Shown in pieces: positions 1 to 64,000 of a DNA stretch of 64,000 bases. This stretch comes from Humibacter sp. RRB41 (GTDB lineage: Bacteria; Actinomycetota; Actinomycetes; Actinomycetales; Microbacteriaceae), in NCBI RefSeq assembly GCF_022761015.1, contig NZ_JAKWJQ010000001.1, positions 1 to 64,000 on the forward strand, given 5' to 3'. Positions within the stretch are counted from its first letter, which is position 1. Every line of letters begins with the position of its first letter. Position numbers and translations under genes: made by a program. The notes beneath the pieces were generated by a model, which saw nothing but the letters and a program-made list of their open reading frames with translations, searched no databases and was not told the DNA's origin.

Positions 1-1
1 C

Positions 2-400
2 GCGGAACTCCTCGGCTACGGACCCATCGACCCGCGCAGCGCCGCAGCGAGCCTGCACAACGCACCGTCGTTTCACCGGGTGATCAACGACCCGGTCGCA
101 CCAGCGAACCTGAACCTGGACCGGCGCAGCTACCGACCCACCGCAGCACAACGACGCTGGTTGAAGATCCGATACGGACTCATCGACGATGCCGCCCCCT
201 ACCTGGCACCGGACGCGGAGATCGACCACGCCATCGAATACCAACACGGCGGCACGACCAACGTGAGCAATCTGCTGCCGATGAAGAAACGCCTCCACCG
301 CATCAAAACCATCACCCGCATCACCATCGAACCGAAACCCGACGGCACCATCCGAATCCGCACACCCACCGGCTACGACACCGACCCACCACCGTTCTAA
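2..400 (+). CDS. HNH endonuclease-like protein, C-terminal part (cut by left edge)
   Basis: The reading frame is open from base 2, so the gene begins outside the window; 132 residues are visible. The tail resembles the HNH domain at the end of actinobacterial DUF222/13E12-type proteins: an IDH core, a GGTT turn, an SNLLP segment and a final H..K. These would normally form a beta-beta-alpha metal nuclease site. The cysteines that usually bind structural zinc in this family are absent: the position before the helix reads PMKKRLH where relatives carry a C-R-H-H type motif. It may be a degenerate copy, or a zinc-free variant. DUF222/HNH genes are often multicopy in actinobacterial genomes and may be mobile-repeat relics. 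The family call is fairly safe; activity is unknown. Confidence 0.75.
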   Translation, partial: AELLGYGPIDPRSAAASLHNAPSFHRVINDPVAPANLNLDRRSYRPTAAQRRWLKIRYGLIDDAAPYLAPDAEIDHAIEYQHGGTTNVSNLLPMKKRLHRIKTITRITIEPKPDGTIRIRTPTGYDTDPPPF

Positions 401-432
401 AGGCCCACCGCCCTTCCAGCTTCGGCGGGTCG

Positions 433-451
433 GCGACCCCCTCTGGGTCGC
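433..451. terminator. Bidirectional hairpin between convergent genes
   Basis: A perfect 7-bp stem (GCGACCC / GGGTCGC) with a 5-nt loop lies between the HNH gene and the end of the convergent TetR gene. There is no T-tract, so termination is inferred from position and stem strength only. Confidence 0.5.
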
Positions 452-455
452 GGCA

Positions 456-1145
456 TCAATTAGGGCGGGGCACCGCGATGACTCGTTCCACCATCGTCAC
501 GAGCGCGTCGACGAAGCGCGCCCGCTCCATCTCGAGGGGAGCCTCCCCCGTCGCGTCGACCATCGTCCAGTAGTGGCTGATAGCAGAGACGACGACCGAG
601 GCGACGGCATCGGTGTCGACCCCGCTCTCGCCCGCTGCATTCTCGTCCGCCGCACTCTCCCGCGCCCCGCTCTCACCCACGATCCACCCGCGGAGCCACG
701 CGGCGAGCGCCGCCGTCACGGCGTCCACCTCCTGGCGCCGCACCAGACGAGCCAGATCGGGGAGCTCACGCAGGTCGCGGAGCATGATGCGGCTGAGGTC
801 CCGGTCGTGGTCCAGCCGGGCCATGCCCGCTTCCGCAAGGGCGCGAAGCTGCGTACCGAACTCGGCTTGAGTGGTGCCGACCGGTACAACATCCAGGGTC
901 TCGAACACGTCTCGCCTCGAGGCAAGCACGTGCTCGATGCCCTGCTCGAGCACATCGCGCTTGGACCCGAAGTGTCGATAGAGGCCGCCGGACCCGGGTC
1001 GCAGCCCGGCCGCCTCCTCGATCTGGGCGATGGATGTCGCCTCGTACCCCCGCTCACCGAAGAGCCGCATCGCCGCATCGAGCACTCGGAGCTTGGCCGC
1101 CGACGCGCGCACCGGCGGCTCTGCTGCGTCTGACACTGGTGTCAC
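456..1145 (-). CDS. TetR/AcrR family transcriptional regulator
   Basis: A 229-residue one-component repressor. Residues about 18-65 form the TetR DNA-binding domain: an opening helix (RVLDAAMRLFGERGYEATS), the HTH segment AQIEEAAGLRPGSGGLYRHF, and the typical SKRDVLEQ continuation. The C-terminal ligand-binding part is variable and contains a low-complexity Ala/Glu/Ser segment around residues 155-180. The gene diverges from the epimerase-like gene at 1239. A 16-bp palindrome in the 93-bp gap is its likely operator, so it probably represses itself and the neighbour. The effector is unknown. The start ATG is at 1145; starts within the first 15 residues would also be possible. Confidence 0.9.
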   Translation of the reverse strand: MTPVSDAAEPPVRASAAKLRVLDAAMRLFGERGYEATSIAQIEEAAGLRPGSGGLYRHFGSKRDVLEQGIEHVLASRRDVFETLDVVPVGTTQAEFGTQLRALAEAGMARLDHDRDLSRIMLRDLRELPDLARLVRRQEVDAVTAALAAWLRGWIVGESGARESAADENAAGESGVDTDAVASVVVSAISHYWTMVDATGEAPLEMERARFVDALVTMVERVIAVPRPN

Positions 1146-1207
1146 TCGGTGCTCCTCCGCGGTCGATTCGTAGCGACCCCTTGCGATCTCAGCATAGTGG
1201 AGCTAGA

Positions 1208-1223
1208 AAGTAAGTGCTTACTT
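1208..1223. promoter_or_regulatory. Candidate TetR operator (palindrome)
   Basis: The sequence AAGTAAGTGCTTACTT has perfect 7-bp arms (AAGTAAG / CTTACTT) around a TG centre. It lies 15 bp upstream of the ATG at 1239, just before its GGAGGG ribosome site at 1228-1233, in the gap shared with the divergent TetR gene. Spacing and symmetry fit a TetR dimer site that would block the epimerase promoter or its start. The AT-rich motif stands out from the GC-rich surroundings. Confidence 0.7.
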
Positions 1224-1238
1224 ATATGGAGGGAATTC

Positions 1239-2180
1239 ATGATGCGCATGATCATCGCCGGAGCGACCGGAGCCATCGGCATCCCACTCGTGAAGCAGCT
1301 GGTCGCCGACGGCCACTCCGTCGTCGGCATCACGCGCACGCAAAGCGGCGTCGCAACCCTCACGGGCATCGGAGCTGAAGGGGTCGTCGCCGATGTGCTC
1401 GACCGCGACGCACTCCTGCGCGCCACGAACGGCCTCGCCGCGGATGCCGTGGTGCACGAACTCACCGCTCTCGCCAAGCCGCCGGCTCGCCACGCGGACA
1501 TGCGCGCCACCGACCGTCTGCGCACGGAGGGCACGGCTCACCTGCTCAAGGTGGCGGGGCAGACCGGAGCCGGGAGGTTCGTCACGCAATCGATGGTGTT
1601 CGGGTACGGCTATCGCGACCTCGGCGACACTCCTCTTACCGAGGATGCCCCGTTCGGCGTTCCGCAGGGCGACGCGTTCGACGAGCACCTCGCGGCGATG
1701 CGGTCGGCCGAGCAACAGGCTTTCGAGGCATCCGGCGTCGACGGGATCGCGCTGCGCTACGGGCTCTTCTACGGGGCGGATGCCGCATCCGTCGCGACCA
1801 TGCTCCGCAAGCGCGCCATCCCGGTTCCGCACGCAGGCGGCCTTCTCCCATTCGTGCACCACGACGACGCGGCGAAGGCGACCGCGGCGGCGATCGAACG
1901 CGGACGCCCAGGCCAGGCGTACAACATCGTCGACGACACCCCGCACACCTTCCGCGATCTGCTGAACACGATCGCGGCTGCATACGATGCACCGCGGCCC
2001 TACGTTCTGCCGGTCTGGGCATTGCGTGCGGCAGCGCCCTACGCGGCGGCGATGATGGCGGGGGTCAGCATGCGGGCATCCAACGCGAAAGCTCGGCGGG
2101 AGCTCGCCTGGGCGCCCGAGTACCCGTCGATCGACGACGGCATCGGGCCCATCGCCGGCGAACGTGCAGCAGCGTCATGA
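1239..2180 (+). CDS. NAD(P)-dependent epimerase/oxidoreductase (extended/atypical SDR)
   Basis: A 313-residue Rossmann protein. The N-terminal IIAGATGAIGIPLV carries the GxxGxxG dinucleotide motif. A later VTQSMVFGYGY segment sits where extended SDRs place the catalytic strand, and a FVHHDDAAKATAAAIE segment resembles the C-terminal part of NAD-dependent epimerase/dehydratase proteins. The substrate cannot be told. I chose the ATG at 1239 because of the GGAGGG ribosome site 6 bp upstream; an open frame extends further upstream but runs through the operator. The gene is likely controlled by the divergent TetR protein. Its stop overlaps the end of the convergent LssY-like gene. Confidence 0.85.
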   Translation: MMRMIIAGATGAIGIPLVKQLVADGHSVVGITRTQSGVATLTGIGAEGVVADVLDRDALLRATNGLAADAVVHELTALAKPPARHADMRATDRLRTEGTAHLLKVAGQTGAGRFVTQSMVFGYGYRDLGDTPLTEDAPFGVPQGDAFDEHLAAMRSAEQQAFEASGVDGIALRYGLFYGADAASVATMLRKRAIPVPHAGGLLPFVHHDDAAKATAAAIERGRPGQAYNIVDDTPHTFRDLLNTIAAAYDAPRPYVLPVWALRAAAPYAAAMMAGVSMRASNAKARRELAWAPEYPSIDDGIGPIAGERAAAS

Positions 2181-3611
2181 CACGATGCTCGACGGATGCC
2201 TCTTCGCCCACTTGCGCTCGATCTTGAGGTATCTGATGCGTCGCGCCCACGCGCTGGACTGCTCCGCCGACAGCGCCAGCAGCACCAGGATGTCCAGCGG
2301 GAGCCCGAGCAGGTTGGCACGCAGATTCACGTTCGGACCGCCGTTGAAATAGTCGACAGCTGCGAAGATCACGGTCAGCGCACTGACGATCATCGCGAGC
2401 AGCCTCGCCCAGTTGCTGCCGCGGAAGATCAAGGTGATGAGACCGAGCTGCACCAGCACCGCGATGATGGAGACGCTGAGCGCGATCACCGCGGCCGCCG
2501 TATTGAGCGTCTCCGACACCTCGCCCTCCGCGTAGTCGATGGTCACCGAGTTGACGTACGCCTTCCATCCGATGGACGCGATGACGATGCCGACGACCCC
2601 TGCGATCACCCGAAGCACCAGCAAGCCGCTGCCCAGAACGATCGACACCGGGCGTTTGTCCGCCGCGCTCTCGACGACATCAGGCTCCGTGTCGAACTCC
2701 GGCAGTGTGCGGATGCCTCGCAGATCGATGACGGGCAGGTCGCCGTCGGTGATGATCGAGTCGCCTCCGCCGTTGCGTGAGTGGTATCCGGAGGAGAAGT
2801 CGCGGATCGCGCTGACCCGCACCGCCGCATCCGGTGACTCGATCGACTTCACGACGTGATCGCGCTCGATGTCGGTGTCGGCGTCGATGCGGTGCGTGAC
2901 CTGGAGGGTGAACAGCGAGAGCCCCACGCTGCGGTCGAAAGTCGCGGCGCCCAGCCAATCGGATGGAAATCCGCCAGGAAGGTACCAGTCGGGCGGGCAC
3001 TTCCAGAATCGCACGTGGTGCCGCTTGGCGGGATTGCCGCGCACCTCCTGCTGATAGGCGAGGTCCTGCTGCCGTTCGAACAGCAGCAGCGGACTCACCG
3101 GGGCCTCGTCGTAGCTGCGCCGCAGCAGCGTAGACGTGACGATGCGCCAGCTCGATCGGAGCGTGACCGGATCAGCGCGCGTCCACCCCGCCTCGGTCAT
3201 CACCGATTCCACCTGTGCCTGACTTCCGAGCAGTGCGAGGTTGATCGGATCCCCGAGCAGACCGTCGCTCGTCCGCGCCCGCCCGATGAAGTAGTTCGGC
3301 ACGTAGATGCGCGTCAGGATGCTGTGCAGACGCGGCAGCACAAGGTAGGCCAGCAGCGCCCAGAAGAGCACGAAGAAGAGAATGAGCCACCATCCCCAGC
3401 TGAAGCTCTCGGTGATCAGCAGCCATGCCAGCCAGATGGCGGCAAGTGTGCCGAACAGAAAGAAGGCATAGTCGACCGTCTTCGACACCCGAAGACGGAT
3501 GTTCCTGGCAGGCCGCTTGACCGGCTCGCGTTCGCCTTCGCCGGACGCGTCAACAGCTTCGGTCGAGCCGGTCGAACCGGTCGCCGACGATTCAGCTCCC
3601 CCTGCTGACAT
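2175..3611 (-). CDS. Membrane protein with LssY-like C-terminal domain
   Basis: About 478 residues. After a Ser/Gly/Glu-rich N-terminus, two close membrane segments follow (AFFLFGTLAAIWLAWLLITE and WLILFFVLFWALLAYLVLP). Next comes a soluble domain with the motifs LLLFERQQDLAYQQ, a tract ending in KRHHVRFW, and WLGAATFDRSVGL, which I recognise as typical of the LssY C-terminal domain family. Three further hydrophobic helices lie near the C-terminus. LssY-type proteins are membrane proteins of poorly defined function, sometimes beside PAP2 phosphatases; no phosphatase is nearby here. The ATG at 3611 was chosen over a GTG at 3635, but neither has a clear ribosome site. The last bases overlap the convergent gene's stop (TCATGA). 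Confidence 0.7.
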   Translation of the reverse strand: MSAGGAESSATGSTGSTEAVDASGEGEREPVKRPARNIRLRVSKTVDYAFFLFGTLAAIWLAWLLITESFSWGWWLILFFVLFWALLAYLVLPRLHSILTRIYVPNYFIGRARTSDGLLGDPINLALLGSQAQVESVMTEAGWTRADPVTLRSSWRIVTSTLLRRSYDEAPVSPLLLFERQQDLAYQQEVRGNPAKRHHVRFWKCPPDWYLPGGFPSDWLGAATFDRSVGLSLFTLQVTHRIDADTDIERDHVVKSIESPDAAVRVSAIRDFSSGYHSRNGGGDSIITDGDLPVIDLRGIRTLPEFDTEPDVVESAADKRPVSIVLGSGLLVLRVIAGVVGIVIASIGWKAYVNSVTIDYAEGEVSETLNTAAAVIALSVSIIAVLVQLGLITLIFRGSNWARLLAMIVSALTVIFAAVDYFNGGPNVNLRANLLGLPLDILVLLALSAEQSSAWARRIRYLKIERKWAKRHPSSIVS

Positions 3612-3731
3612 GGGCCAATGGTATCGGCCGCTCACCCGAAAATCGCAGGCCGGTCCTGGTGACCCCCTTTAGGGTTGCACCGGCGATTCCCCGCGGAAAC
3701 ACGCGGCAGCCGCCAATCGGACGGACTTCTT

Positions 3732-3765
3732 ACTGACCGGTTAGTGAGTTATGCAACCGTTATCG
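3732..3765. promoter_or_regulatory. Candidate operators upstream of first sugar ABC operon
   Basis: Two symmetric elements lie side by side about 120-150 bp before the binding-protein gene. ACTGACCGGTTAGT (3732-3745) is a palindrome with one mismatched pair. TGCAACCGTTATCG (3752-3765) fits the LacI-family consensus TGNNANCGNTNNCA at seven of eight fixed positions. Together they suggest control by a sugar-responsive LacI-type repressor, in addition to the element at 3826. Confidence 0.45.
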
Positions 3766-3825
3766 GATTGTTCCTGCGAAGGGTGCCGAGTTCGAATAAA
3801 ACGGGGCAGTATCACTCATGCCGCA

Positions 3826-3841
3826 TTCAGAAGTTGAACGC
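3826..3841. promoter_or_regulatory. Shared sugar-operon element, copy 1
   Basis: TTCAGAAGTTGAACGC forms an inverted repeat TTCA-N5-TGAA and differs by one base from the element at 15698-15713 upstream of the mmsAB-chvE operon. It lies 44-59 bp before the GTG start of the binding-protein gene. It is probably a binding site for a regulator common to both operons, such as the ROK protein encoded at 11280 or a LacI-type protein. Confidence 0.6.
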
Positions 3842-3884
3842 GGCATTCCCGGAGGAGTCCGAGTCTCATCAAAGGAGAAGAGAC

Positions 3885-4940
3885 GTGAAGAAATCATCAA
3901 TGATTTCGCTCGCCGTTCTCGCCAGCGCGTCAGCACTTCTGCTGGCGGGCTGCTCGAGCGGAGGTAGTGGTGGTGGCAGCACCACCAAGGCCTCGACGCG
4001 TGCGTGCGTGATCCTTCCCGACGCGGTGTCCTCACCGCGCTGGGAGAACGGCGACAGGCCAGCCCTGCAGAAGGCGATCACGGATGCCGGCTTCACGGCC
4101 GACATCCAGAACGCGCAGGGCGACACCAGCAAGTACGCCACCATCGCAGACCAGCAGCTCAACAAGGGCTGCGGTGTCATGTTGCTCGTCGACTACAACG
4201 GCGCGGGTGTGACCGTGGCCAAGAAGGCGAAGGCGCAAGGCATCCCGGTCATCGCCTACGACCGCCCCATCGCAGGTGCCGACTACTACGTGTCGTTCGA
4301 CAACGAGAAGGTCGGCGAACTGCAGGGCCAGTCGATCGTCGACGCGTTGAAGGCCGAGAACAAGGACCCGTCGACGGCCAAGGTCATCTACATGGGTGGA
4401 GACCCGACCGACGGCAACGCCAAGATGTTCCACGACGGCGCCGTGAAGATCATGTCGGCGGCCGGAATCAAGCCGGCCGCAGAGCCCCCGGGGATCTGGG
4501 ACGCCGACAAGACCGCCACGAACTTCGAGCAGGCGCTGACCTCGCTCGGTGGCAAGGTCGACGCCGTCTGGGTCGCGAACGACACGAACGCGTCCGGTGT
4601 GATCTCGGTGCTCGACAAGAACGGTCTGACCGTTCCCGTCACTGGGCAGGATGCCTCGACGGCCGGTTTGCAGAACGTGCTGCTCGGCAAGCAGACCTCC
4701 ACGGTCTACAAGCCGTACCAGGACGAGGCGAAGGCCGCGTCTGACCTGGCCATCCAGCTCCTGAAGGGCAAGCACCCGAAGGAATCGCAGAAGGTGGACG
4801 GCGTTCCGTTCATCGCCGAGACGCCTCAGCTGATCACCGCCGCCACCGTGCAGAAAGTGGTCGACGACGGCGCAGCCAAGGCGAGTGACATCTGCACCGC
4901 CGCGGTGGCAGCCGCCTGCACCAAGTACGGCGTGAAGTAG
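3885..4940 (+). CDS. Sugar ABC transporter substrate-binding lipoprotein (XylF/periplasmic-binding type)
   Basis: A 351-residue lipoprotein: a KK-rich signal peptide, then lipobox LLAGC with Cys23, followed by a Gly/Ser linker. The mature part is a type-1 periplasmic-binding fold. Segments such as VMLLVDYNGAGVTVAKKAKA, GIPVIAYDRPI and YYVSFDNEKVGELQGQ are typical of xylose/ribose-class sugar binding proteins. It should capture a monosaccharide outside the cell and hand it to the permease encoded at 5859. The GTG at 3885 is preceded by AAAGGAG at a good distance; longer upstream frames would spoil the signal peptide. It is the first gene of a binding protein-ATPase-permease operon. A large hairpin follows it and probably makes this gene more abundant than the downstream ones. 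The substrate is inferred only. Confidence 0.88.
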   Translation: MKKSSMISLAVLASASALLLAGCSSGGSGGGSTTKASTRACVILPDAVSSPRWENGDRPALQKAITDAGFTADIQNAQGDTSKYATIADQQLNKGCGVMLLVDYNGAGVTVAKKAKAQGIPVIAYDRPIAGADYYVSFDNEKVGELQGQSIVDALKAENKDPSTAKVIYMGGDPTDGNAKMFHDGAVKIMSAAGIKPAAEPPGIWDADKTATNFEQALTSLGGKVDAVWVANDTNASGVISVLDKNGLTVPVTGQDASTAGLQNVLLGKQTSTVYKPYQDEAKAASDLAIQLLKGKHPKESQKVDGVPFIAETPQLITAATVQKVVDDGAAKASDICTAAVAAACTKYGVK

Positions 4941-4961
4941 TCACCAGCGCCGAACGGTAGA

Positions 4962-5002
4962 GGGGCTTCGCGCTCGGACCAGGTGGTCCGTCGCGAAGCC
5001 CC
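4962..5002 (+). terminator. Intercistronic stem-loop after the binding-protein gene
   Basis: An 11-bp perfect outer stem (GGGGCTTCGCG / CGCGAAGCCCC) encloses an inner GGACC/GGTCC stem. It lies 22 bp after the stop of the binding-protein gene and 108 bp before the ATPase gene. There is no T-run. The likely role is partial termination or 3'-end mRNA protection, giving more binding protein than membrane components. Confidence 0.65.
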
Positions 5003-5109
5003 TTCGGCCATGTCATGCACGGCCGATTCTCGCGATCATGAATGCGGCGCCCCCGCCGGCAGCGCGAACGCGACCTCAGACATCCATCCCAATGAAAGGA
5101 ACCCGACGC

Positions 5110-5862
5110 ATGGATGAGCCGCTCATCTCGTTGACGGGAGTGAAGAAGAGCTTCGGGCCGGTCAGCGTGCTCCGTGGCGTCGATCTCAAGGCGTATCCCG
5201 GCAAGGTGACAGCCTTGGTCGGCGATAACGGAGCAGGCAAGTCGACCCTCATCAAGGGTCTGGCGGGCGTGCAGCCGTACGACGAAGGCGAGGTGCGCTT
5301 CGACGGTGAGACAGTCACCCTGCACAACCCGCGCGAGGCATCCCGTCTGGGCATCGAGGTCGTCTACCAGGACCTCGCGCTGGCGGACAACCTCGACATC
5401 GTTCAGAACATGTTCCTCGGACGCGAAGAGACCAGCTGGGGCACCTTCGACGAGGGCCGCATGGAGCTCGAGACGAGCAAGGCGCTGCAGCAGCTCTCTG
5501 TTCGAACCGTGAAGTCGGTTCGGCAGAAGGTGGCATCGCTCTCCGGCGGTCAGCGTCAGACCGTGGCGATCGCCCGCTCGGTGATCAACAAGTCACGCCT
5601 CGTCATTCTCGACGAGCCGACCGCAGCGCTCGGTGTCGCCCAGACGGAGCAGGTGATCAATCTGGTGAAGCGTCTTGCGGAACAGAACGTCGCGGTCATC
5701 ATCATCAGCCACAACCTGGCAGATGTCTTCAAGGTCGCCGACTTCATCAGCGTGCTCTACCTGGGCCAGATGGTGGCATCGGTGAAGACCGTGGACACCA
5801 GTTACGACGACGTCGTCGGATACATCACCGGCAGCAAGACCTACACGGGAGAACCGGCATGA
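5110..5862 (+). CDS. Sugar ABC transporter ATP-binding protein (single domain)
   Basis: A 250-residue ABC ATPase with Walker A GDNGAGKST (about residues 40-48), signature LSGGQRQTVAIARS, Walker [12 protein letters not shown] and an H-loop in IIISHNLADV. It powers the permease encoded by the overlapping next gene. Most carbohydrate ABC importers of this class use a two-domain ATPase; here only one nucleotide-binding domain is present, as in XylG-type proteins of XylFGH systems in Streptomyces, so a homodimer is expected. The ATG at 5110 is chosen for its AAAGGAA ribosome site and for matching the family N-terminus (ISLTGVKKSFG). It is very similar in layout to the ATPase at 13618. Confidence 0.9.
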   Translation: MDEPLISLTGVKKSFGPVSVLRGVDLKAYPGKVTALVGDNGAGKSTLIKGLAGVQPYDEGEVRFDGETVTLHNPREASRLGIEVVYQDLALADNLDIVQNMFLGREETSWGTFDEGRMELETSKALQQLSVRTVKSVRQKVASLSGGQRQTVAIARSVINKSRLVILDEPTAALGVAQTEQVINLVKRLAEQNVAVIIISHNLADVFKVADFISVLYLGQMVASVKTVDTSYDDVVGYITGSKTYTGEPA

Positions 5863-7145
5863 GCACCGCAGCACGTGACGCGGAGACCACAGAGGCATCC
5901 CCAGACCCGATCGTCGGCGACATGATCGGCAGCGGCGTCGAAGGCGGCGTCGGCGATCAGGTACGGGCCTACTTCCAGCGCCTTCGTGGCGGCGAGATGG
6001 GGGCGCTGCCGGCGATCGGCGGCCTGGTCGTTCTGGCCATCCTGTTCGCCTTCCTCAGTCCCTACTTCTTGACAGAACGTAACTTCGCCAACCTGCTCAC
6101 GCAGGCGGCGACGCTCGTCATGCTCGGAATGGCGCTGGTGTTCGTCATTCTTCTCGGCGAGATCGACCTCTCCGCCGGCGTGACCGGCGGCGTCGCGATG
6201 TGCGCGTTCATCGTGCTCGTCGACGTCGCGAAATGGAACACCTGGGTCTCGCTTGGTGTCGGATTCCTGATCGGAATCGCCACGGGTGCCTTCATCGGGT
6301 TCTTCGTCGCGAGAGTCGGCATACCCTCGTTCGTCGTGACCCTTGGCTTATTCCTGGGGTTCCAGGGCATCGAGCTGATCATCATCGGCAACGGCGGCCT
6401 GTACAACGTGCAGGACCCGGCCATCCTCGCGATCATGAACAACAACCTGCCCATCTGGGGCGGCTGGGTCATGCTCGCGATCATGGTGTTGATCTCGATC
6501 GGCACATCGTTCTGGGATCGGCGCAGGCGCAGCACGGCCGGAGTGCCGAACCGTGCGGTCGTCCTGGTCTGGATCAAGGTGCTCGTGGTCGCCGTGATCG
6601 GAGGCATCGTGGTCGGGCTGCTCAGCCAGAACCGCGGCACCGGATTCATCAAGGTCGAGGGCGTGCCCATCGTCGTGCCGATCACGCTGGCGATCCTCTG
6701 GATCGGAACGTTCGTGCTGGATCGCACCAAGTACGGTCGCTACCTCTATGCCGTCGGCGGCAACGCAGAGGCGGCGCGCAGGTCCGGCGTGAACGTGATC
6801 AGGATCCGCTGGATCGCGTTCATCATCTGCTCGTTCCTCGCCGTGGTGTCGCAGCTGTTCAGCATCTCGAAGGTCGGTTCCGTCGATCCGTCGGCCGGTG
6901 TGGCCATCGTGCTGAGCGGTGTCGCGGCGGCCGTGGTCGGCGGCGTCAGCCTCTTCGGCGGACGCGGACGCCTCATGCACGCCGCGATCGGCGCCGTCGT
7001 GATCGCGGTGATCACGAACGGTCTCGGACTGCTCAACCTGCCGGCAGGCGTCAACTACGCCGTCACCGGCGGCGTGCTGATCCTGGCGGCGACGGTGGAT
7101 GCGGTCTCCCGCGTGCGCGCGGGCGGGAGCCTGGTCAGGCACTGA
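5859..7145 (+). CDS. Sugar ABC transporter permease (XylH-like, BPD_transp_2)
   Basis: A 428-residue inner-membrane permease with about ten hydrophobic helices. The N-terminal LRGGEMGALPAIGGL and the segment LLGEIDLSAGVTGGVA correspond to the conserved EIDLS signature of the ribose/xylose permease family. Near the end, VVGGVSLFGGRGRLMHAAIG is the usual cytoplasmic coupling segment. The ATG overlaps the ATPase stop by 4 bp (ATGA), so the two are translationally coupled. Together with the binding protein at 3885 it forms a complete sugar importer. The substrate is probably a pentose or related sugar, by family resemblance only. Confidence 0.9.
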   Translation: MSTAARDAETTEASPDPIVGDMIGSGVEGGVGDQVRAYFQRLRGGEMGALPAIGGLVVLAILFAFLSPYFLTERNFANLLTQAATLVMLGMALVFVILLGEIDLSAGVTGGVAMCAFIVLVDVAKWNTWVSLGVGFLIGIATGAFIGFFVARVGIPSFVVTLGLFLGFQGIELIIIGNGGLYNVQDPAILAIMNNNLPIWGGWVMLAIMVLISIGTSFWDRRRRSTAGVPNRAVVLVWIKVLVVAVIGGIVVGLLSQNRGTGFIKVEGVPIVVPITLAILWIGTFVLDRTKYGRYLYAVGGNAEAARRSGVNVIRIRWIAFIICSFLAVVSQLFSISKVGSVDPSAGVAIVLSGVAAAVVGGVSLFGGRGRLMHAAIGAVVIAVITNGLGLLNLPAGVNYAVTGGVLILAATVDAVSRVRAGGSLVRH

Positions 7146-7210
7146 CGGCGAAGCGGATGCTGCCCGGCGAAGGGCTGCGAGTAGGCTCTGGCTTGACTGA
7201 GGGGGAGTCC

Positions 7211-7792
7211 ATGAGCACAGCAGCATCCGCACGACGTCCTGGCGCCGTGACCGCGTCCTATGTCATCTGGTTGATCGGCGCGATCCTGTCGCTGATCGGG
7301 GCGATCTTCGCGCTCTTCGTGGGCATCCTTGCGCTCACCGGCGGCGCCGTGTTCGGGGGCATCGCCGGAGCGGCGGTCGGATCCGTCATCCTGATCTTCT
7401 CGATCTTCGTGTTCGTCGTCGCGATCATCGAGCTGGTGATCGTGAACCGTATGCGCGACGGACGTAACTGGGCGCGCGTGACGCTGACGGTGCTGGGCAT
7501 CCTGTCGCTGCTCGGGACGGTTCTGCCGTGGTTCACCGGCGGCTGGAGCTCGTCGTCATCGTGGAACTTCGTCGGCATCGTCATACTGCTGCTCGCGATC
7601 ATCCTGATGTACGTGCCTGGCGCGAATGCCTACTTCCGCGCGTCGACCCCTGTGCCGGCATCCGCCTACTCGGCGCCTGCCGCGCCGTACACGACGGCCA
7701 TGCCCGTCACTCCTGAGCAGCGGGCAGCGGGCGCCACGACGACCGAGCCTCCCGTGCAGCGACCTGACGACGGACAGCCGCCGGTCTCCTGA
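7211..7792 (+). CDS. Small four-helix membrane protein, function unknown
   Basis: A 193-residue protein with four predicted membrane segments: YVIWLIGAILSLIGAIFALF, a Gly/Ala-rich second helix, a third following the NRMRDGRNWAR loop, and VGIVILLLAIILMYVPG. A Pro/Ala/Thr-rich cytoplasmic or external tail of about 50 residues follows. The RDGRNWAR loop between helices 2 and 3 recurs in small actinobacterial membrane proteins, but I cannot assign a function. The start ATG follows GAGGGGGAG. It is 65 bp after the permease gene and could share its transcript, though nothing links it to transport. Confidence 0.7.
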   Translation: MSTAASARRPGAVTASYVIWLIGAILSLIGAIFALFVGILALTGGAVFGGIAGAAVGSVILIFSIFVFVVAIIELVIVNRMRDGRNWARVTLTVLGILSLLGTVLPWFTGGWSSSSSWNFVGIVILLLAIILMYVPGANAYFRASTPVPASAYSAPAAPYTTAMPVTPEQRAAGATTTEPPVQRPDDGQPPVS

Positions 7793-7846
7793 CGCCACCG
7801 CCGACGCGACCGCCACCGCGAGATGGCTCCGCCGTAGGCTGACGCC

Positions 7847-8851
7847 ATGTCGTTTCGCGCGCTCATCGTCGACCAAAGACTCGAAGACGGAGCCGTCACC
7901 GAGCACTCCGTCGCTCTGCGCACTCTCGACGACGACTACCTCGATCCCGCCGAGGTCACCGTCGACGTCGACTACTCCGCGCTCAACTACAAAGACGGTC
8001 TCGCGCTCGCCGGCCGCCCGGGAGTTCTGCGAAGCTCGCCTCTCATTCCGGGCATCGACCTGGTCGGGCGGGTGCGGTCATCCGCCGATCCGCGGTTCGC
8101 ACCCGGGGATCACGTCGTGCTGAACGGCGACGGCATCGGCGAGACGAAGAACGGCGGGCTGGCCGAGCTCGCCGCGGTGCGAGCCGAGGCACTCGTGCGG
8201 GTTCCGGATGCCTTCACATCGGCGCACGCCGCCGCCATCGGCACCGCAGGATTCACGGCCATGCTCGCCGTGCTGGCGCTCGAGCGCGGCGGCGTCACCC
8301 CACAGTCCGGCGAGGTGCTCGTCACCGGGGCCGCCGGCGGGGTCGGGTCGGTGGCGATCGCGGTGCTCGCGCAGCTCGGGTACTCGGTGACGGCATCCAC
8401 GGGCCGCGGCGAGACGGAAGCGGACTACCTGCGCGAGCTCGGGGCATCCGCCATCGTGAACCGCGCGGACTTCGCACGGCCCGGCCGCCCGCTGCAGAAG
8501 GCCCGCTGGGCAGGCGCCGTCGACTCGGTCGGAAGCGCGACCCTCGCCAACGTGCTCGCGCAGACGTCATATGGCGGAACCGTCGCGTCCTGCGGCCTGG
8601 CAGGGGGCGCCGATCTGCCGGCGACGGTGATGCCGTTCATCCTGCGCGGCGTGACGCTGGCCGGCATCAATTCGGTCGAGGCGCCGAGGGCGTTGCGCGA
8701 AGAGGCATGGCGCCGGCTCGCGAGCGACCTCGACGTGCGCCTGCTCGACGCGATGACCGCGACGATCGGCCTCGCGGATGCCGTTGGCGCAGCCGACCGC
8801 ATCCTCGCCGGTCAGATCCGCGGGCGCACCGTCGTCGAGGTTCGGCGCTGA
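7847..8851 (+). CDS. Acrylyl-CoA reductase AcuI/YhdH-like quinone oxidoreductase
   Basis: A 334-residue medium-chain dehydrogenase/reductase. Family marks are the N-terminal SALNYKDGLALAGRPGV, PLIPGIDLVGRV, and the NADPH Rossmann segment VTGAAGGVGSVAIAVLAQLG. There is no catalytic zinc ligand set, as expected for the zinc-independent AcuI/YhdH branch. AcuI-type enzymes reduce acryloyl-CoA with NADPH; whether that is the substrate here is inferred. The gene stands alone between a membrane protein and a DUF1304-like gene on the same strand. Confidence 0.85.
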   Translation: MSFRALIVDQRLEDGAVTEHSVALRTLDDDYLDPAEVTVDVDYSALNYKDGLALAGRPGVLRSSPLIPGIDLVGRVRSSADPRFAPGDHVVLNGDGIGETKNGGLAELAAVRAEALVRVPDAFTSAHAAAIGTAGFTAMLAVLALERGGVTPQSGEVLVTGAAGGVGSVAIAVLAQLGYSVTASTGRGETEADYLRELGASAIVNRADFARPGRPLQKARWAGAVDSVGSATLANVLAQTSYGGTVASCGLAGGADLPATVMPFILRGVTLAGINSVEAPRALREEAWRRLASDLDVRLLDAMTATIGLADAVGAADRILAGQIRGRTVVEVRR

Positions 8852-8890
8852 CACCCGTTCCCGCCGCCGGTCTGGCCATAGGCTTGCGCC

Positions 8891-9280
8891 ATGATCGTGA
8901 TCGCGACACTGTTCGTTGCCCTCGCTGCGGTGCTGCACGTGGTGATCTTCGTGTTCGAGAGCGTGCTCTGGTCGCGGCCCGCCATCTGGAAACGGTTCGC
9001 CGTCGCCGACCAGCAATCCGCAGACATCACCCGGCCGATGGCCTACAACCAGGGGTTCTACAACCTGTTTCTGGCGATCGGCGCCTTCGTCGGCATCATC
9101 GTCTACGGCGTCGGTGAACACGAGATCGGCCTCACGCTCGTGTTCTTCACGCTCGGCTGCATGGTGCTGGCGGCAGTCGTGCTCGTGACGACGGGCGCGC
9201 GGTACATTCGCGCGGCGCTGATTCAGGGCATCCTGCCGCTCATCGGGATCGTGCTGATCTTCCTCAGCCAGCCGCTCTGA
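8891..9280 (+). CDS. DUF1304 family membrane protein
   Basis: A 129-residue protein of four hydrophobic helices, matching the usual length of the DUF1304 family. Recognisable features are the early HVVIFVFES helix, the cytoplasmic MAYNQGFYNLFLAIGA motif, and a final helix LIQGILPLIGIVLIFL. The function of the family is not known. It follows the AcuI-like gene by 39 bp and may be co-transcribed with it. Confidence 0.85.
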   Translation: MIVIATLFVALAAVLHVVIFVFESVLWSRPAIWKRFAVADQQSADITRPMAYNQGFYNLFLAIGAFVGIIVYGVGEHEIGLTLVFFTLGCMVLAAVVLVTTGARYIRAALIQGILPLIGIVLIFLSQPL

Positions 9281-9309
9281 GTTCACCGCCCGTGCGGCGC
9301 CGGCGCCGT

Positions 9310-10668
9310 TCAGCTCAGCGGATGCTTCGTCGCGCCTCTGACCTGCGGCGCGACGTGCTCCGGGCGGAATCCGCGACCGATCACACGTGCCGCCACGCGC
9401 TGCACGAGCGGCATCACCGCCGACAGCACGATGCGCCGCGGCCCGGACAGCGGGTTCGGCAGCACAGCGACTCCCGCACCATTGATCACGTGGTGCGCGG
9501 CGAGCTGAACCGCCTGCATGGCGCGCACCGGCGGCATCCGTCTGCGCTGGATCGCGGCGCAGGCCCGATCCAGCTCGGATGCCCGTGCCCCGACAACCGA
9601 CCCGGCCCCGCGCAGGAGCGGCGCGAGCTTGTTCGCCGAGGCGACGGCGTCCTGCACAGCGAAGTTCACCCCCACGCCGAACGCCGGCGACATCGCGTGA
9701 GCGGCGTCCCCGATGCACAGCAGGCCGGAACGCCACCACGTCTCGAGGCGGTTGATCTGCACGGAGAGCAGCTTGAGCTGCTTGAACGAGTCCAGTTCGC
9801 CGACGACCGGTTCGAGGAACGGCGCCGTCTGCGTAATCGCCTCGCGCACCGACTCGAGTCCCTGCTTGCGCATCGAGTCGAATCCGCCCTTCGGGATCAC
9901 GAGCCCCACCTGGTAGTAGCCTTCGCGCGGAATCGTCAGAACGAGCCGGTGCTCGTCGATGTACCCGAGCGTGTCCGGCGGACGATTCTCGGGGTACGGC
10001 AGGCGGAACCAGACGACGTCGATGGGTGCACCGAAATCGGTCGACGGCAGGCCGGATGCCTGCCGCAGCACCGAGTCCCTCCCGTCGGCAGCGACCGTGA
10101 GCGCCGCCCGCACCTCGACGGGTCCGTCCGGTCCGGTGGCGCGCACGCCGACCACGCGCCCGCCGCCCGGCGCTCCCGGCCGGTCACCGTCGGTGACGAG
10201 TTCGGTGGCATCCGTGTTCATGAAGAGGTGAAAGCCTGGATACGCCGCCGCGTGCTCGACGAGGAAGTCGAGAAAGTCCCACTGCGGCATCAGCACCAAG
10301 AAGTCGTTGCGACCGCGCAGGCTGTCGAAGTCCACCGGCGTGATGCGGGTGCCGTCGACGACCGCGTCGAGCGTCGACACCTCGGTGTGCGGCAGCGTCA
10401 GAAACGCATCACGCAGGCCGAGTTCGTCGAGCACCTGCAGGGTCGAAGGGTGGATCGTGTCGCCGCGGAAGTCGCGCAAGAAATCGCCGTGCCTCTCGAG
10501 GACGGCGACGTGCACGCCCGCCCTGGCCAAGAGCATCCCGAGCATGATGCCGGCGGGGCCGCCCCCGACGATGCAGCAGTCGACGTCGACACTCGTGGGC
10601 TCCGTAGTCGGTTCCGTGGCGCGAGCACGCGTGCGACGGCGCGTGCCGCTCGATCGCGGCTGGGCCAT
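9310..10668 (-). CDS. FAD-dependent monooxygenase-type oxidoreductase
   Basis: A 452-residue flavoprotein of the p-hydroxybenzoate-hydroxylase/UbiH superfamily. After a basic, disordered N-terminus of about 25 residues come the FAD-binding CCIVGGGPAGIMLGMLLARAG, a VLERHG acidic strand end, the DG motif VAADGRDSVLR, and the GD motif CIGDAAHAMSPAFGVGVN. Relatives hydroxylate aromatic compounds with NAD(P)H and oxygen. The substrate here is unknown. It starts 2 bp after the end of the small gene at 10671-11132 on the same strand, so the two form an operon. Confidence 0.88.
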   Translation of the reverse strand: MAQPRSSGTRRRTRARATEPTTEPTSVDVDCCIVGGGPAGIMLGMLLARAGVHVAVLERHGDFLRDFRGDTIHPSTLQVLDELGLRDAFLTLPHTEVSTLDAVVDGTRITPVDFDSLRGRNDFLVLMPQWDFLDFLVEHAAAYPGFHLFMNTDATELVTDGDRPGAPGGGRVVGVRATGPDGPVEVRAALTVAADGRDSVLRQASGLPSTDFGAPIDVVWFRLPYPENRPPDTLGYIDEHRLVLTIPREGYYQVGLVIPKGGFDSMRKQGLESVREAITQTAPFLEPVVGELDSFKQLKLLSVQINRLETWWRSGLLCIGDAAHAMSPAFGVGVNFAVQDAVASANKLAPLLRGAGSVVGARASELDRACAAIQRRRMPPVRAMQAVQLAAHHVINGAGVAVLPNPLSGPRRIVLSAVMPLVQRVAARVIGRGFRPEHVAPQVRGATKHPLS

Positions 10669-10670
10669 CG

Positions 10671-11132
10671 CTAGCCGATCACTTCGTCGACGGGACCATC
10701 CTCCGAACCGGGACGGATGTCGCGCAGCGCCTCGACGAGCTTCGCCGCGTGCTGCGTCGACACGATGACGCGCGAGAATCCCTCGGCGATCTGCGCGGGC
10801 TCGCCCGTCTCGGCGTTCTCATCTACCTCGTAGGCCTCATCGCGCCTGTCCGGCTGATCGATGTCGATCACAACGGCCGATCGCTGCTTTCCCTTGAGCA
10901 CGAGGAAGTCCTTGCCGCCGTGGAACTTCCACGTTCCGACCGCGAGCGTCAGCGGAACGCTGTTGCCCGGCGCGCGAACGCCGCGGATCCAGATCCACGG
11001 GTCGGCTGTGATGGCGACCGATCGGATGCTCTCGCGCGGAACCACGATGTCATCGCGCCGCAGGGCCAGCAGCTTCTCCGCACGGGTGAGTCGGATCTCG
11101 AGGCGATCGCGGTACACGTGGAAGTCGGCCAT
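10671..11132 (-). CDS. Conserved hypothetical protein (153 aa)
   Basis: The 153-residue protein begins MADFHVYRDRLEIRLTRAEK and looks soluble, beta-rich and acidic at its end. The motif PWIWIRGVRAPG and the GTWKFHGGKDFLVLKGKQRS stretch suggest a small PH-like or barrel domain, but I cannot name the family with confidence. The ATG at 11132 is chosen because the frame upstream would enter the promoter region shared with the divergent ROK gene. It precedes the FAD monooxygenase with a 2-bp gap, suggesting co-translation. Confidence 0.65.
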   Translation of the reverse strand: MADFHVYRDRLEIRLTRAEKLLALRRDDIVVPRESIRSVAITADPWIWIRGVRAPGNSVPLTLAVGTWKFHGGKDFLVLKGKQRSAVVIDIDQPDRRDEAYEVDENAETGEPAQIAEGFSRVIVSTQHAAKLVEALRDIRPGSEDGPVDEVIG

Positions 11133-11279
11133 GTCACTAGTCTGCCGGGTGACCGTGAACGGGTTCCGGCATGCGACCGCGAGAGCGCCAGACGTTACCG
11201 AACTGAAAGGCGACGCACCTCGTCGGCGGGGATTGCGATTATCTGCGGCCTGATAGCGCGCATACCGTATCGTGGTCCC

Positions 11280-12527
11280 GTGGAAGCCCACCGTCGGACG
11301 CCGGGGTCGCAGACTTCACTTCGTGAAGCCAATCGTGGCCGAATCGTCGATGCCGTCAAGAAGTACGGCGGGCTGAGCCAGATCGAACTCGCGGGACTCA
11401 CCGGTCTCTCGCCCGCGACCGTGTCCAACATCGTCAAGGAGCTCTCCGGAGCCGGCGTTCTCACGACCGCTCCCGGCACTCGAAGCGGCAGACGCGCGCA
11501 GAACGTCACGCTCGCCCACGCGCTGGGCCTCGTCGCCGGTGTGCACTACTCCACCAGGCACCTGCGCATCGCCGTCTCCGATGCGAGCTACACCGTCGTC
11601 GCCGAGACGCACATGCCGCTCGCCAAGGACCACAGGGCCGACAGCGAGCTCGATCGCCTCACTCTGCTGCTCGCCGACATGCTCGAGTCGGCCGGAGCGG
11701 GCATGCTCGACCTGCTGGCGGTCGGAGTCGCGCTTCCCGCGCCGGTCGACCAGCGCACCGGTACGGTCGCGAGGCGCGGCATCCTGCGCGGTTGGGACGG
11801 CGTCGAAGTCGCCGACGTGCTGCAGCGCTCGCTCAAGCGTCCGGTCTTCGTCGACACGGATGCCAATGCCGCCGCCCTCGGCGAGTTGCGCATGGGTGCT
11901 GCCCGCGGCAAGAACGACGTGGTGTATGTCGACGTCGGCGACCGGATCGGCGCCGGCCTCGTGCTCGGCGGCCGCGTGTACTCGGGTCACGGCGGCATGG
12001 CTGGCGAGCTCGGGCACACGGTCATCCAAGAAGACGGTCCACCGTGCGAGTGCGGCAACCGCGGATGCGTGCAGGCGATCGCCGGCGGCAACGCCCTGAT
12101 CCAGAAGCTGCAGACGGGCAACCGCGGGCTCAAGCTCCAGGACGTGATCGTTCGCGCCATGGCGGGCGACTCGGATGCCATTCGCGCGATCGCCGACGCC
12201 GGCACCGCGATCGGCGTGGCCACCGCGAACCTGTCCAACCTGCTCGACCCCGAGCGAATCGTCATCGGCGGGGAGCTCGGCCGCGCCGGTGAGCTACTGC
12301 TCGGCCCGATGCGCCGCGAGGTCGAGCGCGCCGTACTGGCGGGCACCCGGTTCGCCCCCGAGATCGTTCAGAGCCAGCTGGGACAGAACGCCTCGGCCAT
12401 GGGCGCCATGGCGATGGCCGTCGACCGGGTCTCCCTCAACGCCGACGAGACCCAGATCGCAACGTCACAGATCGCTACAACACAGATCGCCACTACCCAG
12501 ATCGCAGCGGAGGAACACCGGGAATGA
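11280..12527 (+). CDS. ROK family transcriptional regulator of the sugar ABC operon
   Basis: A 415-residue repressor. An N-terminal winged HTH (LSQIELAGLTGLSPATVSNIV, about residues 38-58) is joined to a ROK sugar-kinase-like domain. That domain has VFVDTDANAAALGELRMG, GAGLVLGGRVYSGHGGMAGE, and the zinc motif CECGNRGC followed by VQ. Neighbouring Streptomyces-type systems (Rok7B7 with XylFGH) use such proteins to control xylose uptake, and here it is the first gene of an XylFGH-like operon. Its stop overlaps the binding-protein start (ATGA), so regulator and transporter are co-translated and autoregulated expression is likely. The GTG at 11280 was chosen from domain boundaries. The C-terminus ends in four repeats of (T/S)QIA(T/A). 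Confidence 0.9.
   Translation: MEAHRRTPGSQTSLREANRGRIVDAVKKYGGLSQIELAGLTGLSPATVSNIVKELSGAGVLTTAPGTRSGRRAQNVTLAHALGLVAGVHYSTRHLRIAVSDASYTVVAETHMPLAKDHRADSELDRLTLLLADMLESAGAGMLDLLAVGVALPAPVDQRTGTVARRGILRGWDGVEVADVLQRSLKRPVFVDTDANAAALGELRMGAARGKNDVVYVDVGDRIGAGLVLGGRVYSGHGGMAGELGHTVIQEDGPPCECGNRGCVQAIAGGNALIQKLQTGNRGLKLQDVIVRAMAGDSDAIRAIADAGTAIGVATANLSNLLDPERIVIGGELGRAGELLLGPMRREVERAVLAGTRFAPEIVQSQLGQNASAMGAMAMAVDRVSLNADETQIATSQIATTQIATTQIAAEEHRE
12450..12509 (+). repeat. 15-bp tandem repeat in the ROK gene tail
   Basis: Four in-frame 15-bp units centred on CAGATCGC encode TQIAT-like pentapeptides just before the stop codon. Units differ at third positions, which suggests an old expansion kept in frame rather than a recent slip. 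Confidence 0.85.
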
Positions 12528-13621
12528 GGCTGCTCCGCGCGGGTTCCGTGCTCGCCGCCGTCGCCTGTCTTCTCGCCGTCGCCGGCTGCACCAATGCCGT
12601 CGCACCCGGGGACTCATCGCACGCGACGGTGGATCCTGCACACGCCACCATCGGCCTGCTGCTGCCCGATTCCACCAACACCAGGTACGAGTCGGCCGAC
12701 AGGCCTTCGTTCGAGGCCCGCATCGCCCAGCGCTGCCCCGGCTGCACCGTCGCCTACCAGAACGCCTCGGCCGATGCCGCACGGCAGCAGACTCAGGCGG
12801 AGTCCATGCTCGCCCAGGGCGTCGCGGTCCTCGTGCTGGACGCCGTCGACGGCGAGGCAGCGGCATCCATCGTCAACGAGGCGGCCGCCAAAGGCGTGCC
12901 GGTCATCGCCTACGACCGCATCATCGACAGCCCCGACGTGGCGTACTTCGTGTCGGCGGACAACCACAAGGTCGGCCAGCTGCAAGCACAGGCGCTGGTG
13001 GATCGGCTGCACCAGCTGGGCAAGCCGGCAGGCTCGGGCATCCTGATGGTCAACGGCTCGCCAACCGACAACAACGCGATCCTCTACAAGAAGGCGGCAC
13101 ACGAGGTGCTCGATCACTCCGGCTTCACCGTGCTCGCCGAGTACGACACACCGGACTGGGCCGGCTCCGAAGCGCAGACCTGGGTGGCCGGCCAGATCAC
13201 GCAGTTCGGCAGCCGCATCGCCGGTGTCTACGCCGCCAACGACGGCCTCGCGCAGGGTGCGATCGCCGCGCTGCAGGCCGCAGGCGTGGACCCCGTTCCA
13301 CCGACCACAGGGCAGGACGCCGAAGTGGCCGCAGTGCAGCGCATTCTCGCCGGCACCCAGTACATGACCGTCTACAAGCCGATCCGCAAGCAGGCTCAGC
13401 TCGCTGCAGATGCCGCGCTCACTCTCGTGCGAGGCGGACATCCGAAGGGCACGAGCACGACGAAGGTCGGCGATCACGACGTGCCGACCACCACCCTCAC
13501 GCCCGTCACCGTCACACTCGACAACGTGAAGAGGGTCGTCATCGACAGCGGCTTCCACACCGTCGCGCAGATCTGCACTCCCGCGTACGCGGTCTACTGC
13601 AAGGAGCACGGCATCACATGA
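12524..13621 (+). CDS. Sugar ABC transporter substrate-binding lipoprotein (XylF-like)
   Basis: A 365-residue lipoprotein with signal peptide and lipobox ending at Cys22 (LAVAGC). The mature protein is a type-1 periplasmic-binding fold: GVAVLVLDAVDGEAAASIV, GVPVIAYDRIID, and YFVSADNHKVGQLQAQALV match xylose-class binding proteins. The final segment carries two cysteines (ICTPAYAVYC). The protein at 3885 ends in a similar way (DICTAAVAAACTKYG), so the two are paralogues. The gene overlaps both the ROK gene before it and the ATPase after it by 4 bp. It should bind the sugar that releases ROK repression, but the sugar itself is not visible from sequence. Confidence 0.88.
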   Translation: MRLLRAGSVLAAVACLLAVAGCTNAVAPGDSSHATVDPAHATIGLLLPDSTNTRYESADRPSFEARIAQRCPGCTVAYQNASADAARQQTQAESMLAQGVAVLVLDAVDGEAAASIVNEAAAKGVPVIAYDRIIDSPDVAYFVSADNHKVGQLQAQALVDRLHQLGKPAGSGILMVNGSPTDNNAILYKKAAHEVLDHSGFTVLAEYDTPDWAGSEAQTWVAGQITQFGSRIAGVYAANDGLAQGAIAALQAAGVDPVPPTTGQDAEVAAVQRILAGTQYMTVYKPIRKQAQLAADAALTLVRGGHPKGTSTTKVGDHDVPTTTLTPVTVTLDNVKRVVIDSGFHTVAQICTPAYAVYCKEHGIT

Positions 13622-14418
13622 CCGCCTACGACGTGAGTTCCGCGAGGGACGAGTTGCTCGACCCGGTGATCAGCATGCGCGGCATCAGCAAGTCCTTCGG
13701 GCACATCCAGGCTCTGCGCGGCGTGGACCTCGACCTGTATCGCGGCGAGGTCGTCGCTCTCGTCGGCGACAACGGTGCGGGCAAGTCCACGCTCGTGAAG
13801 ATTCTTGCCGGCGTGCATCCGCAGGACTCGGGCACGATCGCCTTCGATGGCGAGAATGTCTCGATCCCGTCCCCCGCCGGCTCCCAAGATCTCGGCATCG
13901 CCACCGTGTTCCAAGACCTCGCGCTCTGCGACAACCTCGACGTCGTCGCGAACCTGTTCCTCGGGCGCGAGCTCGGGCACGGACCTCTCGACGAGGAGGC
14001 GATGGAGCAGCGCTCGTGGGAGCTGCTCAGGCAGCTCGGCGCGCGCGTCCCCTCGGTTCGGGTTGCGGTCGCAACGCTTTCCGGCGGACAGCGGCAGACC
14101 GTGGCGATCGCCAGGTCGCTGGTCGGCGAACCGAGCGTGGTGATGCTCGACGAGCCGACGGCGGCGCTCGGCATCGCCCAGACGGCCGAGGTGCTCAACC
14201 TCATCGAGCTGCTGCGCGATCGAGGCCTCTGCGTGGTGCTCATCAGCCACAACATGGCCGACGTTCAGGCCGTGGCCGACCGGGTGATCGTGCTGCGCCT
14301 CGGGCGCGTGAACGGCCGATTCCGCGCACCGGAGATGAGTTATGAAGACATCATCGCGTCGATCACAGGAGCCATGAACCTCGGCGATCGCAAGCCGGAC
14401 AGCGGGGGTGCGAAGTGA
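13618..14418 (+). CDS. Sugar ABC transporter ATP-binding protein (single domain, XylG-like)
   Basis: A 266-residue ATPase with Walker A GDNGAGKST, signature LSGGQRQTVAIARS, Walker [12 protein letters not shown] and H-loop LISHNMADV. Like its paralogue at 5110 it has one ABC domain rather than the usual two. It overlaps the binding-protein gene and the permease gene by 4 bp each. The N-terminal 15 residues before the ABC domain are unlike the paralogue and may not be essential. Confidence 0.9.
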   Translation: MTAYDVSSARDELLDPVISMRGISKSFGHIQALRGVDLDLYRGEVVALVGDNGAGKSTLVKILAGVHPQDSGTIAFDGENVSIPSPAGSQDLGIATVFQDLALCDNLDVVANLFLGRELGHGPLDEEAMEQRSWELLRQLGARVPSVRVAVATLSGGQRQTVAIARSLVGEPSVVMLDEPTAALGIAQTAEVLNLIELLRDRGLCVVLISHNMADVQAVADRVIVLRLGRVNGRFRAPEMSYEDIIASITGAMNLGDRKPDSGGAK

Positions 14419-15620
14419 GCGCTCCCGACGACACGGGCACCATCGGCGACGCCGTCGCCGGGTTCACGTCGAAGCTGCGCGGAGGCGATCTCGGATCGCT
14501 GCCCGTCGTGGTCGGCCTCGTCATCATCGCGGTGCTGTTCCAGGCGCTGAATCCGCGGTTCCTCGCGCCCGGCAACCTGGTGAACCTCACGCTGCAGGCG
14601 GCGCCGCTCGGCGTGATCGCCCTCGGCACGGTGGTGGTACTGCTCGCCGCGCAGATCGACCTGTCGGTCGGGTCGGTCAGTGGCCTTGCGAGCGCGATCG
14701 TCGGCGTGTGCGCCATGCGGCTGCAGTGGCCGATGCTCGTCGGCATCGTCGCCGCGATCGCCGCCGGTGCCCTGATCGGCGCGTTCTACGGCTTTCTGCT
14801 CAGCCGGTTCGGTGTGCCGAGCTTTCTGATCACGCTCGCCGGCCTGCTGGGATTCCTCGGCCTTCAACTCGCCTTGCTCGGACCGACGGGCTCGATCAAC
14901 ATCCCGTTCTCGAACCCGCTCGTGCAGTTCGCCAACACCTGGTTTCTGCCGCCGTGGGCCGCTTATCTGATCGTCGGGATCGCCGCCATCGGGATGCTCG
15001 TCGAAGGGCTCGCTAGGCGGCGCCGACGAGCAAGGGCGGACCTTCCGCTTTCTCACATTTCGATCACGATTGTGAAGGCCGCCTCGCTGCTCGTGCTGCT
15101 CAGCATCGCGGTTTGGTACCTGTCGCTCGATCGCGGCACCGCCGTGATGCCGGTGCTGTTCGTGCTGCTCGTCGTCATCATGTCGTACCTGCTCCGACGC
15201 ACCCGGTGGGGGCGGTCGATCTACGCGGTCGGCGGCAACGTCGAGGCGGCGCGGCGGGCGGGCATCCGCGTCACTCGCACCCTTGTGACGGCCTTCGTGA
15301 TCTGCTCGGCGTTCGCGGCGCTCGGAGGCGTGCTTTCCGCGGCACGACTGGGATCGGCGACCACGCTGACCGGCACGGCAGACACGAATCTCAACGCCAT
15401 CGCCGCCGCGATCATCGGCGGAACGAGCCTGTTCGGCGGCCGCGGAAACGCCTGGTCCGCCGTGCTCGGCGTTCTGGTGATCTCGGCGATCTCGAGCGGG
15501 CTCACTCTGCTCAACCTCGACGCATCCGTTCGCTACATGATCACGGGCGCCGTTCTGCTGCTCGCCGTCATCGCGGATTCACTTTCCAGACGGTCCAGAA
15601 CCAGCCACGGACGGGCCTAG
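14415..15620 (+). CDS. Sugar ABC transporter permease (XylH-like)
   Basis: A 401-residue permease with about ten helices. LRGGDLGSLPVVVGL at the N-terminus and [15 protein letters not shown] fit the xylose/ribose permease signature, and GGTSLFGGRGNAW near the end is the coupling loop. The GTG start overlaps the ATPase stop (GTGA). It completes the ROK-XylF-XylG-XylH-like operon, whose order equals that of rok7B7-xylFGH in Streptomyces as I remember it. A stem-loop overlaps the stop codon. Confidence 0.9.
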   Translation: MSAPDDTGTIGDAVAGFTSKLRGGDLGSLPVVVGLVIIAVLFQALNPRFLAPGNLVNLTLQAAPLGVIALGTVVVLLAAQIDLSVGSVSGLASAIVGVCAMRLQWPMLVGIVAAIAAGALIGAFYGFLLSRFGVPSFLITLAGLLGFLGLQLALLGPTGSINIPFSNPLVQFANTWFLPPWAAYLIVGIAAIGMLVEGLARRRRRARADLPLSHISITIVKAASLLVLLSIAVWYLSLDRGTAVMPVLFVLLVVIMSYLLRRTRWGRSIYAVGGNVEAARRAGIRVTRTLVTAFVICSAFAALGGVLSAARLGSATTLTGTADTNLNAIAAAIIGGTSLFGGRGNAWSAVLGVLVISAISSGLTLLNLDASVRYMITGAVLLLAVIADSLSRRSRTSHGRA

Positions 15621-15640
15621 CCCAGTAAATCACTGGGCTA
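15618..15640 (+). terminator. Stem-loop at end of the XylFGH-like operon
   Basis: TAGCCCAG / CTGGGCTA form a perfect 8-bp stem around a 7-nt loop; the first arm includes the permease stop codon. There is no T-tract. It is likely a weak terminator before the mmsA promoter. Confidence 0.5.
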
Positions 15641-15697
15641 TGGCCTCCTTGAGTTCAGGACGCCTGACCATGCCCGCCTGCTCACTTGTGGTTTGTG

Positions 15698-15713
15698 TTC
15701 AGAAGATGAACGC
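15698..15713. promoter_or_regulatory. Shared sugar-operon element, copy 2
   Basis: TTCAGAAGATGAACGC is the central part of the inverted repeat GTTCA-N5-TGAAC. It matches the element at 3826-3841 in 15 of 16 bases. It would cover the -35 region of a possible promoter (TTCAGA, 17 bp, TAGCGT at 15721-15726), so binding there should repress mmsA. Confidence 0.6.
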
Positions 15714-15872
15714 AGTGTGTTAGCGTTTCTTCCGCTGTCGCACCTGAGACAGCGAAGAGCGGTCCCTCGATGACCGCAGCACCACGGGACGATGGCGTCG
15801 TCACGCACCTTGACCAGGGCTTCTTGCCCGGCTTGCAACGGATGCCCCGCCCCGCAAGCGAGAGGATCATCC

Positions 15873-17420
15873 GTGGCGAACGCCCCCATTCTGGAAATGC
15901 GCGGAATCACGAAGCGCTTCCCCGGTGTCGTTGCGCTCTCCGAGGTCTCGATGACGGTCCGACGCGGCGAGGTCCACGCGATCTGCGGTGAGAACGGCGC
16001 CGGCAAGTCGACCCTGATGAAGGTGTTGTCCGGCGTCTACCCGTACGGCACCTACGACGGCGACATCGTCTTCGAGGGCGAGGAGGTTCGCTTCTCCGAC
16101 ATCAAGCAGAGCGAGAACGCGGGCATCGCGATCATCCACCAGGAGCTCGCGCTCATTCCCGAGCTGTCGATCACCGAGAACCTGTTCCTCGGCAACGAGC
16201 CGGGCAGATTCGGCGTGATCAACTGGGTCGGCGCCCAGAAGCGCGCGCGAGAACTGCTGCACCTGGTCGGACTCGACGAGGACCCCGACACCAAGATCAA
16301 GACGCTCGGCGTCGGCAAGCAGCAACTCGTGGAGATCGCGAAGGCCCTGCACAAAGACGTCAAGCTGCTCATCCTCGATGAGCCGACCGCCGCACTCAAC
16401 GAGGCGGAGTCGCAGCACCTGCTCGACCTGATCGGCGGGTTCAGGGACTCCGGCATGACGTCGATCATGATCAGCCACAAGCTCAACGAGATCGAGCGCA
16501 TCGCCGACTCGATCACGATCATCCGTGACGGCAAGACGGTCGAGACACTGGATGTCGCGGCGGGCGGCGTCGATGAGGACCGCATCATCCGCGGCATGGT
16601 CGGCCGTTCGCTCGAGAGTCGCTTCCCGGAGCGCACGCCGAACATCGGCGAGACGTTCTTCGAGGTGCGGGGCTGGACCGTTCAGCATCCCGTCGATCCC
16701 GATCGTCTCGTGTGCAAGGACGAGAACTTCTTCGTACGACGCGGTGAGATCGTCGGGTTCGCCGGCCTGATGGGCGCAGGGCGCACCGAGCTTGCGATGA
16801 GCGTGTTCGGACGCAGCTACGGCACCTACCTCAGCGGCGAGATCGTCAAGGACGGCGAGGAGATCAAGCTCGCCAACGTGCACGACGCGATCCACCACGG
16901 CCTCGGCTACGTGAGCGAGGACCGCAAGACGCTCGGGCTGAACCTTCTCGACTCGATCAAGCGCGCCACCGTCTCGGCACGGCTCGACAAGATCTCGCGC
17001 GGGGGCGTCGTCAATGGGCTCAAGGAGTACGAGGTCGCCGAGGAGTATCGCAAGCTGCTTCGCACCAAGGCGAACTCGGTCGAAGAGAGCGTCGGCAAGC
17101 TCTCCGGCGGAAACCAGCAGAAGGTCGTGCTGGCCAAGTGGATGTTCTCGGACCCGGACATCCTCATTCTCGACGAGCCGACGCGGGGCATCGATGTCGG
17201 CGCCAAGTTCGAGATCTACAACATCATCAACCAGCTGGCCGCCCAGGGTAAGGGCATCGTTCTGATCTCCTCCGAGCTGCCGGAACTGCTCGGCATGTCG
17301 GACCGCATCTACACGATCTTCGAGGGACAGATCACGAACGTGCTCTCCGCCGAAGAGGCCAACCCCGAATCCCTCATGGTCAGCATGACCTCCACACGAA
17401 AGACCGGACCCGCGGAATGA
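15873..17420 (+). CDS. mmsA: Multiple-monosaccharide ABC transporter ATP-binding protein (MmsA/GguA type)
   Basis: A 515-residue ATPase with two ABC domains. The first has Walker [10 protein letters not shown] and Walker [12 protein letters not shown], with a diverged signature ([15 protein letters not shown]). The second has a degenerate Walker A (GLMGAGRTE), signature [14 protein letters not shown] and Walker [13 protein letters not shown]. This division of labour is normal for sugar importers of the RbsA/XylG/GguA class. The segment PYGTYDGDI after the first P-loop is typical of the XylG/GguA branch. The GTG at 15873 follows GAGAGGA at a good distance. It forms an operon with the overlapping mmsB and with chvE downstream. 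Confidence 0.9.
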
Positions 17421-18736
17421 GCAAGTTCTCCAACACCATGCGCACCCTCACGGGGGGCCGTGGCATCAGCCAGTACAGCATGATCATCGCGCTCGTCGCG
17501 ATCATCGTCGTGTTCGAGATCATGACCGGCGGCTACACCCTGGACCCCACGAACGTGATCAACATGGTGCAGCAGTACAGCTACATCCTGATCCTCGCGA
17601 TCGGCATGGTCATGCTCATCATCGCCGGCCACATCGACCTGTCGGTGGGGTCCGTGGCCGCATTCGTCGGCGTCGTCGTCGCACAGTCGATGGCCATCTG
17701 GCACCTGCCAGCGGGCGTCGCCATGCTGCTCGGCCTGGTGACGGGAGCCGTCGTCGGCGCATGGCAGGGCTTCTGGGTCGCATTCGTGCGGGTGCCCGCG
17801 TTCATCGTCACGCTGGCCGGCCAGCTGATCTTCCGTGGCCTCAACCAGGTCGTCGGAAACTCGACCGCCGTTCCGACGCCCGCCTCGTACAACTGGATCG
17901 GCAACGGCTTCCTGCCCGACTTCGGACCGGACTTCGGCTTCAGCAATCCCACGCTCATCCTCGGCCTCATCGTCGTGGTCGCGCTGATCTGGAAGGAACT
18001 CCACGACCGCCGCAAGCGCGTTGCGATGGGCGCGACATCCCAGCCTGTCTGGGTCAGCGTCGTCAAGCTGGTCGTGCTCTGCGGCATCACGGTGTTCGCC
18101 ACCTACCTGTTCGCCACCGGTCGTGTCGGCACCAGCTTCCCTGTCGTCGGCATCATCGCCGGCGTCCTGATCCTGCTCTACAGCTTCATCACCAGCAGCA
18201 CCGTCTTCGGCCGTCACATCTACGCGATCGGCGGAAACTCGAGCGCCGCCGTGCTCTCCGGCGTGAAGTCCCGTCGCGTCAACTTCTTGCTCATGATGAA
18301 CATGTCCGTGCTCGCCGCCGTGGCCGGCATGGTCTTCATCGGCAACGCACAGGCATCCGGTCCATTCGACGGCACCGGATGGGAGCTGGATGCCATTGCT
18401 GCGGTCTTCGTCGGTGGCGCCGCGATCTTCGGCGGGATCGGAACCGTCGCCGGATCGATCATCGGTGCGTTCGTGATGGCGTTCCTCGCCAATGGACTGT
18501 CGCTGCTCGGCCTCGACAGCTCGTGGGTATCGGTCATCCGCGGCCTCGTCCTGCTCCTCGCCGTGGGTTTCGACGTCTACAACAAGACCCAGGGCCGACC
18601 CTCCATCACCGGGCTGCTACTGCGCGGCTTCAGCCGCAAGAAGTCGTCGACGGTGACAGAGGAGACGCTCGAGGCGCAGCCCCAGAATCCCGAGCAGCCT
18701 GCCGCCGAGAAGGTCGACAAGGTCCCGCTGTCCTGA
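17417..18736 (+). CDS. mmsB: Multiple-monosaccharide ABC transporter permease (MmsB/GguB type)
   Basis: A 439-residue permease overlapping mmsA by 4 bp (ATGA). Features are [18 protein letters not shown] (the conserved DLS loop), [19 protein letters not shown], and [20 protein letters not shown] near the C-terminus. It is longer than RbsC-type permeases because of a central segment and a charged C-terminal tail of about 40 residues, as is usual for GguB proteins. It imports sugars delivered by the ChvE-like protein at 18846, probably arabinose, xylose, galactose or glucose, by family knowledge. Confidence 0.9.
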
Positions 18737-18793
18737 TTCGGCTGTCCTGATCCTGCTGTTCCGGCGCACCATCCGGGCCAGCTTCGGTAAAAA

Positions 18794-18817
18794 GGCGCGA
18801 TCCATTGTCGGATCGCC
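18794..18817 (+). terminator. Bulged hairpin between mmsB and chvE
   Basis: GGC(GC)GATCC pairs with GGATCGCC to give an 8-bp stem with a 2-nt bulge and a 6-nt loop, 29 bp before the chvE start. It may stabilise the 5' end of a shorter chvE transcript or attenuate read-through. Confidence 0.4.
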
Positions 18818-18845
18818 CTGCAATCCACAACAAGAAGGAAGATCC

Positions 18846-19958
18846 ATGCGCAAGAAATTGCTCATCGGCCTCACCGCCGTTGCCCTTGCCGGTGTGGCGC
18901 TGACGGGATGCTCGTCGCGCGCCGACACCAGCAGTTCCGACACCACCGTGAAGAAGGGCGACACCATCGGCGTCGCGCTTCCCGCCAAGACCTCGCAGAA
19001 CTGGGTGCTCGCCAAGGCGTCGTTCCAGGACGCTCTCTCGAAGGCCGGGTTCAAGGCCGACGTGCAGTACGCGGCGGCGACCAACACGGTGGCGGACCAG
19101 CAGAACGAGATCCAGTCGATGATCACCAAGGGTGACAAGGTCATCGTGATCGCGGCACAGGACGGCTCGCAGCTCAACACGCAGGTCGCACAGGCCAAGA
19201 AGGCCGGCATCACGGTCATCGCGTGGGACCGCAACATTCTGAACACGAAGAACGTTGACTACTACGTCGCGTTCAACAACTACAAGGTCGGCCAGCTGCA
19301 GGCGCAGGCCCTGGTGGACGGCATGAAGGCCAAGAAGTCCACCGGCCCGTACAACATCGAGATCTTCGCCGGTGCAAACACCGACGCGAACGCGACGGTG
19401 TTCTACAACGGTGCGATGAGCGTTCTCAACCCGCTGATCAAGAAGGGCGAGCTCAAGGTTCCGTCTGGTCAGACATCCTTCCAGCAGACGCAGACGGACA
19501 ACTGGGACCCGAAGAACTCCCAGACCCGCATGTCGAACATCCTCACGAAGACGTACTCCAACGGCACCAAGCTCGACGGAGTGCTCTCCCCGAACGACAC
19601 GCTGGGCCGCTCGATCATCACGGCCGTGCAGTCGGCGGGTCTCTCCGTTCCGATCGTCACCGGTCAGGACTCCGAGACCGCTTCGATCCCGCTGATCATG
19701 GCAGGAACCCAGTACTCGACCATCTACAAGAACACGGATGAAGAGGCGCAGGGCGCAGTCAGCCTGATCACCGACCTCTCGAAGGGCAAGTCCAAGCCCT
19801 CCGGTGTCGACTACAACGACAAGACCAACGCGGGCAACGGCAAGATCACCGTTCCCTACAAGGCCCTGACGCCGATCCTGGTCACCAAGGACAACGCGGT
19901 CGAGGCATACGCCAACAACCCGACCCTCGAGGCCCTGGCCAAGGCAGGCGCGAAGTAA
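18846..19958 (+). CDS. chvE: Multiple-sugar-binding lipoprotein ChvE-like
   Basis: A 370-residue lipoprotein: signal peptide and lipobox with Cys22 (VALTGC), then a type-1 periplasmic-binding fold. The segments GVALPAKTSQNWVLAKASFQ, AGITVIAWDRNI, YYVAFNNYKVGQLQAQALV and IVTGQDSETASIPLIMAGTQ match ChvE/MmsE-type binding proteins. ChvE of Agrobacterium binds several monosaccharides; the same broad range is likely but unproven here. AAGAAGGAAG gives a strong ribosome site. It lies last in the operon, unlike the two other sugar operons where the binding protein comes first, and is followed by a strong terminator. Confidence 0.9.
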   Translation: MRKKLLIGLTAVALAGVALTGCSSRADTSSSDTTVKKGDTIGVALPAKTSQNWVLAKASFQDALSKAGFKADVQYAAATNTVADQQNEIQSMITKGDKVIVIAAQDGSQLNTQVAQAKKAGITVIAWDRNILNTKNVDYYVAFNNYKVGQLQAQALVDGMKAKKSTGPYNIEIFAGANTDANATVFYNGAMSVLNPLIKKGELKVPSGQTSFQQTQTDNWDPKNSQTRMSNILTKTYSNGTKLDGVLSPNDTLGRSIITAVQSAGLSVPIVTGQDSETASIPLIMAGTQYSTIYKNTDEEAQGAVSLITDLSKGKSKPSGVDYNDKTNAGNGKITVPYKALTPILVTKDNAVEAYANNPTLEALAKAGAK

Positions 19959-19979
19959 GGCACAGCACCACAGCACCAC

Positions 19980-20016
19980 GACGAGGGTCGTCCGCGCGAG
20001 CGGGCGGCCCTTCGTC
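19980..20016 (+). terminator. Terminator of the mmsAB-chvE operon
   Basis: GACGAGGGTCGTCC pairs with GGGCGGCCCTTCGTC, allowing G-U pairs and one bulge, to give a stem of about 14 pairs. It begins 22 bp after the chvE stop. Confidence 0.65.
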
Positions 20017-20032
20017 GTCTCGCCCGGCGCCC

Positions 20033-20144
20033 CGTCTCAGCCGCGCGTCATGCCGTCTCAGCCGCGCGTCACGTCATCTCAGCCGCGCGTCACGCCGTCT
20101 CAGCCGCGCGTCACGCCGTCTCGACCGCGCGTCATGCCGTCTCC
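20033..20144. repeat. 21-bp tandem repeat (5 full units)
   Basis: Units of the form CGTCTCAGCCGCGCGTCAYGC repeat five times from 20033 to 20137, with one or two changes per unit, and a partial sixth follows. Unit length is a multiple of 3, but there is no sign of coding. The copies are close to identical, so the array is probably young and variable between strains. Confidence 0.85.
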
Positions 20145-20259
20145 TAGGCGCCCCGCGTCATCCCGCCCGACGGCCCCGCCGTCGCCGCCGCGCTTCGCAT
20201 CTTCCCTCGCCGCTCCGCACTATCTCCTCGATGCCCCGCACTTTCTCCTCGCGAAAAGT

Positions 20260-20321
20260 CGTTTCAACTGCAGAAATGGCTACTCCGCTCGCTGGGAAGG
20301 ACCATTTCTGCAGTTGAAACG
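20260..20321. repeat. Perfect 20-bp inverted repeat with 22-nt loop
   Basis: CGTTTCAACTGCAGAAATGG at 20260-20279 is matched by its exact reverse complement at 20302-20321. Each arm contains the smaller palindrome CTGCAG. It is AT-richer than its surroundings and lies between convergent genes, so it could act as a bidirectional terminator, or be a REP/MITE-like element. Confidence 0.85.
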
Positions 20322-20340
20322 CCTTCTCGCTGTGGTGAAT

Positions 20341-20388
20341 GGATGAGCGAGTGAGTGAGCGGGTGAGTGAGCGGGTGAGCGAGCGAGT
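20341..20388. repeat. 12-bp imperfect tandem repeat
   Basis: Four units of the type GAGTGAGCGGGT run from 20341 to 20388; the two middle ones are identical. The array sits just beyond the stop of the minus-strand surface protein gene. Confidence 0.75.
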
Positions 20389-20457
20389 GGGTGGTGGGTG
20401 AGGGCGGGCGGGGCGCTCGCGGTGCGGCTGCGCACGGCGAGCGGCCAGGGATGCACG

Positions 20458-21591
20458 TCAGCTGCGGGCGTGCCTTCTTCTGCGGGCCGTGACGACGAGC
20501 GCCGCAGCGCCGCCGAAGACGAACAAGGCCGCCACGGCGAGCCCAGGCGCTGTGTCCGAGCCCGTGTCGGCAAGGGCCGCAGCATCCCGAGGATCGGACG
20601 CCGACGACCCTGCGACGAGCGTCGTTCCAGCGACGGGAGATGCTGGATCAGTGGGCGTCGTGCCCGATCCGGCCACCGCGTCGATCACCTGGTCGGACTT
20701 GTCGTTGCGGCCGATGAGATTCGGTCCGCCATAGCTGAAGAACAGGTACTGGGGTCCAAGGGGGCTTGGCGCCGGGTTGTCTCCGGCGGGGGCAGTGGTC
20801 GCCGTCACGACAGCCGTGACCGTGATCGTGTCGCCCGGAGCGGGATCGCTCAGTGCGCATTCGAAACCACGCCCGCCCGGCTCCACTTGGCACGACGATG
20901 CTCCTGCGAAGGACTGGATCGTGAACCGCAGCGCGCCGAGACCGGCATTCGGGTCCTGGCGCGCATAAAGGCCGACGTACGAGGGAAGGTATTCTGCCGG
21001 CGTTCCGGCCGCGAGAACGAAGGTCGCGGACAGCGTCGCGGTCCCGCCGACTGCCACCGTGTCCGCTGACAGCGACACACTCTCCGACAAGGGGTTGGGG
21101 ATCACCGTCATGTCTTGGAACCCGGCCGCTCCGCCCGTTCCATCTGCCAGCGTCTGCGAGAACGTGAGATGCTGCACACCGAACGGTCCGCTGACCCCCG
21201 TCTCGTGCACCGTGATCACGGCGGAGTCTCCAGGGGCCGCACCATCCCACTGGCACGAGCCGGCCGAGCCGCCCGCGTCGATGGTGCACCCGGACAGGTT
21301 CGGCGTGGTCGACGCGATGTCGAACGCGACGGCCGTCGCGGACGGATCCGCGTCAGACACGGCGGCGAACGAGATCGAGGTCGGCAGCTCTTCGGGGGCG
21401 GCGTCCGACGGAATGTCGAACTCGATCTGTGCATCGACGGTCTCGCCGACGAAGAGTTGTGCGGGCGACGTGCTCCACGCACCCGCCGCTTCGGCACTCG
21501 CCGGTGCGGCGCCGAGGGCGAGCGAACAGCCGATGACGGCGATGGTGGACAGGGTCGCGATGGTGAGCAATCGGTGGCGGGACAACGGCAT
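20458..21591 (-). CDS. Cell-surface protein with LAxTG sorting signal
   Basis: A 377-residue secreted protein. A signal peptide (LLTIATLSTIAVIGC, then AAPASA) is followed by two related beta-rich modules of about 100-110 residues. Each has a pair of cysteines (SGCTIDAGGSAGSCQWDGAAPGDS and the later SCQVEPGGRGFECALSDPAPGD), reminiscent of DUF11-like or Ig-like repeats. After a Pro/Ser/Thr linker the C-terminus shows LADTG, a hydrophobic helix and RRRRHARS, the layout of a sortase substrate of the LAxTG (class E) kind. No sortase gene is in the window. The function is unknown; adhesion or envelope structure is an inference. The start at 21591 was chosen for the signal peptide. Confidence 0.75.
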   Translation of the reverse strand: MPLSRHRLLTIATLSTIAVIGCSLALGAAPASAEAAGAWSTSPAQLFVGETVDAQIEFDIPSDAAPEELPTSISFAAVSDADPSATAVAFDIASTTPNLSGCTIDAGGSAGSCQWDGAAPGDSAVITVHETGVSGPFGVQHLTFSQTLADGTGGAAGFQDMTVIPNPLSESVSLSADTVAVGGTATLSATFVLAAGTPAEYLPSYVGLYARQDPNAGLGALRFTIQSFAGASSCQVEPGGRGFECALSDPAPGDTITVTAVVTATTAPAGDNPAPSPLGPQYLFFSYGGPNLIGRNDKSDQVIDAVAGSGTTPTDPASPVAGTTLVAGSSASDPRDAAALADTGSDTAPGLAVAALFVFGGAAALVVTARRRRHARS

Positions 21592-21751
21592 CCAGTCTGG
21601 ATCGAGGAGGAGGCTCAACGCTCCGCTCCGACGCGGCGATCGGGTGCCCGCCGAACTCCTCGAGCACCCCATTGCTCGGGTCGTGGCATCGGCACTGTGC
21701 TTGAGGGCAGGCTCACATTAGCGCCGGCACGACCTGGTGAACAAGCAGAAT

Positions 21752-23200
21752 CTAGACGGGCGACACGGATGCTGCCGCGCGGGCCGCCGCGGGCAACGCA
21801 TCGAGAACGCGCGAGACTGCATCCTCGTCGTGGGCGGCCGTGACGAACCAGGCCTCGAAGACGCTCGGCGGCAGCGAAACGCCTGCGTCGAGCATGGCGT
21901 GGAAGAAGGGGCCGTAGCGGAAGGCGTCCTGTGCCAGGACGGCGGCGTAGTCGAGGGCCGGCGTCTCGCAGAACTGGATGCTGAACAGATTGCCGGCGCG
22001 GGAGATGAAATGCGGAACGCCGGCTGCCGTCAGGGCGTCATCGACGGCGTCGGAGATCACCTCGGCGACGTCGTTCAGCCGACCGTAGACATTTCCATCC
22101 GCCAAGCGCAGCGTCGCCAGGCCCGCGGCCACCGCGACCGGATTGCCCGACAGCGTCCCCGCCTGATAGACCGGACCGACCGGGGCGAGCCGCTCCATGA
22201 TCTCGCGGCGTCCGCCGAGGGCCGCCAGGGGCATCCCGCCGCCGATGACCTTGCCGAAGGTGACGAGGTCGGGCAGGTAGGTGGGCGAGATGAGGTGGAG
22301 GGAGCCGTCGTCCTCCTCGCGGATGGCGAAGGCATCCTGCGCCCAGAACCCCGCGGCCGAAACGCGGAATCCCGTCAGTACCTCGTCGAGGATCAGCAGT
22401 GCTCCGTTGTCGTGCGCGGTGTCGGCGAGGAATGCGTTGAAGCCGGGCCTCGGAGTGACGACGCCCATGTTCGCGGGGGCCGCCTCGGTGATGATCGCCG
22501 CGATGCGGTCGCCGTGCTCGGCGAAGACCGCGCGCACGGCGTCCCGATCGTTGTAGGGGATGACGATTGTCTGGCCGGCGATCGCCGCGGGGACACCCGC
22601 CGAAGCAGGCAGTGCCAGGGTCGCGAGACCGCTGCCCGCGTCGGCGAGCAGGCCGTCGGAATGTCCGTGGTAGAGCCCGGAGAACTTCACGATCAGATCG
22701 CGACCGGTGAACCCTCTAGCGAGACGGATCGCCGTCATCGTCGCCTCGGTGCCGGTGGAGACCAGGCGGAGTTCATCGATGAGTTTCGTCGTCACGAGTG
22801 ACTTGCCGTTGAGGTGATGCGAGCCTGGCGTCACGCTGAGGCGGTCGATGACGAGCTCGGCGAGCTCCGTCTCGGCCGGAGTCGACGCACCGAAGCTCAG
22901 GCCGCGAGAGGCGGCATCATGCACGGCGGCGACGACCTCGGGATGCGCGTGCCCCAGGATCGCGGGACCCCACGATGCGACGAGGTCGACGTATTCGCGG
23001 CCCTCGACATCAGTCACGTACGGTCCGCGTGCCGACACGAGGAACCTCGGGGTGCCGCCCACCGAGCGGAACGCGCGTACGGGCGAGTTCACTCCGCCAG
23101 GGATGACCTGGCGCGCCTGCTCGAAGGCGGCGGCGTTCGTCATCGCCGGCGCGGACCCTTCGACCCGCGGGGTTCGCTCAGGGGTCTCGGGGTTCGTCAT
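21752..23200 (-). CDS. hemL: Glutamate-1-semialdehyde 2,1-aminomutase
   Basis: This PLP enzyme converts glutamate-1-semialdehyde to 5-aminolevulinate, the second step of the C5 haem pathway. It carries the usual [13 protein letters not shown] start, the [16 protein letters not shown] substrate/cofactor segment, [12 protein letters not shown] and the PLP lysine in [14 protein letters not shown]. At about 482 residues it is longer than typical HemL (about 430-445). The excess is an N-terminal extension of about 19 residues, an insert of about 14 (within [18 protein letters not shown], near residue 120), and another of about 13 ([17 protein letters not shown]) before the PLP lysine. Its ATG overlaps the hemB stop by 4 bp (ATGA), so the two are co-translated. 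Confidence 0.93.
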
Positions 23201-24180
23201 TTCAACCATCCAGCAACTTCGACCGCCCAGTAGGTGAGCACGGCGTCGGCGCCCGCCCGACGGATGCTCGTGAGCGTCTCGAGCACGGCCCGCTCGCGAT
23301 CGATCCAACCGTTCGCCGCAGCCGCTTCGACCATCGAATACTCGCCACTGACCTGATATGCCCATACGGGAATATCACTGATCGCGGCGACGTCGCTCAG
23401 CACATCGAGGTACGAGAGCGCCGGCTTCACCATCAGGATGTCCGCGCCCTCGTCGAGATCGAGCCGCGCCTCGCGCAGGCCCTCGCGTCGGTTCGCCGGA
23501 TCCTGCTGGTAGCTTCGGCGATCGCCCTGAAGCTGCGAGTCCACCGCCTCACGGAACGGACCGTAGAAACTCGACGCATACTTCGCCGCGTATGCAAGTA
23601 CGGCCGTGTCGGTGAAGCCCTCGGAATCGAGCGCGTCGCGCACCGCGGCGACCTGGCCGTCCATCATGCCGCTGAGGCCGAGAATGCGCGATCCGGCATC
23701 GGCCTGAGCGAGCGCCATGTCGCGGTAGCGCTCGAGGGTGGCGTCGTTGTCGACGGCGCCGGCGGCATCCAGTACCCCGCAGTGGCCGTGGTCGGTGAAT
23801 TCGTCGAGGCAGAGGTCGGTCTGCACCACGAGCGCGTCGCCGACCTCGGCCGCCACCGCCCTGGTTGCGACGTTCAGGATGCCGTTCGGGTCGGTGGCGC
23901 CGCTGCCGACGGCATCCCGAACCTCGGGCACGCCGAACAGCATCAGCCCGCCGATACCGGCCTCGGCCGCCTCGTTCGCGGCCGCCTTCAGACTGTCTAC
24001 CGTGTGCTGCACGACACCCGGCATGGACGCAATGGGGCGGGGTTCGTCGATGCCCTCGCGCACGAACACGGGGAGGATCAGCTCCGCAGGGTGCAGCCGG
24101 GTCTCCGCGGTGAGCCGGCGCATGGCCGGCGTGGTGCGGAGGCGGCGGGGGCGAACAGTCGGGTGCAGCACGTCGTTCAC
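23197..24180 (-). CDS. hemB: Delta-aminolevulinic acid dehydratase (porphobilinogen synthase)
   Basis: A 327-residue enzyme that joins two 5-aminolevulinate molecules into porphobilinogen. The two Schiff-base lysines are visible in [11 protein letters not shown] and [12 protein letters not shown]. The metal loop reads [16 protein letters not shown], with aspartates where zinc-dependent enzymes have cysteines, which points to the magnesium/potassium-regulated type. It is the first gene of a two-gene unit with hemL. The other haem genes lie about 7 kb further right. Confidence 0.96.
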
Positions 24181-24300
24181 CCGTCAAGGCTAGCGGGATG
24201 GCGCTGAGCGAACCGTGAGCCCCGAGCCCTGGCCCCTGGCCCCCGGCCCCGGCCCCGGCACTGACCCACGCCTTCGGCCCACGACCGTTCCCACCCACCA

Positions 24301-24369
24301 CCACAATTCAGGACATACGGGCACTCGTGCGGGATATGTGGTCGGCCGGCCACCTGTCCTGAATTGTGG
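24301..24369. repeat. Perfect 15-bp inverted repeat with 39-nt loop
   Basis: CCACAATTCAGGACA at 24301-24315 is matched by its exact reverse complement at 24355-24369. The loop holds a GGCCGGCC palindrome. It lies between divergent genes (hemB and the SDR), so it is not a terminator for them; it may be a regulatory or repetitive extragenic element. Confidence 0.8.
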
Positions 24370-24401
24370 CGCCGCGTGTTGTAGAGCTCGAGAATCGGAC
24401 C

Positions 24402-25274
24402 ATGCAGAACAACGCCCTCCCCCTTCTCGGCAAGACCGCGCTCGTGACCGGGGTCTCGCGGCGACGCGGCATCGGCTACGCCGTCGCCCGCAAGCTCGCG
24501 ACGCTCGGCGCGAGCGTCTTCATCCACCATTACCGCCCGCACGACCTCGACCTGCCGTGGGGCGGGGACGATCTGGATGCCGTGCGTGACGGCATCCGTT
24601 CTGCGCTCGCGCCGCAGGCGGTGATGGGCGACCTCGGGGCCGACCTGATGCAGGATGCCTCGATCGCCACCCTGCTCGACGCGGCGAACGCGCTCACCGG
24701 GAGCTTGGACATTCTGGTCTGCAATCACGCGAAGAGCGGTGACGATGGCGGCATCCTCGACATGACCCCGGAGCGCCTCGACGCATTCTGGAGCACGAAC
24801 ACCCGGTCCACTCTGCTGCTGACCGCGGAGTTCGCGCGGCGCAAGGGGGGCGTCACCGCCACGGAACCGCGTCGGCCCGGTGAACGGGTCGAGCGCACGC
24901 CGTTCGCAGCGCCGGTCGGCCGGGTGTTCTGGATGACGTCCGGCCAGATCCACGGCCCCATGCGCGGCGAGGTCGCCTACGCGACGAGCAAGGCGGCGCT
25001 GGCGGGCGTCACCGCGACGGTTGCCGCAGAGTTGCTCGAGTCGGGCATCGTGCTGAACACGATCAACCCAGGTCCGGTGAACACCGGCTACCTGGATGCC
25101 GAGACCACGGAACGTCCGCTCGAAGAGCTGACCGAGGTGGTCGCCGCGACGCCGTTCGGCCGCTTCGGGCGCCCGGAGGACCCCGCAGAGCTGATCGGTT
25201 GGCTCGCCACGGACGCCGGGGCCTGGATCGTCGGCCAGGTCATCACGAGCGATGGCGGCTTCTCCCTCGCTTGA
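24402..25274 (+). CDS. Short-chain dehydrogenase/reductase (3-oxoacyl-ACP reductase-like)
   Basis: A 290-residue classical SDR: a GVSRRRGIGYAVA nucleotide motif (GxxxGxG class), a CNHAKSG stretch in place of NNAG, the catalytic pair Ser (MTSGQ) and YATSK, and PGPVNTGYLD. The canonical C-terminal DGGF ends it. There is a longer than usual loop rich in Arg/Gly/Thr before the catalytic serine. The real substrate is unknown. The ATG at 24402 is placed by the family N-terminus; the preceding 30 bp hold no strong ribosome site. Confidence 0.85.
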   Translation: MQNNALPLLGKTALVTGVSRRRGIGYAVARKLATLGASVFIHHYRPHDLDLPWGGDDLDAVRDGIRSALAPQAVMGDLGADLMQDASIATLLDAANALTGSLDILVCNHAKSGDDGGILDMTPERLDAFWSTNTRSTLLLTAEFARRKGGVTATEPRRPGERVERTPFAAPVGRVFWMTSGQIHGPMRGEVAYATSKAALAGVTATVAAELLESGIVLNTINPGPVNTGYLDAETTERPLEELTEVVAATPFGRFGRPEDPAELIGWLATDAGAWIVGQVITSDGGFSLA

Positions 25275-25312
25275 CCGCCCCGCGCCGCGGGCAGCGATGT
25301 CGTCCCGCCCTT

Positions 25313-25398
25313 GCGTCGCCCCGGCACTGTCTTGCCGAGCGGGCATCGAATTCACGTGAATACGAGGGTGGCGCGGCAATACAGTGCCGGGGCGACGC
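25313..25398. repeat. 86-nt inverted repeat with nested central palindrome
   Basis: GCGTCGCCCCGGCACTGT (25313-25330) is matched exactly by its reverse complement at 25381-25398. After one mismatch the stem continues with TTGCCG/CGGCAA. The loop contains the perfect 12-bp palindrome ATTCACGTGAAT (25350-25361). It lies between two co-directional genes, 33 bp before the MFS start. Confidence 0.85.
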
Positions 25399-25431
25399 CA
25401 GGGGGTTGGCCGGCCGCATACGATCGAGGAC

Positions 25432-26856
25432 ATGGCTGGCGGTGCGGGTGACGACGAGTCGACACCGCTTCAGAGCAAGCGTCGTGCGACGTGGGCGGTC
25501 GGCAGCATCAGTCTCGGGACGCTGCTCAATCCGCTGAACTCGTCGATGATCGCCGTCGCGCTCTTCGACCTGCAGAAGACGTTCACGCTCGGCATCGCCG
25601 AGGCGACCTGGGTGATCACGGCGTTCTATCTGGCATCCGCCGCCGGCCAGCCGCTGATGGGGCGTCTCGGCGACCGATTCGGGCCGCGCCGGCTGTTCGT
25701 CTTCGGCATGGCCGTCGTGATCGTCGTGTGCGTGCTCACGCCGTTCGCACCCTCGTTCGCCTGGGTCTGCGTCGGCAGGGTCGGGCTCGCGATCGGGACG
25801 GCGACGGCGTTCCCGTCTGCCGTCGCGATGGTGCGACCGCTCAGCGCGCGCACCGGAACGTCGACTCCGCGGCTGCTGGGACGCATCCAGATCGCCAACA
25901 CGGCGGGCGCGGCGATCGGCCCTGTGATCGGCGGACTGCTCGTCAGCACCCTCGGCTGGCAGGCCATCTTCGCGGTCAATGTGCCGCTGGCGGCGATCGC
26001 GCTGATCGGCACCTGGATGCTCGCCCCCACGGATGCCGCACGCCGCCGGGAACGAATCCGCACCATGGTGCTGCAGTCCGACATCCCCGGCATCGTGCTG
26101 TTCGTCGGCACGCTCGTCGCACTCCTGGTGTTCCTGCTCGGACTGACGCCGACTCCGATCTGGTGGCTGCTGCCGGTCGCCGTTGCGGCGGCGGCGGGGT
26201 TCGTGTGGAGGGAGTTGACGGCATCCGTTCCGTTCATCGACCTGCGGCTGCTGGCCAAGAACCGGTCGCTGATGATGGTCTATCTCTGCTTCGCGGTGTT
26301 CAACCTCGTGTACTACACGGCGTTCTTCGGCCTGCCGCAGCTGCTGCAGGAGCACGGGCATTACGACGCCGGGATCACCGGGCTGCTGATGTTCCCGCTC
26401 GCCGCCGTGACCATCGGGCTCACCCCGCTCGGCGCGCGCTGGATCGAGACCCGGGGCCTGCGCTTCACCCTCATCGTCGGCGGCCTCGGGCTCATCGTGG
26501 GCACCGGGCTGCTCGCGATAGCGGCGGTAACGGTCAGTCCGATCGCGATCCTGCTGATCACGGCCGCGATGGGTGCGCCGTACTGCGTCGTGAGCATCGC
26601 GATGAGCCAGGCGCTCTACGCGTCCGCCGCGCCGAAGGATGCCGGCGTCGCGGCCGGAATCTTCCAGACCTCGCGTTATGTCGGGGCCATTCTCGCGACG
26701 ACGCTGCTCGGCATCGTCTTCGTCGGCGGCTCGGGACCGGATGCCGCACCCCAGTGGATCACGATCGTCGCGATCGCCACCGCGCTGGCCGTCGTGCACG
26801 CGGTGCTGCTGGGCGCGTGGCATCCGCGGGCGTACCAGGACGCTGAGCGAGCGTAG
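25432..26856 (+). CDS. MFS transporter, DHA2/EmrB-QacA type
   Basis: A 474-residue permease with about 14 helices. LLNPLNSSMIAVALFDLQ in helix 1, the ATWVITAFYLASAAGQPLMGRLGDRFG loop region (motif A), and GRVGLAIGTATAFPSA fit the DHA2 drug/proton antiporter subfamily. Substrate unknown; multidrug export is the usual role of the family. The start follows CGAGGA. It ends next to the convergent gene at 26857 with no gap. Confidence 0.88.
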   Translation: MAGGAGDDESTPLQSKRRATWAVGSISLGTLLNPLNSSMIAVALFDLQKTFTLGIAEATWVITAFYLASAAGQPLMGRLGDRFGPRRLFVFGMAVVIVVCVLTPFAPSFAWVCVGRVGLAIGTATAFPSAVAMVRPLSARTGTSTPRLLGRIQIANTAGAAIGPVIGGLLVSTLGWQAIFAVNVPLAAIALIGTWMLAPTDAARRRERIRTMVLQSDIPGIVLFVGTLVALLVFLLGLTPTPIWWLLPVAVAAAAGFVWRELTASVPFIDLRLLAKNRSLMMVYLCFAVFNLVYYTAFFGLPQLLQEHGHYDAGITGLLMFPLAAVTIGLTPLGARWIETRGLRFTLIVGGLGLIVGTGLLAIAAVTVSPIAILLITAAMGAPYCVVSIAMSQALYASAAPKDAGVAAGIFQTSRYVGAILATTLLGIVFVGGSGPDAAPQWITIVAIATALAVVHAVLLGAWHPRAYQDAERA

Positions 26857-27348
26857 CTACAGCCGACCGCGATTACGGCGGCGGATCGGACGCGGCGCAC
26901 GGCCGCTCATGAACGAGCGGCCGGGATCAACCACGAAGCCGCCTTGGCGCAGGGCCTGCCGGCCGACGAGCATCCTGAAGCCCATCTGGTCGCGGTTGGT
27001 CAACGTCGTCTCGGCCTGAACGGTGCGCTCGTTCAGCTCCAGCTCGAGCAGCACGACATAGCGGCGCTGCGTATGGCCACTGGAGCTGCGCACGATGCGC
27101 CGGTCGTACACCGGGCATTCGACCGTGACGGCGTCGCGGTTGGAGTCCTGCCACGGGCGCACCCTGAACCGCACCCTGGCACCGTCGTCGAGCTCCTCGA
27201 TGTCGAACGCGTGCAGTGCGGAACTGCGCGCGCCGGTGTCGAGCTTCGCCTTCACCCACGGCACTCCGATGCGCGGAAGAGTGACCCACTCACGCCACCC
27301 CAACACGGTGCTTGAATGGACTGTCCCCGCTAGCGCACCCCTGCCCAT
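26857..27348 (-). CDS. RimB-like retropepsin-fold peptidase (putative ATP-dependent zinc protease family)
   Basis: A 163-residue protein of the family often named putative ATP-dependent zinc protease (the RimB family of Pseudomonas rimABK). KLDTGARSSALHA is the conserved motif of this family and resembles the retropepsin DTG active site. MLVGRQAL and PGRSF near the end are also typical. It diverges from the rimK-like gene at 27375, the same pairing as in other genomes. It probably acts on the glutamate tails that RimK adds, or on RimK substrates, but that is inference from genomic pairing. The start at 27348 leaves 26 bp between the two genes. Confidence 0.8.
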   Translation of the reverse strand: MGRGALAGTVHSSTVLGWREWVTLPRIGVPWVKAKLDTGARSSALHAFDIEELDDGARVRFRVRPWQDSNRDAVTVECPVYDRRIVRSSSGHTQRRYVVLLELELNERTVQAETTLTNRDQMGFRMLVGRQALRQGGFVVDPGRSFMSGRAPRPIRRRNRGRL

Positions 27349-27374
27349 ACCCCCATCTTTCCAGGAGCCCCACG

Positions 27375-28559
27375 TTGAAGTTGGCCATCCTTTCGCGGGC
27401 CCCGCAGTCGTACTCCACTCAGCGCCTGCGTCAGGCCGCCCACGACCGCGGCCACCGCGTCAAGGTGCTCGACACCCTGCGGTTCTCGATCGACCTGTCG
27501 GGCGAGGAACCCGACCTGCAGTACCGCGGTCGCCTGCTGTCGGACTACGACGCGATCCTCCCGCGCATCGGCAACTCGATCACCTACTTCGGCACAGCCG
27601 TGGTGCGTCAGTTCGAGCAGATGGATGTCTACACACCCAACACCGCGAACGGCATCACGAATTCGCGTGACAAGCTGCGCGCCACCCAGATCCTCTCCAG
27701 GCACAACATCGGCATGCCGGCGACCGCCTTCGTGCACAGCCGCGCCGACGTGCGCACGGCGATCGAGTCCGTCGGCGGCGCTCCCGTCGTGATCAAGCTG
27801 CTCGAGGGCACGCAGGGCGTCGGGGTCATCCTGGCGCCCGCGGCGAAGATCGCCGAGGCGATCATCGAGACCCTGCACTCGACGAAGCAGAACGTGCTGG
27901 TGCAGGCGTTCATCTCGGAGAGCCGGGGACGGGACATCCGTGCGCTCGTCGTCGGCGACCGGGTCGTCGCGGCGATGCGTCGGGTGGCCAGCGGCGACGA
28001 GTTCCGCTCGAACGTGCACCGCGGTGGCTCCGTCGAGCGCGTGGAGCTGGCACCGGAGTACGAACAAGCGGCCGTGCGCTCCGCCCAGATCATGGGCCTG
28101 CGGGTGGCGGGCGTCGACATGCTGGAGGGCAACGACGGCCCACTCGTCATGGAGGTCAACTCCTCACCGGGCCTGCAGGGCATCGAGTCGGCGACCGGTC
28201 TGGATGTCGCGGGCGCGATCGTCGACCACATCGACAACCAGGTGGCATTCCCCGAGATCGACGTACGCCAACGGCTGAGCGTCTCGACCGGCTACGGCGT
28301 CGCCGAACTCGCCGTCGGCATCGGAGCCGATCTGGTCGGCAAGCGTCTTCGCGACTCGGGGCTCGACGACCGCGACATCACCGTGCTCACGCTGCATCGC
28401 GGAGCGGCTGTCATCCCGAATCCGAAGGGGAACACCGAGCTCGAGGCGGGCGACCGGCTGCTCTGCTTCGGCAAGCTCGAGGAGATGCGCTCGATGATCC
28501 CTGCCCGCCGCCACCGCCGCGCCAAGGTGCGCAAGCTGCCGAAGGATGCCCTGGCGTAG
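27375..28559 (+). CDS. rimK: RimK-type ATP-grasp ligase fused to an RCK_C (TrkA-C) domain
   Basis: A 394-residue protein. Residues 1-290 are an ATP-grasp RimK-like ligase: LKLAILSR start, GAPVVIKLLEGTQGVGVILA for the nucleotide loop, and MEVNSSPGLQGIE for the metal/ATP-binding end. RimK adds glutamates to ribosomal protein S6 in E. coli and is usually about 300 residues. Here about 95 residues follow, with AELAVGIGADLVGKRLRDSG, ITVLTLHRGAAVIPNPKGNT and LEAGDRLLCFGKLEEM, which fit a TrkA-C (RCK_C) small-ligand domain normally found in potassium channel regulators. That suggests control by an ion or nucleotide. The TTG start at 27375 follows AGGAG; an upstream GTG is less likely. Confidence 0.88.
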   Translation: MKLAILSRAPQSYSTQRLRQAAHDRGHRVKVLDTLRFSIDLSGEEPDLQYRGRLLSDYDAILPRIGNSITYFGTAVVRQFEQMDVYTPNTANGITNSRDKLRATQILSRHNIGMPATAFVHSRADVRTAIESVGGAPVVIKLLEGTQGVGVILAPAAKIAEAIIETLHSTKQNVLVQAFISESRGRDIRALVVGDRVVAAMRRVASGDEFRSNVHRGGSVERVELAPEYEQAAVRSAQIMGLRVAGVDMLEGNDGPLVMEVNSSPGLQGIESATGLDVAGAIVDHIDNQVAFPEIDVRQRLSVSTGYGVAELAVGIGADLVGKRLRDSGLDDRDITVLTLHRGAAVIPNPKGNTELEAGDRLLCFGKLEEMRSMIPARRHRRAKVRKLPKDALA

Positions 28560-28567
28560 ACCCGCAC

Positions 28568-29794
28568 TCACCGACGCCGTTCCATCCTGCCGAGAACCGG
28601 GTAGGCGACCAGCAACGTCACCGGAAGCAACGCGGTCAGCGCTGCAAGCCCCAGGAATCCGGCGGCCCACGTGTGCACCTGGATGACGTAGCCGACCAGC
28701 GGCGCGGAGGTCGCGATCCCGATCGCGCTGGCGGAGTTGATCCACGTCATCGCCTGCGTGTAGGCACCGCTCGCGGTCGTCCTCTGGAGCAATATCGAAC
28801 CGGGTATCAGCACCAGCGCGACGCACCCTCCGACGAGGCCGTAGCCGACGATCATGACGGGCAGGTTCGGCGCCAACGCCAGAAGTGCGCATCCGACCGC
28901 GAGGATGCCGCCTGCCGCGATCATCGTCTTCACCGGTCGGCCTCGCTCGAGAGCGCCGTACGCCAGGCCGACGGAGAGACTGACGACTCCGCCGGCCGCC
29001 GAGATCACCCCGGCAAGAGCACCTGCCCCGTGTGCGATGGCGAAGGCTGTGATGGCGACTCCGATGCCGCCGAAGAACAGCCCCATCGCCAGATTCGCGG
29101 CGAAGAGCGCGAGGAACCGTACATTGACGAGCCGGCTGTCGACGAGGATGCCCCGAGACGACCGGTCGCACACCGGCTCCGTCGGGCGAGCGGTGAGCAT
29201 CCCGGTCATTCCCGCCGAGATCAGCAGGACGGACACGAGCAGGCCGCACCACGTCGCGACCGTCGCACTCAGCACCGTCACCACGACCGGACCGACCAGG
29301 AAGGCGGCGTCGTTGAGCGAGCCCTCGAGCGAGAGCGCAGCGGCGAGGAGGGGCGGAGAGCCGACGGTCTTGCGCCAACGTGCGGCCGACAACGCCCCCA
29401 CCGGAGGAGCGGTCGCTCCGGCGACGGCGGCAAGTCCGATCATGACCACGCCCGACGACGACCACGAGCGCGCGAGCACGAGCCCGATCCCCGCCGCTGC
29501 GAACACCGTTGCCGTCACGAACACGACCCTTCGCTGACCGTGCCGATCGATGACACGGGCGACCTGTGGCCCGACGATCGCGTCGGCGAGGGCGAACGCC
29601 CCGGAGGCTGCGCCGCCCAGGGCGAACGATCCGGAAGATCCCTGGACCGCCCACAGCACGGCCAGACCGCTCATTGCGACGCCGAGTCGGGCGATCGCCC
29701 CTGGCGCGAAGAATCTCGCGGTTCCGGGTATCGCGAAGACCCGGCCGTATCGATCCGCGAATCGCGAAAGAAAAGAAACCCGACCTGTGCGCAC
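28568..29794 (-). CDS. MFS transporter (drug-exporter-like)
   Basis: About 408 residues with twelve hydrophobic helices. The N-terminal RYGRVFAIPGTARFFAPGAIARLG leads into helix 1, and GPQVARVIDRHGQRRV is the motif-A-like loop between helices 2 and 3. The family is common in actinobacteria and poorly characterised. I chose the GTG at 29794 because of a GGAG site about 7 bp upstream; the frame is open to 29860, including an ATG at 29815, so the N-terminus is uncertain. It converges with rimK (8 bp apart). Confidence 0.75.
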   Translation of the reverse strand: MRTGRVSFLSRFADRYGRVFAIPGTARFFAPGAIARLGVAMSGLAVLWAVQGSSGSFALGGAASGAFALADAIVGPQVARVIDRHGQRRVVFVTATVFAAAGIGLVLARSWSSSGVVMIGLAAVAGATAPPVGALSAARWRKTVGSPPLLAAALSLEGSLNDAAFLVGPVVVTVLSATVATWCGLLVSVLLISAGMTGMLTARPTEPVCDRSSRGILVDSRLVNVRFLALFAANLAMGLFFGGIGVAITAFAIAHGAGALAGVISAAGGVVSLSVGLAYGALERGRPVKTMIAAGGILAVGCALLALAPNLPVMIVGYGLVGGCVALVLIPGSILLQRTTASGAYTQAMTWINSASAIGIATSAPLVGYVIQVHTWAAGFLGLAALTALLPVTLLVAYPVLGRMERRR

Positions 29795-29939
29795 AGCAGA
29801 ACTCCAGCGGCTCATCACCGCGAGCTGCCAGACAGGTCGGACTGGGACTTCAACTCGCACGCGCCGTGAGGCGCGAGCACGAGGCTACGTCATGCGCCGT
29901 GCGGCATGCAACACCCCTCGCCACACCCGGTGGCGATGC

Positions 29940-30749
29940 TCACGCCGGCGGTGCGCCGCGATCCGCGAGCGAGAGATTGATCCTGTCGCCGGCCTCGATG
30001 TTCGGTGCTTGCGGGCCGAACGGATTCAGGTAGTACAGCTCGTCTTGAGTGATGCCGAACCGTGCGACGATCGCGGTGACCGTGTCATCCGATGCGATCG
30101 TGTAGACATCCGGATGCCCGTGCTTCACCGTGACCGCGCCCCTCGCGTGCGGCTCGGATCCGTGGTCGATGACGTCGAGGTGCGTCAGCGCCCCGGGGAT
30201 GGTCCAGTGCAACACGCCGATCGCGACCACCGAATCCACGCAGCCGTGCGCATCGGATGAGTTCCCGGTATGCGCCAACACGGCGCTCTCAAGGTAGGTC
30301 GGGTCGGGATCGAAGGGGCTCCCCGGGATCCCGTCTGGAATCGTCCACGACATGGTCGACGGCGTTACCGACCCGTTCGACACGTTCCACATGTCGGCGG
30401 GACACGTGGCATCCGGCCCGTATGGACTCAACGAGAAGTCGATCTCCCCTGCAACGTCCGTGTGCAGATCCGACAGAGCGAACACTGTGCGGCCCGGTTG
30501 CCGGCTGACGGTGAACGTCGCTGACGTCGTTCCGTCCGGCGACGTCAGCGCAGCAGTGGCGATGGTGCCGTCCTGCGGCCGCACATCCTTGATGACTCCC
30601 GACGGTGCAGGTTGTGCAGCGGCGTGGACCGCAGACGGCGTAGCTTCGTGCGCCGGATGTTCCGCGGTGCACGCGGCCAGAAGCGAGATGCACGAGGCTG
30701 CGGCGACCAACACGACCGCCAGTTCGGCCCGCCGACGCGATCGCTTCAC
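29940..30749 (-). CDS. LysM-domain lipoprotein, function unknown
   Basis: A 269-residue lipoprotein with a basic N-terminus and lipobox SLLAAC (Cys27). The central part (about residues 50-210) is beta-rich with two cysteines and no recognisable family. The end, DVYTIASDDTVTAIVARFGI followed by LNP...IEAGDRINL, is a short LysM-like peptidoglycan-binding module. A GTG start at 30749, with GAAGGGG upstream, gives a proper signal peptide; a longer frame upstream does not. Its role may be a cell-wall-bound surface protein. Confidence 0.7.
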   Translation of the reverse strand: MKRSRRRAELAVVLVAAASCISLLAACTAEHPAHEATPSAVHAAAQPAPSGVIKDVRPQDGTIATAALTSPDGTTSATFTVSRQPGRTVFALSDLHTDVAGEIDFSLSPYGPDATCPADMWNVSNGSVTPSTMSWTIPDGIPGSPFDPDPTYLESAVLAHTGNSSDAHGCVDSVVAIGVLHWTIPGALTHLDVIDHGSEPHARGAVTVKHGHPDVYTIASDDTVTAIVARFGITQDELYYLNPFGPQAPNIEAGDRINLSLADRGAPPA

Positions 30750-30762
30750 TCGATGTGCCCCT

Positions 30763-31302
30763 TCACCGGACGGCATAGAGCGGGAGCAGCTTGGCCTGCT
30801 CCACGAGCCAGGGGCTGAACGCCCATGGGGTGCTCTGCAGGGATGCCCCGAGCTCGGCGGGCGCGACCGCCGCGAACTCCGCAACCTCGTCGGGATTCGC
30901 CGCTGGGGCGCCGACCGCCCGTGCTACGTAGACGGGGCAGATCTCGTACTCGACGGTGCCGTTCGCGTCGGCCGCCTTGTACCTGAAGTCAGGGAGTGCG
31001 AGCTCGAGACCGGCCAGCTCGAGGCCGAGCTCGTCGCGGGCGTGCCGGCGGACGGCATCCTCGACCGACTCCCCTGGCGCGGGATGCCCGCAGAACGTGT
31101 TCGTCCACACACCGGCGAACGTGCGCTTCGACAGGGCTCGTCGCGTGACGAGCACGCGGCCGTCGTCGAGCAGTACGTGGCACGAGAATCCGAGATGCAG
31201 CGGGGTTTCCGCGCAGTGCACGGATGCTTTCGGCGCGGTCCCGATCGGCTGGCCAGCGTCATTCAGAAGCACGACGAGGCTCGAGTCGACGGTGACCGTC
31301 AC
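30763..31302 (-). CDS. idi: Isopentenyl-diphosphate delta-isomerase (type 1)
   Basis: A 179-residue Nudix-type enzyme that interconverts IPP and DMAPP, the C5 units of isoprenoids. FSCHVLLDDGRVLVTRRAL, WTNTFCGHPAPGESVEDAVRRHARDELG (the TNTCCSHP-like and Nudix motifs) and the YEICPVYVA stretch are all present. The active-site cysteine is in the TFCGHP motif. The GTG at 31302 overlaps the hemD stop (GTGA), so idi is the last gene of the haem operon. Length is usual for type 1 enzymes. Confidence 0.93.
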   Translation of the reverse strand: MTVTVDSSLVVLLNDAGQPIGTAPKASVHCAETPLHLGFSCHVLLDDGRVLVTRRALSKRTFAGVWTNTFCGHPAPGESVEDAVRRHARDELGLELAGLELALPDFRYKAADANGTVEYEICPVYVARAVGAPAANPDEVAEFAAVAPAELGASLQSTPWAFSPWLVEQAKLLPLYAVR

Positions 31303-32096
31303 GACGCAGCTCGTCTGGCCGCGTACCCGGCGACGGTGTCGACCAGAGATTCGGCCGTGCGGTCCACCGCGATGGCGTCGACGCGCAGGCCGGCGGCACG
31401 GGCATCCCGAGCCGTGCGCGGTCCGATCGCGGCGACCAGCGTCGACGACGGCACGGGGCCGAGCTGCTGCTGCACCTGCTCCGCCACGCTGCCCGAGGTG
31501 ACCAGAATGGCGTTGATGCGGCCGGATGCCACGTCGCCGATCACGTTCGCGGCGATCGGAACGCCGACGGTGCGGTACGCGACGACCGACTGCACGTCGT
31601 GCCCGAGTCGCGCGAGACCCTCGGTGAGAGTCGGCTTCGCGATCTCGCTGCGCAGGGTGAGCACCTTGAGCGGAACGACCCCGCGAGTGGCCTCGCGCCA
31701 CTCGTCGAGCAGCCCGTGAGCCGAGTTGTCGTCGGCCGGCACCAGATCGGCGCGGTAGCCGGCGGCGAGCAGCGCCGCGGCGGTCGTCTCGCCGACGGCC
31801 GCGATGCGGGTGTGCGACGGGATGCGCGTCTGGTGCGCCGACAGCACATCGACGGTGGTCGCGCTCGTGATGGTGAGCCAGTCGAAGTAGCCGGTGGCGA
31901 GGGCCGTCAGCGCCTGCTCGAGGGCATTCTCATCAGCGGTCGGAGCAAAGTTGATCATCGGCGCCACGACGGGGATGCCGCCGTGCCCACGGATGTCAGC
32001 GGCCACCGAGTCCCCCCACGGACCTCCGCGCGGCACGAGGACACGCCAGCCGGCGAGAGGTTTCGGACCCTGGGTCGGAATCGGACCGGTCGTCAT
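31299..32096 (-). CDS. hemD: Uroporphyrinogen-III synthase
   Basis: A 265-residue enzyme that closes hydroxymethylbilane to uroporphyrinogen III. This family is poorly conserved; the supports are WRVLVPRGGPWGDSVAADI at the start, WLTITSATTVDVL, AAVGETTAAAL, ILVTSGSVAEQV and IGPRTARDARAAGLRVD. The ATG overlaps the hemC stop by 4 bp. Position between hemC and idi in one operon supports the call. Confidence 0.9.
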   Translation of the reverse strand: MTTGPIPTQGPKPLAGWRVLVPRGGPWGDSVAADIRGHGGIPVVAPMINFAPTADENALEQALTALATGYFDWLTITSATTVDVLSAHQTRIPSHTRIAAVGETTAAALLAAGYRADLVPADDNSAHGLLDEWREATRGVVPLKVLTLRSEIAKPTLTEGLARLGHDVQSVVAYRTVGVPIAANVIGDVASGRINAILVTSGSVAEQVQQQLGPVPSSTLVAAIGPRTARDARAAGLRVDAIAVDRTAESLVDTVAGYAARRAAS

Positions 32097-33073
32097 CGGG
32101 TCGCACCCTTCAGCGGCGCCAGCCGCGCGGCGCCGCCGTCGAGGAGTTCGTCGACGACGCGCCGCGCTACGTCCTCCGCGGCCTCGAGCAGTGCGGATTG
32201 CCCACTGCCCTCGAGGCTCGCAGCGTGCGACGAGGTCAGCTTCTCGGTGCCGTCGAGGCTGTACACGGTCGCGGTCACGAAGAGGAGCCCGTCTTCGATG
32301 AGAGCTGTGACGCCGAGCGGGGCGGCGCATCCCGCCTCGAGCCCGGCGAGCACACCGCGCTCGGCGGCCACGCTCGCTCGGCTCGTCACGTGATTGACTG
32401 CGGCGAGCGCCTTGGCGATCGCGCGGCCCTCCGGAGATGCGGCGGTCTGTCTGCGAGTCTCGAGCGCGAGCGCACCCTGGCCGGGGGCGGTGGGCCATTG
32501 AGCGAGCTCGAGGTGTTGGGATGCGGCATCCGCATGGCCGAGCCGTCCGATGCCGGCAGCGGCGAGCAGGATCGCATCGAGCCGCCTGTCCTCTTCGACC
32601 TCGCCGAACACCCTGTTCAACCTGGTGTCGATGTTGCCGCGCATGTCGACGACCTCGAGATCCGCTCGTGCCGACAACAACTGTGCGACTCGTCGCGGCG
32701 AACCGGTACCGACGCGAGCCCCGGCGGGGAGCGTCTCGAGAGTGAGGTGATCGCGTGCGCACACCACGTCGCGGGCATCCGCGCGCTTCGGCACTGCGGC
32801 GAGCAGGATGTCGGGGTGCGGCGCGGTCGGAAGATCCTTCAGCGAGTGCACCGCGACGTCGATCTCCTCGTTCAGGAGCGCGTCGCGCAGCGCACCGGTG
32901 AAGACGCCGGTGCCGCCCAGTTGGGCGAGCGATTCGGTGGTCGTGTCACCGTGGGTGGTGATCGTGACGAGCTCGATCTCGAGACCGGATGCCTTCGCCA
33001 GCGAGTCGGCGACCTGACGCGTCTGCGCCAGCGCCAGCGCGCTGCCGCGTGTGCCGACCCGCAGAGCGGTCAT
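32093..33073 (-). CDS. hemC: Hydroxymethylbilane synthase (porphobilinogen deaminase)
   Basis: A 326-residue enzyme that polymerises four porphobilinogens. It shows VGTRGSALALAQTRQVADSL, VAVHSLKDLPTAPHPD, VGTGSPRRVAQL and LAQWPTAPGQGALALE. The dipyrromethane cofactor cysteine is visible in LEAGCAAPLGV. The ATG at 33073 overlaps the hemH stop (ATGA); the open frame continues upstream without relevance. Confidence 0.96.
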   Translation of the reverse strand: MTALRVGTRGSALALAQTRQVADSLAKASGLEIELVTITTHGDTTTESLAQLGGTGVFTGALRDALLNEEIDVAVHSLKDLPTAPHPDILLAAVPKRADARDVVCARDHLTLETLPAGARVGTGSPRRVAQLLSARADLEVVDMRGNIDTRLNRVFGEVEEDRRLDAILLAAAGIGRLGHADAASQHLELAQWPTAPGQGALALETRRQTAASPEGRAIAKALAAVNHVTSRASVAAERGVLAGLEAGCAAPLGVTALIEDGLLFVTATVYSLDGTEKLTSSHAASLEGSGQSALLEAAEDVARRVVDELLDGGAARLAPLKGATR

Positions 33074-34149
33074 CGCGCTTCGACCTTGTCGGTCCGTGCG
33101 CCGACCGGCTCGTGGTCGGGCCATGGCCCGAGGTCGGTCACATGGGCGCGCCGCTCGGGCGCGATGTCGTTCAGGCGCTCCTCGATCAGGTCGACCAGGC
33201 CCGCGACGAATGCCGGATGGGTGCCAGGCGTCGGCACGCGTACGGCGCGCAACTCGTTGTCGGCAGCGGTGCTGAGCGCCTCGTTGTCGAGGTCCCACAC
33301 CACCTCCATGTGGTCGCTGACGAAACCGAACGGCACGATGATGACCGCGCGGGTGTCACCCGCAGCGGCGAGGTCGGCGATCGCGTCATTGATGTCCGGC
33401 TCGAGCCACGGCGTGCGCGGGTCGCCGGAGCGCGACTGATAGACCAGCGACCACGGGATGCCCGCTGCCGCCGCCTCCGAGACGGCGTGCGCCACGGCGC
33501 AGTGCTGCGCGACGTAGGCGCCGCCGGTGCCGAACTGCGGTCCGGATGCCGCCGCGGCCGCGGTCGGAATGGAGTGGGTCACGAACAGCACGTGGATGTC
33601 GTCGCGAGCCACGGCATCCGCTGCGCCGGCGCTCGAGTCGGAGGTCAGCTCCGCGACCGCCGCATCGACGCCCTCGACGAGCGGGGTCACGAAGCCGGGG
33701 TGGTCGAAATACTCGCGGATGCGGTCGATCGTCACGACGTCGGCCAGGTCGGTCTCGGCGAGCGCCTTCTCGAAGTCCTCGCGGTACTGTCCGACGCCGG
33801 AGTACGACGTGTAGGCACTGGTCACCAGCGCGAGCAGGCGGTCGTGGCCGGCGCGGTGAGCGTCGCGAACGGCATCCGCGAAGTACGGGTCCCAGTTGCG
33901 GTTGCCCCAGTGGATGGGCAGATCGATGCCGCGTCGGGCGAGCTCCGCCTCGAGTGCGGCCCTCAGCTGCCGGTTCTGCTCGTTGATCGGGCTGACGCCA
34001 CCGTGCACGCGGTAGTGGTGGGCGACCTCTTCGAGCCGCTCGTCGGGCACACCCCGGCCGCGCGTCACGTTGCGCAGAAACGGGATGACGTCGTCCTGGC
34101 CCTCTGGCCCGCCGAAGCTGGAGAGCAGGATCGCGTCGTATTTCGTCAT
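33070..34149 (-). CDS. hemH: Ferrochelatase (coproporphyrin III type, CpfC)
   Basis: A 359-residue enzyme that inserts ferrous iron. In HemQ-containing bacteria the substrate is coproporphyrin III. Visible motifs are LLSSFGGPEGQDDVIPFLRN, VHGGVSPINEQN, TSAYTSYSGVGQYREDFEKA and FVTHSIPTA (with the catalytic His); PIHWGNRNWDPYFADA and QSRSGDPRTPWLEPD follow. Only one cysteine is present, so the 2Fe-2S cluster of mycobacterial enzymes is absent. The gene overlaps hemQ and hemC by 4 bp each. Confidence 0.94.
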   Translation of the reverse strand: MTKYDAILLSSFGGPEGQDDVIPFLRNVTRGRGVPDERLEEVAHHYRVHGGVSPINEQNRQLRAALEAELARRGIDLPIHWGNRNWDPYFADAVRDAHRAGHDRLLALVTSAYTSYSGVGQYREDFEKALAETDLADVVTIDRIREYFDHPGFVTPLVEGVDAAVAELTSDSSAGAADAVARDDIHVLFVTHSIPTAAAAASGPQFGTGGAYVAQHCAVAHAVSEAAAAGIPWSLVYQSRSGDPRTPWLEPDINDAIADLAAAGDTRAVIIVPFGFVSDHMEVVWDLDNEALSTAADNELRAVRVPTPGTHPAFVAGLVDLIEERLNDIAPERRAHVTDLGPWPDHEPVGARTDKVEAR

Positions 34150-34907
34150 TGCAAGACCTCGGGAACGTCTGTCACAGGAATGCGTCGACCCGTGAAGAAG
34201 GGGACCTCCTCGCGCACGTGCCTGCGGGCATCCGTGGCGCGAAGGTCGCGCATCATGTCGACGAGATCGACGAGGTGATCTGACTCCATCGGCAGAAGCC
34301 ATTCGTAGTCGCCGAGTGCGAAAGCGGCGACCGTGTTGGCCAACACCGAGCGGAACGCCGCACCCTTCCGGCCGTGGTCGGCGAGCATGCGGCTGCGCTC
34401 GGCGTCGGGGAGAAGATACCACTCGTAACTGCGCACGAAGGGGTACACGGTGAGCCACTCCCGCGGCTCGAGACCTCGCAGGAACGCGGGAACGTGGGCC
34501 TTGTTGAACTCGGCCGCTCGATGAACTCCCATCGCGTTCCAGGTCGGCAGCAGGTCGCGCAGCAGGGCGGTTCGCCGCAGACGGCGCAGCCCGGCCTGGA
34601 TATCTTCGGCGACGGGGCCGTGCAGCCAGACCATGAGATCGGCGTCGGCCTTCAGCGCTGAGACGTCGTAGAAGCCGCGCACCGTGACGCCGGATGCCTC
34701 GACCTCGTCGACTGCAGTCGCGAGGTCAGAGACTGCCAGGGCCGTGGCATCCGCGTCGAGCGCCAGCGGGCGTCGGGGATCGCGCCGCCACACTGCCCAC
34801 AGCGTGAAGCCGTCCGGCTGGGGCGATGCGTCGTGCTCGGGTTCGTGTGCTGTTGTGCTGGGGGCGGGAGATTCGGATGCCGCTTCGGCAGCCGCCGGGT
34901 GAGTCAT
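34146..34907 (-). CDS. hemQ: Coproheme decarboxylase HemQ/ChdC
   Basis: A 253-residue chlorite-dismutase-fold enzyme that oxidatively decarboxylates coproheme to haem b in Gram-positive bacteria. WAVWRRDPRRPLALD begins the domain after an acidic, Ser/Pro-rich N-terminus of about 30 residues. TVYPFVRSYEWYLL carries the tyrosine that becomes a radical in characterised enzymes, followed by LADHGRKGAAF with the proximal histidine. The presence of HemQ fixes the pathway as the coproporphyrin-dependent branch. It is the first gene of hemQ-hemH-hemC-hemD-idi. Confidence 0.94.
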   Translation of the reverse strand: MTHPAAAEAASESPAPSTTAHEPEHDASPQPDGFTLWAVWRRDPRRPLALDADATALAVSDLATAVDEVEASGVTVRGFYDVSALKADADLMVWLHGPVAEDIQAGLRRLRRTALLRDLLPTWNAMGVHRAAEFNKAHVPAFLRGLEPREWLTVYPFVRSYEWYLLPDAERSRMLADHGRKGAAFRSVLANTVAAFALGDYEWLLPMESDHLVDLVDMMRDLRATDARRHVREEVPFFTGRRIPVTDVPEVLQ

Positions 34908-35115
34908 GGCATCCAGTCTCCCCCGTTGCGCCCTGTCGGGCAAAAGCAGGGCGAACACCGTCTCTCGGGGCGCAGTCTCCCGGCCGTCGGGTGATGTACA
35001 CCGGCCGTACACCTCTGCACCCCTTGCGTCGGCGGCGTATTTGAACGCAAGCTGGACAAATCCGACGAAACCTCTGGGATGAACCGAATAAAAACGGACT
35101 TCGTGGTGTTGATAG

Positions 35116-35394
35116 ATGCAAATGTCTGAATCGTTGAAGAACTCCAGCCGTGTCGCGGAGCAGACCTCCACGAACACGACCACCCGTCGCAAGCGACCGA
35201 GCCGTGCGAAGGCGCGGCCCATCATGGATGCCCGTGCCAAGGTGATCTCTGCGTTCCCCTGGGCGCAGAATCTCTCCTACACGGAGCAGCAGCAGTTTGC
35301 CGACGAGCTCGCGCACCACCCCCGCGATCTGCCGAACGGGCAGCTCGAGGCGCTCATCCTCTCGTGGAAGCAGCGCTCGCGAAGCGTCGCGTAA
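35116..35394 (+). CDS. Small conserved hypothetical protein (92 aa)
   Basis: A Lys/Arg/Thr-rich N-terminus (about 35 residues) is followed by a compact helical-looking part: VISAFPWAQNLSYTEQQQFA and LPNGQLEALILSWKQ. I do not recognise the family. It is divergent from hemQ by about 208 bp and convergent with the DUF3618 gene. The start may be the ATG at 35116 or the one two codons later; no strong ribosome site is visible. It looks like a genuine gene because the reading frame has the usual GC-rich third positions and is conserved in style with other actinobacterial small genes, but this is a weak inference. Confidence 0.55.
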   Translation: MQMSESLKNSSRVAEQTSTNTTTRRKRPSRAKARPIMDARAKVISAFPWAQNLSYTEQQQFADELAHHPRDLPNGQLEALILSWKQRSRSVA

Positions 35395-35419
35395 GCGAGC
35401 CCGTTCGGCCCGCTTCAGC

Positions 35420-35701
35420 TCATCTGGAGCGGATGACCCGCACGGCCAGCCACACGGCTCCTGCGATCGCTGCCGCGACACCGGCGCCGACCGTCGCCAG
35501 GCCGATCGGATTCTCGCGTGCCGCGGTGCCGATGCGCTTCGGCACGTTGAGCTTGTCCTGCAGTGCATCCAGGGTCGATGCCAGTTGGGCCCGCGCGGCA
35601 GCGACGTCTGCCACCGGATCGGCCTTCTTCGTCGATTCGGTGTTCTTGACCGGCTCTGCTTTGTCGACCGGATCGGCATTCGCCGTCGGTTCAGTGGTCA
35701 T
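35420..35701 (-). CDS. DUF3618 family protein
   Basis: A 93-residue protein with a charged Asp/Lys/Glu/Thr N-terminus, the central helix AARAQLASTLDALQDKLN that marks DUF3618, and one C-terminal membrane helix (TVGAGVAAAIAGAVWLAVRV). Its function is not known. It is the last of three small genes running 36571 to 35420, and overlaps the holin-like gene by 11 bp. Confidence 0.85.
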   Translation of the reverse strand: MTTEPTANADPVDKAEPVKNTESTKKADPVADVAAARAQLASTLDALQDKLNVPKRIGTAARENPIGLATVGAGVAAAIAGAVWLAVRVIRSR

Positions 35702-36104
35702 AGTCGCCCAGCCCCTTCACCGCGTTCACATCCTGCTTGACACTCTCGATGGTCTCGGTCGGAGCAGGCGGCATCCCTCGTTTGAAGACCAGCACACCGA
35801 CCAGACCGAAGACTGCGGCCAGAATCAGCAGCCCGCCCGCGACGATCAGCGCCGCGGCCCATCCTGGCAGCGCCACCGCAATGCCGAGCACGGCAGCCGC
35901 GACGAGGACGCCGAGCATGAAGAACAGCAGTATTCCAGCGACGAGGAAGAGTCCGATGCCGATTCCTGCATTGATCGCCTTGCGTACCAGCTCGGCCTTG
36001 AGCTGCGCCAACTCGGCCTTGAGCAGCGCGACCACGAGACCGGGCAACTCCCGCAGCAGCTGAATCAGCGAGCGCTTGTCGCGCGGCTGCGTGCCGTCGG
36101 CCAT
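35691..36104 (-). CDS. Phage-holin-superfamily membrane protein (DUF1469 type)
   Basis: A 137-residue protein with an amphipathic N-terminal helix (LIQLLRELPGLVVALLKAELAQLKAELVRK cut into RxxELxxL-like repeats) and two membrane helices. This matches the holin superfamily 6 / DUF1469 group, which is common in actinobacterial genomes and not a sign of a prophage. Its start codon overlaps the stop of the preceding gene by one base. Confidence 0.8.
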   Translation of the reverse strand: MADGTQPRDKRSLIQLLRELPGLVVALLKAELAQLKAELVRKAINAGIGIGLFLVAGILLFFMLGVLVAAAVLGIAVALPGWAAALIVAGGLLILAAVFGLVGVLVFKRGMPPAPTETIESVKQDVNAVKGLGDYDH

Positions 36105-36571
36105 CAGGATGCCTGCCCATCCGATCCGGCAGACCCGCGCCGCGGAGTGCTCGACTTCGACGATGATGTCGACGACTTGTTCGCGGCAGTCTTACTTCCG
36201 CTCGAGGTCTTCGCCGCAGTCGTCTTCGCGGCTGACGCTTTCGGGCCCGAGGCTTTGGTGCTGGAAGTCTTCGCTCCCGACGCCTTGCTGGCGGGGGATT
36301 TCGCGGCCGACGTCGCGGAAGAGTCGGAAGTCGACTTCGTCCCGCCCGACCGCGTCACCGCTCGCTTGACGCCCTCGGTCACCACGGTGCCGAGATCGCC
36401 GATGCGATCGGCCGCATAGTCCTGAGCGTTGTGCACCTGCTTCTGCACTGCTGGAGAATCCCACACGCGAAGCGCTGCGGATTTGATCTGCTCGTACCTG
36501 CGTCGTCCGGCGCGAGTACCGAGAACATACCCGACCCCCAGTCCGACGACGAAGAGAACTTTGCCTTTCAT
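36104..36571 (-). CDS. YtxH-like membrane-anchored protein with histone-H1-like tail
   Basis: A 155-residue protein. The N-terminal VLFVVGLGVGYVLGTRAGRR is the single membrane segment and basic loop of YtxH-like proteins. From residue 75 on the sequence is almost only Lys, Ala, Ser, Thr and Gly, with KAS/AKT repeats like a histone H1 tail. Such tails can bind nucleic acid or teichoic-acid-like polymers, but that is inferred only. It is the first of the three small genes between hemY and hemQ. Confidence 0.75.
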   Translation of the reverse strand: MKGKVLFVVGLGVGYVLGTRAGRRRYEQIKSAALRVWDSPAVQKQVHNAQDYAADRIGDLGTVVTEGVKRAVTRSGGTKSTSDSSATSAAKSPASKASGAKTSSTKASGPKASAAKTTAAKTSSGSKTAANKSSTSSSKSSTPRRGSAGSDGQAS

Positions 36572-36594
36572 GGTGCCCCCGCCCCTCGCTGCGT

Positions 36595-38220
36595 TCAGTC
36601 TTTGTCGGTCAGCATCTTCCAGCGTAGTGCCCGGATGCGCTCGGCTGCCTTACGGGCATCCGGTACCACCGAGGCCAGCCCGGTGCCCGTGATCCACGAC
36701 CCGGTGACTTCGAGTCCGTCCACCTTTCCGACGGCCCCGCGCACCGCGTCGATACGCTCCCGCTCCCCCTCTGCGGCAACCGGAAGGCTGTTGATCCAGC
36801 GCACCACGTCCGACGCGACGACACTAGATTCCGAAATCGGAATATTCAAGAGGGTTGACACATCGGCGAGTGCGCGCGAACGGATGCCGGCGGCATCCAA
36901 CCCCTCCAGCGGACTCGGCGACCCCGCCCTGCCGTACGACAGCCGCAGCACGTGCCGTCCGGCCGGGAGCTGTTCGGCGACCCACGGCCACTTCGCCGTC
37001 ACGTGGGTCAGAGCCTTCGCCGCGACCTGCGCCTCCGGCACGGTCTCGGCGACGAGTATGCCGGTGCCGCGTGGCGCGGCGTCGAGCCGATCGTCGTCGA
37101 CGACCAGCGTGACGATGTCGACGGGCGACGCCTGAGGCCACCCGAGATCCGCGAGCGGCGCCAGTGACTCGGATGCCTGTCCCAGCAACCGCAGCGCGGC
37201 ATCCGCCGGCACGGCCAGCAGCACCTCGTCGGCGTCGAGCACCCTGCCGTCGGAGAGGCGAACCCGCCAGCGGCCAGGACGCCGCGGTGCTGCGGCGGCG
37301 TCATCCTCCGCGCCGAAGACCTCGTCGATCGACGCGGCGATCTGTGCTTCGACGCTCGCGTCGGCTGCCGTCGCGCCGTCGTCGGTGGGTGAAGCCTGGT
37401 CAGCCGACGCATCCTCGGCATCGACCTCACCTGCAGGGCGCAACGCGACCACGCTCGCACCGGTGAGCATCACGGCGCCACGTGCGACGGCATCCTCGAC
37501 CAGCGCGTCGATCAGTCTCGCCATTCCGCCGACGACGCCGCCGACTGCCGAGCCTGCCTTCGCCGACCCTCGAAGCATCGAAACGCCTCCTGAGAGCGAG
37601 CCCGCCTTGGTCATCGCCTCGTTCAGCCCGGGGGCCGCAACCGTCACATCGATGTCGTACGGCGAGGCGGAGTAGACCCCGGTCGTCACGGGGGCGACGA
37701 GGCTCTCCAGCACGGCACGCCCCATTCGTCTGCGCACGAGCTTGCCGAGATTGCGCTCCTTGCCGATCTTGAGCACGGGCACCAACCGGTCGAGGTAGGC
37801 ACGGAACGCCCCTCCCCACCCGACGGCGGCGATGACGTCCTCGGCCAGCGGCGTGCTCGGAATGCCCAGAATGCCCGCCTTCGGTGTCGGCACGGCGCGT
37901 CCCGGCAGCTGGAGCCACGCTCCCGCGGCCAGCGGCGTCACGACCTCGTCGGTGAGGCCGAGCTCGTCGAGCAGTGCGGCCACGTGCCCGCCGCGAGTTG
38001 CGAAGCTCTCCGCGCCGGCATCCAGTCGGATGCCAGCGAGCTCGTGCCGCGCGACGCTCCCGCCGAGCTCGCTGCAGCTTTCGACCACGGTGGCTTCGAA
38101 CCCGGGGCGTGCGATCTCCCGCGCCGCCACCAGCCCGGCAGCACCGCCGCCGATCACGACGACACGGGTCGGATTCTCGACCGCGAGCCGTGCGAGATCG
38201 CTCTCTGCAGGCTCGCTCAT
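36595..38220 (-). CDS. hemY: Coproporphyrinogen III oxidase / protoporphyrinogen oxidase (HemY/CgoX)
   Basis: An FAD enzyme of 541 residues. [21 protein letters not shown] binds FAD, followed by [37 protein letters not shown]-like motifs close it ([21 protein letters not shown]). In HemQ bacteria it oxidises coproporphyrinogen III to coproporphyrin III. Common HemY proteins are about 450-480 residues. Here an Asp/Ala-rich, disordered-looking insert of about 50 residues sits near residues 260-312 between two Rossmann strands. The ATG overlaps the hemE stop by 4 bp. Confidence 0.93.
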
Positions 38221-39431
38221 GCCGGAAGCCCGTGCACCAGGTCGACGATGCGGGTGAGAACGGTGGGATCCGTCTCGGGCGGCACTCCGTGACCAAGGTT
38301 CACGACGTGCGACGGTGCGCTGCGACCGCGCTCCACCACGTCGCGCACGTGGGCCTCGATGACCGGCCATGGGGCATCCAGATAGGCGGGATCGATGTTG
38401 CCCTGCAGCGGCACGATGTTGCCGAGCCGTCTGCTGGCCTCGTCGAGCGGCATCCGGTAATCGACGCCAACGACATCGGTGCCGATGTCGTGCATGGCTC
38501 TCAGCAGCTCGCCGGTGCCCACACCGAAGTGCACGATCGGCACGTTGCGCTCCACCGGCGTGGACGAGAGCGGGTCGGATGCCCGTTCCGGGTCGGGATA
38601 CGCAAGGTCCCGCACGTGCGAAAGGGCCCTCGCCGACGCAGGGGCCACGTGCCGTGTGTAGTCCTCCAGCGACAGTGCACCGGCCCACGAGTCGAACAGT
38701 TGCGCCGCGCTCGCACCGGCCAGCACCTGCTCACGCAGGAACGTTCCGGTGATGTCGGCGGCCCAGGTCATGAGGGCGTGCCAGGCATCAGGATCTGCGT
38801 GCATGAGCGCGCGTGCGCGGATGTGATCCTTCGACGGCCCGCCCTCCACGAGATAGGCGGCGAGCGTGAACGGCGCACCTGCGAACCCGATAAGTGGAGT
38901 GCCGCCCAGCTCGTCGAGTTCCTCGACGGTGCGCCGGACTCCCTCGGCGATCGGTGCGAGAGCGCTCGGGTCGAGAGCCGGCAGCGCTGCTACGTCGGCG
39001 GCCGTTCGCACCGGGGCGCGGAGCACGGGCCCCTTGCCCGGGACGATGTCGACGTCCACTCCGGCGAGCTTGAGCGGCACGACGATGTCGCTGAAGAAGA
39101 TGGCCGCATCGACGTGGTGCCTGCGCACCGGCTGCAGCGTGATCTCGCTGGAGAGCGCGGGGTCGAGGCAGGCATCCAGCATGGCTGTGCTCACGCGCAG
39201 CTCACGGTATTCGGGGAGTGACCGACCCGCCTGCCGCATGAACCACACCGGCAGCACGTCGGGCCTCCGCCCCGAGTACGCGGTGATCAGCGGCGAGCGG
39301 GAGGTGCGGCCGTCGACGAGCGGATGCTGCGCCGCGAGTCCGCCGCGCGCCTCCCCTGCCGAATCGGATCGGGTGGCTGCGGGTCGGGCGTCCGGCTGCG
39401 CGGGGGTGAAAGTCACGCCTTGAATTCTCAC
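38217..39431 (-). CDS. hemE: Uroporphyrinogen decarboxylase
   Basis: A 404-residue enzyme decarboxylating uroporphyrinogen III to coproporphyrinogen [18 protein letters not shown] near residue 63, [38 protein letters not shown] and [14 protein letters not shown] are hallmark motifs. The N-terminal 45 residues before HPLVDGR are not conserved and look disordered. Start GTG at 39431; a second GTG at 39416 would remove five residues and cannot be excluded. It begins the hemE-hemY pair. Confidence 0.94.
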
Positions 39432-39486
39432 ACCTGCACCTGAACGGCTGGGTGCGGCGACTTCGTCGGTGCGCTTGCAGTCGCAG

Positions 39487-39834
39487 TTACGCCCGGCCGA
39501 AGTCGTCTTCGAGCCGGGCGATGTCGTCTTCTCCGAGGTAGTCGCCCAACTGGACCTCGATGATGATCAAAGTCTCGTCTTGTTCATTCACGATGCGATG
39601 AGGCTGCTCGACGGCGATGGAGATGGTCTCTCCGACGCGAGCAATGACGGTGGCCCCGTCGATGACCGAAGAGGCAGCGCCCGCCACGACGGTCCACACT
39701 TCGGCTCGGTGCTGGTGCGTCTGGTACGAGAGGCGCGAGTGCGGCTTGACCTCGATGCGCTTGACCTTGAACCCGTCGCCTTCGTCGAGGATCGTCCAGG
39801 TTCCCCATGGTCGCTCTTCACGCTCTCCGATCAC
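39487..39834 (-). CDS. Cupin, mannose-6-phosphate isomerase type II-like
   Basis: A single-domain cupin of 115 residues. [21 protein letters not shown], the [21 protein letters not shown] metal site and [11 protein letters not shown] fit the C-terminal isomerase module of GDP-mannose pyrophosphorylase/phosphomannose isomerase proteins. Alone it could isomerise mannose-6-phosphate or serve a related task. GTG start at 39834 with AAAGGAGT upstream is clear. Confidence 0.82.
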
Positions 39835-39862
39835 CTGGACTCCTTTGCACGGTCGGATTCGA

Positions 39863-40654
39863 TCACCCTACGGGCGCGCAGACAGCTATTCGTCGGAGCG
39901 CCGCATCGATTCGTTCGTATCGCTCGGTCGCCCAGCCTTGAGCGTCATAAACCGCTCGGAGGAGAAGAGAGTCGCCAATTCGGTCTGCGGTGCCGATCAG
40001 TCCGCCCAGATCGCCCGTGCCCAAACCGCCCATGTAAGCGTCGAGCGCCAGCCGACGCTTGGTCTCCACATCCGCGACATCGAACGCGGTCAAGGACGTG
40101 CCGGTCCCGATCACGCGGCCTGACCCCACTTCTCGGTTGCCCGCATCCTCTGAGACAAGACGTAGACCAGCCCGCACGTCAGGGGCAGCGAGCCGAGCGC
40201 CCCACACGCCGCCGCGGATGATACTGCCGCGGGCCGCCACCCTTACGGCATAGCCGATCGCGACGTGATCGGGATGTCCAGTCAATCCATCCGCGCCCAC
40301 GGTGAAGACGGCCCACGGATCATGCTCTTCCAATCGGCGACGCACAGCACCCTGCAGTCGTAGGGGGTCGGCCCGGGAGACCAACGGACGGCCCGGAGCA
40401 TCTGTCCACTCCGCGCCCGGCTCCAGCCATTCCCACGAGCTCACCCCGAGGATGTCCAACGCGCGCTCGTACTTCTCCAACCGGCGCCGGCGAGCCCGCT
40501 CCAGGTCACGTGTCTCCGCCAGTTCTCCGGCCTCGCCCGCCGTCGCCACAATCGCGACGACCTTGAATCCCTCGGCGGTCAGTTGCGCGACGCGGCCGGA
40601 ATTCGCGAAGGACTCATCGTCCGGATGCGCATGAATCAGCAAGACCGAATCCAC
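39863..40654 (-). CDS. PIG-L (LmbE-like) deacetylase
   Basis: A 263-residue enzyme with the zinc motif HAHPDDE at residues 8-14 and the second metal site GHPDHVAIG. LmbE/PIG-L proteins deacetylate N-acetylglucosaminyl groups, for example in mycothiol synthesis (MshB) or conjugate release (Mca). This one is shorter than typical MshB and without further context the substrate is open. It reads towards the cupin gene. Confidence 0.85.
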   Translation of the reverse strand: MDSVLLIHAHPDDESFANSGRVAQLTAEGFKVVAIVATAGEAGELAETRDLERARRRRLEKYERALDILGVSSWEWLEPGAEWTDAPGRPLVSRADPLRLQGAVRRRLEEHDPWAVFTVGADGLTGHPDHVAIGYAVRVAARGSIIRGGVWGARLAAPDVRAGLRLVSEDAGNREVGSGRVIGTGTSLTAFDVADVETKRRLALDAYMGGLGTGDLGGLIGTADRIGDSLLLRAVYDAQGWATERYERIDAALRRIAVCAPVG

Positions 40655-40698
40655 CGCGCCACCGTATCAATCAGCCACAGCTCACTAGGCTCGCAAAA

Positions 40699-41434
40699 GT
40701 GGCCGGCCCGATGCACTTCGATCGTGTGGCGACCGGTTATGCGGCCGCGCGACCGCCGTATCCACCAGAGCTCTGGCGCGATGTCCTTGCGACCGGACTC
40801 GTCGGTCCCGGTCACCGCGCTCTCGAGCTCGGCGCCGGCAGTGGAGAGGCGACGGGCGAGCTCATCGCTCGGGGAATGGATGTTGTCGCGGTCGAACCTG
40901 GGACGAATCTCGCGGCAGCACTTCATGAGCGGTTCCCGAAGGCCACGATCATCCGTTCGCGCGGAAGACATCCGTCCCGCCAGCGCCACGTTCGATCTGG
41001 CGGTCGCCGCAACCTCGATGCACTGGATGGATCTCGACATCATCCTGCCGATCATCCACCGCTCGTTGACTGCTGACGGGCGTCTGCTGGTGTGGCGCAA
41101 CGTGTTCGGCGATGCTGCAGCAGAGGTCACGCCGTTCCGTCTGGAGATCGAGCGCATCGTCCAGCGCCGCGGCATCCCGCGAGCAGGAAGGCCCGAGGAC
41201 GCCGACGCGACTGTGAAGAAGATCACCGATTCCGGACTCTTCACCATCGAACGGCTCCGGCATTACCGCTGGACCATCGATCTGACAACGGAACAGGTGC
41301 GTGCTCTGTTCGGCACGTTCAGCGACTGGACGCCGAAGGAGGTCGATCGGGCGGCATCCGCGGTCGATGCACGCGGCGGAGCCGTCTCGGAGAGCTACAC
41401 ATCGTGGCTCATCGCCGCTTCGCCGTCACCCTGA
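40699..41434 (+). pseudogene. Class I SAM-dependent methyltransferase, frameshifted
   Basis: Two frames together encode one methyltransferase. The first (from 40699, ATG at 40711) gives DRVATGYAAARPPYPPELWR and the SAM motif ALELGAGSGEATGELIARG, then AVEPGTNLAAALHERFP. About base 40958 the homology moves to the next frame, giving RAEDIRPASATFDLAVAATS with the HWMDLD box and a coherent C-terminus to 41434. A single extra base in the CGCGCGG run at about 40958-40963 would explain it. It may be a real pseudogene or a base-call error; nothing else in the gene is damaged. Confidence 0.75.
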
Positions 41435-41452
41435 CGTCTCGGGCCTCCTGAT

Positions 41453-44107
41453 TCACCCAGCGGCGTCGCGCTCCTCCTCGCGTTCCAGCTGCACCTTCGA
41501 CGTCGTGAAGCGGAACGCCGCCCACACCCCGATGCAGAGCACGCCGAACGATCCGAAGACGGCACCGAGCACGATCGTGGGTGCGCGCAGCTCGATCCAC
41601 GATTCGGGTTGGGGCAACACGATGATCGCGAAGAGCGCGGCAACCACGATGTAGGTGGCGAACCAGGCCCGCTTCGACCACTCCCAGATCTCGTGGCCCT
41701 CGAGGAACGCCATCGGAAGCATGGCGATCACCAGCTCGCTGAGCGCACCCACCATCACGGCCGAGAGCGACTCGACACCGAGCAGCGACCAGAACGATTC
41801 CTCGCCCCCGGCGAGAAGGCTGTAACCCGCCCACGCGATCAGACCGACGCCGACCAGAACCGCCGCACGCAACAGTGCGAGGCTGCCGCGCTGGCGCTCG
41901 CTGCTCCCCAGCGCCATCAGCACGAGCCATGCGCCGAAGAGCACTCCCGGCTCGAGACCGAGGGCACGCGTCAGGATGACGCCGGCCACCACGAAGATCA
42001 GCCCGCCCGGTCGCAGCACCGGCGTCACCGGCATGTGAAGGGACGACCTCGCCAGGCGTCCCGAGATGAGCACGAGCACCAGATCGTGCACGACCTGAGC
42101 GATGACGAGAGCCAGAACGAGGCGCAGCGAGGTCAGGTCGGGCGCGACCTTGGGGTCGGCGAACGACAGGATGAACCCGACGATCAGGGTGTAGAGCGTC
42201 ACCCACGCCCAGAACCCCGTCGTGTGCGATGTGATGCGCGTTCCGAGCGGACGGAACACCCGCCGCACCGGCCCAGCCCACCGGAAGATCCTGTCGTAGT
42301 TCTCGCGCAACGTCGCTTCGAGCAGGATCGCGGGCAGCGCGATCAGGAACACGAGTCCCGCTATCAGACTGCCGGCCGCCACGAGCTGCGGCGGCCCGAG
42401 TCGGATGTCCTCGATCCTCGGCAGCGCCGACAGGATCGTCTTGTAGCTCGGGTCGTGCTTCGCGGTGTTGTGCACCTGGTACGTCTTGGTCGGGGCGTCG
42501 CCGCTCGCCTTCTGCTCGGGAGTCGGAGCGGGCGATGGAGGGATCGTCGCCGGAGGGGAGGCGATCGGCGTCGGTGCAGCCGCTGCGACGGCATCCGCAG
42601 GGCTCACCGTGATCGGGATGTCGCGCTCGTCGTCCGCATACCCAGGAGCACTGACCAGAACGACGAGCGTGTGATCGCCGATCTCGGTGTCGGCGGGGAT
42701 CGTCGCCGAGCGTGCGAACTCACCACCCGTCGCGTCGAGGGAGGCGAGGACGACCGGCGTCGAATGGAGCTCGATCACCACGGTCGCTGCTGCGCCGAGC
42801 CCGTGCCCGGTCACCCTGATGGTCTCGCCGGGAGTGACGTTATGCGAGCTCAGGTCGACCCCTAGGCCGTCCGTGACGGCAAGCGACCACGAGCCGAACC
42901 TGAGCAGCGCCGGCGCCACAACCGGCTCGGCGGTGACGACCAGCTTGATCGTCTTCTCATCGGAGACACCGGCGATCGTCTCGGTCACGGTGAGCTCGTG
43001 CGTGCCGACGGCCGGTGCGGGCAGCGTGCAGCTGTAACCGCCGTCGGAGGCGACGGTCGTGGAGCAGGATGTGTCGGCATCCGCGATGTGTGCCGTCACG
43101 GTTGCCGGATTGTTCGGGTCGTACGCCGCGACGCCCGAGACGACAAGTCCCGAAGCGAGAGCGGATGCCTGCACCGTCTCGACTCCCGCCGTCACTCCGG
43201 CCACGCTGATCACGCTCGGGGCGACCGGCGGCACGAGCGTGTCATCGATGATGGTGAGGTGAACGGATGTCCCGCACGGCACGTCCGCGATCGTCTCGGT
43301 CACAGAGACGGTGAACGTGCCGACACCGGGGTCCGGCAGCGTGCAGCCGAACCGGCCGTCCGGCGAGACGTCGGACGTGCACGAGCCCCCGGCGCTCGCG
43401 ACGGACACCTGTGCCGCGTAGTTCGGGTCGTACACGGCGATGCCGGCGATCTCGACACCACCCTTCACCGTTGATGCGCCGACCGAGATCGCTCCGCCCG
43501 TCTCGCCGTCGATGCTCAATATCCGTGGTGCCGCGGGGGTCGGAGGTGGGGGCGTGATCGTGAAGGTCGACCGCCCGAACCAATCGCCCCAGGCGAGCCG
43601 GAGCACGTCGATGACGTGTACGCCGGCGGCGGACACGGCCGGGCCGGAGCACGACCAGGAGAGGTCACGCAGCGGACCGGTCGTGCACCAGTAGTGGTGG
43701 TCGACGAAGACCACGACCGGAGTGCTCGGGCCACCTCCGGTACCCGAGACGGTGGTCACCGGACCCGTGAGCACCGCCCCGTCAGCGGGCGAAGTGACGC
43801 GGAACGGTGCCGGCTGCGGACGGCCGCCGGTTCCCGATAGGCCGGCCGGTACGACAGCAGCGACGCCGGCCCGGGAGGCACCGGTCTGCGCAACGGCGAC
43901 AGACGGCGCGTCGTTCCCGGGCGTCCCGATGGCGACCTGATTCATACCGGCCGGCGGCCCTTGGGTCCCAGACGCCGAAGCGTCCGGCACGATGGCCGTG
44001 GCGAGCGCGGGCACCCCCATGGCGACCCCGAGCGCCACAGCGAAAAGTGCGCGCACCACCCGTCGAGCGACCGGTTTCGACGCCGGTCTCTGCGGTTCTG
44101 GGGCCAC
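41453..44107 (-). CDS. Large surface/membrane protein with Ig-like repeats and polytopic C-terminus
   Basis: An 884-residue protein. A signal peptide ends near ATAIVPDASA. Next come one opening beta domain with a cysteine pair (WCTTGPLRDLSWSC) and at least two clear tandem Ig-like modules of about 95 residues, each with a cysteine pair and the pattern VYDPN...C...SPDG.FGCTLP..GVGT. A fourth, diverged module (VTPGETIRVTGHGLG) follows, then a Pro-rich linker (residues about 520-560). The C-terminal 320 residues have about nine hydrophobic helices, opened by the motif ALPRIEDIRLGPPQLVAAGS. I do not recognise the membrane domain. An exported sensor or a receptor-like envelope protein is an inference. 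It is transcribed divergently from hemA. Confidence 0.7.
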   Translation of the reverse strand: MAPEPQRPASKPVARRVVRALFAVALGVAMGVPALATAIVPDASASGTQGPPAGMNQVAIGTPGNDAPSVAVAQTGASRAGVAAVVPAGLSGTGGRPQPAPFRVTSPADGAVLTGPVTTVSGTGGGPSTPVVVFVDHHYWCTTGPLRDLSWSCSGPAVSAAGVHVIDVLRLAWGDWFGRSTFTITPPPPTPAAPRILSIDGETGGAISVGASTVKGGVEIAGIAVYDPNYAAQVSVASAGGSCTSDVSPDGRFGCTLPDPGVGTFTVSVTETIADVPCGTSVHLTIIDDTLVPPVAPSVISVAGVTAGVETVQASALASGLVVSGVAAYDPNNPATVTAHIADADTSCSTTVASDGGYSCTLPAPAVGTHELTVTETIAGVSDEKTIKLVVTAEPVVAPALLRFGSWSLAVTDGLGVDLSSHNVTPGETIRVTGHGLGAAATVVIELHSTPVVLASLDATGGEFARSATIPADTEIGDHTLVVLVSAPGYADDERDIPITVSPADAVAAAAPTPIASPPATIPPSPAPTPEQKASGDAPTKTYQVHNTAKHDPSYKTILSALPRIEDIRLGPPQLVAAGSLIAGLVFLIALPAILLEATLRENYDRIFRWAGPVRRVFRPLGTRITSHTTGFWAWVTLYTLIVGFILSFADPKVAPDLTSLRLVLALVIAQVVHDLVLVLISGRLARSSLHMPVTPVLRPGGLIFVVAGVILTRALGLEPGVLFGAWLVLMALGSSERQRGSLALLRAAVLVGVGLIAWAGYSLLAGGEESFWSLLGVESLSAVMVGALSELVIAMLPMAFLEGHEIWEWSKRAWFATYIVVAALFAIIVLPQPESWIELRAPTIVLGAVFGSFGVLCIGVWAAFRFTTSKVQLEREEERDAAG

Positions 44108-44165
44108 GGCACTCTCCGTTCACCGAAGACGCCCCGAAATGAGGGTTCCTCATTATCGTAAACTC

Positions 44166-44176
44166 TTGACCGTCAA
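44166..44176. promoter_or_regulatory. Palindrome in the hemA divergent promoter
   Basis: TTGACCGTCAA is a symmetric 5-bp-arm palindrome in the 102-bp gap between the 884-residue protein gene and hemA. The AT-rich stretch next to it (TTACGATAATG on the minus strand) looks like a -10 region. The regulator is unknown. Confidence 0.4.
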
Positions 44177-44209
44177 TGTGCACAGATTCAGCGGCGTACG
44201 ATCTAACCC

Positions 44210-45496
44210 GTGCTTCTCTGCTTCACCGCAAGTCACCGCACGGCCGATTTCGAGCTGCTCGAGCGGCTCGAGCGGCACGCGGACGACGTCGACTCGGCAC
44301 TGCGAGAGCACACGGATGCCTTCGCGGGCTCCGTCGTGCTGGCCACGTGCAACCGTTTCGAGACCTACCTCGACGTGACGGATGCCGCCCGTGCGGATGC
44401 CTCTGCCCTCGTGCTCGACACCGTCAGCACGATCACGGGGGTGCCGGCCGACGAGCTCGAGGCATCCACCGTCGTTGTCCACGAGAACGCGGTGGCCGAT
44501 CACCTGTTCTCGGTGGCGAGCGGACTCGAGTCGCTGGTCATCGGCGAGGGCGAGATCGCCGGCCAGGTTCGGCGATCCCTCGAGAAGGCGCGTGCCAACG
44601 GCAGTGCGACCCGCGAGCTCGAGCGGCTGTTCCAGAACGCGTCTCGTGTGTCGCGCGACGTGAAGAACGGCACGAAGGTCGGCTCGGCCGGCCGTTCGAT
44701 CGTGCGACTGGCACTCGAACTTGCTGAGAGCCGCATCGCAGACTGGGCGAGCGCGCGCATCCTGCTCGTCGGCACGGGCAACTACGCTGCGGCGAGCCTG
44801 AAGGCGCTGCGCGACCGTGGTGCGCAGGAGGTGCGGGTGTGGTCGCGCACCGGTCGCGCTGGGGCATTTGCGATCAAGCACGATATCGAGGCGGTCGATC
44901 GTGACGGGCTCGTCGAGGCGATCGCGACATCCCAGCTCGTCGTCACGTGCAGTGTCGCGCCGACCGTGTTGCTCGACCGCGAGCTCGTCGAGCGAGCGAG
45001 CCGACTCGACGACGCCGTCGTGCATCGCCTGATCGTCGACCTCGGACTTCCTCGCAACGTCGACAGCGATGTCGCCTGGGTCACCGGCACAGAGCTTCTC
45101 GACCTCGAGACCATCGGACTGCACGCACCACTTGAAGACTTCAAGGCGACGGAGCGGGCACGCTCCATCGTGAACGGTGCGGCTGCCGAGTTCGCCGCGA
45201 AGGGCGACGAGCGGGCCGCGGAGCCGGCGCTGGTCGCCTTGCGCTCCCACGTGCTCGGCCTCGTGGATGCCGAGATCGAGCGGGCGCGCGCCCGCGGCGA
45301 CTCCTCGCAGCAGACGGAGGCCGCGCTTCGACACCTCGCGGGCGTGCTCCTGCACACACCATCGCTCCAGGCGCGCGAACTGTCGCGCGACGGCGACGCC
45401 GACACCTTCGTCGCCGGCGTGAACGCCGTGTTCGGGCTCGATTCGGAAGCAGCGCCCGGGCTGCGTATCGTTGCTGACGAGGGCCGGGCATCCTGA
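44210..45496 (+). CDS. hemA: Glutamyl-tRNA reductase
   Basis: A 428-residue enzyme that reduces glutamyl-tRNA(Glu) to glutamate-1-semialdehyde, the entry step of haem synthesis. The catalytic cysteine is Cys47 in VLATCNRFETY. GEGEIAGQVRRSLEKARANG and the NADPH site ILLVGTGNYAAASLKALRDR follow; the motif reads GTGNYA instead of the more common GAGEMG. The GTG at 44210 is accepted because the family begins there (LLCFTASHRTADF). Haem-dependent or Rex-type control is plausible but not seen. Confidence 0.93.
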   Translation: MLLCFTASHRTADFELLERLERHADDVDSALREHTDAFAGSVVLATCNRFETYLDVTDAARADASALVLDTVSTITGVPADELEASTVVVHENAVADHLFSVASGLESLVIGEGEIAGQVRRSLEKARANGSATRELERLFQNASRVSRDVKNGTKVGSAGRSIVRLALELAESRIADWASARILLVGTGNYAAASLKALRDRGAQEVRVWSRTGRAGAFAIKHDIEAVDRDGLVEAIATSQLVVTCSVAPTVLLDRELVERASRLDDAVVHRLIVDLGLPRNVDSDVAWVTGTELLDLETIGLHAPLEDFKATERARSIVNGAAAEFAAKGDERAAEPALVALRSHVLGLVDAEIERARARGDSSQQTEAALRHLAGVLLHTPSLQARELSRDGDADTFVAGVNAVFGLDSEAAPGLRIVADEGRAS

Positions 45497-45543
45497 CCTG
45501 GACGACGGAGCACGATGACGTGCACGACGAGGAGACTGGCAGC

Positions 45544-46170
45544 ATGAGCACTGAGACGACGCAAAGCGACGCCGGGTTGCTGGCGCTGCCCTTCGAGACC
45601 CGCGAGCTGCGAACGGAGCGGCTGAGGCTGCGTCCGCTCACCAAGAGCGACCTCGAGCACCGTAGCGAGAACTACCAGAAGCGCACCGACGTGGTGCGCT
45701 ACCTCCGCTGGGAGGCGCACGACCACGACGAGCCAGCGAAGAATCTCGAGAAGCGCATCGCCCTCGAACGGCTCACGCACGACGGCGACGGCCTGATCTT
45801 CGCCGTCGAGCTCTGTGCGACAGACGGGTCCGACGACCACAGAGTGATCGGCGACGTGAGCATCTCCGTGAAGAGCGCGAGAGATGCGCAGGTCGAGATC
45901 GGCTGGGTGTTCCACCCGGCCGTGCACGGTCGGGGTTACGCCACCGAGGCGACGACCGCGCTGCTCGGAATCGCGTTCGGCGAGCTGGGCGCCCACCGCG
46001 TCTATGCGGAGCTGGATGCCGCGAACGAGGCATCCGCTCGCCTCTGCGACATTCTCGGCATGACGCGCGAGGCGCTGTTGCGCGAGCGCGACCACATCGA
46101 CGGTGAGTGGCACGACGTGGCGATCTTCGGACTGCTCGACAGCGAGTTCGAGGCTGCCGCGAAGGCCTGA
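45544..46170 (+). CDS. GNAT family N-acetyltransferase (RimJ/RimL-like)
   Basis: A 208-residue acyltransferase. RTERLRLRPLTKSDLEHRSE opens the fold, VIGDVSISV and QVEIGWVFHPAVHGRGYATEA form the acetyl-CoA pocket (R/Q-x-x-G-x-G/A), and AELDAANEASARLCDILGM closes it. RimJ/RimL-type proteins acetylate N-termini or small molecules; the substrate here is open. The ATG at 45544 was preferred to the GTG at 45520 because of the GAGGAG about 11 bp upstream. It follows hemA by 47 bp. Confidence 0.85.
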   Translation: MSTETTQSDAGLLALPFETRELRTERLRLRPLTKSDLEHRSENYQKRTDVVRYLRWEAHDHDEPAKNLEKRIALERLTHDGDGLIFAVELCATDGSDDHRVIGDVSISVKSARDAQVEIGWVFHPAVHGRGYATEATTALLGIAFGELGAHRVYAELDAANEASARLCDILGMTREALLRERDHIDGEWHDVAIFGLLDSEFEAAAKA

Positions 46171-46207
46171 GGGTTATCGGAGCGGCCGGGCTTCTCCGGC
46201 ATGCGGG

Positions 46208-46678
46208 CTAACCGGCAGGCACTCCGATCGCGCCTGATCCCCGTTCGACCACGACGTCGTCGAGCGGCACCGGGTGGTCGTCTTCGTCGACGAACGCGAG
46301 GTGGAGCAGGCGTCCGCTCTCGGCCTCCACATAGCGCGTCGATGGTGCGTAACCGGTCGGCAGGTGCTTGTCACCCCACTCGGAGAGCGAGGCGAGCACA
46401 GGTGCAAGCTCGTCTCCGGCGGGCGTGAGAACGTATTCGTCGCGGGCGCGTGCGCCGTCCGCACGGTAGGTGCGACGCTCCAGAACACCGAGTTCCACGA
46501 GCTTGCCGAGGCGATCGGTCAGCACGTCGGGTGCTACTCCGAGCCTCGCCCTGATGTCGCTGAACCGGGTGATACCCAGCCTCACGTCACGCACCACGAG
46601 CAACGTCCACTTCTCACCGAGCACGGTGAGAGAACGGGCGATGGAGCACCGCTGGTTGACCTCGGTGGGTTGTTTCAT
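46208..46678 (-). CDS. HxlR family transcriptional regulator
   Basis: A 156-residue winged-helix protein. CSIARSLTVLGEKWTLLVVRD is the family signature (cysteine plus GKWT motif), followed by FSDIRARLGVAPDVLTDRLGKLVE and ARARDEYVLTPAGDELAPV. The C-terminal 45 residues are an acidic extension. It diverges from the MFS gene at 46733; the 54-bp AT-rich gap must hold both promoters, so it probably controls that transporter. HxlR proteins often sense reactive aldehydes or oxidants. Confidence 0.88.
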   Translation of the reverse strand: MKQPTEVNQRCSIARSLTVLGEKWTLLVVRDVRLGITRFSDIRARLGVAPDVLTDRLGKLVELGVLERRTYRADGARARDEYVLTPAGDELAPVLASLSEWGDKHLPTGYAPSTRYVEAESGRLLHLAFVDEDDHPVPLDDVVVERGSGAIGVPAG

Positions 46679-46732
46679 AACGATGATCCTACCTTAGTTG
46701 GTTTTTCCTATCCAGAGGTGTACGTTCATCGC

Positions 46733-47980
46733 ATGACTTCCCTTTCACCACGTGCATCGTTCTGGACAGCCGCAGCCGTGGCGGGCCTCGCGCTCTGGGC
46801 CAGTGGTGCGCCGACGATCGTGTACCCGTTGTACGAAGCCCAGTGGCACCTCAGCGCAGCTGCCGGCACGCTGATCTTCGCGATCTACCCGATCGCACTG
46901 ATTCCGACGCTGCTCGTGTTCGGCAACCTCTCCGACCACATCGGCAGGCGAGCGGCAATCCTGCTCGGGCTCGTGCTCCTCGCCGCGGGTACTGTGGCGT
47001 TCGGCCTCGCCGGCGACCTGACCGCCGTACTGATCGGCCGCGCTCTGATGGGCATCGGCGTCGGCCTGTCACTCAGTCCCGCAACGGCGGCGATGATCGA
47101 CTTCGGCGGTGCCGAGCGCGCGCCTCGCGCCAGCTCCGTGACGACGGCGGCCACCGCGACAGGGCTCGCTCTCGCCACCCTCGTGGGTGGGCTGCTCGTG
47201 CAGCATGCCCCGTTCCCTTTGCATCTCACGTTCTGGGTACTGCTCGTGGTGACCGTGCTGGTGGGCGCGGCTGTCGCATTCCTTCCACGCACTCGCGACA
47301 CCAGCATCGGCCGGTGGCGCCCCCGTGCGCCGAGGGTCCCTGCCGGCATCCGTCGCGAGTTCGCCGCCGCCGCGCTGGGCGTTTCCACGGCGTTCGCCGT
47401 CGGATCGGTCTTCCTGGCTCTGGGGGCGCAGGTCGCACAGCAGCTGATCGGCTCGGGCGACGCGTTCATCAACGGTGCCGTGATCTCGGTCTCGGCCGTC
47501 GCGATCGGCGTTGTGGCGATCCTGGCCCGCCGACTACGGCCCCGCATGTCGCTGGCGTTCGCCCCGATCGCGATGGTCACAGGCCTCGCGGCTCTGGTCG
47601 GTGCCGGACTGGTCCACTCCCTCATCTTCTTCGTCATCGCTTCTGTGCTGACGGGTGCCGGCTACAGTCTGCTGTTCTCCGGCGGGCTGGGGATGGTCAC
47701 CGCGAGCGCGCCCGCCCACCACCGTGCTGCCGTGATCTCGGCGGTCTACACGGTCGGATACCTCGTGCAGGCGATCGCCGCCCTTGCCCTCGGGGTGATC
47801 GCGACGTCGTCCGGCCTGCTGGCCGCGATCGAGATCGGCTCCGTGGTGCTCGTGCTGCTGGCCGTGGCCGCCGGTGTCGTGGGCAACGTGGGCGGGCGTC
47901 GGGCGAAGGCTCAGGATGCCCCGATCCCGCTCGTCACCTCGGGCGAGCAGGCTGCAGAGGAGTCCCGCCGAGCCGCTTGA
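46733..47980 (+). CDS. MFS transporter (sugar/drug efflux type)
   Basis: A 415-residue protein with about twelve helices. WASGAPTIVYPLYEAQWHLS precedes helix 1, GNLSDHIGRRAAILLGL is the loop 2-3 motif A, and GVGLSLSPATAAMIDFGG follows. It is likely controlled by the divergent HxlR regulator. The substrate is unknown. Confidence 0.85.
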   Translation: MTSLSPRASFWTAAAVAGLALWASGAPTIVYPLYEAQWHLSAAAGTLIFAIYPIALIPTLLVFGNLSDHIGRRAAILLGLVLLAAGTVAFGLAGDLTAVLIGRALMGIGVGLSLSPATAAMIDFGGAERAPRASSVTTAATATGLALATLVGGLLVQHAPFPLHLTFWVLLVVTVLVGAAVAFLPRTRDTSIGRWRPRAPRVPAGIRREFAAAALGVSTAFAVGSVFLALGAQVAQQLIGSGDAFINGAVISVSAVAIGVVAILARRLRPRMSLAFAPIAMVTGLAALVGAGLVHSLIFFVIASVLTGAGYSLLFSGGLGMVTASAPAHHRAAVISAVYTVGYLVQAIAALALGVIATSSGLLAAIEIGSVVLVLLAVAAGVVGNVGGRRAKAQDAPIPLVTSGEQAAEESRRAA

Positions 47981-48061
47981 CCGCCCGCACCGAGTTGGGT
48001 GAGTGCGCGTGTCCTGGCGATTCGCCAGCATGCACCGCCTCATCTGCTGCACGATGGGGGC

Positions 48062-48778
48062 ATGAGCGATCAGCAGGGATTCCCGGAGCCCTTCGGCGAC
48101 GGCGGAGGCTCGGGGGACGGCAGCGGCGGCCCAGACGATCCGAACAAGGCGCGGCGGGGCATCCGGGGCCGCACGATCGCGATCATCGTGCTCGCGGTCG
48201 CGGTGGTCGTGCTGGTCGTCGTGGTGACCTCGCTCGTGTTCGCCCAGGGGACGAAGATCTCGCCGACCGCCAGCCCGATCGTCACACCGACCGCCCCCAG
48301 CACGACGACGAGCCCAACGCCTACGTCGACATCGACGAGCGGCGGCAATGTTGCGATGTGCACAGTCGACGATCTGTCGGTGACGCTCGGCACGTTCGAC
48401 GGGACGGCCGGCAGCGAATACGTGCCCATCACGTTCACGAACACCTCGTCATCGCCATGCGAACTGCACGGTTTTCCCGGAGTTTCGTTCGTCGGCAAGG
48501 GCAACGGCACGCAGCTCGGCGCCGCCGCCGACTGGGCAACCTCGAAACCGATCGTGCAGAACACACTCCAGCCGAACTCGGTCGTCGTCGCGAACCTTCA
48601 GATCGCATTCGCCGGCAATTACGACTCGGCCGAATGCCAGCCACTCGCAGCGGACGGACTGCGGGTCTACCCGCCGCATTCGACTCGGTCCGTCTTCGTG
48701 AAGGCATCCAATCTCACGGCGTGCCAGAACAGCGCGGTGCACCTGCTCACGGTCACCACCCCGGTCGCGCCGCAATAG
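48062..48778 (+). CDS. DUF4232-like membrane-anchored protein
   Basis: A 238-residue protein: a Gly/Asp-rich cytoplasmic start, one membrane helix (TIAIIVLAVAVVVLVVVVTSL), a Pro/Ser/Thr linker, then an extracytoplasmic domain with about four cysteines, NTSSSPCELHGFPGVSFVG and ASNLTACQNS, matching the DUF4232 fold. Such proteins are common in actinobacteria and of unknown role. Confidence 0.8.
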   Translation: MSDQQGFPEPFGDGGGSGDGSGGPDDPNKARRGIRGRTIAIIVLAVAVVVLVVVVTSLVFAQGTKISPTASPIVTPTAPSTTTSPTPTSTSTSGGNVAMCTVDDLSVTLGTFDGTAGSEYVPITFTNTSSSPCELHGFPGVSFVGKGNGTQLGAAADWATSKPIVQNTLQPNSVVVANLQIAFAGNYDSAECQPLAADGLRVYPPHSTRSVFVKASNLTACQNSAVHLLTVTTPVAPQ

Positions 48779-48848
48779 CGCGCCTCCGCCCTCTCTGCGC
48801 CGGGCAGAAGCCCTCGCTTCGGCGACCGCCGCCATCTAGCGTTGATGC

Positions 48849-49904
48849 ATGGAATTCGGCAAGACGGCTTTCATCGTCGGCGGCACGGGCCAGATCGGCT
48901 CGGCGGCCGCGCGACATCTGGCCCAGGCCGGCTGGTCGGTTCTCGTCGGCCATCGCGGTGTGCACGGAGGGGACCCATCACTCGCCGAACTCGACGTGAC
49001 GACGGTGCGCGTCGATCGGGACGACACGGATGCCCTCGTGCAGCTCGCCGACGGCAACGACCTGGTGCTCGACACGATCGCCTACGAACCGAAGCACGCC
49101 GACCAACTCGCGAAGCTCGCGGGGTGCGTCGGCTCGATCGTCGTCATCTCGACGGCCGCGGTGTATCGGGATGCCGAGGGTCGCAACATCGACGGCGCTT
49201 CCGACGAGGCGCGATTCCCGCGGTTCGCCGTGCCCATCGACGAGACGCAGCCCACGGTGATCGATGGTCCACCGACGTACGGGGTGCTCAAGGCGCAGCT
49301 CGAACGGGCGCTGATGGATGTCGACGACCTGCCGGTCAGCATCCTGCGCCCAGGAGCCGTGCACGGACCGTTCAGCGAGGCCTTGCGCGAGTGGTATTTC
49401 GTGGCGCGGGTGCGCGATCGACGTGACCACGCGGTGCTGGCGTACGAAGGCGAGAGCCGGTTCAACCCGACATCGACCTCCGCGATCGCAGAGGTCACGA
49501 GGCTCTGCGGTGAACAGCCAGGCAAACGCGTGCTCAACGTGGCCGACGACGATGTGTCGGTGACAGACATCGCCCGCGCGGTGTTCGACGCGATGGGCCA
49601 CGAGCTCGAACTGATCCCGGTGCCGGGCGCGCCGGACCATGGGGTAGGCAGCACGCCGTGGTCGACGCCGACGCCCGTCGTGTTGAGCACGGCACGGGCA
49701 CGCGACGAACTCGGCTTCGTGCTGCCGGCGCCCTATCACCGCTCCGTGCGCGACGACATCGAGTGGATCGTCGACGTCGTCGACGGCGCCAAACGCAGGC
49801 AGATCTCGTGGCGAGAACTGTTCCCGCACCTGGTGCTCCGTTACGGAGCGGATGCTTGGTTCGACTACGCCGCCGAGGACGCCTTCCTGAGCTCTCGCGG
49901 CTGA
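48849..49904 (+). CDS. NAD-dependent epimerase/dehydratase family protein
   Basis: A 351-residue Rossmann protein: TAFIVGGTGQIGSAAARHLAQ carries the nucleotide site. VVISTAAVYRD, a YGVLKAQLERAL segment (YxxxK) and ILRPGAVHGPFSE fit the extended SDR family. The final part contains QISWRELFPHLVLRYGADAWF. No partner pathway is visible; its gene stands alone and converges with livF. Confidence 0.8.
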   Translation: MEFGKTAFIVGGTGQIGSAAARHLAQAGWSVLVGHRGVHGGDPSLAELDVTTVRVDRDDTDALVQLADGNDLVLDTIAYEPKHADQLAKLAGCVGSIVVISTAAVYRDAEGRNIDGASDEARFPRFAVPIDETQPTVIDGPPTYGVLKAQLERALMDVDDLPVSILRPGAVHGPFSEALREWYFVARVRDRRDHAVLAYEGESRFNPTSTSAIAEVTRLCGEQPGKRVLNVADDDVSVTDIARAVFDAMGHELELIPVPGAPDHGVGSTPWSTPTPVVLSTARARDELGFVLPAPYHRSVRDDIEWIVDVVDGAKRRQISWRELFPHLVLRYGADAWFDYAAEDAFLSSRG

Positions 49905-49923
49905 GCCGCTGCCCTGCTGGCAG

Positions 49924-50640
49924 CTACGCGACGCCCAGGTAGGCCTCCTTGATCGCGGTGTCGCTGAGGAGCTCGCGGCCCGTGCCGGAGTGCGTGATTG
50001 TGCCGGTCTCGAGCACGTATGCGCGGTGGGCGCGTGCCAGCGCCTGGTTCGCGTTCTGCTCGACGAGCAGAATCGTCGTGCCCTGCTCGTTGATCTCCGT
50101 GATGATGCGGAAGATCTGTTTGATGAACTGCGGCGCGAGCCCCATCGACGGCTCGTCGAGCAGGAGGAGTCGCGGCCGCCCCATCAGCGCACGGCCGATC
50201 GCGAGCATCTGCTGCTCGCCGCCCGACATCGTGCCGCCCGCCTGTGTACGACGCTCCTGCAAACGCGGAAACAGCGTGAAGACCCTCTCGAGATCCTCTT
50301 TGACACCGGTGCGGTCCTTGCGACCGTAGGTGCCCATGTCGAGGTTCTCGAGCACCGTCATGCCCGGGAAGATCCCGCGGCCTTCCGGCGCCTGCGAGAT
50401 GCCTCTCGCGACCCTGACGTGGGCCTTGACCTTGCTGATGTCGTCGCCGTCGAAGGTGATCGATCCCTTGCTCAGGTTCAGCAGGCCAGAGATCGCCTTC
50501 ATCGTCGTGGTCTTGCCTGCCCCGTTCGCGCCGATCAGCGAGACGATCTCGCCTTCCTCGACGGAGAACGACAGACCGTGAAGCGCCTCGATGCGGCCGT
50601 AGCCGACGACGACATCCTTCAGTTCAAGCAGCGTCGTCAT
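49924..50640 (-). CDS. livF: Branched-chain amino acid ABC transporter ATP-binding protein LivF
   Basis: A 238-residue ATPase of the Liv system. Walker A GANGAGKTT, signature MSGGEQQMLAIGRAL, Walker B LLLLDEPSMGLAPQ and H-loop LLVEQNANQ (LivF has Q in place of the H, as usual for the family). It is last of livKHMGF and overlaps livG by 17 bp. The system imports leucine, isoleucine, valine or related amides. Confidence 0.93.
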   Translation of the reverse strand: MTTLLELKDVVVGYGRIEALHGLSFSVEEGEIVSLIGANGAGKTTTMKAISGLLNLSKGSITFDGDDISKVKAHVRVARGISQAPEGRGIFPGMTVLENLDMGTYGRKDRTGVKEDLERVFTLFPRLQERRTQAGGTMSGGEQQMLAIGRALMGRPRLLLLDEPSMGLAPQFIKQIFRIITEINEQGTTILLVEQNANQALARAHRAYVLETGTITHSGTGRELLSDTAIKEAYLGVA

Positions 50641-51655
50641 CCGGCTCTCCCAGGTAGGCGGAGATCACGCGCTGGTCGGCACGTACCTCGGCAGGCGATC
50701 CGTCCGCGATCTTCTTTCCGAATTCGAGCACCACGATGCGGTCGCAGACGCCCATCACCAGGCGCATGTCGTGCTCGATCAGCAGCACCGTGTACCCGTC
50801 GGCACGGATCGTGCGGATGAGATCCATCAGCTGGTCCTTCTCCGCGGGGTTGAACCCGGCGGCCGGCTCATCGAGACAGAGCACCTTCGGGTCCGTCGCC
50901 AGCGCACGCGCGATCTCCAGCCGGCGCTGGCTTCCATAGGGGAGGTGGCGCGAGAGTGTGTTCGCCGACTCGGCGATCCCGACGAACTCGAGCAGCGCGA
51001 TACCGCGCTCCACCGCCGACTTCTCCTCGCGGTAGTGGCGCGGGCTGCGCACCAGCGCGCCGGGCACGCTCGTCTTGTGGCGGGCATCCAACCCGACCAC
51101 GACGTTCTCGAGCGCCGTCATCTCCCCGAAGAGACGGATGTTCTGGAACGTGCGTGCGAGGCCCGCCCTGGTGATCCTGTGCTGCTTCTTGCCCTTGATC
51201 GACTTGCCCTCGAGCAGAACATCGCCGCTGGTGGGCTTGTAGACCCCGGTCATCGCGTTGAAGGCCGTGGTCTTGCCTGCGCCGTTGGGGCCGATCAGTC
51301 CCAGGATCTCGCCGCGATTGATGTGGAAGGTCACGTCGTCGAGCGCGGTGAGGCCGCCGAACTTCACGGTCACCGCCTTGACCTCGATGATCTTCTCGCC
51401 CACCTCGACGGCGATCTCGCGCTCGGATGCCGCGGCCTCCGCGACCTCCTCGTCGATGCCGGCTTCGGCGAGCACCTCCGCCAGTTCCGCCTCGTCTGGC
51501 ACGTCCGTGTCGGCCTCGGGAGTCGGGTCGGGTCCGATGTCGGTGAGGTCGGCATCCGCCGGCCCTTCGTTGGGGACCGACTCGGGAACGGCCCCGAGGT
51601 TCGGATCGTTCTCGACAGGAACGCGTTCGCGCTTCTCGTCGCGTGGCTCACTCAT
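50624..51655 (-). CDS. livG: Branched-chain amino acid ABC transporter ATP-binding protein LivG
   Basis: A 343-residue ATPase: Walker [13 protein letters not shown], signature [15 protein letters not shown], Walker [15 protein letters not shown] usual LivG is about 255 residues. Here an acidic extension of about 90 residues (rich in D, E, P and A) precedes the ABC domain. It could be a disordered regulatory tail, or a start may lie further downstream; the extension is continuous and has no frameshift. It overlaps livM by 8 bp. Confidence 0.9.
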
Positions 51656-52847
51656 TCGGCACCCCCTTCGCCGCTTCGGCTGCCGCCGCTTTCTCCTGTT
51701 CGGATGCCACCCTCGCGGCTCTGAACTCGCTCACTTTGTCGAGCGCAAGACGCGAGTACGTGAGCAGATGCGCCTTGGCGGCGACCAGCCCCTGCGGGCG
51801 GAAGATCATCAACACGATCAGGATGATGCCGAAGATCAGGTACTTGTAGTCGGCGATGGCCGTGAAGCGCAGCGGGATGTATGCAACGATCGCGCCACCC
51901 AGAATCGCCCCGACCTTGTTGCCCGAGCCGCCGAGCACGACGGCCGCGACGAACAGCATCGATGTCGCCACGTCGAACTTCTGGTTGTTCACGAAGCCGA
52001 CCTGACCGGCGAACAGTGCGCCCGAGAGACCGCCGACGCCCGCGCCGATGGCAAACGCCCACAGTTTGAACTTGAACGTCGGAACGCCCATGATCTCCGC
52101 CGCGTCCTCGTCTTCACGAATGGCGATCCACGCCCGGCCGACCCGACTGCGCTCGAGGTTGCCGACCAGCAGCAGGATGACGATGATCACCGTCACCGCC
52201 AGCCAGTACCACGGGACGCCGTTCGAGACGGAGAAGATCGGCTGCCCATCGGAGGCGGTCCCCGGCGGATGCCCGACCTCTTTGAATCCGACCTGCCCGC
52301 GTGCGGCGGGGATGATCGTCGCCAGGATGCGGATGATCTCACCGAAGCCGAGCGTCACGATGGCCAGGTAGTCGCCCCGGAGACGCAGCGTCGGAAGTCC
52401 GAGCGCCACACCGAACAGCATGGCGATGCCGAGGGCGAGCGGAAGCGTCCACAGGTACGGAATGTGGATGAGCGACGAGTCCGGAGACGTGAAGAACGCC
52501 GCCGTGTAGGAGCCGATCGCGAAGAACGCGATGTACCCCAAGTCGAGCAACCCGGCGAATCCGACGACGACGTTCAGGCCGACGGCAACCAGTGCGTAGA
52601 CCGCCATCTGGAAGCAGGCGATCGGGAAGTCGTTGCCCGGTTCGGTCGTGATGAGCCAGGGGTTGGCGACTGGCAGGTAATACACCGCAGCCAGCACGAT
52701 GATCAGGAACAGCCACTGCTGCCAACGAGCCATGCGGTTCCACCGCCGGCGCCAGCCGCCGAGGAACTGCTTGCGTCCGCCGAGTGCCTCGCGGGATTCG
52801 GTCAGCTGAACCGCCCGCGTCGTGCGCACGGGAGTCTGCTCGCTCAT
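51648..52847 (-). CDS. livM: Branched-chain amino acid ABC transporter permease LivM
   Basis: A 399-residue permease with about ten helices. [22 protein letters not shown] is the LivM/LivH permease signature, followed by [21 protein letters not shown] and the coupling EAA-like segment. The N-terminus carries a 40-residue cytoplasmic Arg/Lys-rich leader. Its ATG overlaps the livH stop by 4 bp. Confidence 0.92.
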
Positions 52848-53872
52848 GCGCGGCTCCTTCCGAGAGTCTGCCCGAGCAGACCGGAGGGCCTGATCAGCAG
52901 AACCAGCACCAGCACGATGAACGCGACGACGTCAGTCCACTGCGAGTCACCGAGCAGCAGCTGACCGTAGTTCCCGATCACGCCGATCAACAGACCACCG
53001 AGCAGAGCGCCGCGCACGTTGCCGATGCCACCGAGCACGGCCGCCGCGAACGCCTTGATGCCGAGTACGAAACCACCGTTGTAGATGACGCCGCTCGGCA
53101 CCTTCATCACATAGAACAACGCGGCAGCACCCGCGAGGATGCCGCCGATCACGAACGTCGTCACGATGATGCGGTCCTTGTTGACACCCATCAGCGTCGC
53201 GGTGTCCGGATCCTGAGCGACGGCACGGATGCCGCGCCCGACGCGAGTACGCCGGATGTACTGGTCGGTGGCCACCATCATCACGATCGCGGCGATCACG
53301 ATCGTGAGTTGCTGGCTGTCGATGATGGCGCCGAACACCTGGAAGATCGGCGTCGGTATGAACATCGTCACCGCGGGCTCCGCGTTGCTGCCGCGCACCA
53401 GAAAGATCAGGTACTGGATCGAGAACGACGCCCCGAGCGCGGTGATGAGGAATGCGAGCCGGGATGCGCCTCTGCGACGCAACGGCCGGTACGCCACCCG
53501 TTCGACGACGAACGCGGTCACGACCGAGAACACCATGCCGACCAGCATTGCGAGTATCAGGTTGAAGATGATCGCCCAGATCGAGAGGTTCGGGGCGTTC
53601 GGTCCGAAGCCGAGGCTGGTCAGCGTGAAGACCACGCCGTAGCACCCCATGATGAAGACCTCGGAGTGCGCGAAGTTGATGAGGTTGAGCACGCCGTAGA
53701 CGAGCGTGTAACCGAGAGCGATCAGCGCGTAGATGGCGCCGAACGTGAGTCCGTCGAACGTCGCCGGCCAGAAATTCTGGAGCAGCGACGTGACGTCGAA
53801 GTTGATCCAGCTGTTGTCGGTTGAGACGGATGCCGGCAGGGCGGCCGACAGGGAAAACAGAGTTGCGAGCAT
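52844..53872 (-). CDS. livH: Branched-chain amino acid ABC transporter permease LivH
   Basis: A 342-residue permease with a short signal-like first helix, then [35 protein letters not shown], which is the family motif. The final [24 protein letters not shown] is the conserved coupling segment. With livM it forms the heterodimeric channel. Confidence 0.92.
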
Positions 53873-53946
53873 GTGGTTCTTCCGGTGCCGTGTCGAACTC
53901 CGACCGCGTCGTCGGGTTTCGGCAGTTTCGGGTCAAGCATGACCGT

Positions 53947-53977
53947 GCCGTGGGGCGGAAGCTCACCGCCCCACGGC
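53947..53977 (-). terminator. Stem-loop between livK and livH
   Basis: GCCGTGGGGCGG / CCGCCCCACGGC form a perfect 12-bp stem around a 7-nt loop, on the transcript between the livK stop (54001) and livH. No T-tract follows. It mirrors the hairpin after the binding-protein gene at 4962. Confidence 0.6.
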
Positions 53978-54000
53978 GCGGCTGAATATCTCTGCTTCGT

Positions 54001-55224
54001 TTAGCCGATCACGCCGACCGACACGATCTTGCCGTTGTCGACCTTGTAGCCGTAGACCGTCGACTTGGCGAGCTCACCAACGGAGTCCCACTGGTAGTGC
54101 TTGCTCAGGCCGTCCGCGTTGTAGCTCTTGACCCAGTCCTTGAGCTTGCTGCGATCGGTGTTGCCCTTGTCGATGCCCGCAAGCAGGATCGTCGCGGAGT
54201 CGTAACCCTCGATCGAGTAGGTACCGGGTGCCGCGTTGAATGCGGACTGGTACTGGTCGGAGAACGACTTGATCAGCTCACCGGGGATGCAGGGGCAGGT
54301 GAAGTAGGCGTTGTTCGATGCGTCGCCGGCCAGCTTGATGAACTGGTCGTCCTTCACGCCGTCGGGGCCGACGAACACGCCCTTGTAGCCCTTGTTGACG
54401 AGCTGCTGGTCGAACGGCGCGCCCTCCGCGTAGTAGCCGGAGTAGAACACCGCGTCGGGCTTGGCGTTGACGATCTTGCTGACCGTCGCCGAGAAGTCCT
54501 TCTGACCGGTCGTCACCTTGTCGGTACCGACGACATCGGAACCGAGTGACTTCTGGATGGCAGTCGAGAGGCCGATGCCGTAGTCCGAGTCATCCTGAAC
54601 GACGTAGACCTTCTTGTCCTTCAGCTCCTTCGTGATGAAGGTGGCCGCTGCCGGCCCCTGCACGTTGTCGTTGCCGAGTGCACGGAAGAACGTCGTCCAA
54701 CCGTTCTTGGTCAGTCCGGGGTTCGTCGCCGATGCGGTGATGTGCACCAGGCCGGCCTGCTCGAAGATGCCGCCGGTCGCCTGCGACTCACCCGAGAACG
54801 GGAGGCCGACGACGCCGATGATGTCCTTCTCGTTGACGGCCTGTGTGACCGGGCCGGTGGCCTTGGTCGGGTCGCCCTCGGTGTCGAACTTCTTGAACTG
54901 CACCTGGCAACCGGGGTTGGCCTTGTTGTGCTGGTCGATCGCGAGCTGCACGCCGTTGTAGATGTTGATTCCGAGCTGAGCGTTCGGGCCGGTCTCCGCA
55001 CCGATGTAGGCGAGGGTGAGGCCGCTGCTGCACTTCGCATTGCCGTCACCGGCAGGGAGCACAGCGTCCTTCGGGACGCTGATCGTGGTCTGTGCTGGCA
55101 GGTCGACCTTGCTTGCAGCGCTGCTGGTCGATCCGCCGGTCGACGATTGGTTGACGCACCCAGCCGTCAGGAGCATGACCGCTGCTGCTGCGGCCACCGC
55201 CCCGATGATCCTCTTCGATGCCAT
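54001..55224 (-). CDS. livK: Branched-chain amino acid ABC transporter substrate-binding lipoprotein
   Basis: A 407-residue lipoprotein with lipobox LLTAGC (Cys23). The mature part is a LivJ/K-type fold: LAYIGAETGPNAQLGINIYNGV, VGLPFSGESQATGGIFEQAG and GYDSATILLAGI. It is the first gene of livKHMGF and likely the most expressed. A ribosome site GAAAGGC precedes the ATG at 55224. The palindrome at 55272 may control it. Confidence 0.92.
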   Translation of the reverse strand: MASKRIIGAVAAAAAVMLLTAGCVNQSSTGGSTSSAASKVDLPAQTTISVPKDAVLPAGDGNAKCSSGLTLAYIGAETGPNAQLGINIYNGVQLAIDQHNKANPGCQVQFKKFDTEGDPTKATGPVTQAVNEKDIIGVVGLPFSGESQATGGIFEQAGLVHITASATNPGLTKNGWTTFFRALGNDNVQGPAAATFITKELKDKKVYVVQDDSDYGIGLSTAIQKSLGSDVVGTDKVTTGQKDFSATVSKIVNAKPDAVFYSGYYAEGAPFDQQLVNKGYKGVFVGPDGVKDDQFIKLAGDASNNAYFTCPCIPGELIKSFSDQYQSAFNAAPGTYSIEGYDSATILLAGIDKGNTDRSKLKDWVKSYNADGLSKHYQWDSVGELAKSTVYGYKVDNGKIVSVGVIG

Positions 55225-55271
55225 GTTGTATTGCCTTTCACCTCAGTGAAGGGGCGTGTCGGACCCCTGCC

Positions 55272-55285
55272 TTGCACGGTTGCAA
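55272..55285. promoter_or_regulatory. Palindromic site upstream of livK
   Basis: TTGCACGGTTGCAA contains exact 5-bp arms (TTGCA/TGCAA) around CGGT, 48-61 bp before the livK start. A candidate -35 (TTGACC on the minus strand, 55306-55311) lies just upstream. The regulator, possibly Lrp- or LacI-like, is unknown. Confidence 0.45.
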
Positions 55286-55492
55286 TGTGGTGAACGCTAG
55301 ACGACGGTCAAGACGGGCCGCAACGACAAGGCCACGCATTGTCCCAAATCTTTACAAAACGCTTACACGCGCACGCAGCCAACGTCCGCTGATTTCCAGC
55401 CAACGACGCCTGCCCCGTAATGGGGGTTTACGTTACAGGACCATTCGCATATGCCGCGGCAAGCATATGGCTTCTACGAGCCGGCGGATGCC

Positions 55493-56401
55493 TCAGTGCA
55501 CGTATTCGAGCAGGTCGCGCCCGACCGCGCGCATCCCGTCGAGCACGACGAGCCTCGCTGAGAGATCCGTGTCATCGAAGTGCGTCGACACCGCGTAGGT
55601 CACGCCGGCCCGCGGACCGCGGAGCACGCCGACCTCGCTGCGCACGCCGAGGTCCGATCCGGTCTTGTTCATCAGAAGCACGCCGTGGTCGGGACCGCGA
55701 TGCGCGAGCGGGTCGAGGCCGAACGCACCGGCCACCATCGAAAGGTCATGGTTGAGCGAGAGCCAGGCGACCACGCGCTTGCTCGTGCCGGCATCCACCA
55801 CCTCGCCGCGCGCGAGTGCCGAGAACAGCCATGTCAGTTCCTTGGCGCTGCCCACCGAGAGTTGAGGTGCGTCGTCGGGACCGCGGTGGTCGCGCACGAG
55901 ATCGAGCAGGGCCGTTCTGGTGAGCCCGAGCTGCTGTGTGCGCGCGCTGACCGAGTCGAGGCCCATGCGTCGCAGCAGCACGTTCGTGGCGAGGTTGTCG
56001 CTCGTCGCGCCGACGAGTGCCGCGAGATCGGCGAGCGGCAGCGAGGGCACGGCGAGGTGCTGCCAGATGCCGGAGTCGCCGACCGCGTCGGTGTGCAGCC
56101 GGTCGACGAGGCTGAGCGGGCTGGTCTCCCTCGACTCGAGTCGAGCGGCGACCTCGACGAGCAGGAGCACCTTGCCGATGGATGCCGTCGGCATGACGAC
56201 GTGATCGTCGACCGAGAACAGCACGGCGCCCGTCGCCAGGTCGACCGCTCTCGCAGAGACCTGCACACCGGCGAGCGCCAATTCGCCGAGCGCGGTGAAA
56301 CCCTTGTTGAAGCTGTCGCCCGCGTCGTGCCCACGATGCTTGCCGCGGCGCGCCGTCATGTGCCTGGCTCGACGCTCGGAGCCTTGCACGGGGGCACTCA
56401 C
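55493..56401 (-). CDS. Class A beta-lactamase-fold serine hydrolase
   Basis: A 302-residue protein with the three penicillin-recognising motifs: SIGK (Ser-x-x-Lys; in MPTASIGKVLLLVEV), SDN (in GATSDNLATNVLL) and KTG (in LMNKTGSDLGV). The class A hallmark ExxLN on the omega loop is not seen between SDN and KTG, so deacylation as in true beta-lactamases is doubtful. No signal peptide is visible, so it may be cytoplasmic. The start may be the GTG at 56401 or the ATG at 56359. Function unknown. Confidence 0.72.
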   Translation of the reverse strand: MSAPVQGSERRARHMTARRGKHRGHDAGDSFNKGFTALGELALAGVQVSARAVDLATGAVLFSVDDHVVMPTASIGKVLLLVEVAARLESRETSPLSLVDRLHTDAVGDSGIWQHLAVPSLPLADLAALVGATSDNLATNVLLRRMGLDSVSARTQQLGLTRTALLDLVRDHRGPDDAPQLSVGSAKELTWLFSALARGEVVDAGTSKRVVAWLSLNHDLSMVAGAFGLDPLAHRGPDHGVLLMNKTGSDLGVRSEVGVLRGPRAGVTYAVSTHFDDTDLSARLVVLDGMRAVGRDLLEYVH

Positions 56402-56555
56402 GGTCTGTTCATCCTCGTCGAGTCGTGGCTGGGATCGGTCGCCCCGCCCCCGCCGCGGCCACCGATGGTGTCTCCATCAAACCACGCGCAGGAGGATGCT
56501 CACGACGTACGACGATGCGCCGGTGATGGGTAGGCGATGCGTTCGCCGAGCACTG

Positions 56556-58598
56556 TCACCAGATGGTGACGCGGCGCTCCGGATCGAGCCAGGCGGCATC
56601 CGTTTTCTGCACCTCGAACGCGTCGTAGAACGCGTCGATGTTGCGCACGATCTGGTTGCAACGGAACTCGTTCGGCGAGTGCGGGTCGATCGCGAGCAGA
56701 CGGACGACCTCGGCGTCGCGTGCCTTCTGCTGCCAGGCCTGCGCCCAGGAGAGGAAGAACCGCTCGGCACCCGTCAGCCCGTCGATGACCTCTGGCTCGA
56801 CCGCGGCCAGTCCGGACCCCATCGATGAGTCGAGGGAGATCAGGTACGCCTTCCACGCGATGCCGAGGCCGCCGAGATCGCCGATGTTCTCTCCGATGGT
56901 CAGTGCACCGTTCACGTGATGGTCGGGCACCTGAGCGGGCGCGAGCGCGTTGTACTGCTCGATGAGCGCGCTGGTGCGCTTCTCGAACGCTCTGCGGTCC
57001 GCCTGAGTCCACCAGTCCTGAAGTTTGCCGTCGCCGTCGAACTTCGAGCCCTGGTCATCGAAGCCGTGACCGATCTCGTGCCCGATCACCGCACCGATCG
57101 CTCCGTAGTTGGCGGCGTCGTCGCGCGCCGGGTCGAAGAACGGGAACTGAAGGATGGCCGCGGGGAACACGATCTCGTTGAAACCCGGGTTGTAGTAGGC
57201 ATTGATGGTCTGAGGGGTCATGAACCACTCGTCGCGGTCGATCGGTTTGCCGATCTTGCCGAGCTCGCGGTGGAACTCGAACTCCGCTGCCCGTCGCACA
57301 TTGCCGATCAGATCGGTGGGGTCGACCAGTAGTCCCGAGTAATCCCGCCACTTCACCGGGTAGCCGATCTTCGGCGTGAACTTCTCGAGCTTCTCGAGCG
57401 CACGATTCCTGGTGCGCTCCCCCATCCACTCCAGCTTGCCGATGGACTGCCGGTACGCCTCGATGAGGTTGCCGACCAGGATGTCCATGCGCCGCTTCGA
57501 CTCCGGCGGAAAGTTCCGCTCGACGTACACGCGGCCGACGGCCTCGCCCATCGCGCCCTCGACGAGCGAGACGCCACGCTTCCACCGCTCCCTGATCTGG
57601 GGCGTGCCGGTGAGCGTGCGCCCGTAGAAGTCGAAGTTCGCGTTCACGAAGTCGCCACTGAGGTACGGCGCAGCATCGTGCAGCACGCGCCACTTCAGCC
57701 AGTCGCGCCACTGCGGCAGCCTGTGCTCGGTGAACAGCGCCGCGAGCCCAGCGGTGAATCCGGGCTGACGCAGCACGACCTCGTCGAACGCGCCATCCGG
57801 CGCGCCCAGCGCCTTCGCCCAGATGTCGAGGTCGACACCGGGAGCACACGAGATCGCGTCGCGCCAACCGAAGAGGTTGTAGGTCTTCTCGCTGTCGCGG
57901 CTGGCGACGTTGTCCCAATGCTGCTCGGCGATCTTCGTCTCGAGGTCCAGCACGTTCTGCGCGCGGCGCGGGGCATCCGTGATGTCCGCCAGCTCGAACA
58001 TGCGCTGCACGTGCGCGACGAACGCGTCGCGCACGGCCGCGAACCGTTCCTCGCGGTAATAGCTCTCGTCGGGCAGCGAGATGCCGCCCTGCTCGAAGAA
58101 CACCAGGTAGCGATCGGGGTTACCAGGATCGTTGTCGACGAACAGCTGATAGAACCCGCTCAGTCCGCTCTTCTCGAGACGTCCGATCGTCTCGAGCAGG
58201 CCGGGAACGGAGCTGACGTTGCCGGCGAGCGCCAGACGCGACTGCACGGGAGCCGCCCCGAGCGCCTCGACACGATCGGTGTCCATGAAGCTTCTGAACA
58301 GGTCGCCGAACTTGCGCGCCTCAGTGCCCTCTTCGGCATCTTTCGCGTCGTCGATGATCTCGCTGACCGCCTTCTCGGACTGCTCGGCGAGCACCATGAA
58401 CGAGCCCCACCTCGCCTTGTCGGCCGGAATCTCGGTTCGGGAGAGCCACTTGCCGTTCACGTGCCTGAAGAGGTCGTCCTGCGGCCGAACGCTCGCGTCG
58501 AGCTCTTCGATCAGGATGCCGGAGGCCGGCGATTCCGAACCGCTTCGTGACACCTCGGGCTCGGTGTTGTCATCAGGCTGCTGCACCGCGTCGCTCAT
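56556..58598 (-). CDS. M13 family metallopeptidase (PepO-like)
   Basis: A 680-residue zinc endopeptidase of the neprilysin family without membrane anchor. GHEIGHGFDDQGSKFDGDG carries the HExxH zinc motif and ENIGDLGGLGIAWKAY the third ligand (Glu). NAYYNPGFNEIVFPAAIL is the substrate-binding stretch and MFLSWAQ-like ends close the fold. The ATG at 58598 was chosen because the earlier start precedes a weak MRREPRLRLEH leader. Such enzymes digest oligopeptides; some are secreted, but no signal peptide is visible. Confidence 0.92.
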   Translation of the reverse strand: MSDAVQQPDDNTEPEVSRSGSESPASGILIEELDASVRPQDDLFRHVNGKWLSRTEIPADKARWGSFMVLAEQSEKAVSEIIDDAKDAEEGTEARKFGDLFRSFMDTDRVEALGAAPVQSRLALAGNVSSVPGLLETIGRLEKSGLSGFYQLFVDNDPGNPDRYLVFFEQGGISLPDESYYREERFAAVRDAFVAHVQRMFELADITDAPRRAQNVLDLETKIAEQHWDNVASRDSEKTYNLFGWRDAISCAPGVDLDIWAKALGAPDGAFDEVVLRQPGFTAGLAALFTEHRLPQWRDWLKWRVLHDAAPYLSGDFVNANFDFYGRTLTGTPQIRERWKRGVSLVEGAMGEAVGRVYVERNFPPESKRRMDILVGNLIEAYRQSIGKLEWMGERTRNRALEKLEKFTPKIGYPVKWRDYSGLLVDPTDLIGNVRRAAEFEFHRELGKIGKPIDRDEWFMTPQTINAYYNPGFNEIVFPAAILQFPFFDPARDDAANYGAIGAVIGHEIGHGFDDQGSKFDGDGKLQDWWTQADRRAFEKRTSALIEQYNALAPAQVPDHHVNGALTIGENIGDLGGLGIAWKAYLISLDSSMGSGLAAVEPEVIDGLTGAERFFLSWAQAWQQKARDAEVVRLLAIDPHSPNEFRCNQIVRNIDAFYDAFEVQKTDAAWLDPERRVTIW

Positions 58599-58682
58599 GT
58601 GTTCAAGCCTAAGGCGTGGCTCTCTTCGCATTCTCGGCAGACTCTGAACCCGCCGGAACGCTTGCGCCGCGCTTATCAGCCG

Positions 58683-59189
58683 CTAATCCACGTTGGATTC
58701 GCCGGCAGCCTTGCGCTGCTCGCGCTCCTGCCTGACCTGCTCGTCCCACTCGCCGAGAAGTTCCGGCAAGCGATGCTGGATGAACCGCATGAAGTCGGCC
58801 ATTTCTTGCACGCGCTGGCCGGCATCCGATTCGAGGCCGCCCACCGAGTCGACAGCGGCCTCGCTCATCGTGACCATCGCATCGAAGATGCGGCCCTCGG
58901 CCATCGATGCGGCATACCAGGCGTTGTGAGGCAGCACGTAGAGATCGCGTCTGCTACCGGGAATCGACACCCGGTTGAGCATCGCGAGGGTCTGCAGGTA
59001 GCGCACGGCGCCGGAGACGGCGGCGGCACTGGCATCCAGCCGGTCGGCGAGTTCGGCTGCCGTCAGGCCGGTCTCCGCCGCCGTGAGAGTCATGAGCACG
59101 CGAGCCGGCATGCGGGGAAATCCGGCGCCGGTCAGCAGCGCGGCGGCGCGTTCGACATACTCGCGCACCTGCTGCTCGTCTCGCGCCAC
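58683..59189 (-). CDS. GbsR/MarR-type transcriptional regulator of the ABC exporter
   Basis: A 168-residue winged-helix protein. LTAAELADRLDASAAAVSGAV is the HTH, followed by YLQTLAMLNRVSIPGSRRDLYVL as the wing. The C-terminal coiled coil (about residues 125-165) likely dimerises. GGAGGAAAC gives a strong ribosome site before the GTG at 59189. It lies directly after the ABC-2 exporter pair on the same strand and likely binds the perfect palindrome at 61845 that covers their promoter. Confidence 0.85.
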   Translation of the reverse strand: MARDEQQVREYVERAAALLTGAGFPRMPARVLMTLTAAETGLTAAELADRLDASAAAVSGAVRYLQTLAMLNRVSIPGSRRDLYVLPHNAWYAASMAEGRIFDAMVTMSEAAVDSVGGLESDAGQRVQEMADFMRFIQHRLPELLGEWDEQVRQEREQRKAAGESNVD

Positions 59190-59211
59190 GTTTCCTCCCC
59201 CTCTATTCTGC

Positions 59212-59242
59212 CGGTCCGGCGGCACCCCTCGCCGCCGGACCG
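59212..59242 (-). terminator. Strong stem-loop between exporter and regulator genes
   Basis: CGGTCCGGCGGC / GCCGCCGGACCG form a perfect 12-bp GC-rich stem with a 7-nt loop in the 77 bp between the permease and regulator genes. Termination or differential expression is likely; no T-tract is present on the minus strand. Confidence 0.6.
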
Positions 59243-59266
59243 TTTGCGGCGCCTCGCGACGCGCGA

Positions 59267-60883
59267 TCAGCCGTTCGATACGAGTCCGCGCCGGGTGAAG
59301 ATCGCCCCCGCCGCGACGAATGCGACGATGGCGATCGCGATGAGCCACCAGGTACCGCTCCAGTCCGCCGATGCGAGCGGCGGCACCGGAGTGTGCGCCG
59401 TCGGAGCGATCTGTCGCACCCAGTCGGGAAGGTTGAGCAGGCTGCCGAACTCGCCGAGCACGAGCCCGATGCCGAACACGATCCATCCGACCGCGATGGT
59501 CAGCTTCGGCAGCACGGCGAACACCAGAGCCGTCACGCCCATGTACACCGCGACGGCCGGCAACTGGGCGATGGCCAGCACCATGGTCTGCCCGAACAGG
59601 TCGCCGTCGATGTTCGCCAGGGTGCCTCCTGCCACGAGGCCGGCGAGCACCAGGATGACGGCGGATGCCACCAGCCCGACCACCACGTACGACACGAACC
59701 AGCGCAGTCGCGATACGGGCGTCGCCAGAACGGTCTCCGCCGTGGTGGCGGCCTCTTCCTGCCGAAGTCGCATCGCGGTCTGCACGGCGGCGCCCGCAAC
59801 CACCAGCCCGATCAGCGCGATCATCACGCCGACGAACACCTCGAACACCGTGCCCTTGCCGGTTCCCATCTCCTCGATGGCCTTCGAAACGTCAGGGTTC
59901 TTGCTGATGCTGTCGTTCAGCGTCTTGCCCAGTCCGCCGATTGCGGCGGCTCCGAGCACGGCGCCGATGCCCCACCCGATGATCGAGCCTCGCTGCAGAC
60001 GCCAGGCGAGCCCGATCGGGCCGCGCAGGGCCGACGACCCCGTCGCCCGGCCGAGCCGGGAGGCGACCAGGCCGGCGCCGGTGTCGCGCGCGCCCTGAAG
60101 CATCCAGGCGATCACGACGAGAACGGCGCCGAGCGCGAGGCTGAGCAGCCCCGGCCACCACAGGTTCTGCGTGAACGGAAGCGTGCGCAGCCCCCAGCCG
60201 ATCGGGCTGAACCAGATCGCGGCGCCTGGCGTGACGTGCAGCCCGTCGCCCGAAACCGTGCCCGCCGCATTGCCCGCGGCGGCGATCACCCAGAACAGTC
60301 CGATCGCGGCGGTGCCCCACCCGTTCGCCGCGCGCGAGGTCGAGAAGATCTGCGCGAACAGCAGGCCGATTCCGAAGAACGCCAGACCGGTCGTGGCCAA
60401 CGACCAGCCGAGCACGATGGAACCGTAACCGTCATAGCCGGTCGCGATCGCCGCGAGAGCTCCGAAGAGTCCGACGCCGACGTTCGCCAGCACGGCGAGC
60501 ACGAGCGTCGACACGGTCATCGACCCTCGGGATGCCCGGGTGGCGAGCACGAGCTCGGTACGTCCGGCCTGCTCATCGGCCCTGGTGTGCCGCACGGCGA
60601 GGAACGTGTTCATGAACCCGACGAGGATGCCGAGGTAGGCCCCGATCTCCATGACGAAGAACGCGCCTGCCGACGCGCCGTCGGGATCCCCGCGCAGAGC
60701 CAGCAGGGTCGGGTCTGCTGCGGCGAGACGGATCACCGCGGTACGCAGCGATTCCGTGTTGTACGTCGACGAGAGCGCCGCGGCGACGAACAGCACGCTG
60801 AACGCCATCACGACGACCCAGACGGGCATCAGCACGCGGTCCCTGCGCAATCGGAACCGCAGCAGCGTTGCGGTGGCGCTCAT
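59267..60883 (-). CDS. ABC-2 type exporter permease
   Basis: A 538-residue membrane protein with about 12 helices, made of two halves each starting with an LxRFxLRRDR-like and WRLQRGSIIGW segment. It is the usual size of tandem ABC-2 permeases. Its ATG overlaps the ATPase stop by 4 bp. Substrate unknown; the neighbouring regulator and operator resemble small-molecule-responsive drug exporters. Confidence 0.88.
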   Translation of the reverse strand: MSATATLLRFRLRRDRVLMPVWVVVMAFSVLFVAAALSSTYNTESLRTAVIRLAAADPTLLALRGDPDGASAGAFFVMEIGAYLGILVGFMNTFLAVRHTRADEQAGRTELVLATRASRGSMTVSTLVLAVLANVGVGLFGALAAIATGYDGYGSIVLGWSLATTGLAFFGIGLLFAQIFSTSRAANGWGTAAIGLFWVIAAAGNAAGTVSGDGLHVTPGAAIWFSPIGWGLRTLPFTQNLWWPGLLSLALGAVLVVIAWMLQGARDTGAGLVASRLGRATGSSALRGPIGLAWRLQRGSIIGWGIGAVLGAAAIGGLGKTLNDSISKNPDVSKAIEEMGTGKGTVFEVFVGVMIALIGLVVAGAAVQTAMRLRQEEAATTAETVLATPVSRLRWFVSYVVVGLVASAVILVLAGLVAGGTLANIDGDLFGQTMVLAIAQLPAVAVYMGVTALVFAVLPKLTIAVGWIVFGIGLVLGEFGSLLNLPDWVRQIAPTAHTPVPPLASADWSGTWWLIAIAIVAFVAAGAIFTRRGLVSNG

Positions 60884-61824
60884 CGCGACACCTGCACGAG
60901 CGAACTGTCGGCCGCGGTGATCTCGTCGCCGTAGTGGCGAAGGAAGAGCTCCTCGAGAGACGGGGGGGTGATGGTCAGCCCCTGCACGCCGAGCGCGCCG
61001 AGGCCCGGGAGCGTCGACGCGACATCCGAGCTGTCCACCGTGAAGTGGATGCGATCGGATGCCTCGACCACGTCGTGCGCAGACGGGATCGCCTCGACCG
61101 CCGCGACGCTCACGCCGTCCGCCGCGAACGACACCTCCGTGCGCGTCAGGTGCCGCAGCTCGGCGAGACTGCCGGACTCGACCGCCTTGCCGGCCCGGAT
61201 GATCGTCACCCGGTCGCAGAGCGCCTCCACCTCGGAGAGGATGTGGCTGGAGAGCAGGATGCTCGCGCCATCCTTCTTTCGAATGCGCGTCACCTCCTCG
61301 GAGAAGACGGCCTCCATCACGGGGTCGAGGCCACTGGTCGGCTCGTCGAGGATGTACAGGCGCGCCGGAACGGCGAACGCCGCGATCAGCGAGACCTTCT
61401 GCCGGTTGCCCTTGGAGTAGGTCGCTGCCTTCTTGCGCGGATCGAACTGGAACGCCTCGACCAGCCTGGCGCGGCGCTGCCGGTACTCGCCGGTTCCGGT
61501 GTCGGCACCGCGGAGCCGTGCGATGAGGTCGATGGTCTCGCCGCCCGACAGGTTGGGCCAGAGCGCGACGTCGCCCGGCACGTAGGCGATGCCCTGGTGC
61601 AGGCGGCTCGCCTTGCCCCACGGGTCGTCGCCGAACACGCGTGCCTCACCGCCGCTGGAGCGGATCAGGCCGAGCAGCACCCTGATCGTCGTCGACTTGC
61701 CGGCGCCGTTCGGCCCGAGGAAGCCGTGCACCTCGCCCTCGGCAACCGAGAGGTCGAGACCGTCGAGAGCGTGGACGCGGCCGAAGCGTTTCTGCAGGCC
61801 GCGGGTTTCTATTACTGAGGTCAT
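60880..61824 (-). CDS. ABC exporter ATP-binding protein
   Basis: A 314-residue DrrA-like ATPase: Walker A GPNGAGKSTTI, variant signature YSKGNRQKVSLIAAF, Walker B LYILDEPTSGLDP, H-loop SSHILSEVE. The last 100 residues are the usual C-terminal extension of these exporters. It is the first gene of the exporter-regulator operon. Confidence 0.92.
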   Translation of the reverse strand: MTSVIETRGLQKRFGRVHALDGLDLSVAEGEVHGFLGPNGAGKSTTIRVLLGLIRSSGGEARVFGDDPWGKASRLHQGIAYVPGDVALWPNLSGGETIDLIARLRGADTGTGEYRQRRARLVEAFQFDPRKKAATYSKGNRQKVSLIAAFAVPARLYILDEPTSGLDPVMEAVFSEEVTRIRKKDGASILLSSHILSEVEALCDRVTIIRAGKAVESGSLAELRHLTRTEVSFAADGVSVAAVEAIPSAHDVVEASDRIHFTVDSSDVASTLPGLGALGVQGLTITPPSLEELFLRHYGDEITAADSSLVQVSR

Positions 61825-61844
61825 GAGCGAGACGCTACGCCCAT

Positions 61845-61860
61845 TTCACAAATTTGTGAA
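61845..61860. promoter_or_regulatory. Perfect 16-bp operator with adjacent -10 (exporter operon)
   Basis: TTCACAAATTTGTGAA is an exact palindrome 21-36 bp before the ATPase start. On the minus strand the hexamer GATAAT (61865-61860) directly adjoins it as a likely -10 element, so the site covers the transcription start. It is the best candidate for the MarR/GbsR-type regulator encoded at the end of the operon. Confidence 0.8.
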
Positions 61861-62053
61861 TTATCCTAACGGAATCCTGACGACCGCCCCAGACCACCTC
61901 CACCCGAGGCCCCGGCCACCCGGCGCATCGCGACCCGCCACCGGTCGTGTTCGGGCTGTGGCGACCAGCCGTCTACAAAAGTAGCCCCCTGGCGAGCCAT
62001 CGGCCTGAAAAAGTACGACCGCTGCGGGCGGCAGGGGCCACTACGTTCGAAGG

Positions 62054-63388
62054 ATGCCCCGCCGCGCCGTCGACCGCGAGATCATGCGGCTCGCGATCCC
62101 CGCATTCGGTGCTCTCGTCGCAGAGCCGCTCTTCCTGCTGGCCGACTCCGCCCTGGTCGGACACCTCGGCGCCACTCCACTCGCCGCTCTCGGCATCGCC
62201 GGCGCCCTGCTGCAGACGATCGTCGGCCTCATGGTGTTCCTCGCCTACGGAACGACGCCGGCCGTCGCCAGGCGCCTTGGCGCAGGGCAATCGCGCGAAG
62301 CGGTCGAGGCGGGCATCGACGGACTGTGGCTGGCGCTCGGCATCGGCGCGATCCTGGCGATCGCCGGCGTCTTCGCGACGCCGTGGCTGGTCTCGCTGTT
62401 CGGGGCGGCTCAGGATGTCTCGGCGCAGGCATCCGCCTACCTCGCCATATCGATGGCCGGGCTCCCTGCCATGCTCATCGTGTTCGCGGCGGCCGGGCTG
62501 CTCCGGGGGCTGCAGGACACGCGCACGCCGCTGGTCGTGGCATCCGCGGGGTTCGCCGCGAACATCGCGCTCAACGCGCTGTTGATCTATGGCGTGGGAC
62601 TCGGCATCGTCGGATCGGCGACCGGAACGGTGATCGCGCAGTGGGGCATGGCGGCCGCCTACCTCGTCGTCGCGGTGCGGCACGCCCGGCGGGTCGGGGC
62701 GCGGCTGGGGGTGAGGCCGGCGGGCATCCGCGGGCTGTCGGGCGCCGGATGGTGGCTGTTCCTGCGCACGGCCAGCCTGCGCGTCGCGATCCTCTTGGCG
62801 GTGTTCCTCGCCACCGGCATCTCGGCCGACGCCCTCGCCGGATGGCAGGTGACGATGGCGGTCTACAACGCGGTCGCGCTCGCCCTCGACGCGCTGGCGA
62901 TCGCTGCGCAAGCGCTCGTCGGACGCGACCTGGGCCGAGGCGATCTGGATGCCGTTCGTGCCGTTCTGCACCGCTGCCTCTGGTGGGGCGTCGGCGGCGG
63001 GGCCGTGTTCGGCATTGTGCTGATCGCGCTGAGCCCTGTGCTCGGCTGGGTGTTCACCAGCGATCCCGCCGTGCTGCAGATTCTTCCCGTGCCGCTCGCG
63101 ATCATCGGAGCGACGACCCCGCTCGGCGGCTATGTGTTCGTGCTCGACGGGGTGCTGATCGGTGCCGGGGATGCCCGCTACCTCGCCGTCACCGGCCTGG
63201 CGAACCTCGCGGTGTTCGCTCCGCTGGCGTGGCTGGCCCTCGCCTTCGGCGGTGGCGGCGCGGCCTCGCTCGGCTGGCTGACGCTCGCCTTCGGTCTGGG
63301 GTATCTCGGCGCCCGCGCCGTCACGCTCGGACTGCGCGCCCACGGCCACCGCTGGATGGTGGCAGGCGCGGTGCGCCCCGCCCCCTGA
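62054..63388 (+). CDS. MATE family efflux transporter (DinF-like)
   Basis: A 444-residue transporter with twelve helices. IMRLAIPAFGALVAEPLFLLADSALVGHLG is typical of the DinF branch, and AAGLLRGLQDTRTPL matches the conserved middle loop. No SOS box was seen upstream, so damage regulation is not supported. It converges with the LacI gene at 63392 with a 3-bp gap. Confidence 0.9.
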   Translation: MPRRAVDREIMRLAIPAFGALVAEPLFLLADSALVGHLGATPLAALGIAGALLQTIVGLMVFLAYGTTPAVARRLGAGQSREAVEAGIDGLWLALGIGAILAIAGVFATPWLVSLFGAAQDVSAQASAYLAISMAGLPAMLIVFAAAGLLRGLQDTRTPLVVASAGFAANIALNALLIYGVGLGIVGSATGTVIAQWGMAAAYLVVAVRHARRVGARLGVRPAGIRGLSGAGWWLFLRTASLRVAILLAVFLATGISADALAGWQVTMAVYNAVALALDALAIAAQALVGRDLGRGDLDAVRAVLHRCLWWGVGGGAVFGIVLIALSPVLGWVFTSDPAVLQILPVPLAIIGATTPLGGYVFVLDGVLIGAGDARYLAVTGLANLAVFAPLAWLALAFGGGGAASLGWLTLAFGLGYLGARAVTLGLRAHGHRWMVAGAVRPAP

Positions 63389-63391
63389 GCA

Positions 63392-64000
63392 TCAGGCGAT
63401 CGGGGCAGACGGCGGCGGAGCCGTGGTGTTGCCGACGCGCAGCACGCTCGTGAAGGAGACGGACTCGGCCTCGCGGCCCTCGAGCATCCGCACGATGGCC
63501 CTGCCTGCTGCTCGACCCTTCTCGTAGGCCGGCTGCTCGAGCGTCGTCAGCTCGTACGGCCAGAGGCCGTCGACGCGCACGCCGTCGAATCCGATCACGC
63601 TCAGCTCGTCGGGAACCTTGATGCCGAGCTCCTCCGCGCCCCGGATCACGCCGGCGGCGAGCAGGTCGCTCTGCGCGATGATCGCGGTGGGGCGCTCGTC
63701 CGCAGGGCCGGACAGCATCTCCCGCGCCGCACGCACACCCTCGTCGACGAAGCTTCCGGCAGCGGCGTGGGCGACGGCATCCGGGAACACGGCCCTCGCG
63801 CCCTCCAGGCGCTGCAGGGCGGTCGCCGAGGAACTGATCGCGAGAAGCTCGTCGGTGACGAGACCCCTGTGGTGTGCTGCATCGAGCGGAAGCGTGACGA
63901 TGCCGACCCGCCCGTGCCCGAGCTGCCGCAGGTGCTGTGCGCCGCGTTCCGTCGCGTCGCGGTTGTCCTGCTCGATGACGAGCACCCCCTCGACCGGGAA
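63392..64000 (-). CDS. LacI family transcriptional regulator, C-terminal part (cut by right edge)
   Basis: The frame is open to the end of the window; about 202 residues of the effector domain are visible, without the N-terminal HTH. LVIEQDNRDATERGAQHLRQLGHGRVGIV, ISSSATALQRLEGAR, TAIIAQSDLLAAGVI, LGIKVPDELSVIGFDG and LTTLEQPAYEKGRAAG are standard LacI-family C-terminal motifs. It must read leftwards from beyond the window. It could, in principle, act on the LacI-like site at 3752. Confidence 0.88.
   Translation of the reverse strand, partial: FPVEGVLVIEQDNRDATERGAQHLRQLGHGRVGIVTLPLDAAHHRGLVTDELLAISSSATALQRLEGARAVFPDAVAHAAAGSFVDEGVRAAREMLSGPADERPTAIIAQSDLLAAGVIRGAEELGIKVPDELSVIGFDGVRVDGLWPYELTTLEQPAYEKGRAAGRAIVRMLEGREAESVSFTSVLRVGNTTAPPPSAPIA

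Follow-up and report, generated by a model that had tools for sequence, protein, structure and literature searches.

It is quite likely that the two near-identical 16-mers, TTCAGAAGTTGAACGC (3826-3841) and TTCAGAAGATGAACGC (15698-15713), are unrelated: 15693-15715 would be an operator of the local ROK protein, 3826-3841 would be part of a stem-loop of the mRNA for the XylF-like substrate-binding protein SBP1, and the SBP1 operon would more likely be switched by a TetR-family repressor. Both 16-mers are present as an earlier note on this DNA stated, both are TTCA-N5-TGAA palindromes, and each is located upstream of an ABC sugar importer. The note spoke of two importers; both 16-mers indeed front importers, but a third importer operon (ROK-SBP-ATPase-permease, 11280-15620) sits between them. 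The features are listed in Table 1. When the single differing base is written as W, the 16-mer matches only these two sites exactly in the 3.89-Mb genome, and the next-best matches have two mismatches. In the window (the whole stretch of 64,000 nucleotides that was analysed), 16-mers that differ by no more than one base form 582 pair diagonals over both strands, as compared to 231-279 in four first-order Markov resamples. Because hundreds of such pairs exist in the window, the 15/16 likeness, taken alone, is not evidence of kinship. It looks like a coincidence between different things, not copies.

Table 1. Positions of the genes and of the candidate control elements in the window
Feature	Position	Strand	Basis or remark
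20-bp palindrome, candidate TetR operator of SBP1 operon	3729..3748	+	common to TetR gene promoter
Putative -10 of SBP1 operon, CAGTAT (CATGAT in sister genome)	3807..3812	+	inferred from sequence, alignment
Leader-RNA hairpin ATGCCGCATTCA-GAAGT-TGAACGCGGCAT, holds 16-mer 3826-3841	3818..3846	+	predicted start ~+1
XylF-like substrate-binding protein SBP1	3885..4940	+	NCBIfam profile scores
SBP1-system ATPase	5038..5862	+	ORF; true start maybe further in
SBP1-system permease	5859..7145	+	ORF, NCBIfam search
ROK-family transcriptional regulator, 415 aa, GTG start	11280..12527	+	Pfam ROK 208.3 bits (cut-off 22.9), winged-HTH HTH_24 30 bits (cut-off 21.9)
Candidate intragenic ROK operator, CAGACTTCACTTCGTGAAGCCAA, codons 11-18 of ROK gene	11310..11332	+	matrix, frozen codons
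XylF-like substrate-binding protein SBP2	12524..13621	+	overlaps ROK stop
SBP2-system ATPase	13615..14418	+	ORF; start estimated, approximate
SBP2-system permease	14415..15620	+	ORF
Predicted ROK operator upstream of mmsA, TTGTGTTCAGAAGATGAACGCAG	15693..15715	+	footprint in congeners, matrix score
MmsA/GguA sugar ABC ATPase	15873..17420	+	NCBIfam GguA 839.6 bits > cut-off 810
MmsB/GguB permease	17417..18736	+	NCBIfam GguB 462.7 bits > cut-off 450
ChvE-like substrate-binding protein	18846..19958	+	NCBIfam ChvE 329 bits < cut-off 460

The second 16-mer lies within a 23-bp palindrome with the consensus TTGYGTTCA-N5-TGAACRCAA. This footprint is found upstream of mmsA in all five Humibacter genomes, with conserved arms and a variable spacer. 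The search of the genome and its relatives proposed in the earlier note retrieves 15693-15715 throughout the genus. The operator pattern has one match with 0-2 mismatches per Humibacter genome, and at three mismatches it has three matches across all five genomes. A matrix of 57 sites, which includes none from Humibacter but is not fully independent of the Humibacter consensus because the sites were chosen by likeness to it, gives 15693-15715 a score of 22.6 bits. The leave-one-out scores of the inferred operator sites have a minimum of 8.1 and a median of 29.9 bits. The pattern is matched in 51 of 398 genomes, and a reversed control pattern also in 16 of 398. When 20 family-level sites were selected for inspection, 16 were located beside a ROK gene and a sugar operon. 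The proposal that this 16-mer overlaps a -35 box agrees with the sequence, in which TTCAGA-17-TAGCGT (15698-15726) is readable as -35/-10, with the putative -35 (15698-15703) under the operator and the putative -10, TAGCGT, at 15721-15726. The ROK protein encoded at 11280 very probably has its operator in this palindrome.

This protein has the N-terminal winged HTH and the ROK domain that define ROK transcriptional repressors of the NagC/Mlc/XylR type. It is not assigned to NagC or Mlc proper, because its NCBIfam equivalog scores are 169.5 (cut-off 650) and 160.6 (cut-off 530) respectively. The gene order ROK-SBP2-ATPase-permease-[site]-mmsAB-chvE is common to all five Humibacter genomes. Among 80 mmsA loci, which are nearly all actinobacterial and not phylogenetically independent, the operator is present at 23 of the 23 loci that adjoin a ROK gene and at 5 of the 57 that do not (Fisher p 1.4e-15). 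At 21 of the 23 ROK-adjacent loci, two operator sites are located one on either side of the ROK gene. That 15693-15715 is read instead by a non-ROK regulator encoded elsewhere, such as a LacI- or GntR-type protein, is very improbable. The distance of 3.5 kb between the ROK gene and mmsA in Humibacter and the presence of the site at the five loci without an adjacent ROK gene are consistent with such a reader, but the co-occurrence, the flanking of the ROK gene by sites and the fact that the motif is common to two ROK subfamilies argue against it. In addition, H. albus is among the five exceptions, and its ROK gene is merely further upstream. The ROK protein, which the earlier note named as the regulator, is by far the best candidate for the reader of the 15698 element, but the view that 3826-3841 is a second copy of this element is not supported.

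The second-best score in the window (17.2 bits) is that of the candidate site at 11310-11332. No operator is found upstream of the annotated start of the Humibacter ROK gene, and this match falls within the reading frame. Six codons at this site (CAG ACT TCA xxx CGT GAA GCC) are identical in 30 of 30 close ROK orthologues, in which the background codon identity of the gene is 56% on average over 241 codons. Among 40 ROK orthologues that are more distant, the site attains 20 of 22 letters in only 20. It is conceivable that this site is an RNA hairpin rather than a DNA operator, because six distant orthologues (L318, L319, L320, L324, L326 and L327) have CTTCGC..GCGAAG, in which both arms are changed. 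However, the GC-rich compensated alternatives that the genetic code permits are absent from the 30 closest orthologues.

The first 16-mer is contained in a longer inverted repeat of 29 bp (3818-3846), and makes up the core of a predicted 29-nt hairpin, which probably lies at the beginning of the SBP1 mRNA. The earlier note suggested that one regulator links the XylFGH-like and MmsAB/ChvE-like systems. If both 16-mers were operators of the ROK protein, these importers would be coupled. The 15/16 identity, the symmetry and the promoter position are consistent with this possibility, as are the rank of 3826-3841 on the operator matrix (fifth best in the window) and the ROK-type sites in some SBP1 promoters of other genera. 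However, 3826-3841 lacks the outer TT/AA of the operator and scores 5.8 bits, below every leave-one-out inferred site, and in G004, the sister genome, the corresponding site has an altered near-invariant TTCA and scores -0.8 bits. Moreover, a separate ROK-type site is located at -101 to -107, ~35 nt upstream of the hairpin, in 13 of 73 SBP1 promoters, and GAAG, which is common to the spacers of both 16-mers, is not conserved at the mmsA-side site in the congeners. A ROK operator at 3826-3841 was rejected because both scores are outside the range of the inferred sites, and a single regulator for both 16-mers is improbable in view of the matrix scores, the sister genome and the genera that have both elements separately. 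Weak binding of the ROK protein to 3826-3841 might nevertheless occur.

Homologous hairpins are found in orthologous SBP1 operons, with some compensatory changes, different stem sequences and common loop letters. In 26 aligned leaders, chosen by eye out of 73, two-sided changes are found in 19 stem cells, a value reached by none of 500 shuffles, and 82.9% of the stem cells are paired, as compared to 30.5-52.7% on sliding. The number of pairs with two-sided change and that of pair types are not above those of the shuffles in this alignment. RNAalifold predicts only four of the nine pairs, and the folding z-scores average only -1.7. It is rather unlikely that 3826-3841 is a DNA operator near +1 for another regulator, in which the inverted repeat is read as DNA and not as RNA. 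A palindrome in the promoter, just past the putative -10, and two almost identical Humibacter copies would fit such an operator, but the orthologous stems differ in sequence, many of them are asymmetric with a bulge, and their G-U pairs (UG 6, UG 3 and GU 10 cells in three pairs) and common loop letters are typical of RNA stem-loops. The leader model has 31 matches with E <=1.6e-6, of which 30 abut an SBP1 gene and 13 are outside the training set; only 2 of 28 weaker matches of this model, R2 (E 3.5e-5 to 0.0086), abut an SBP1 orthologue. A small hairpin model, R1, matches at the expected place in 10 of 45 non-seed loci with E <=0.25; with E <=1, it gives two further matches at the expected place and six elsewhere. 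The best R1 match in the own genome, C1:655789 (25.6 bits, the leader itself 25.3), was rejected as a second leader copy and taken as chance, because it lies within a long reading frame, which appears to be that of dihydropteroate synthase. At 3600-3960, Rfam 15 gives no family, only a weak opposite-strand snoRNA match (E 4.9), and at the gathering cut-off it gives no match anywhere in the window.

The separate ROK-type site of the 13 SBP1 promoters is not found in this window, and of the 81 genomes in which SBP1 has a match, two (G338 and G139) have a divergent ROK gene beside it. In these other genera, XylF-like operons may be under the control of a regulator of the ROK type. In Humibacter, the palindrome at 3729-3748 has a near-identical counterpart beside the orthologous TetR gene in four of the five genomes of the genus, suggesting that a TetR-family repressor acting on this palindrome is the more likely switch of the SBP1 operon. 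The TetR gene of genome G000 lies at C1:583150-583962 on the minus strand. SBP1 and SBP2 are not assigned to XylF proper (D-xylose binding protein), in view of their scores of 166.1 and 229.3 respectively, against an NCBIfam cut-off of 389.55.

From the observed conservation, co-occurrence, position and covariation, we infer binding, repression, inducer, transcription start and RNA function. A ROK dimer would hold two TTGYGTTCA half-sites across the -35 region and bar RNA polymerase from the promoter of mmsAB-chvE; an inducer, either a sugar or a sugar phosphate, would release the dimer from the operator. The ROK protein would probably also bind within its own first codons, and thereby damp the ROK-SBP2-ATPase-permease operon. 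The 16-mer at 3826-3841 would form the apical half of the 5'-terminal stem-loop of the SBP1 mRNA, and this element most likely acts as RNA, by 5' end protection or translation tuning. There is a small chance that the SBP1 leader is an undescribed Microbacteriaceae regulatory RNA that adjusts importer synthesis on sensing a metabolite or protein, together with a ROK operator inside the codons for the protein's own DNA-binding domain. The apical loop of this RNA would be formed around UCAnnGYCGA, and in many species a further hairpin would follow it, ahead of the Shine-Dalgarno sequence.

The closest known systems are likened to the present one by description. AraU, a ROK-family protein of Bifidobacteriaceae, is described as a predicted local regulator of araFGH, and the common region upstream holds a conserved motif of the ROK type (PMC5928203). 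The Humibacter ROK gene likewise adjoins an ABC sugar importer and a conserved ROK-type motif, but the AraU system is bifidobacterial and mostly divergent in gene order (PMC5928203). Rok7B7 of Streptomyces adjoins xylFGH, as the Humibacter regulator adjoins a XylF-type importer, and is reviewed as its repressor, released by xylose in S. avermitilis (PMC8966007, PMC4848846). It possibly acts positively (PMC4848846), and in contrast to the local role proposed for the Humibacter protein, it is described as pleiotropic, affecting antibiotics and catabolite repression (PMC8966007, PMC4848846). RokB of S. coelicolor is described as having sites of ~28-33 bp, with an inverted repeat TGTTC/GAACA at novH and an overlap with coding sequence at sco6108 (PMC4856308). 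The Humibacter candidate sites are similarly an inverted repeat upstream of mmsA and one within a coding sequence, but the genomic RokB sites are described as without a perfect inverted repeat, and the role proposed for RokB is in amino-acid metabolism (PMC4856308). In searches of the open-licence PMC literature, none of the listed titles and abstracts concerned the present system, either for ROK operators in Microbacteriaceae and actinobacterial ROK regulons or for a ROK operator within a coding region. The importer at 15873-19958 resembles the MmsAB/GguAB-ChvE multiple-monosaccharide importers in that its ATPase and permease exceed the GguA and GguB cut-offs, but its substrate range is only presumed, because the score of the ChvE-like protein falls short of the ChvE equivalog cut-off.

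For an actinobacterial family that has received little study, these results provide a predicted, testable set of sugar importers under ROK control, and the operator consensus can be used to scan other genomes. They also provide a predicted autoregulatory site in the repressor's own codons, visible as frozen synonymous positions, and a candidate RNA element, the SBP1 leader, without a match in Rfam 15. Such likeness calls for caution: of two near-identical 16-mers, both symmetric and each at a promoter, one can be a DNA operator and the other an RNA stem.

The window contains three ABC sugar systems (table). The ATPase and permease of the MmsAB-ChvE system score above the GguA and GguB cut-offs of NCBIfam, and none of the three binding proteins of the window passes an equivalog cut-off among the NCBIfam equivalogs listed. 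The ROK protein at 11280 belongs to the ROK family by its domains and fails the NCBIfam equivalogs for both NagC and Mlc proper.

ABC sugar systems and their coordinates
System	Coordinates	Location
SBP1 ABC sugar system	3885-7145	window
ROK-SBP2 ABC sugar system	11280-15620	window
MmsAB-ChvE ABC sugar system	15873-19958	window

The earlier note proposed that one regulator links the XylFGH-like and MmsAB/ChvE-like operons through a shared 16-mer, and named the ROK protein at 11280 for a pull-down. Both 16-mers are present, at 3826-3841 upstream of SBP1 (site 1) and at 15698-15713 upstream of mmsA (site 2), and no other exact match occurs in the 3.89-Mb genome when the single differing base is left open. 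When up to three mismatches are allowed, the genome contains 56 matches, compared with 19 for the reversed control, and the window contains 582 diagonals of 16-mer pairs with at most one mismatch, compared with 231-279 in four first-order Markov resamples. The likeness of the 16-mers alone is weak evidence, and promoter position and symmetry therefore needed separate tests.

Site 2 is very probably the operator of the ROK protein, as judged from conservation and co-occurrence. In all five genomes of the genus, the mmsA upstream regions can be aligned on TTGYGTTCA-N5-TGAACRCAA, and the TGTGTTA that follows it is conserved too. Because the spacer of this palindrome varies among these genomes, the GAAG common to sites 1 and 2 is not part of the signal. 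When the five genomes are searched with up to three mismatches, the palindrome is found with 0-2 mismatches once per genome, always upstream of mmsA; the remaining matches, one in the sister genome G004 and two in G000, each have three mismatches, and the reversed control gives none. All five genomes share the gene order ROK-SBP2-ATPase-permease-[site]-mmsA-mmsB-chvE. The palindrome is found with at most two mismatches in 51 of 398 family genomes (five of them Humibacter), a fair share of which may be chance, because the reversed control is found in 16. A ROK gene and an MmsAB-ChvE or SBP2-type operon adjoin 16 of 20 non-Humibacter sites hand-chosen from this set, and are absent beside the other four (L118, L123, L127 and L130). 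A second set consisted of 80 mmsA loci, all in named genomes, with as many as 2,500 upstream bases scored for each. An operator matching in 12 or more of its 16 letters occurs at all 23 loci with an adjacent ROK (>200 bits) and at 5 of the 57 without (Fisher p 1.4e-15, the loci not being independent by descent). In 21 of these 23 loci, ROK and mmsA are each preceded by an operator site, and ROK is divergent in the other two (L170 and L201). Within Cryobacterium, the operator is present in 3/3 loci with ROK and 1/11 without.

By reading, the right half of the operator is TTGAC in several loci, 17-18 bases before a -10-like sequence. In the simplest mechanism, ROK would cover the -35 and repress. 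Such a system would work like AraU-araFGH, a pair predicted in bifidobacteria (PMC5928203), and like the Streptomyces system Rok7B7-xylFGH in the account reviewed in PMC8966007; a positive role is suggested for Rok7B7 in PMC4848846. The long mmsA leader also contains a block, GGACGAnGGCGTCG (15780-15800), conserved in all five congeners.

Site 2 gives the best score in the window, 22.6 bits, with an operator matrix of 57 distinct sites (62 before duplicate removal), none from Humibacter, which were selected by likeness to the Humibacter consensus. The second best (17.2 bits) is an operator-like palindrome at 11310-11332, codons 11-18 of the ROK gene, and the third lies at 44153 (13.2 bits). 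Among the 30 closest ROK orthologues (L285-L314, 64-100% identity, from 95 genomes with a match), six codons, CAG ACT TCA xxx CGT GAA GCC, are identical in all 30, and codons 11-17 vary only at the palindrome centre. Four of these six end in A/T; gene-wide, 241 codons at conserved residues are 56% identical to those of the window and 15% A/T-ending. At least 20 of the 22 letters are kept in 20 of 40 more distant orthologues (48-64% identity), and the site is kept in none of the six examined from genus g79. In MmsAB-type ROKs (~40% identity) a site precedes the gene in all eight examined, most of them also in the matrix. The first gene of the SBP2 operon overlaps the ROK stop. These results suggest that 11310-11332 is a candidate autoregulatory operator that would cover the SBP2 operon too; the RokB work (PMC4856308) provides a precedent for a ROK site overlapping coding sequence. 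The site may act as RNA, because six other distant ROK sequences are changed on both arms and none of the six examined from genus g79 keeps it.

Site 1 is probably the core of a leader-RNA hairpin of the SBP1 operon. Of the 398 family genomes, 81 contain SBP1 relatives at E <=1e-95, as do two of the five genus genomes; 73 of the upstream regions were read, two of them shortened by contig ends. A stem-loop (e.g. TGCCACTGTTCAAAGCCGAGAGTGGTA; ATGCCGCATTCAGAAGTTGAACGCGGCAT in the window) is found in aligned orthologues ~60-75 nt upstream of the start codon, its 5' position being placed from a putative -10, which reads CAGTAT in the window and CATGAT in G004. In 26 leaders picked visually as clear members, pairing is seen in 82.9% of cells, compared with 30.5-52.7% when the partner is slid, and 19 cells are changed on both sides, a number matched by none of 500 shuffles, with G-U pairs among the variants. 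In these leaders, two-sided change affects three pairs and there are 11 further pair types, neither number being above shuffles, and RNAalifold retains only four pairs. The mean folding z of 71 leaders is -1.7 in fixed 75-nt windows, compared with -0.45 just upstream. A whole-leader model gives 31 matches at E <=1.6e-6 in 299 family genomes, 13 of them outside the training set, and all except one (G285) adjoin an SBP1 match; of 28 weaker matches, down to E 0.0086, two do so. Nothing comparable is found in Rfam. By eye, several SBP1-orthologue leaders of small-genome Microbacteriaceae (L256-L275) resemble two successive hairpins with unrelated stems.

The proposed control by ROK is a good suggestion for site 2, site 1 is probably not a ROK site, and the link between the two operons through this element is not supported. 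The outer TT/AA is missing from site 1, whose score is 5.8 bits, and the G004 counterpart of site 1 (TTCA to TTCG) scores -0.8, compared with leave-one-out scores of the inferred ROK sites of at least 8.1 (5% at 17.7, median 29.9). Most tellingly, a ROK-type site scoring 13 bits or more, separate from the hairpin, is present in 13 of the 73 SBP1 promoters, each of which belongs to the 26 aligned leaders. Relative to the start codon it lies at -101 to -107 in all 13, and the hairpin follows ~35 nt downstream. The scores of these sites, 14.5-22.8 bits, fall in the lower part of the range. Because ROK-type sites occur in these promoters and a ROK gene of the same subfamily lies divergently beside SBP1 in G338 and G139, ROK is probably linked to SBP1 elsewhere in the family, at another promoter place.

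A 20-bp palindrome upstream of SBP1, CTTACTGACCGGTTAGTGAG (3729-3748), recurs in the SBP1 promoters of G004 and locus L273, and is present in 3/73 such promoters in all. In five genus genomes searched with up to two mismatches, it is confined to the SBP1 promoters and a single further place in each of four genomes, and is absent from G002; G001 and G003, which are without SBP1, contain only the other copy. This copy, at C1:584001 in G000 and close in sequence to the palindrome of the window, adjoins an orthologous TetR gene in all four and lies in the TetR promoter; a glycoside hydrolase family 3 (GH3) gene is on its other side in G000 and G001. Another TetR-family regulator gene (Pfam TetR_N) lies at 456-1145 on the minus strand of the window. 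A direct repeat of GTTA-type blocks (GTTATGCAACCGTTA, 3748-3763) is also present upstream of SBP1, and its loose form is found in 48/71 orthologous promoters, a count without a chance control. Because the palindrome is common to the SBP1 promoter and the TetR/GH3 locus, 3729-3748 is a candidate TetR operator of the SBP1 operon, and a TetR-GH3-SBP1 regulon is the better guess for the control of SBP1.
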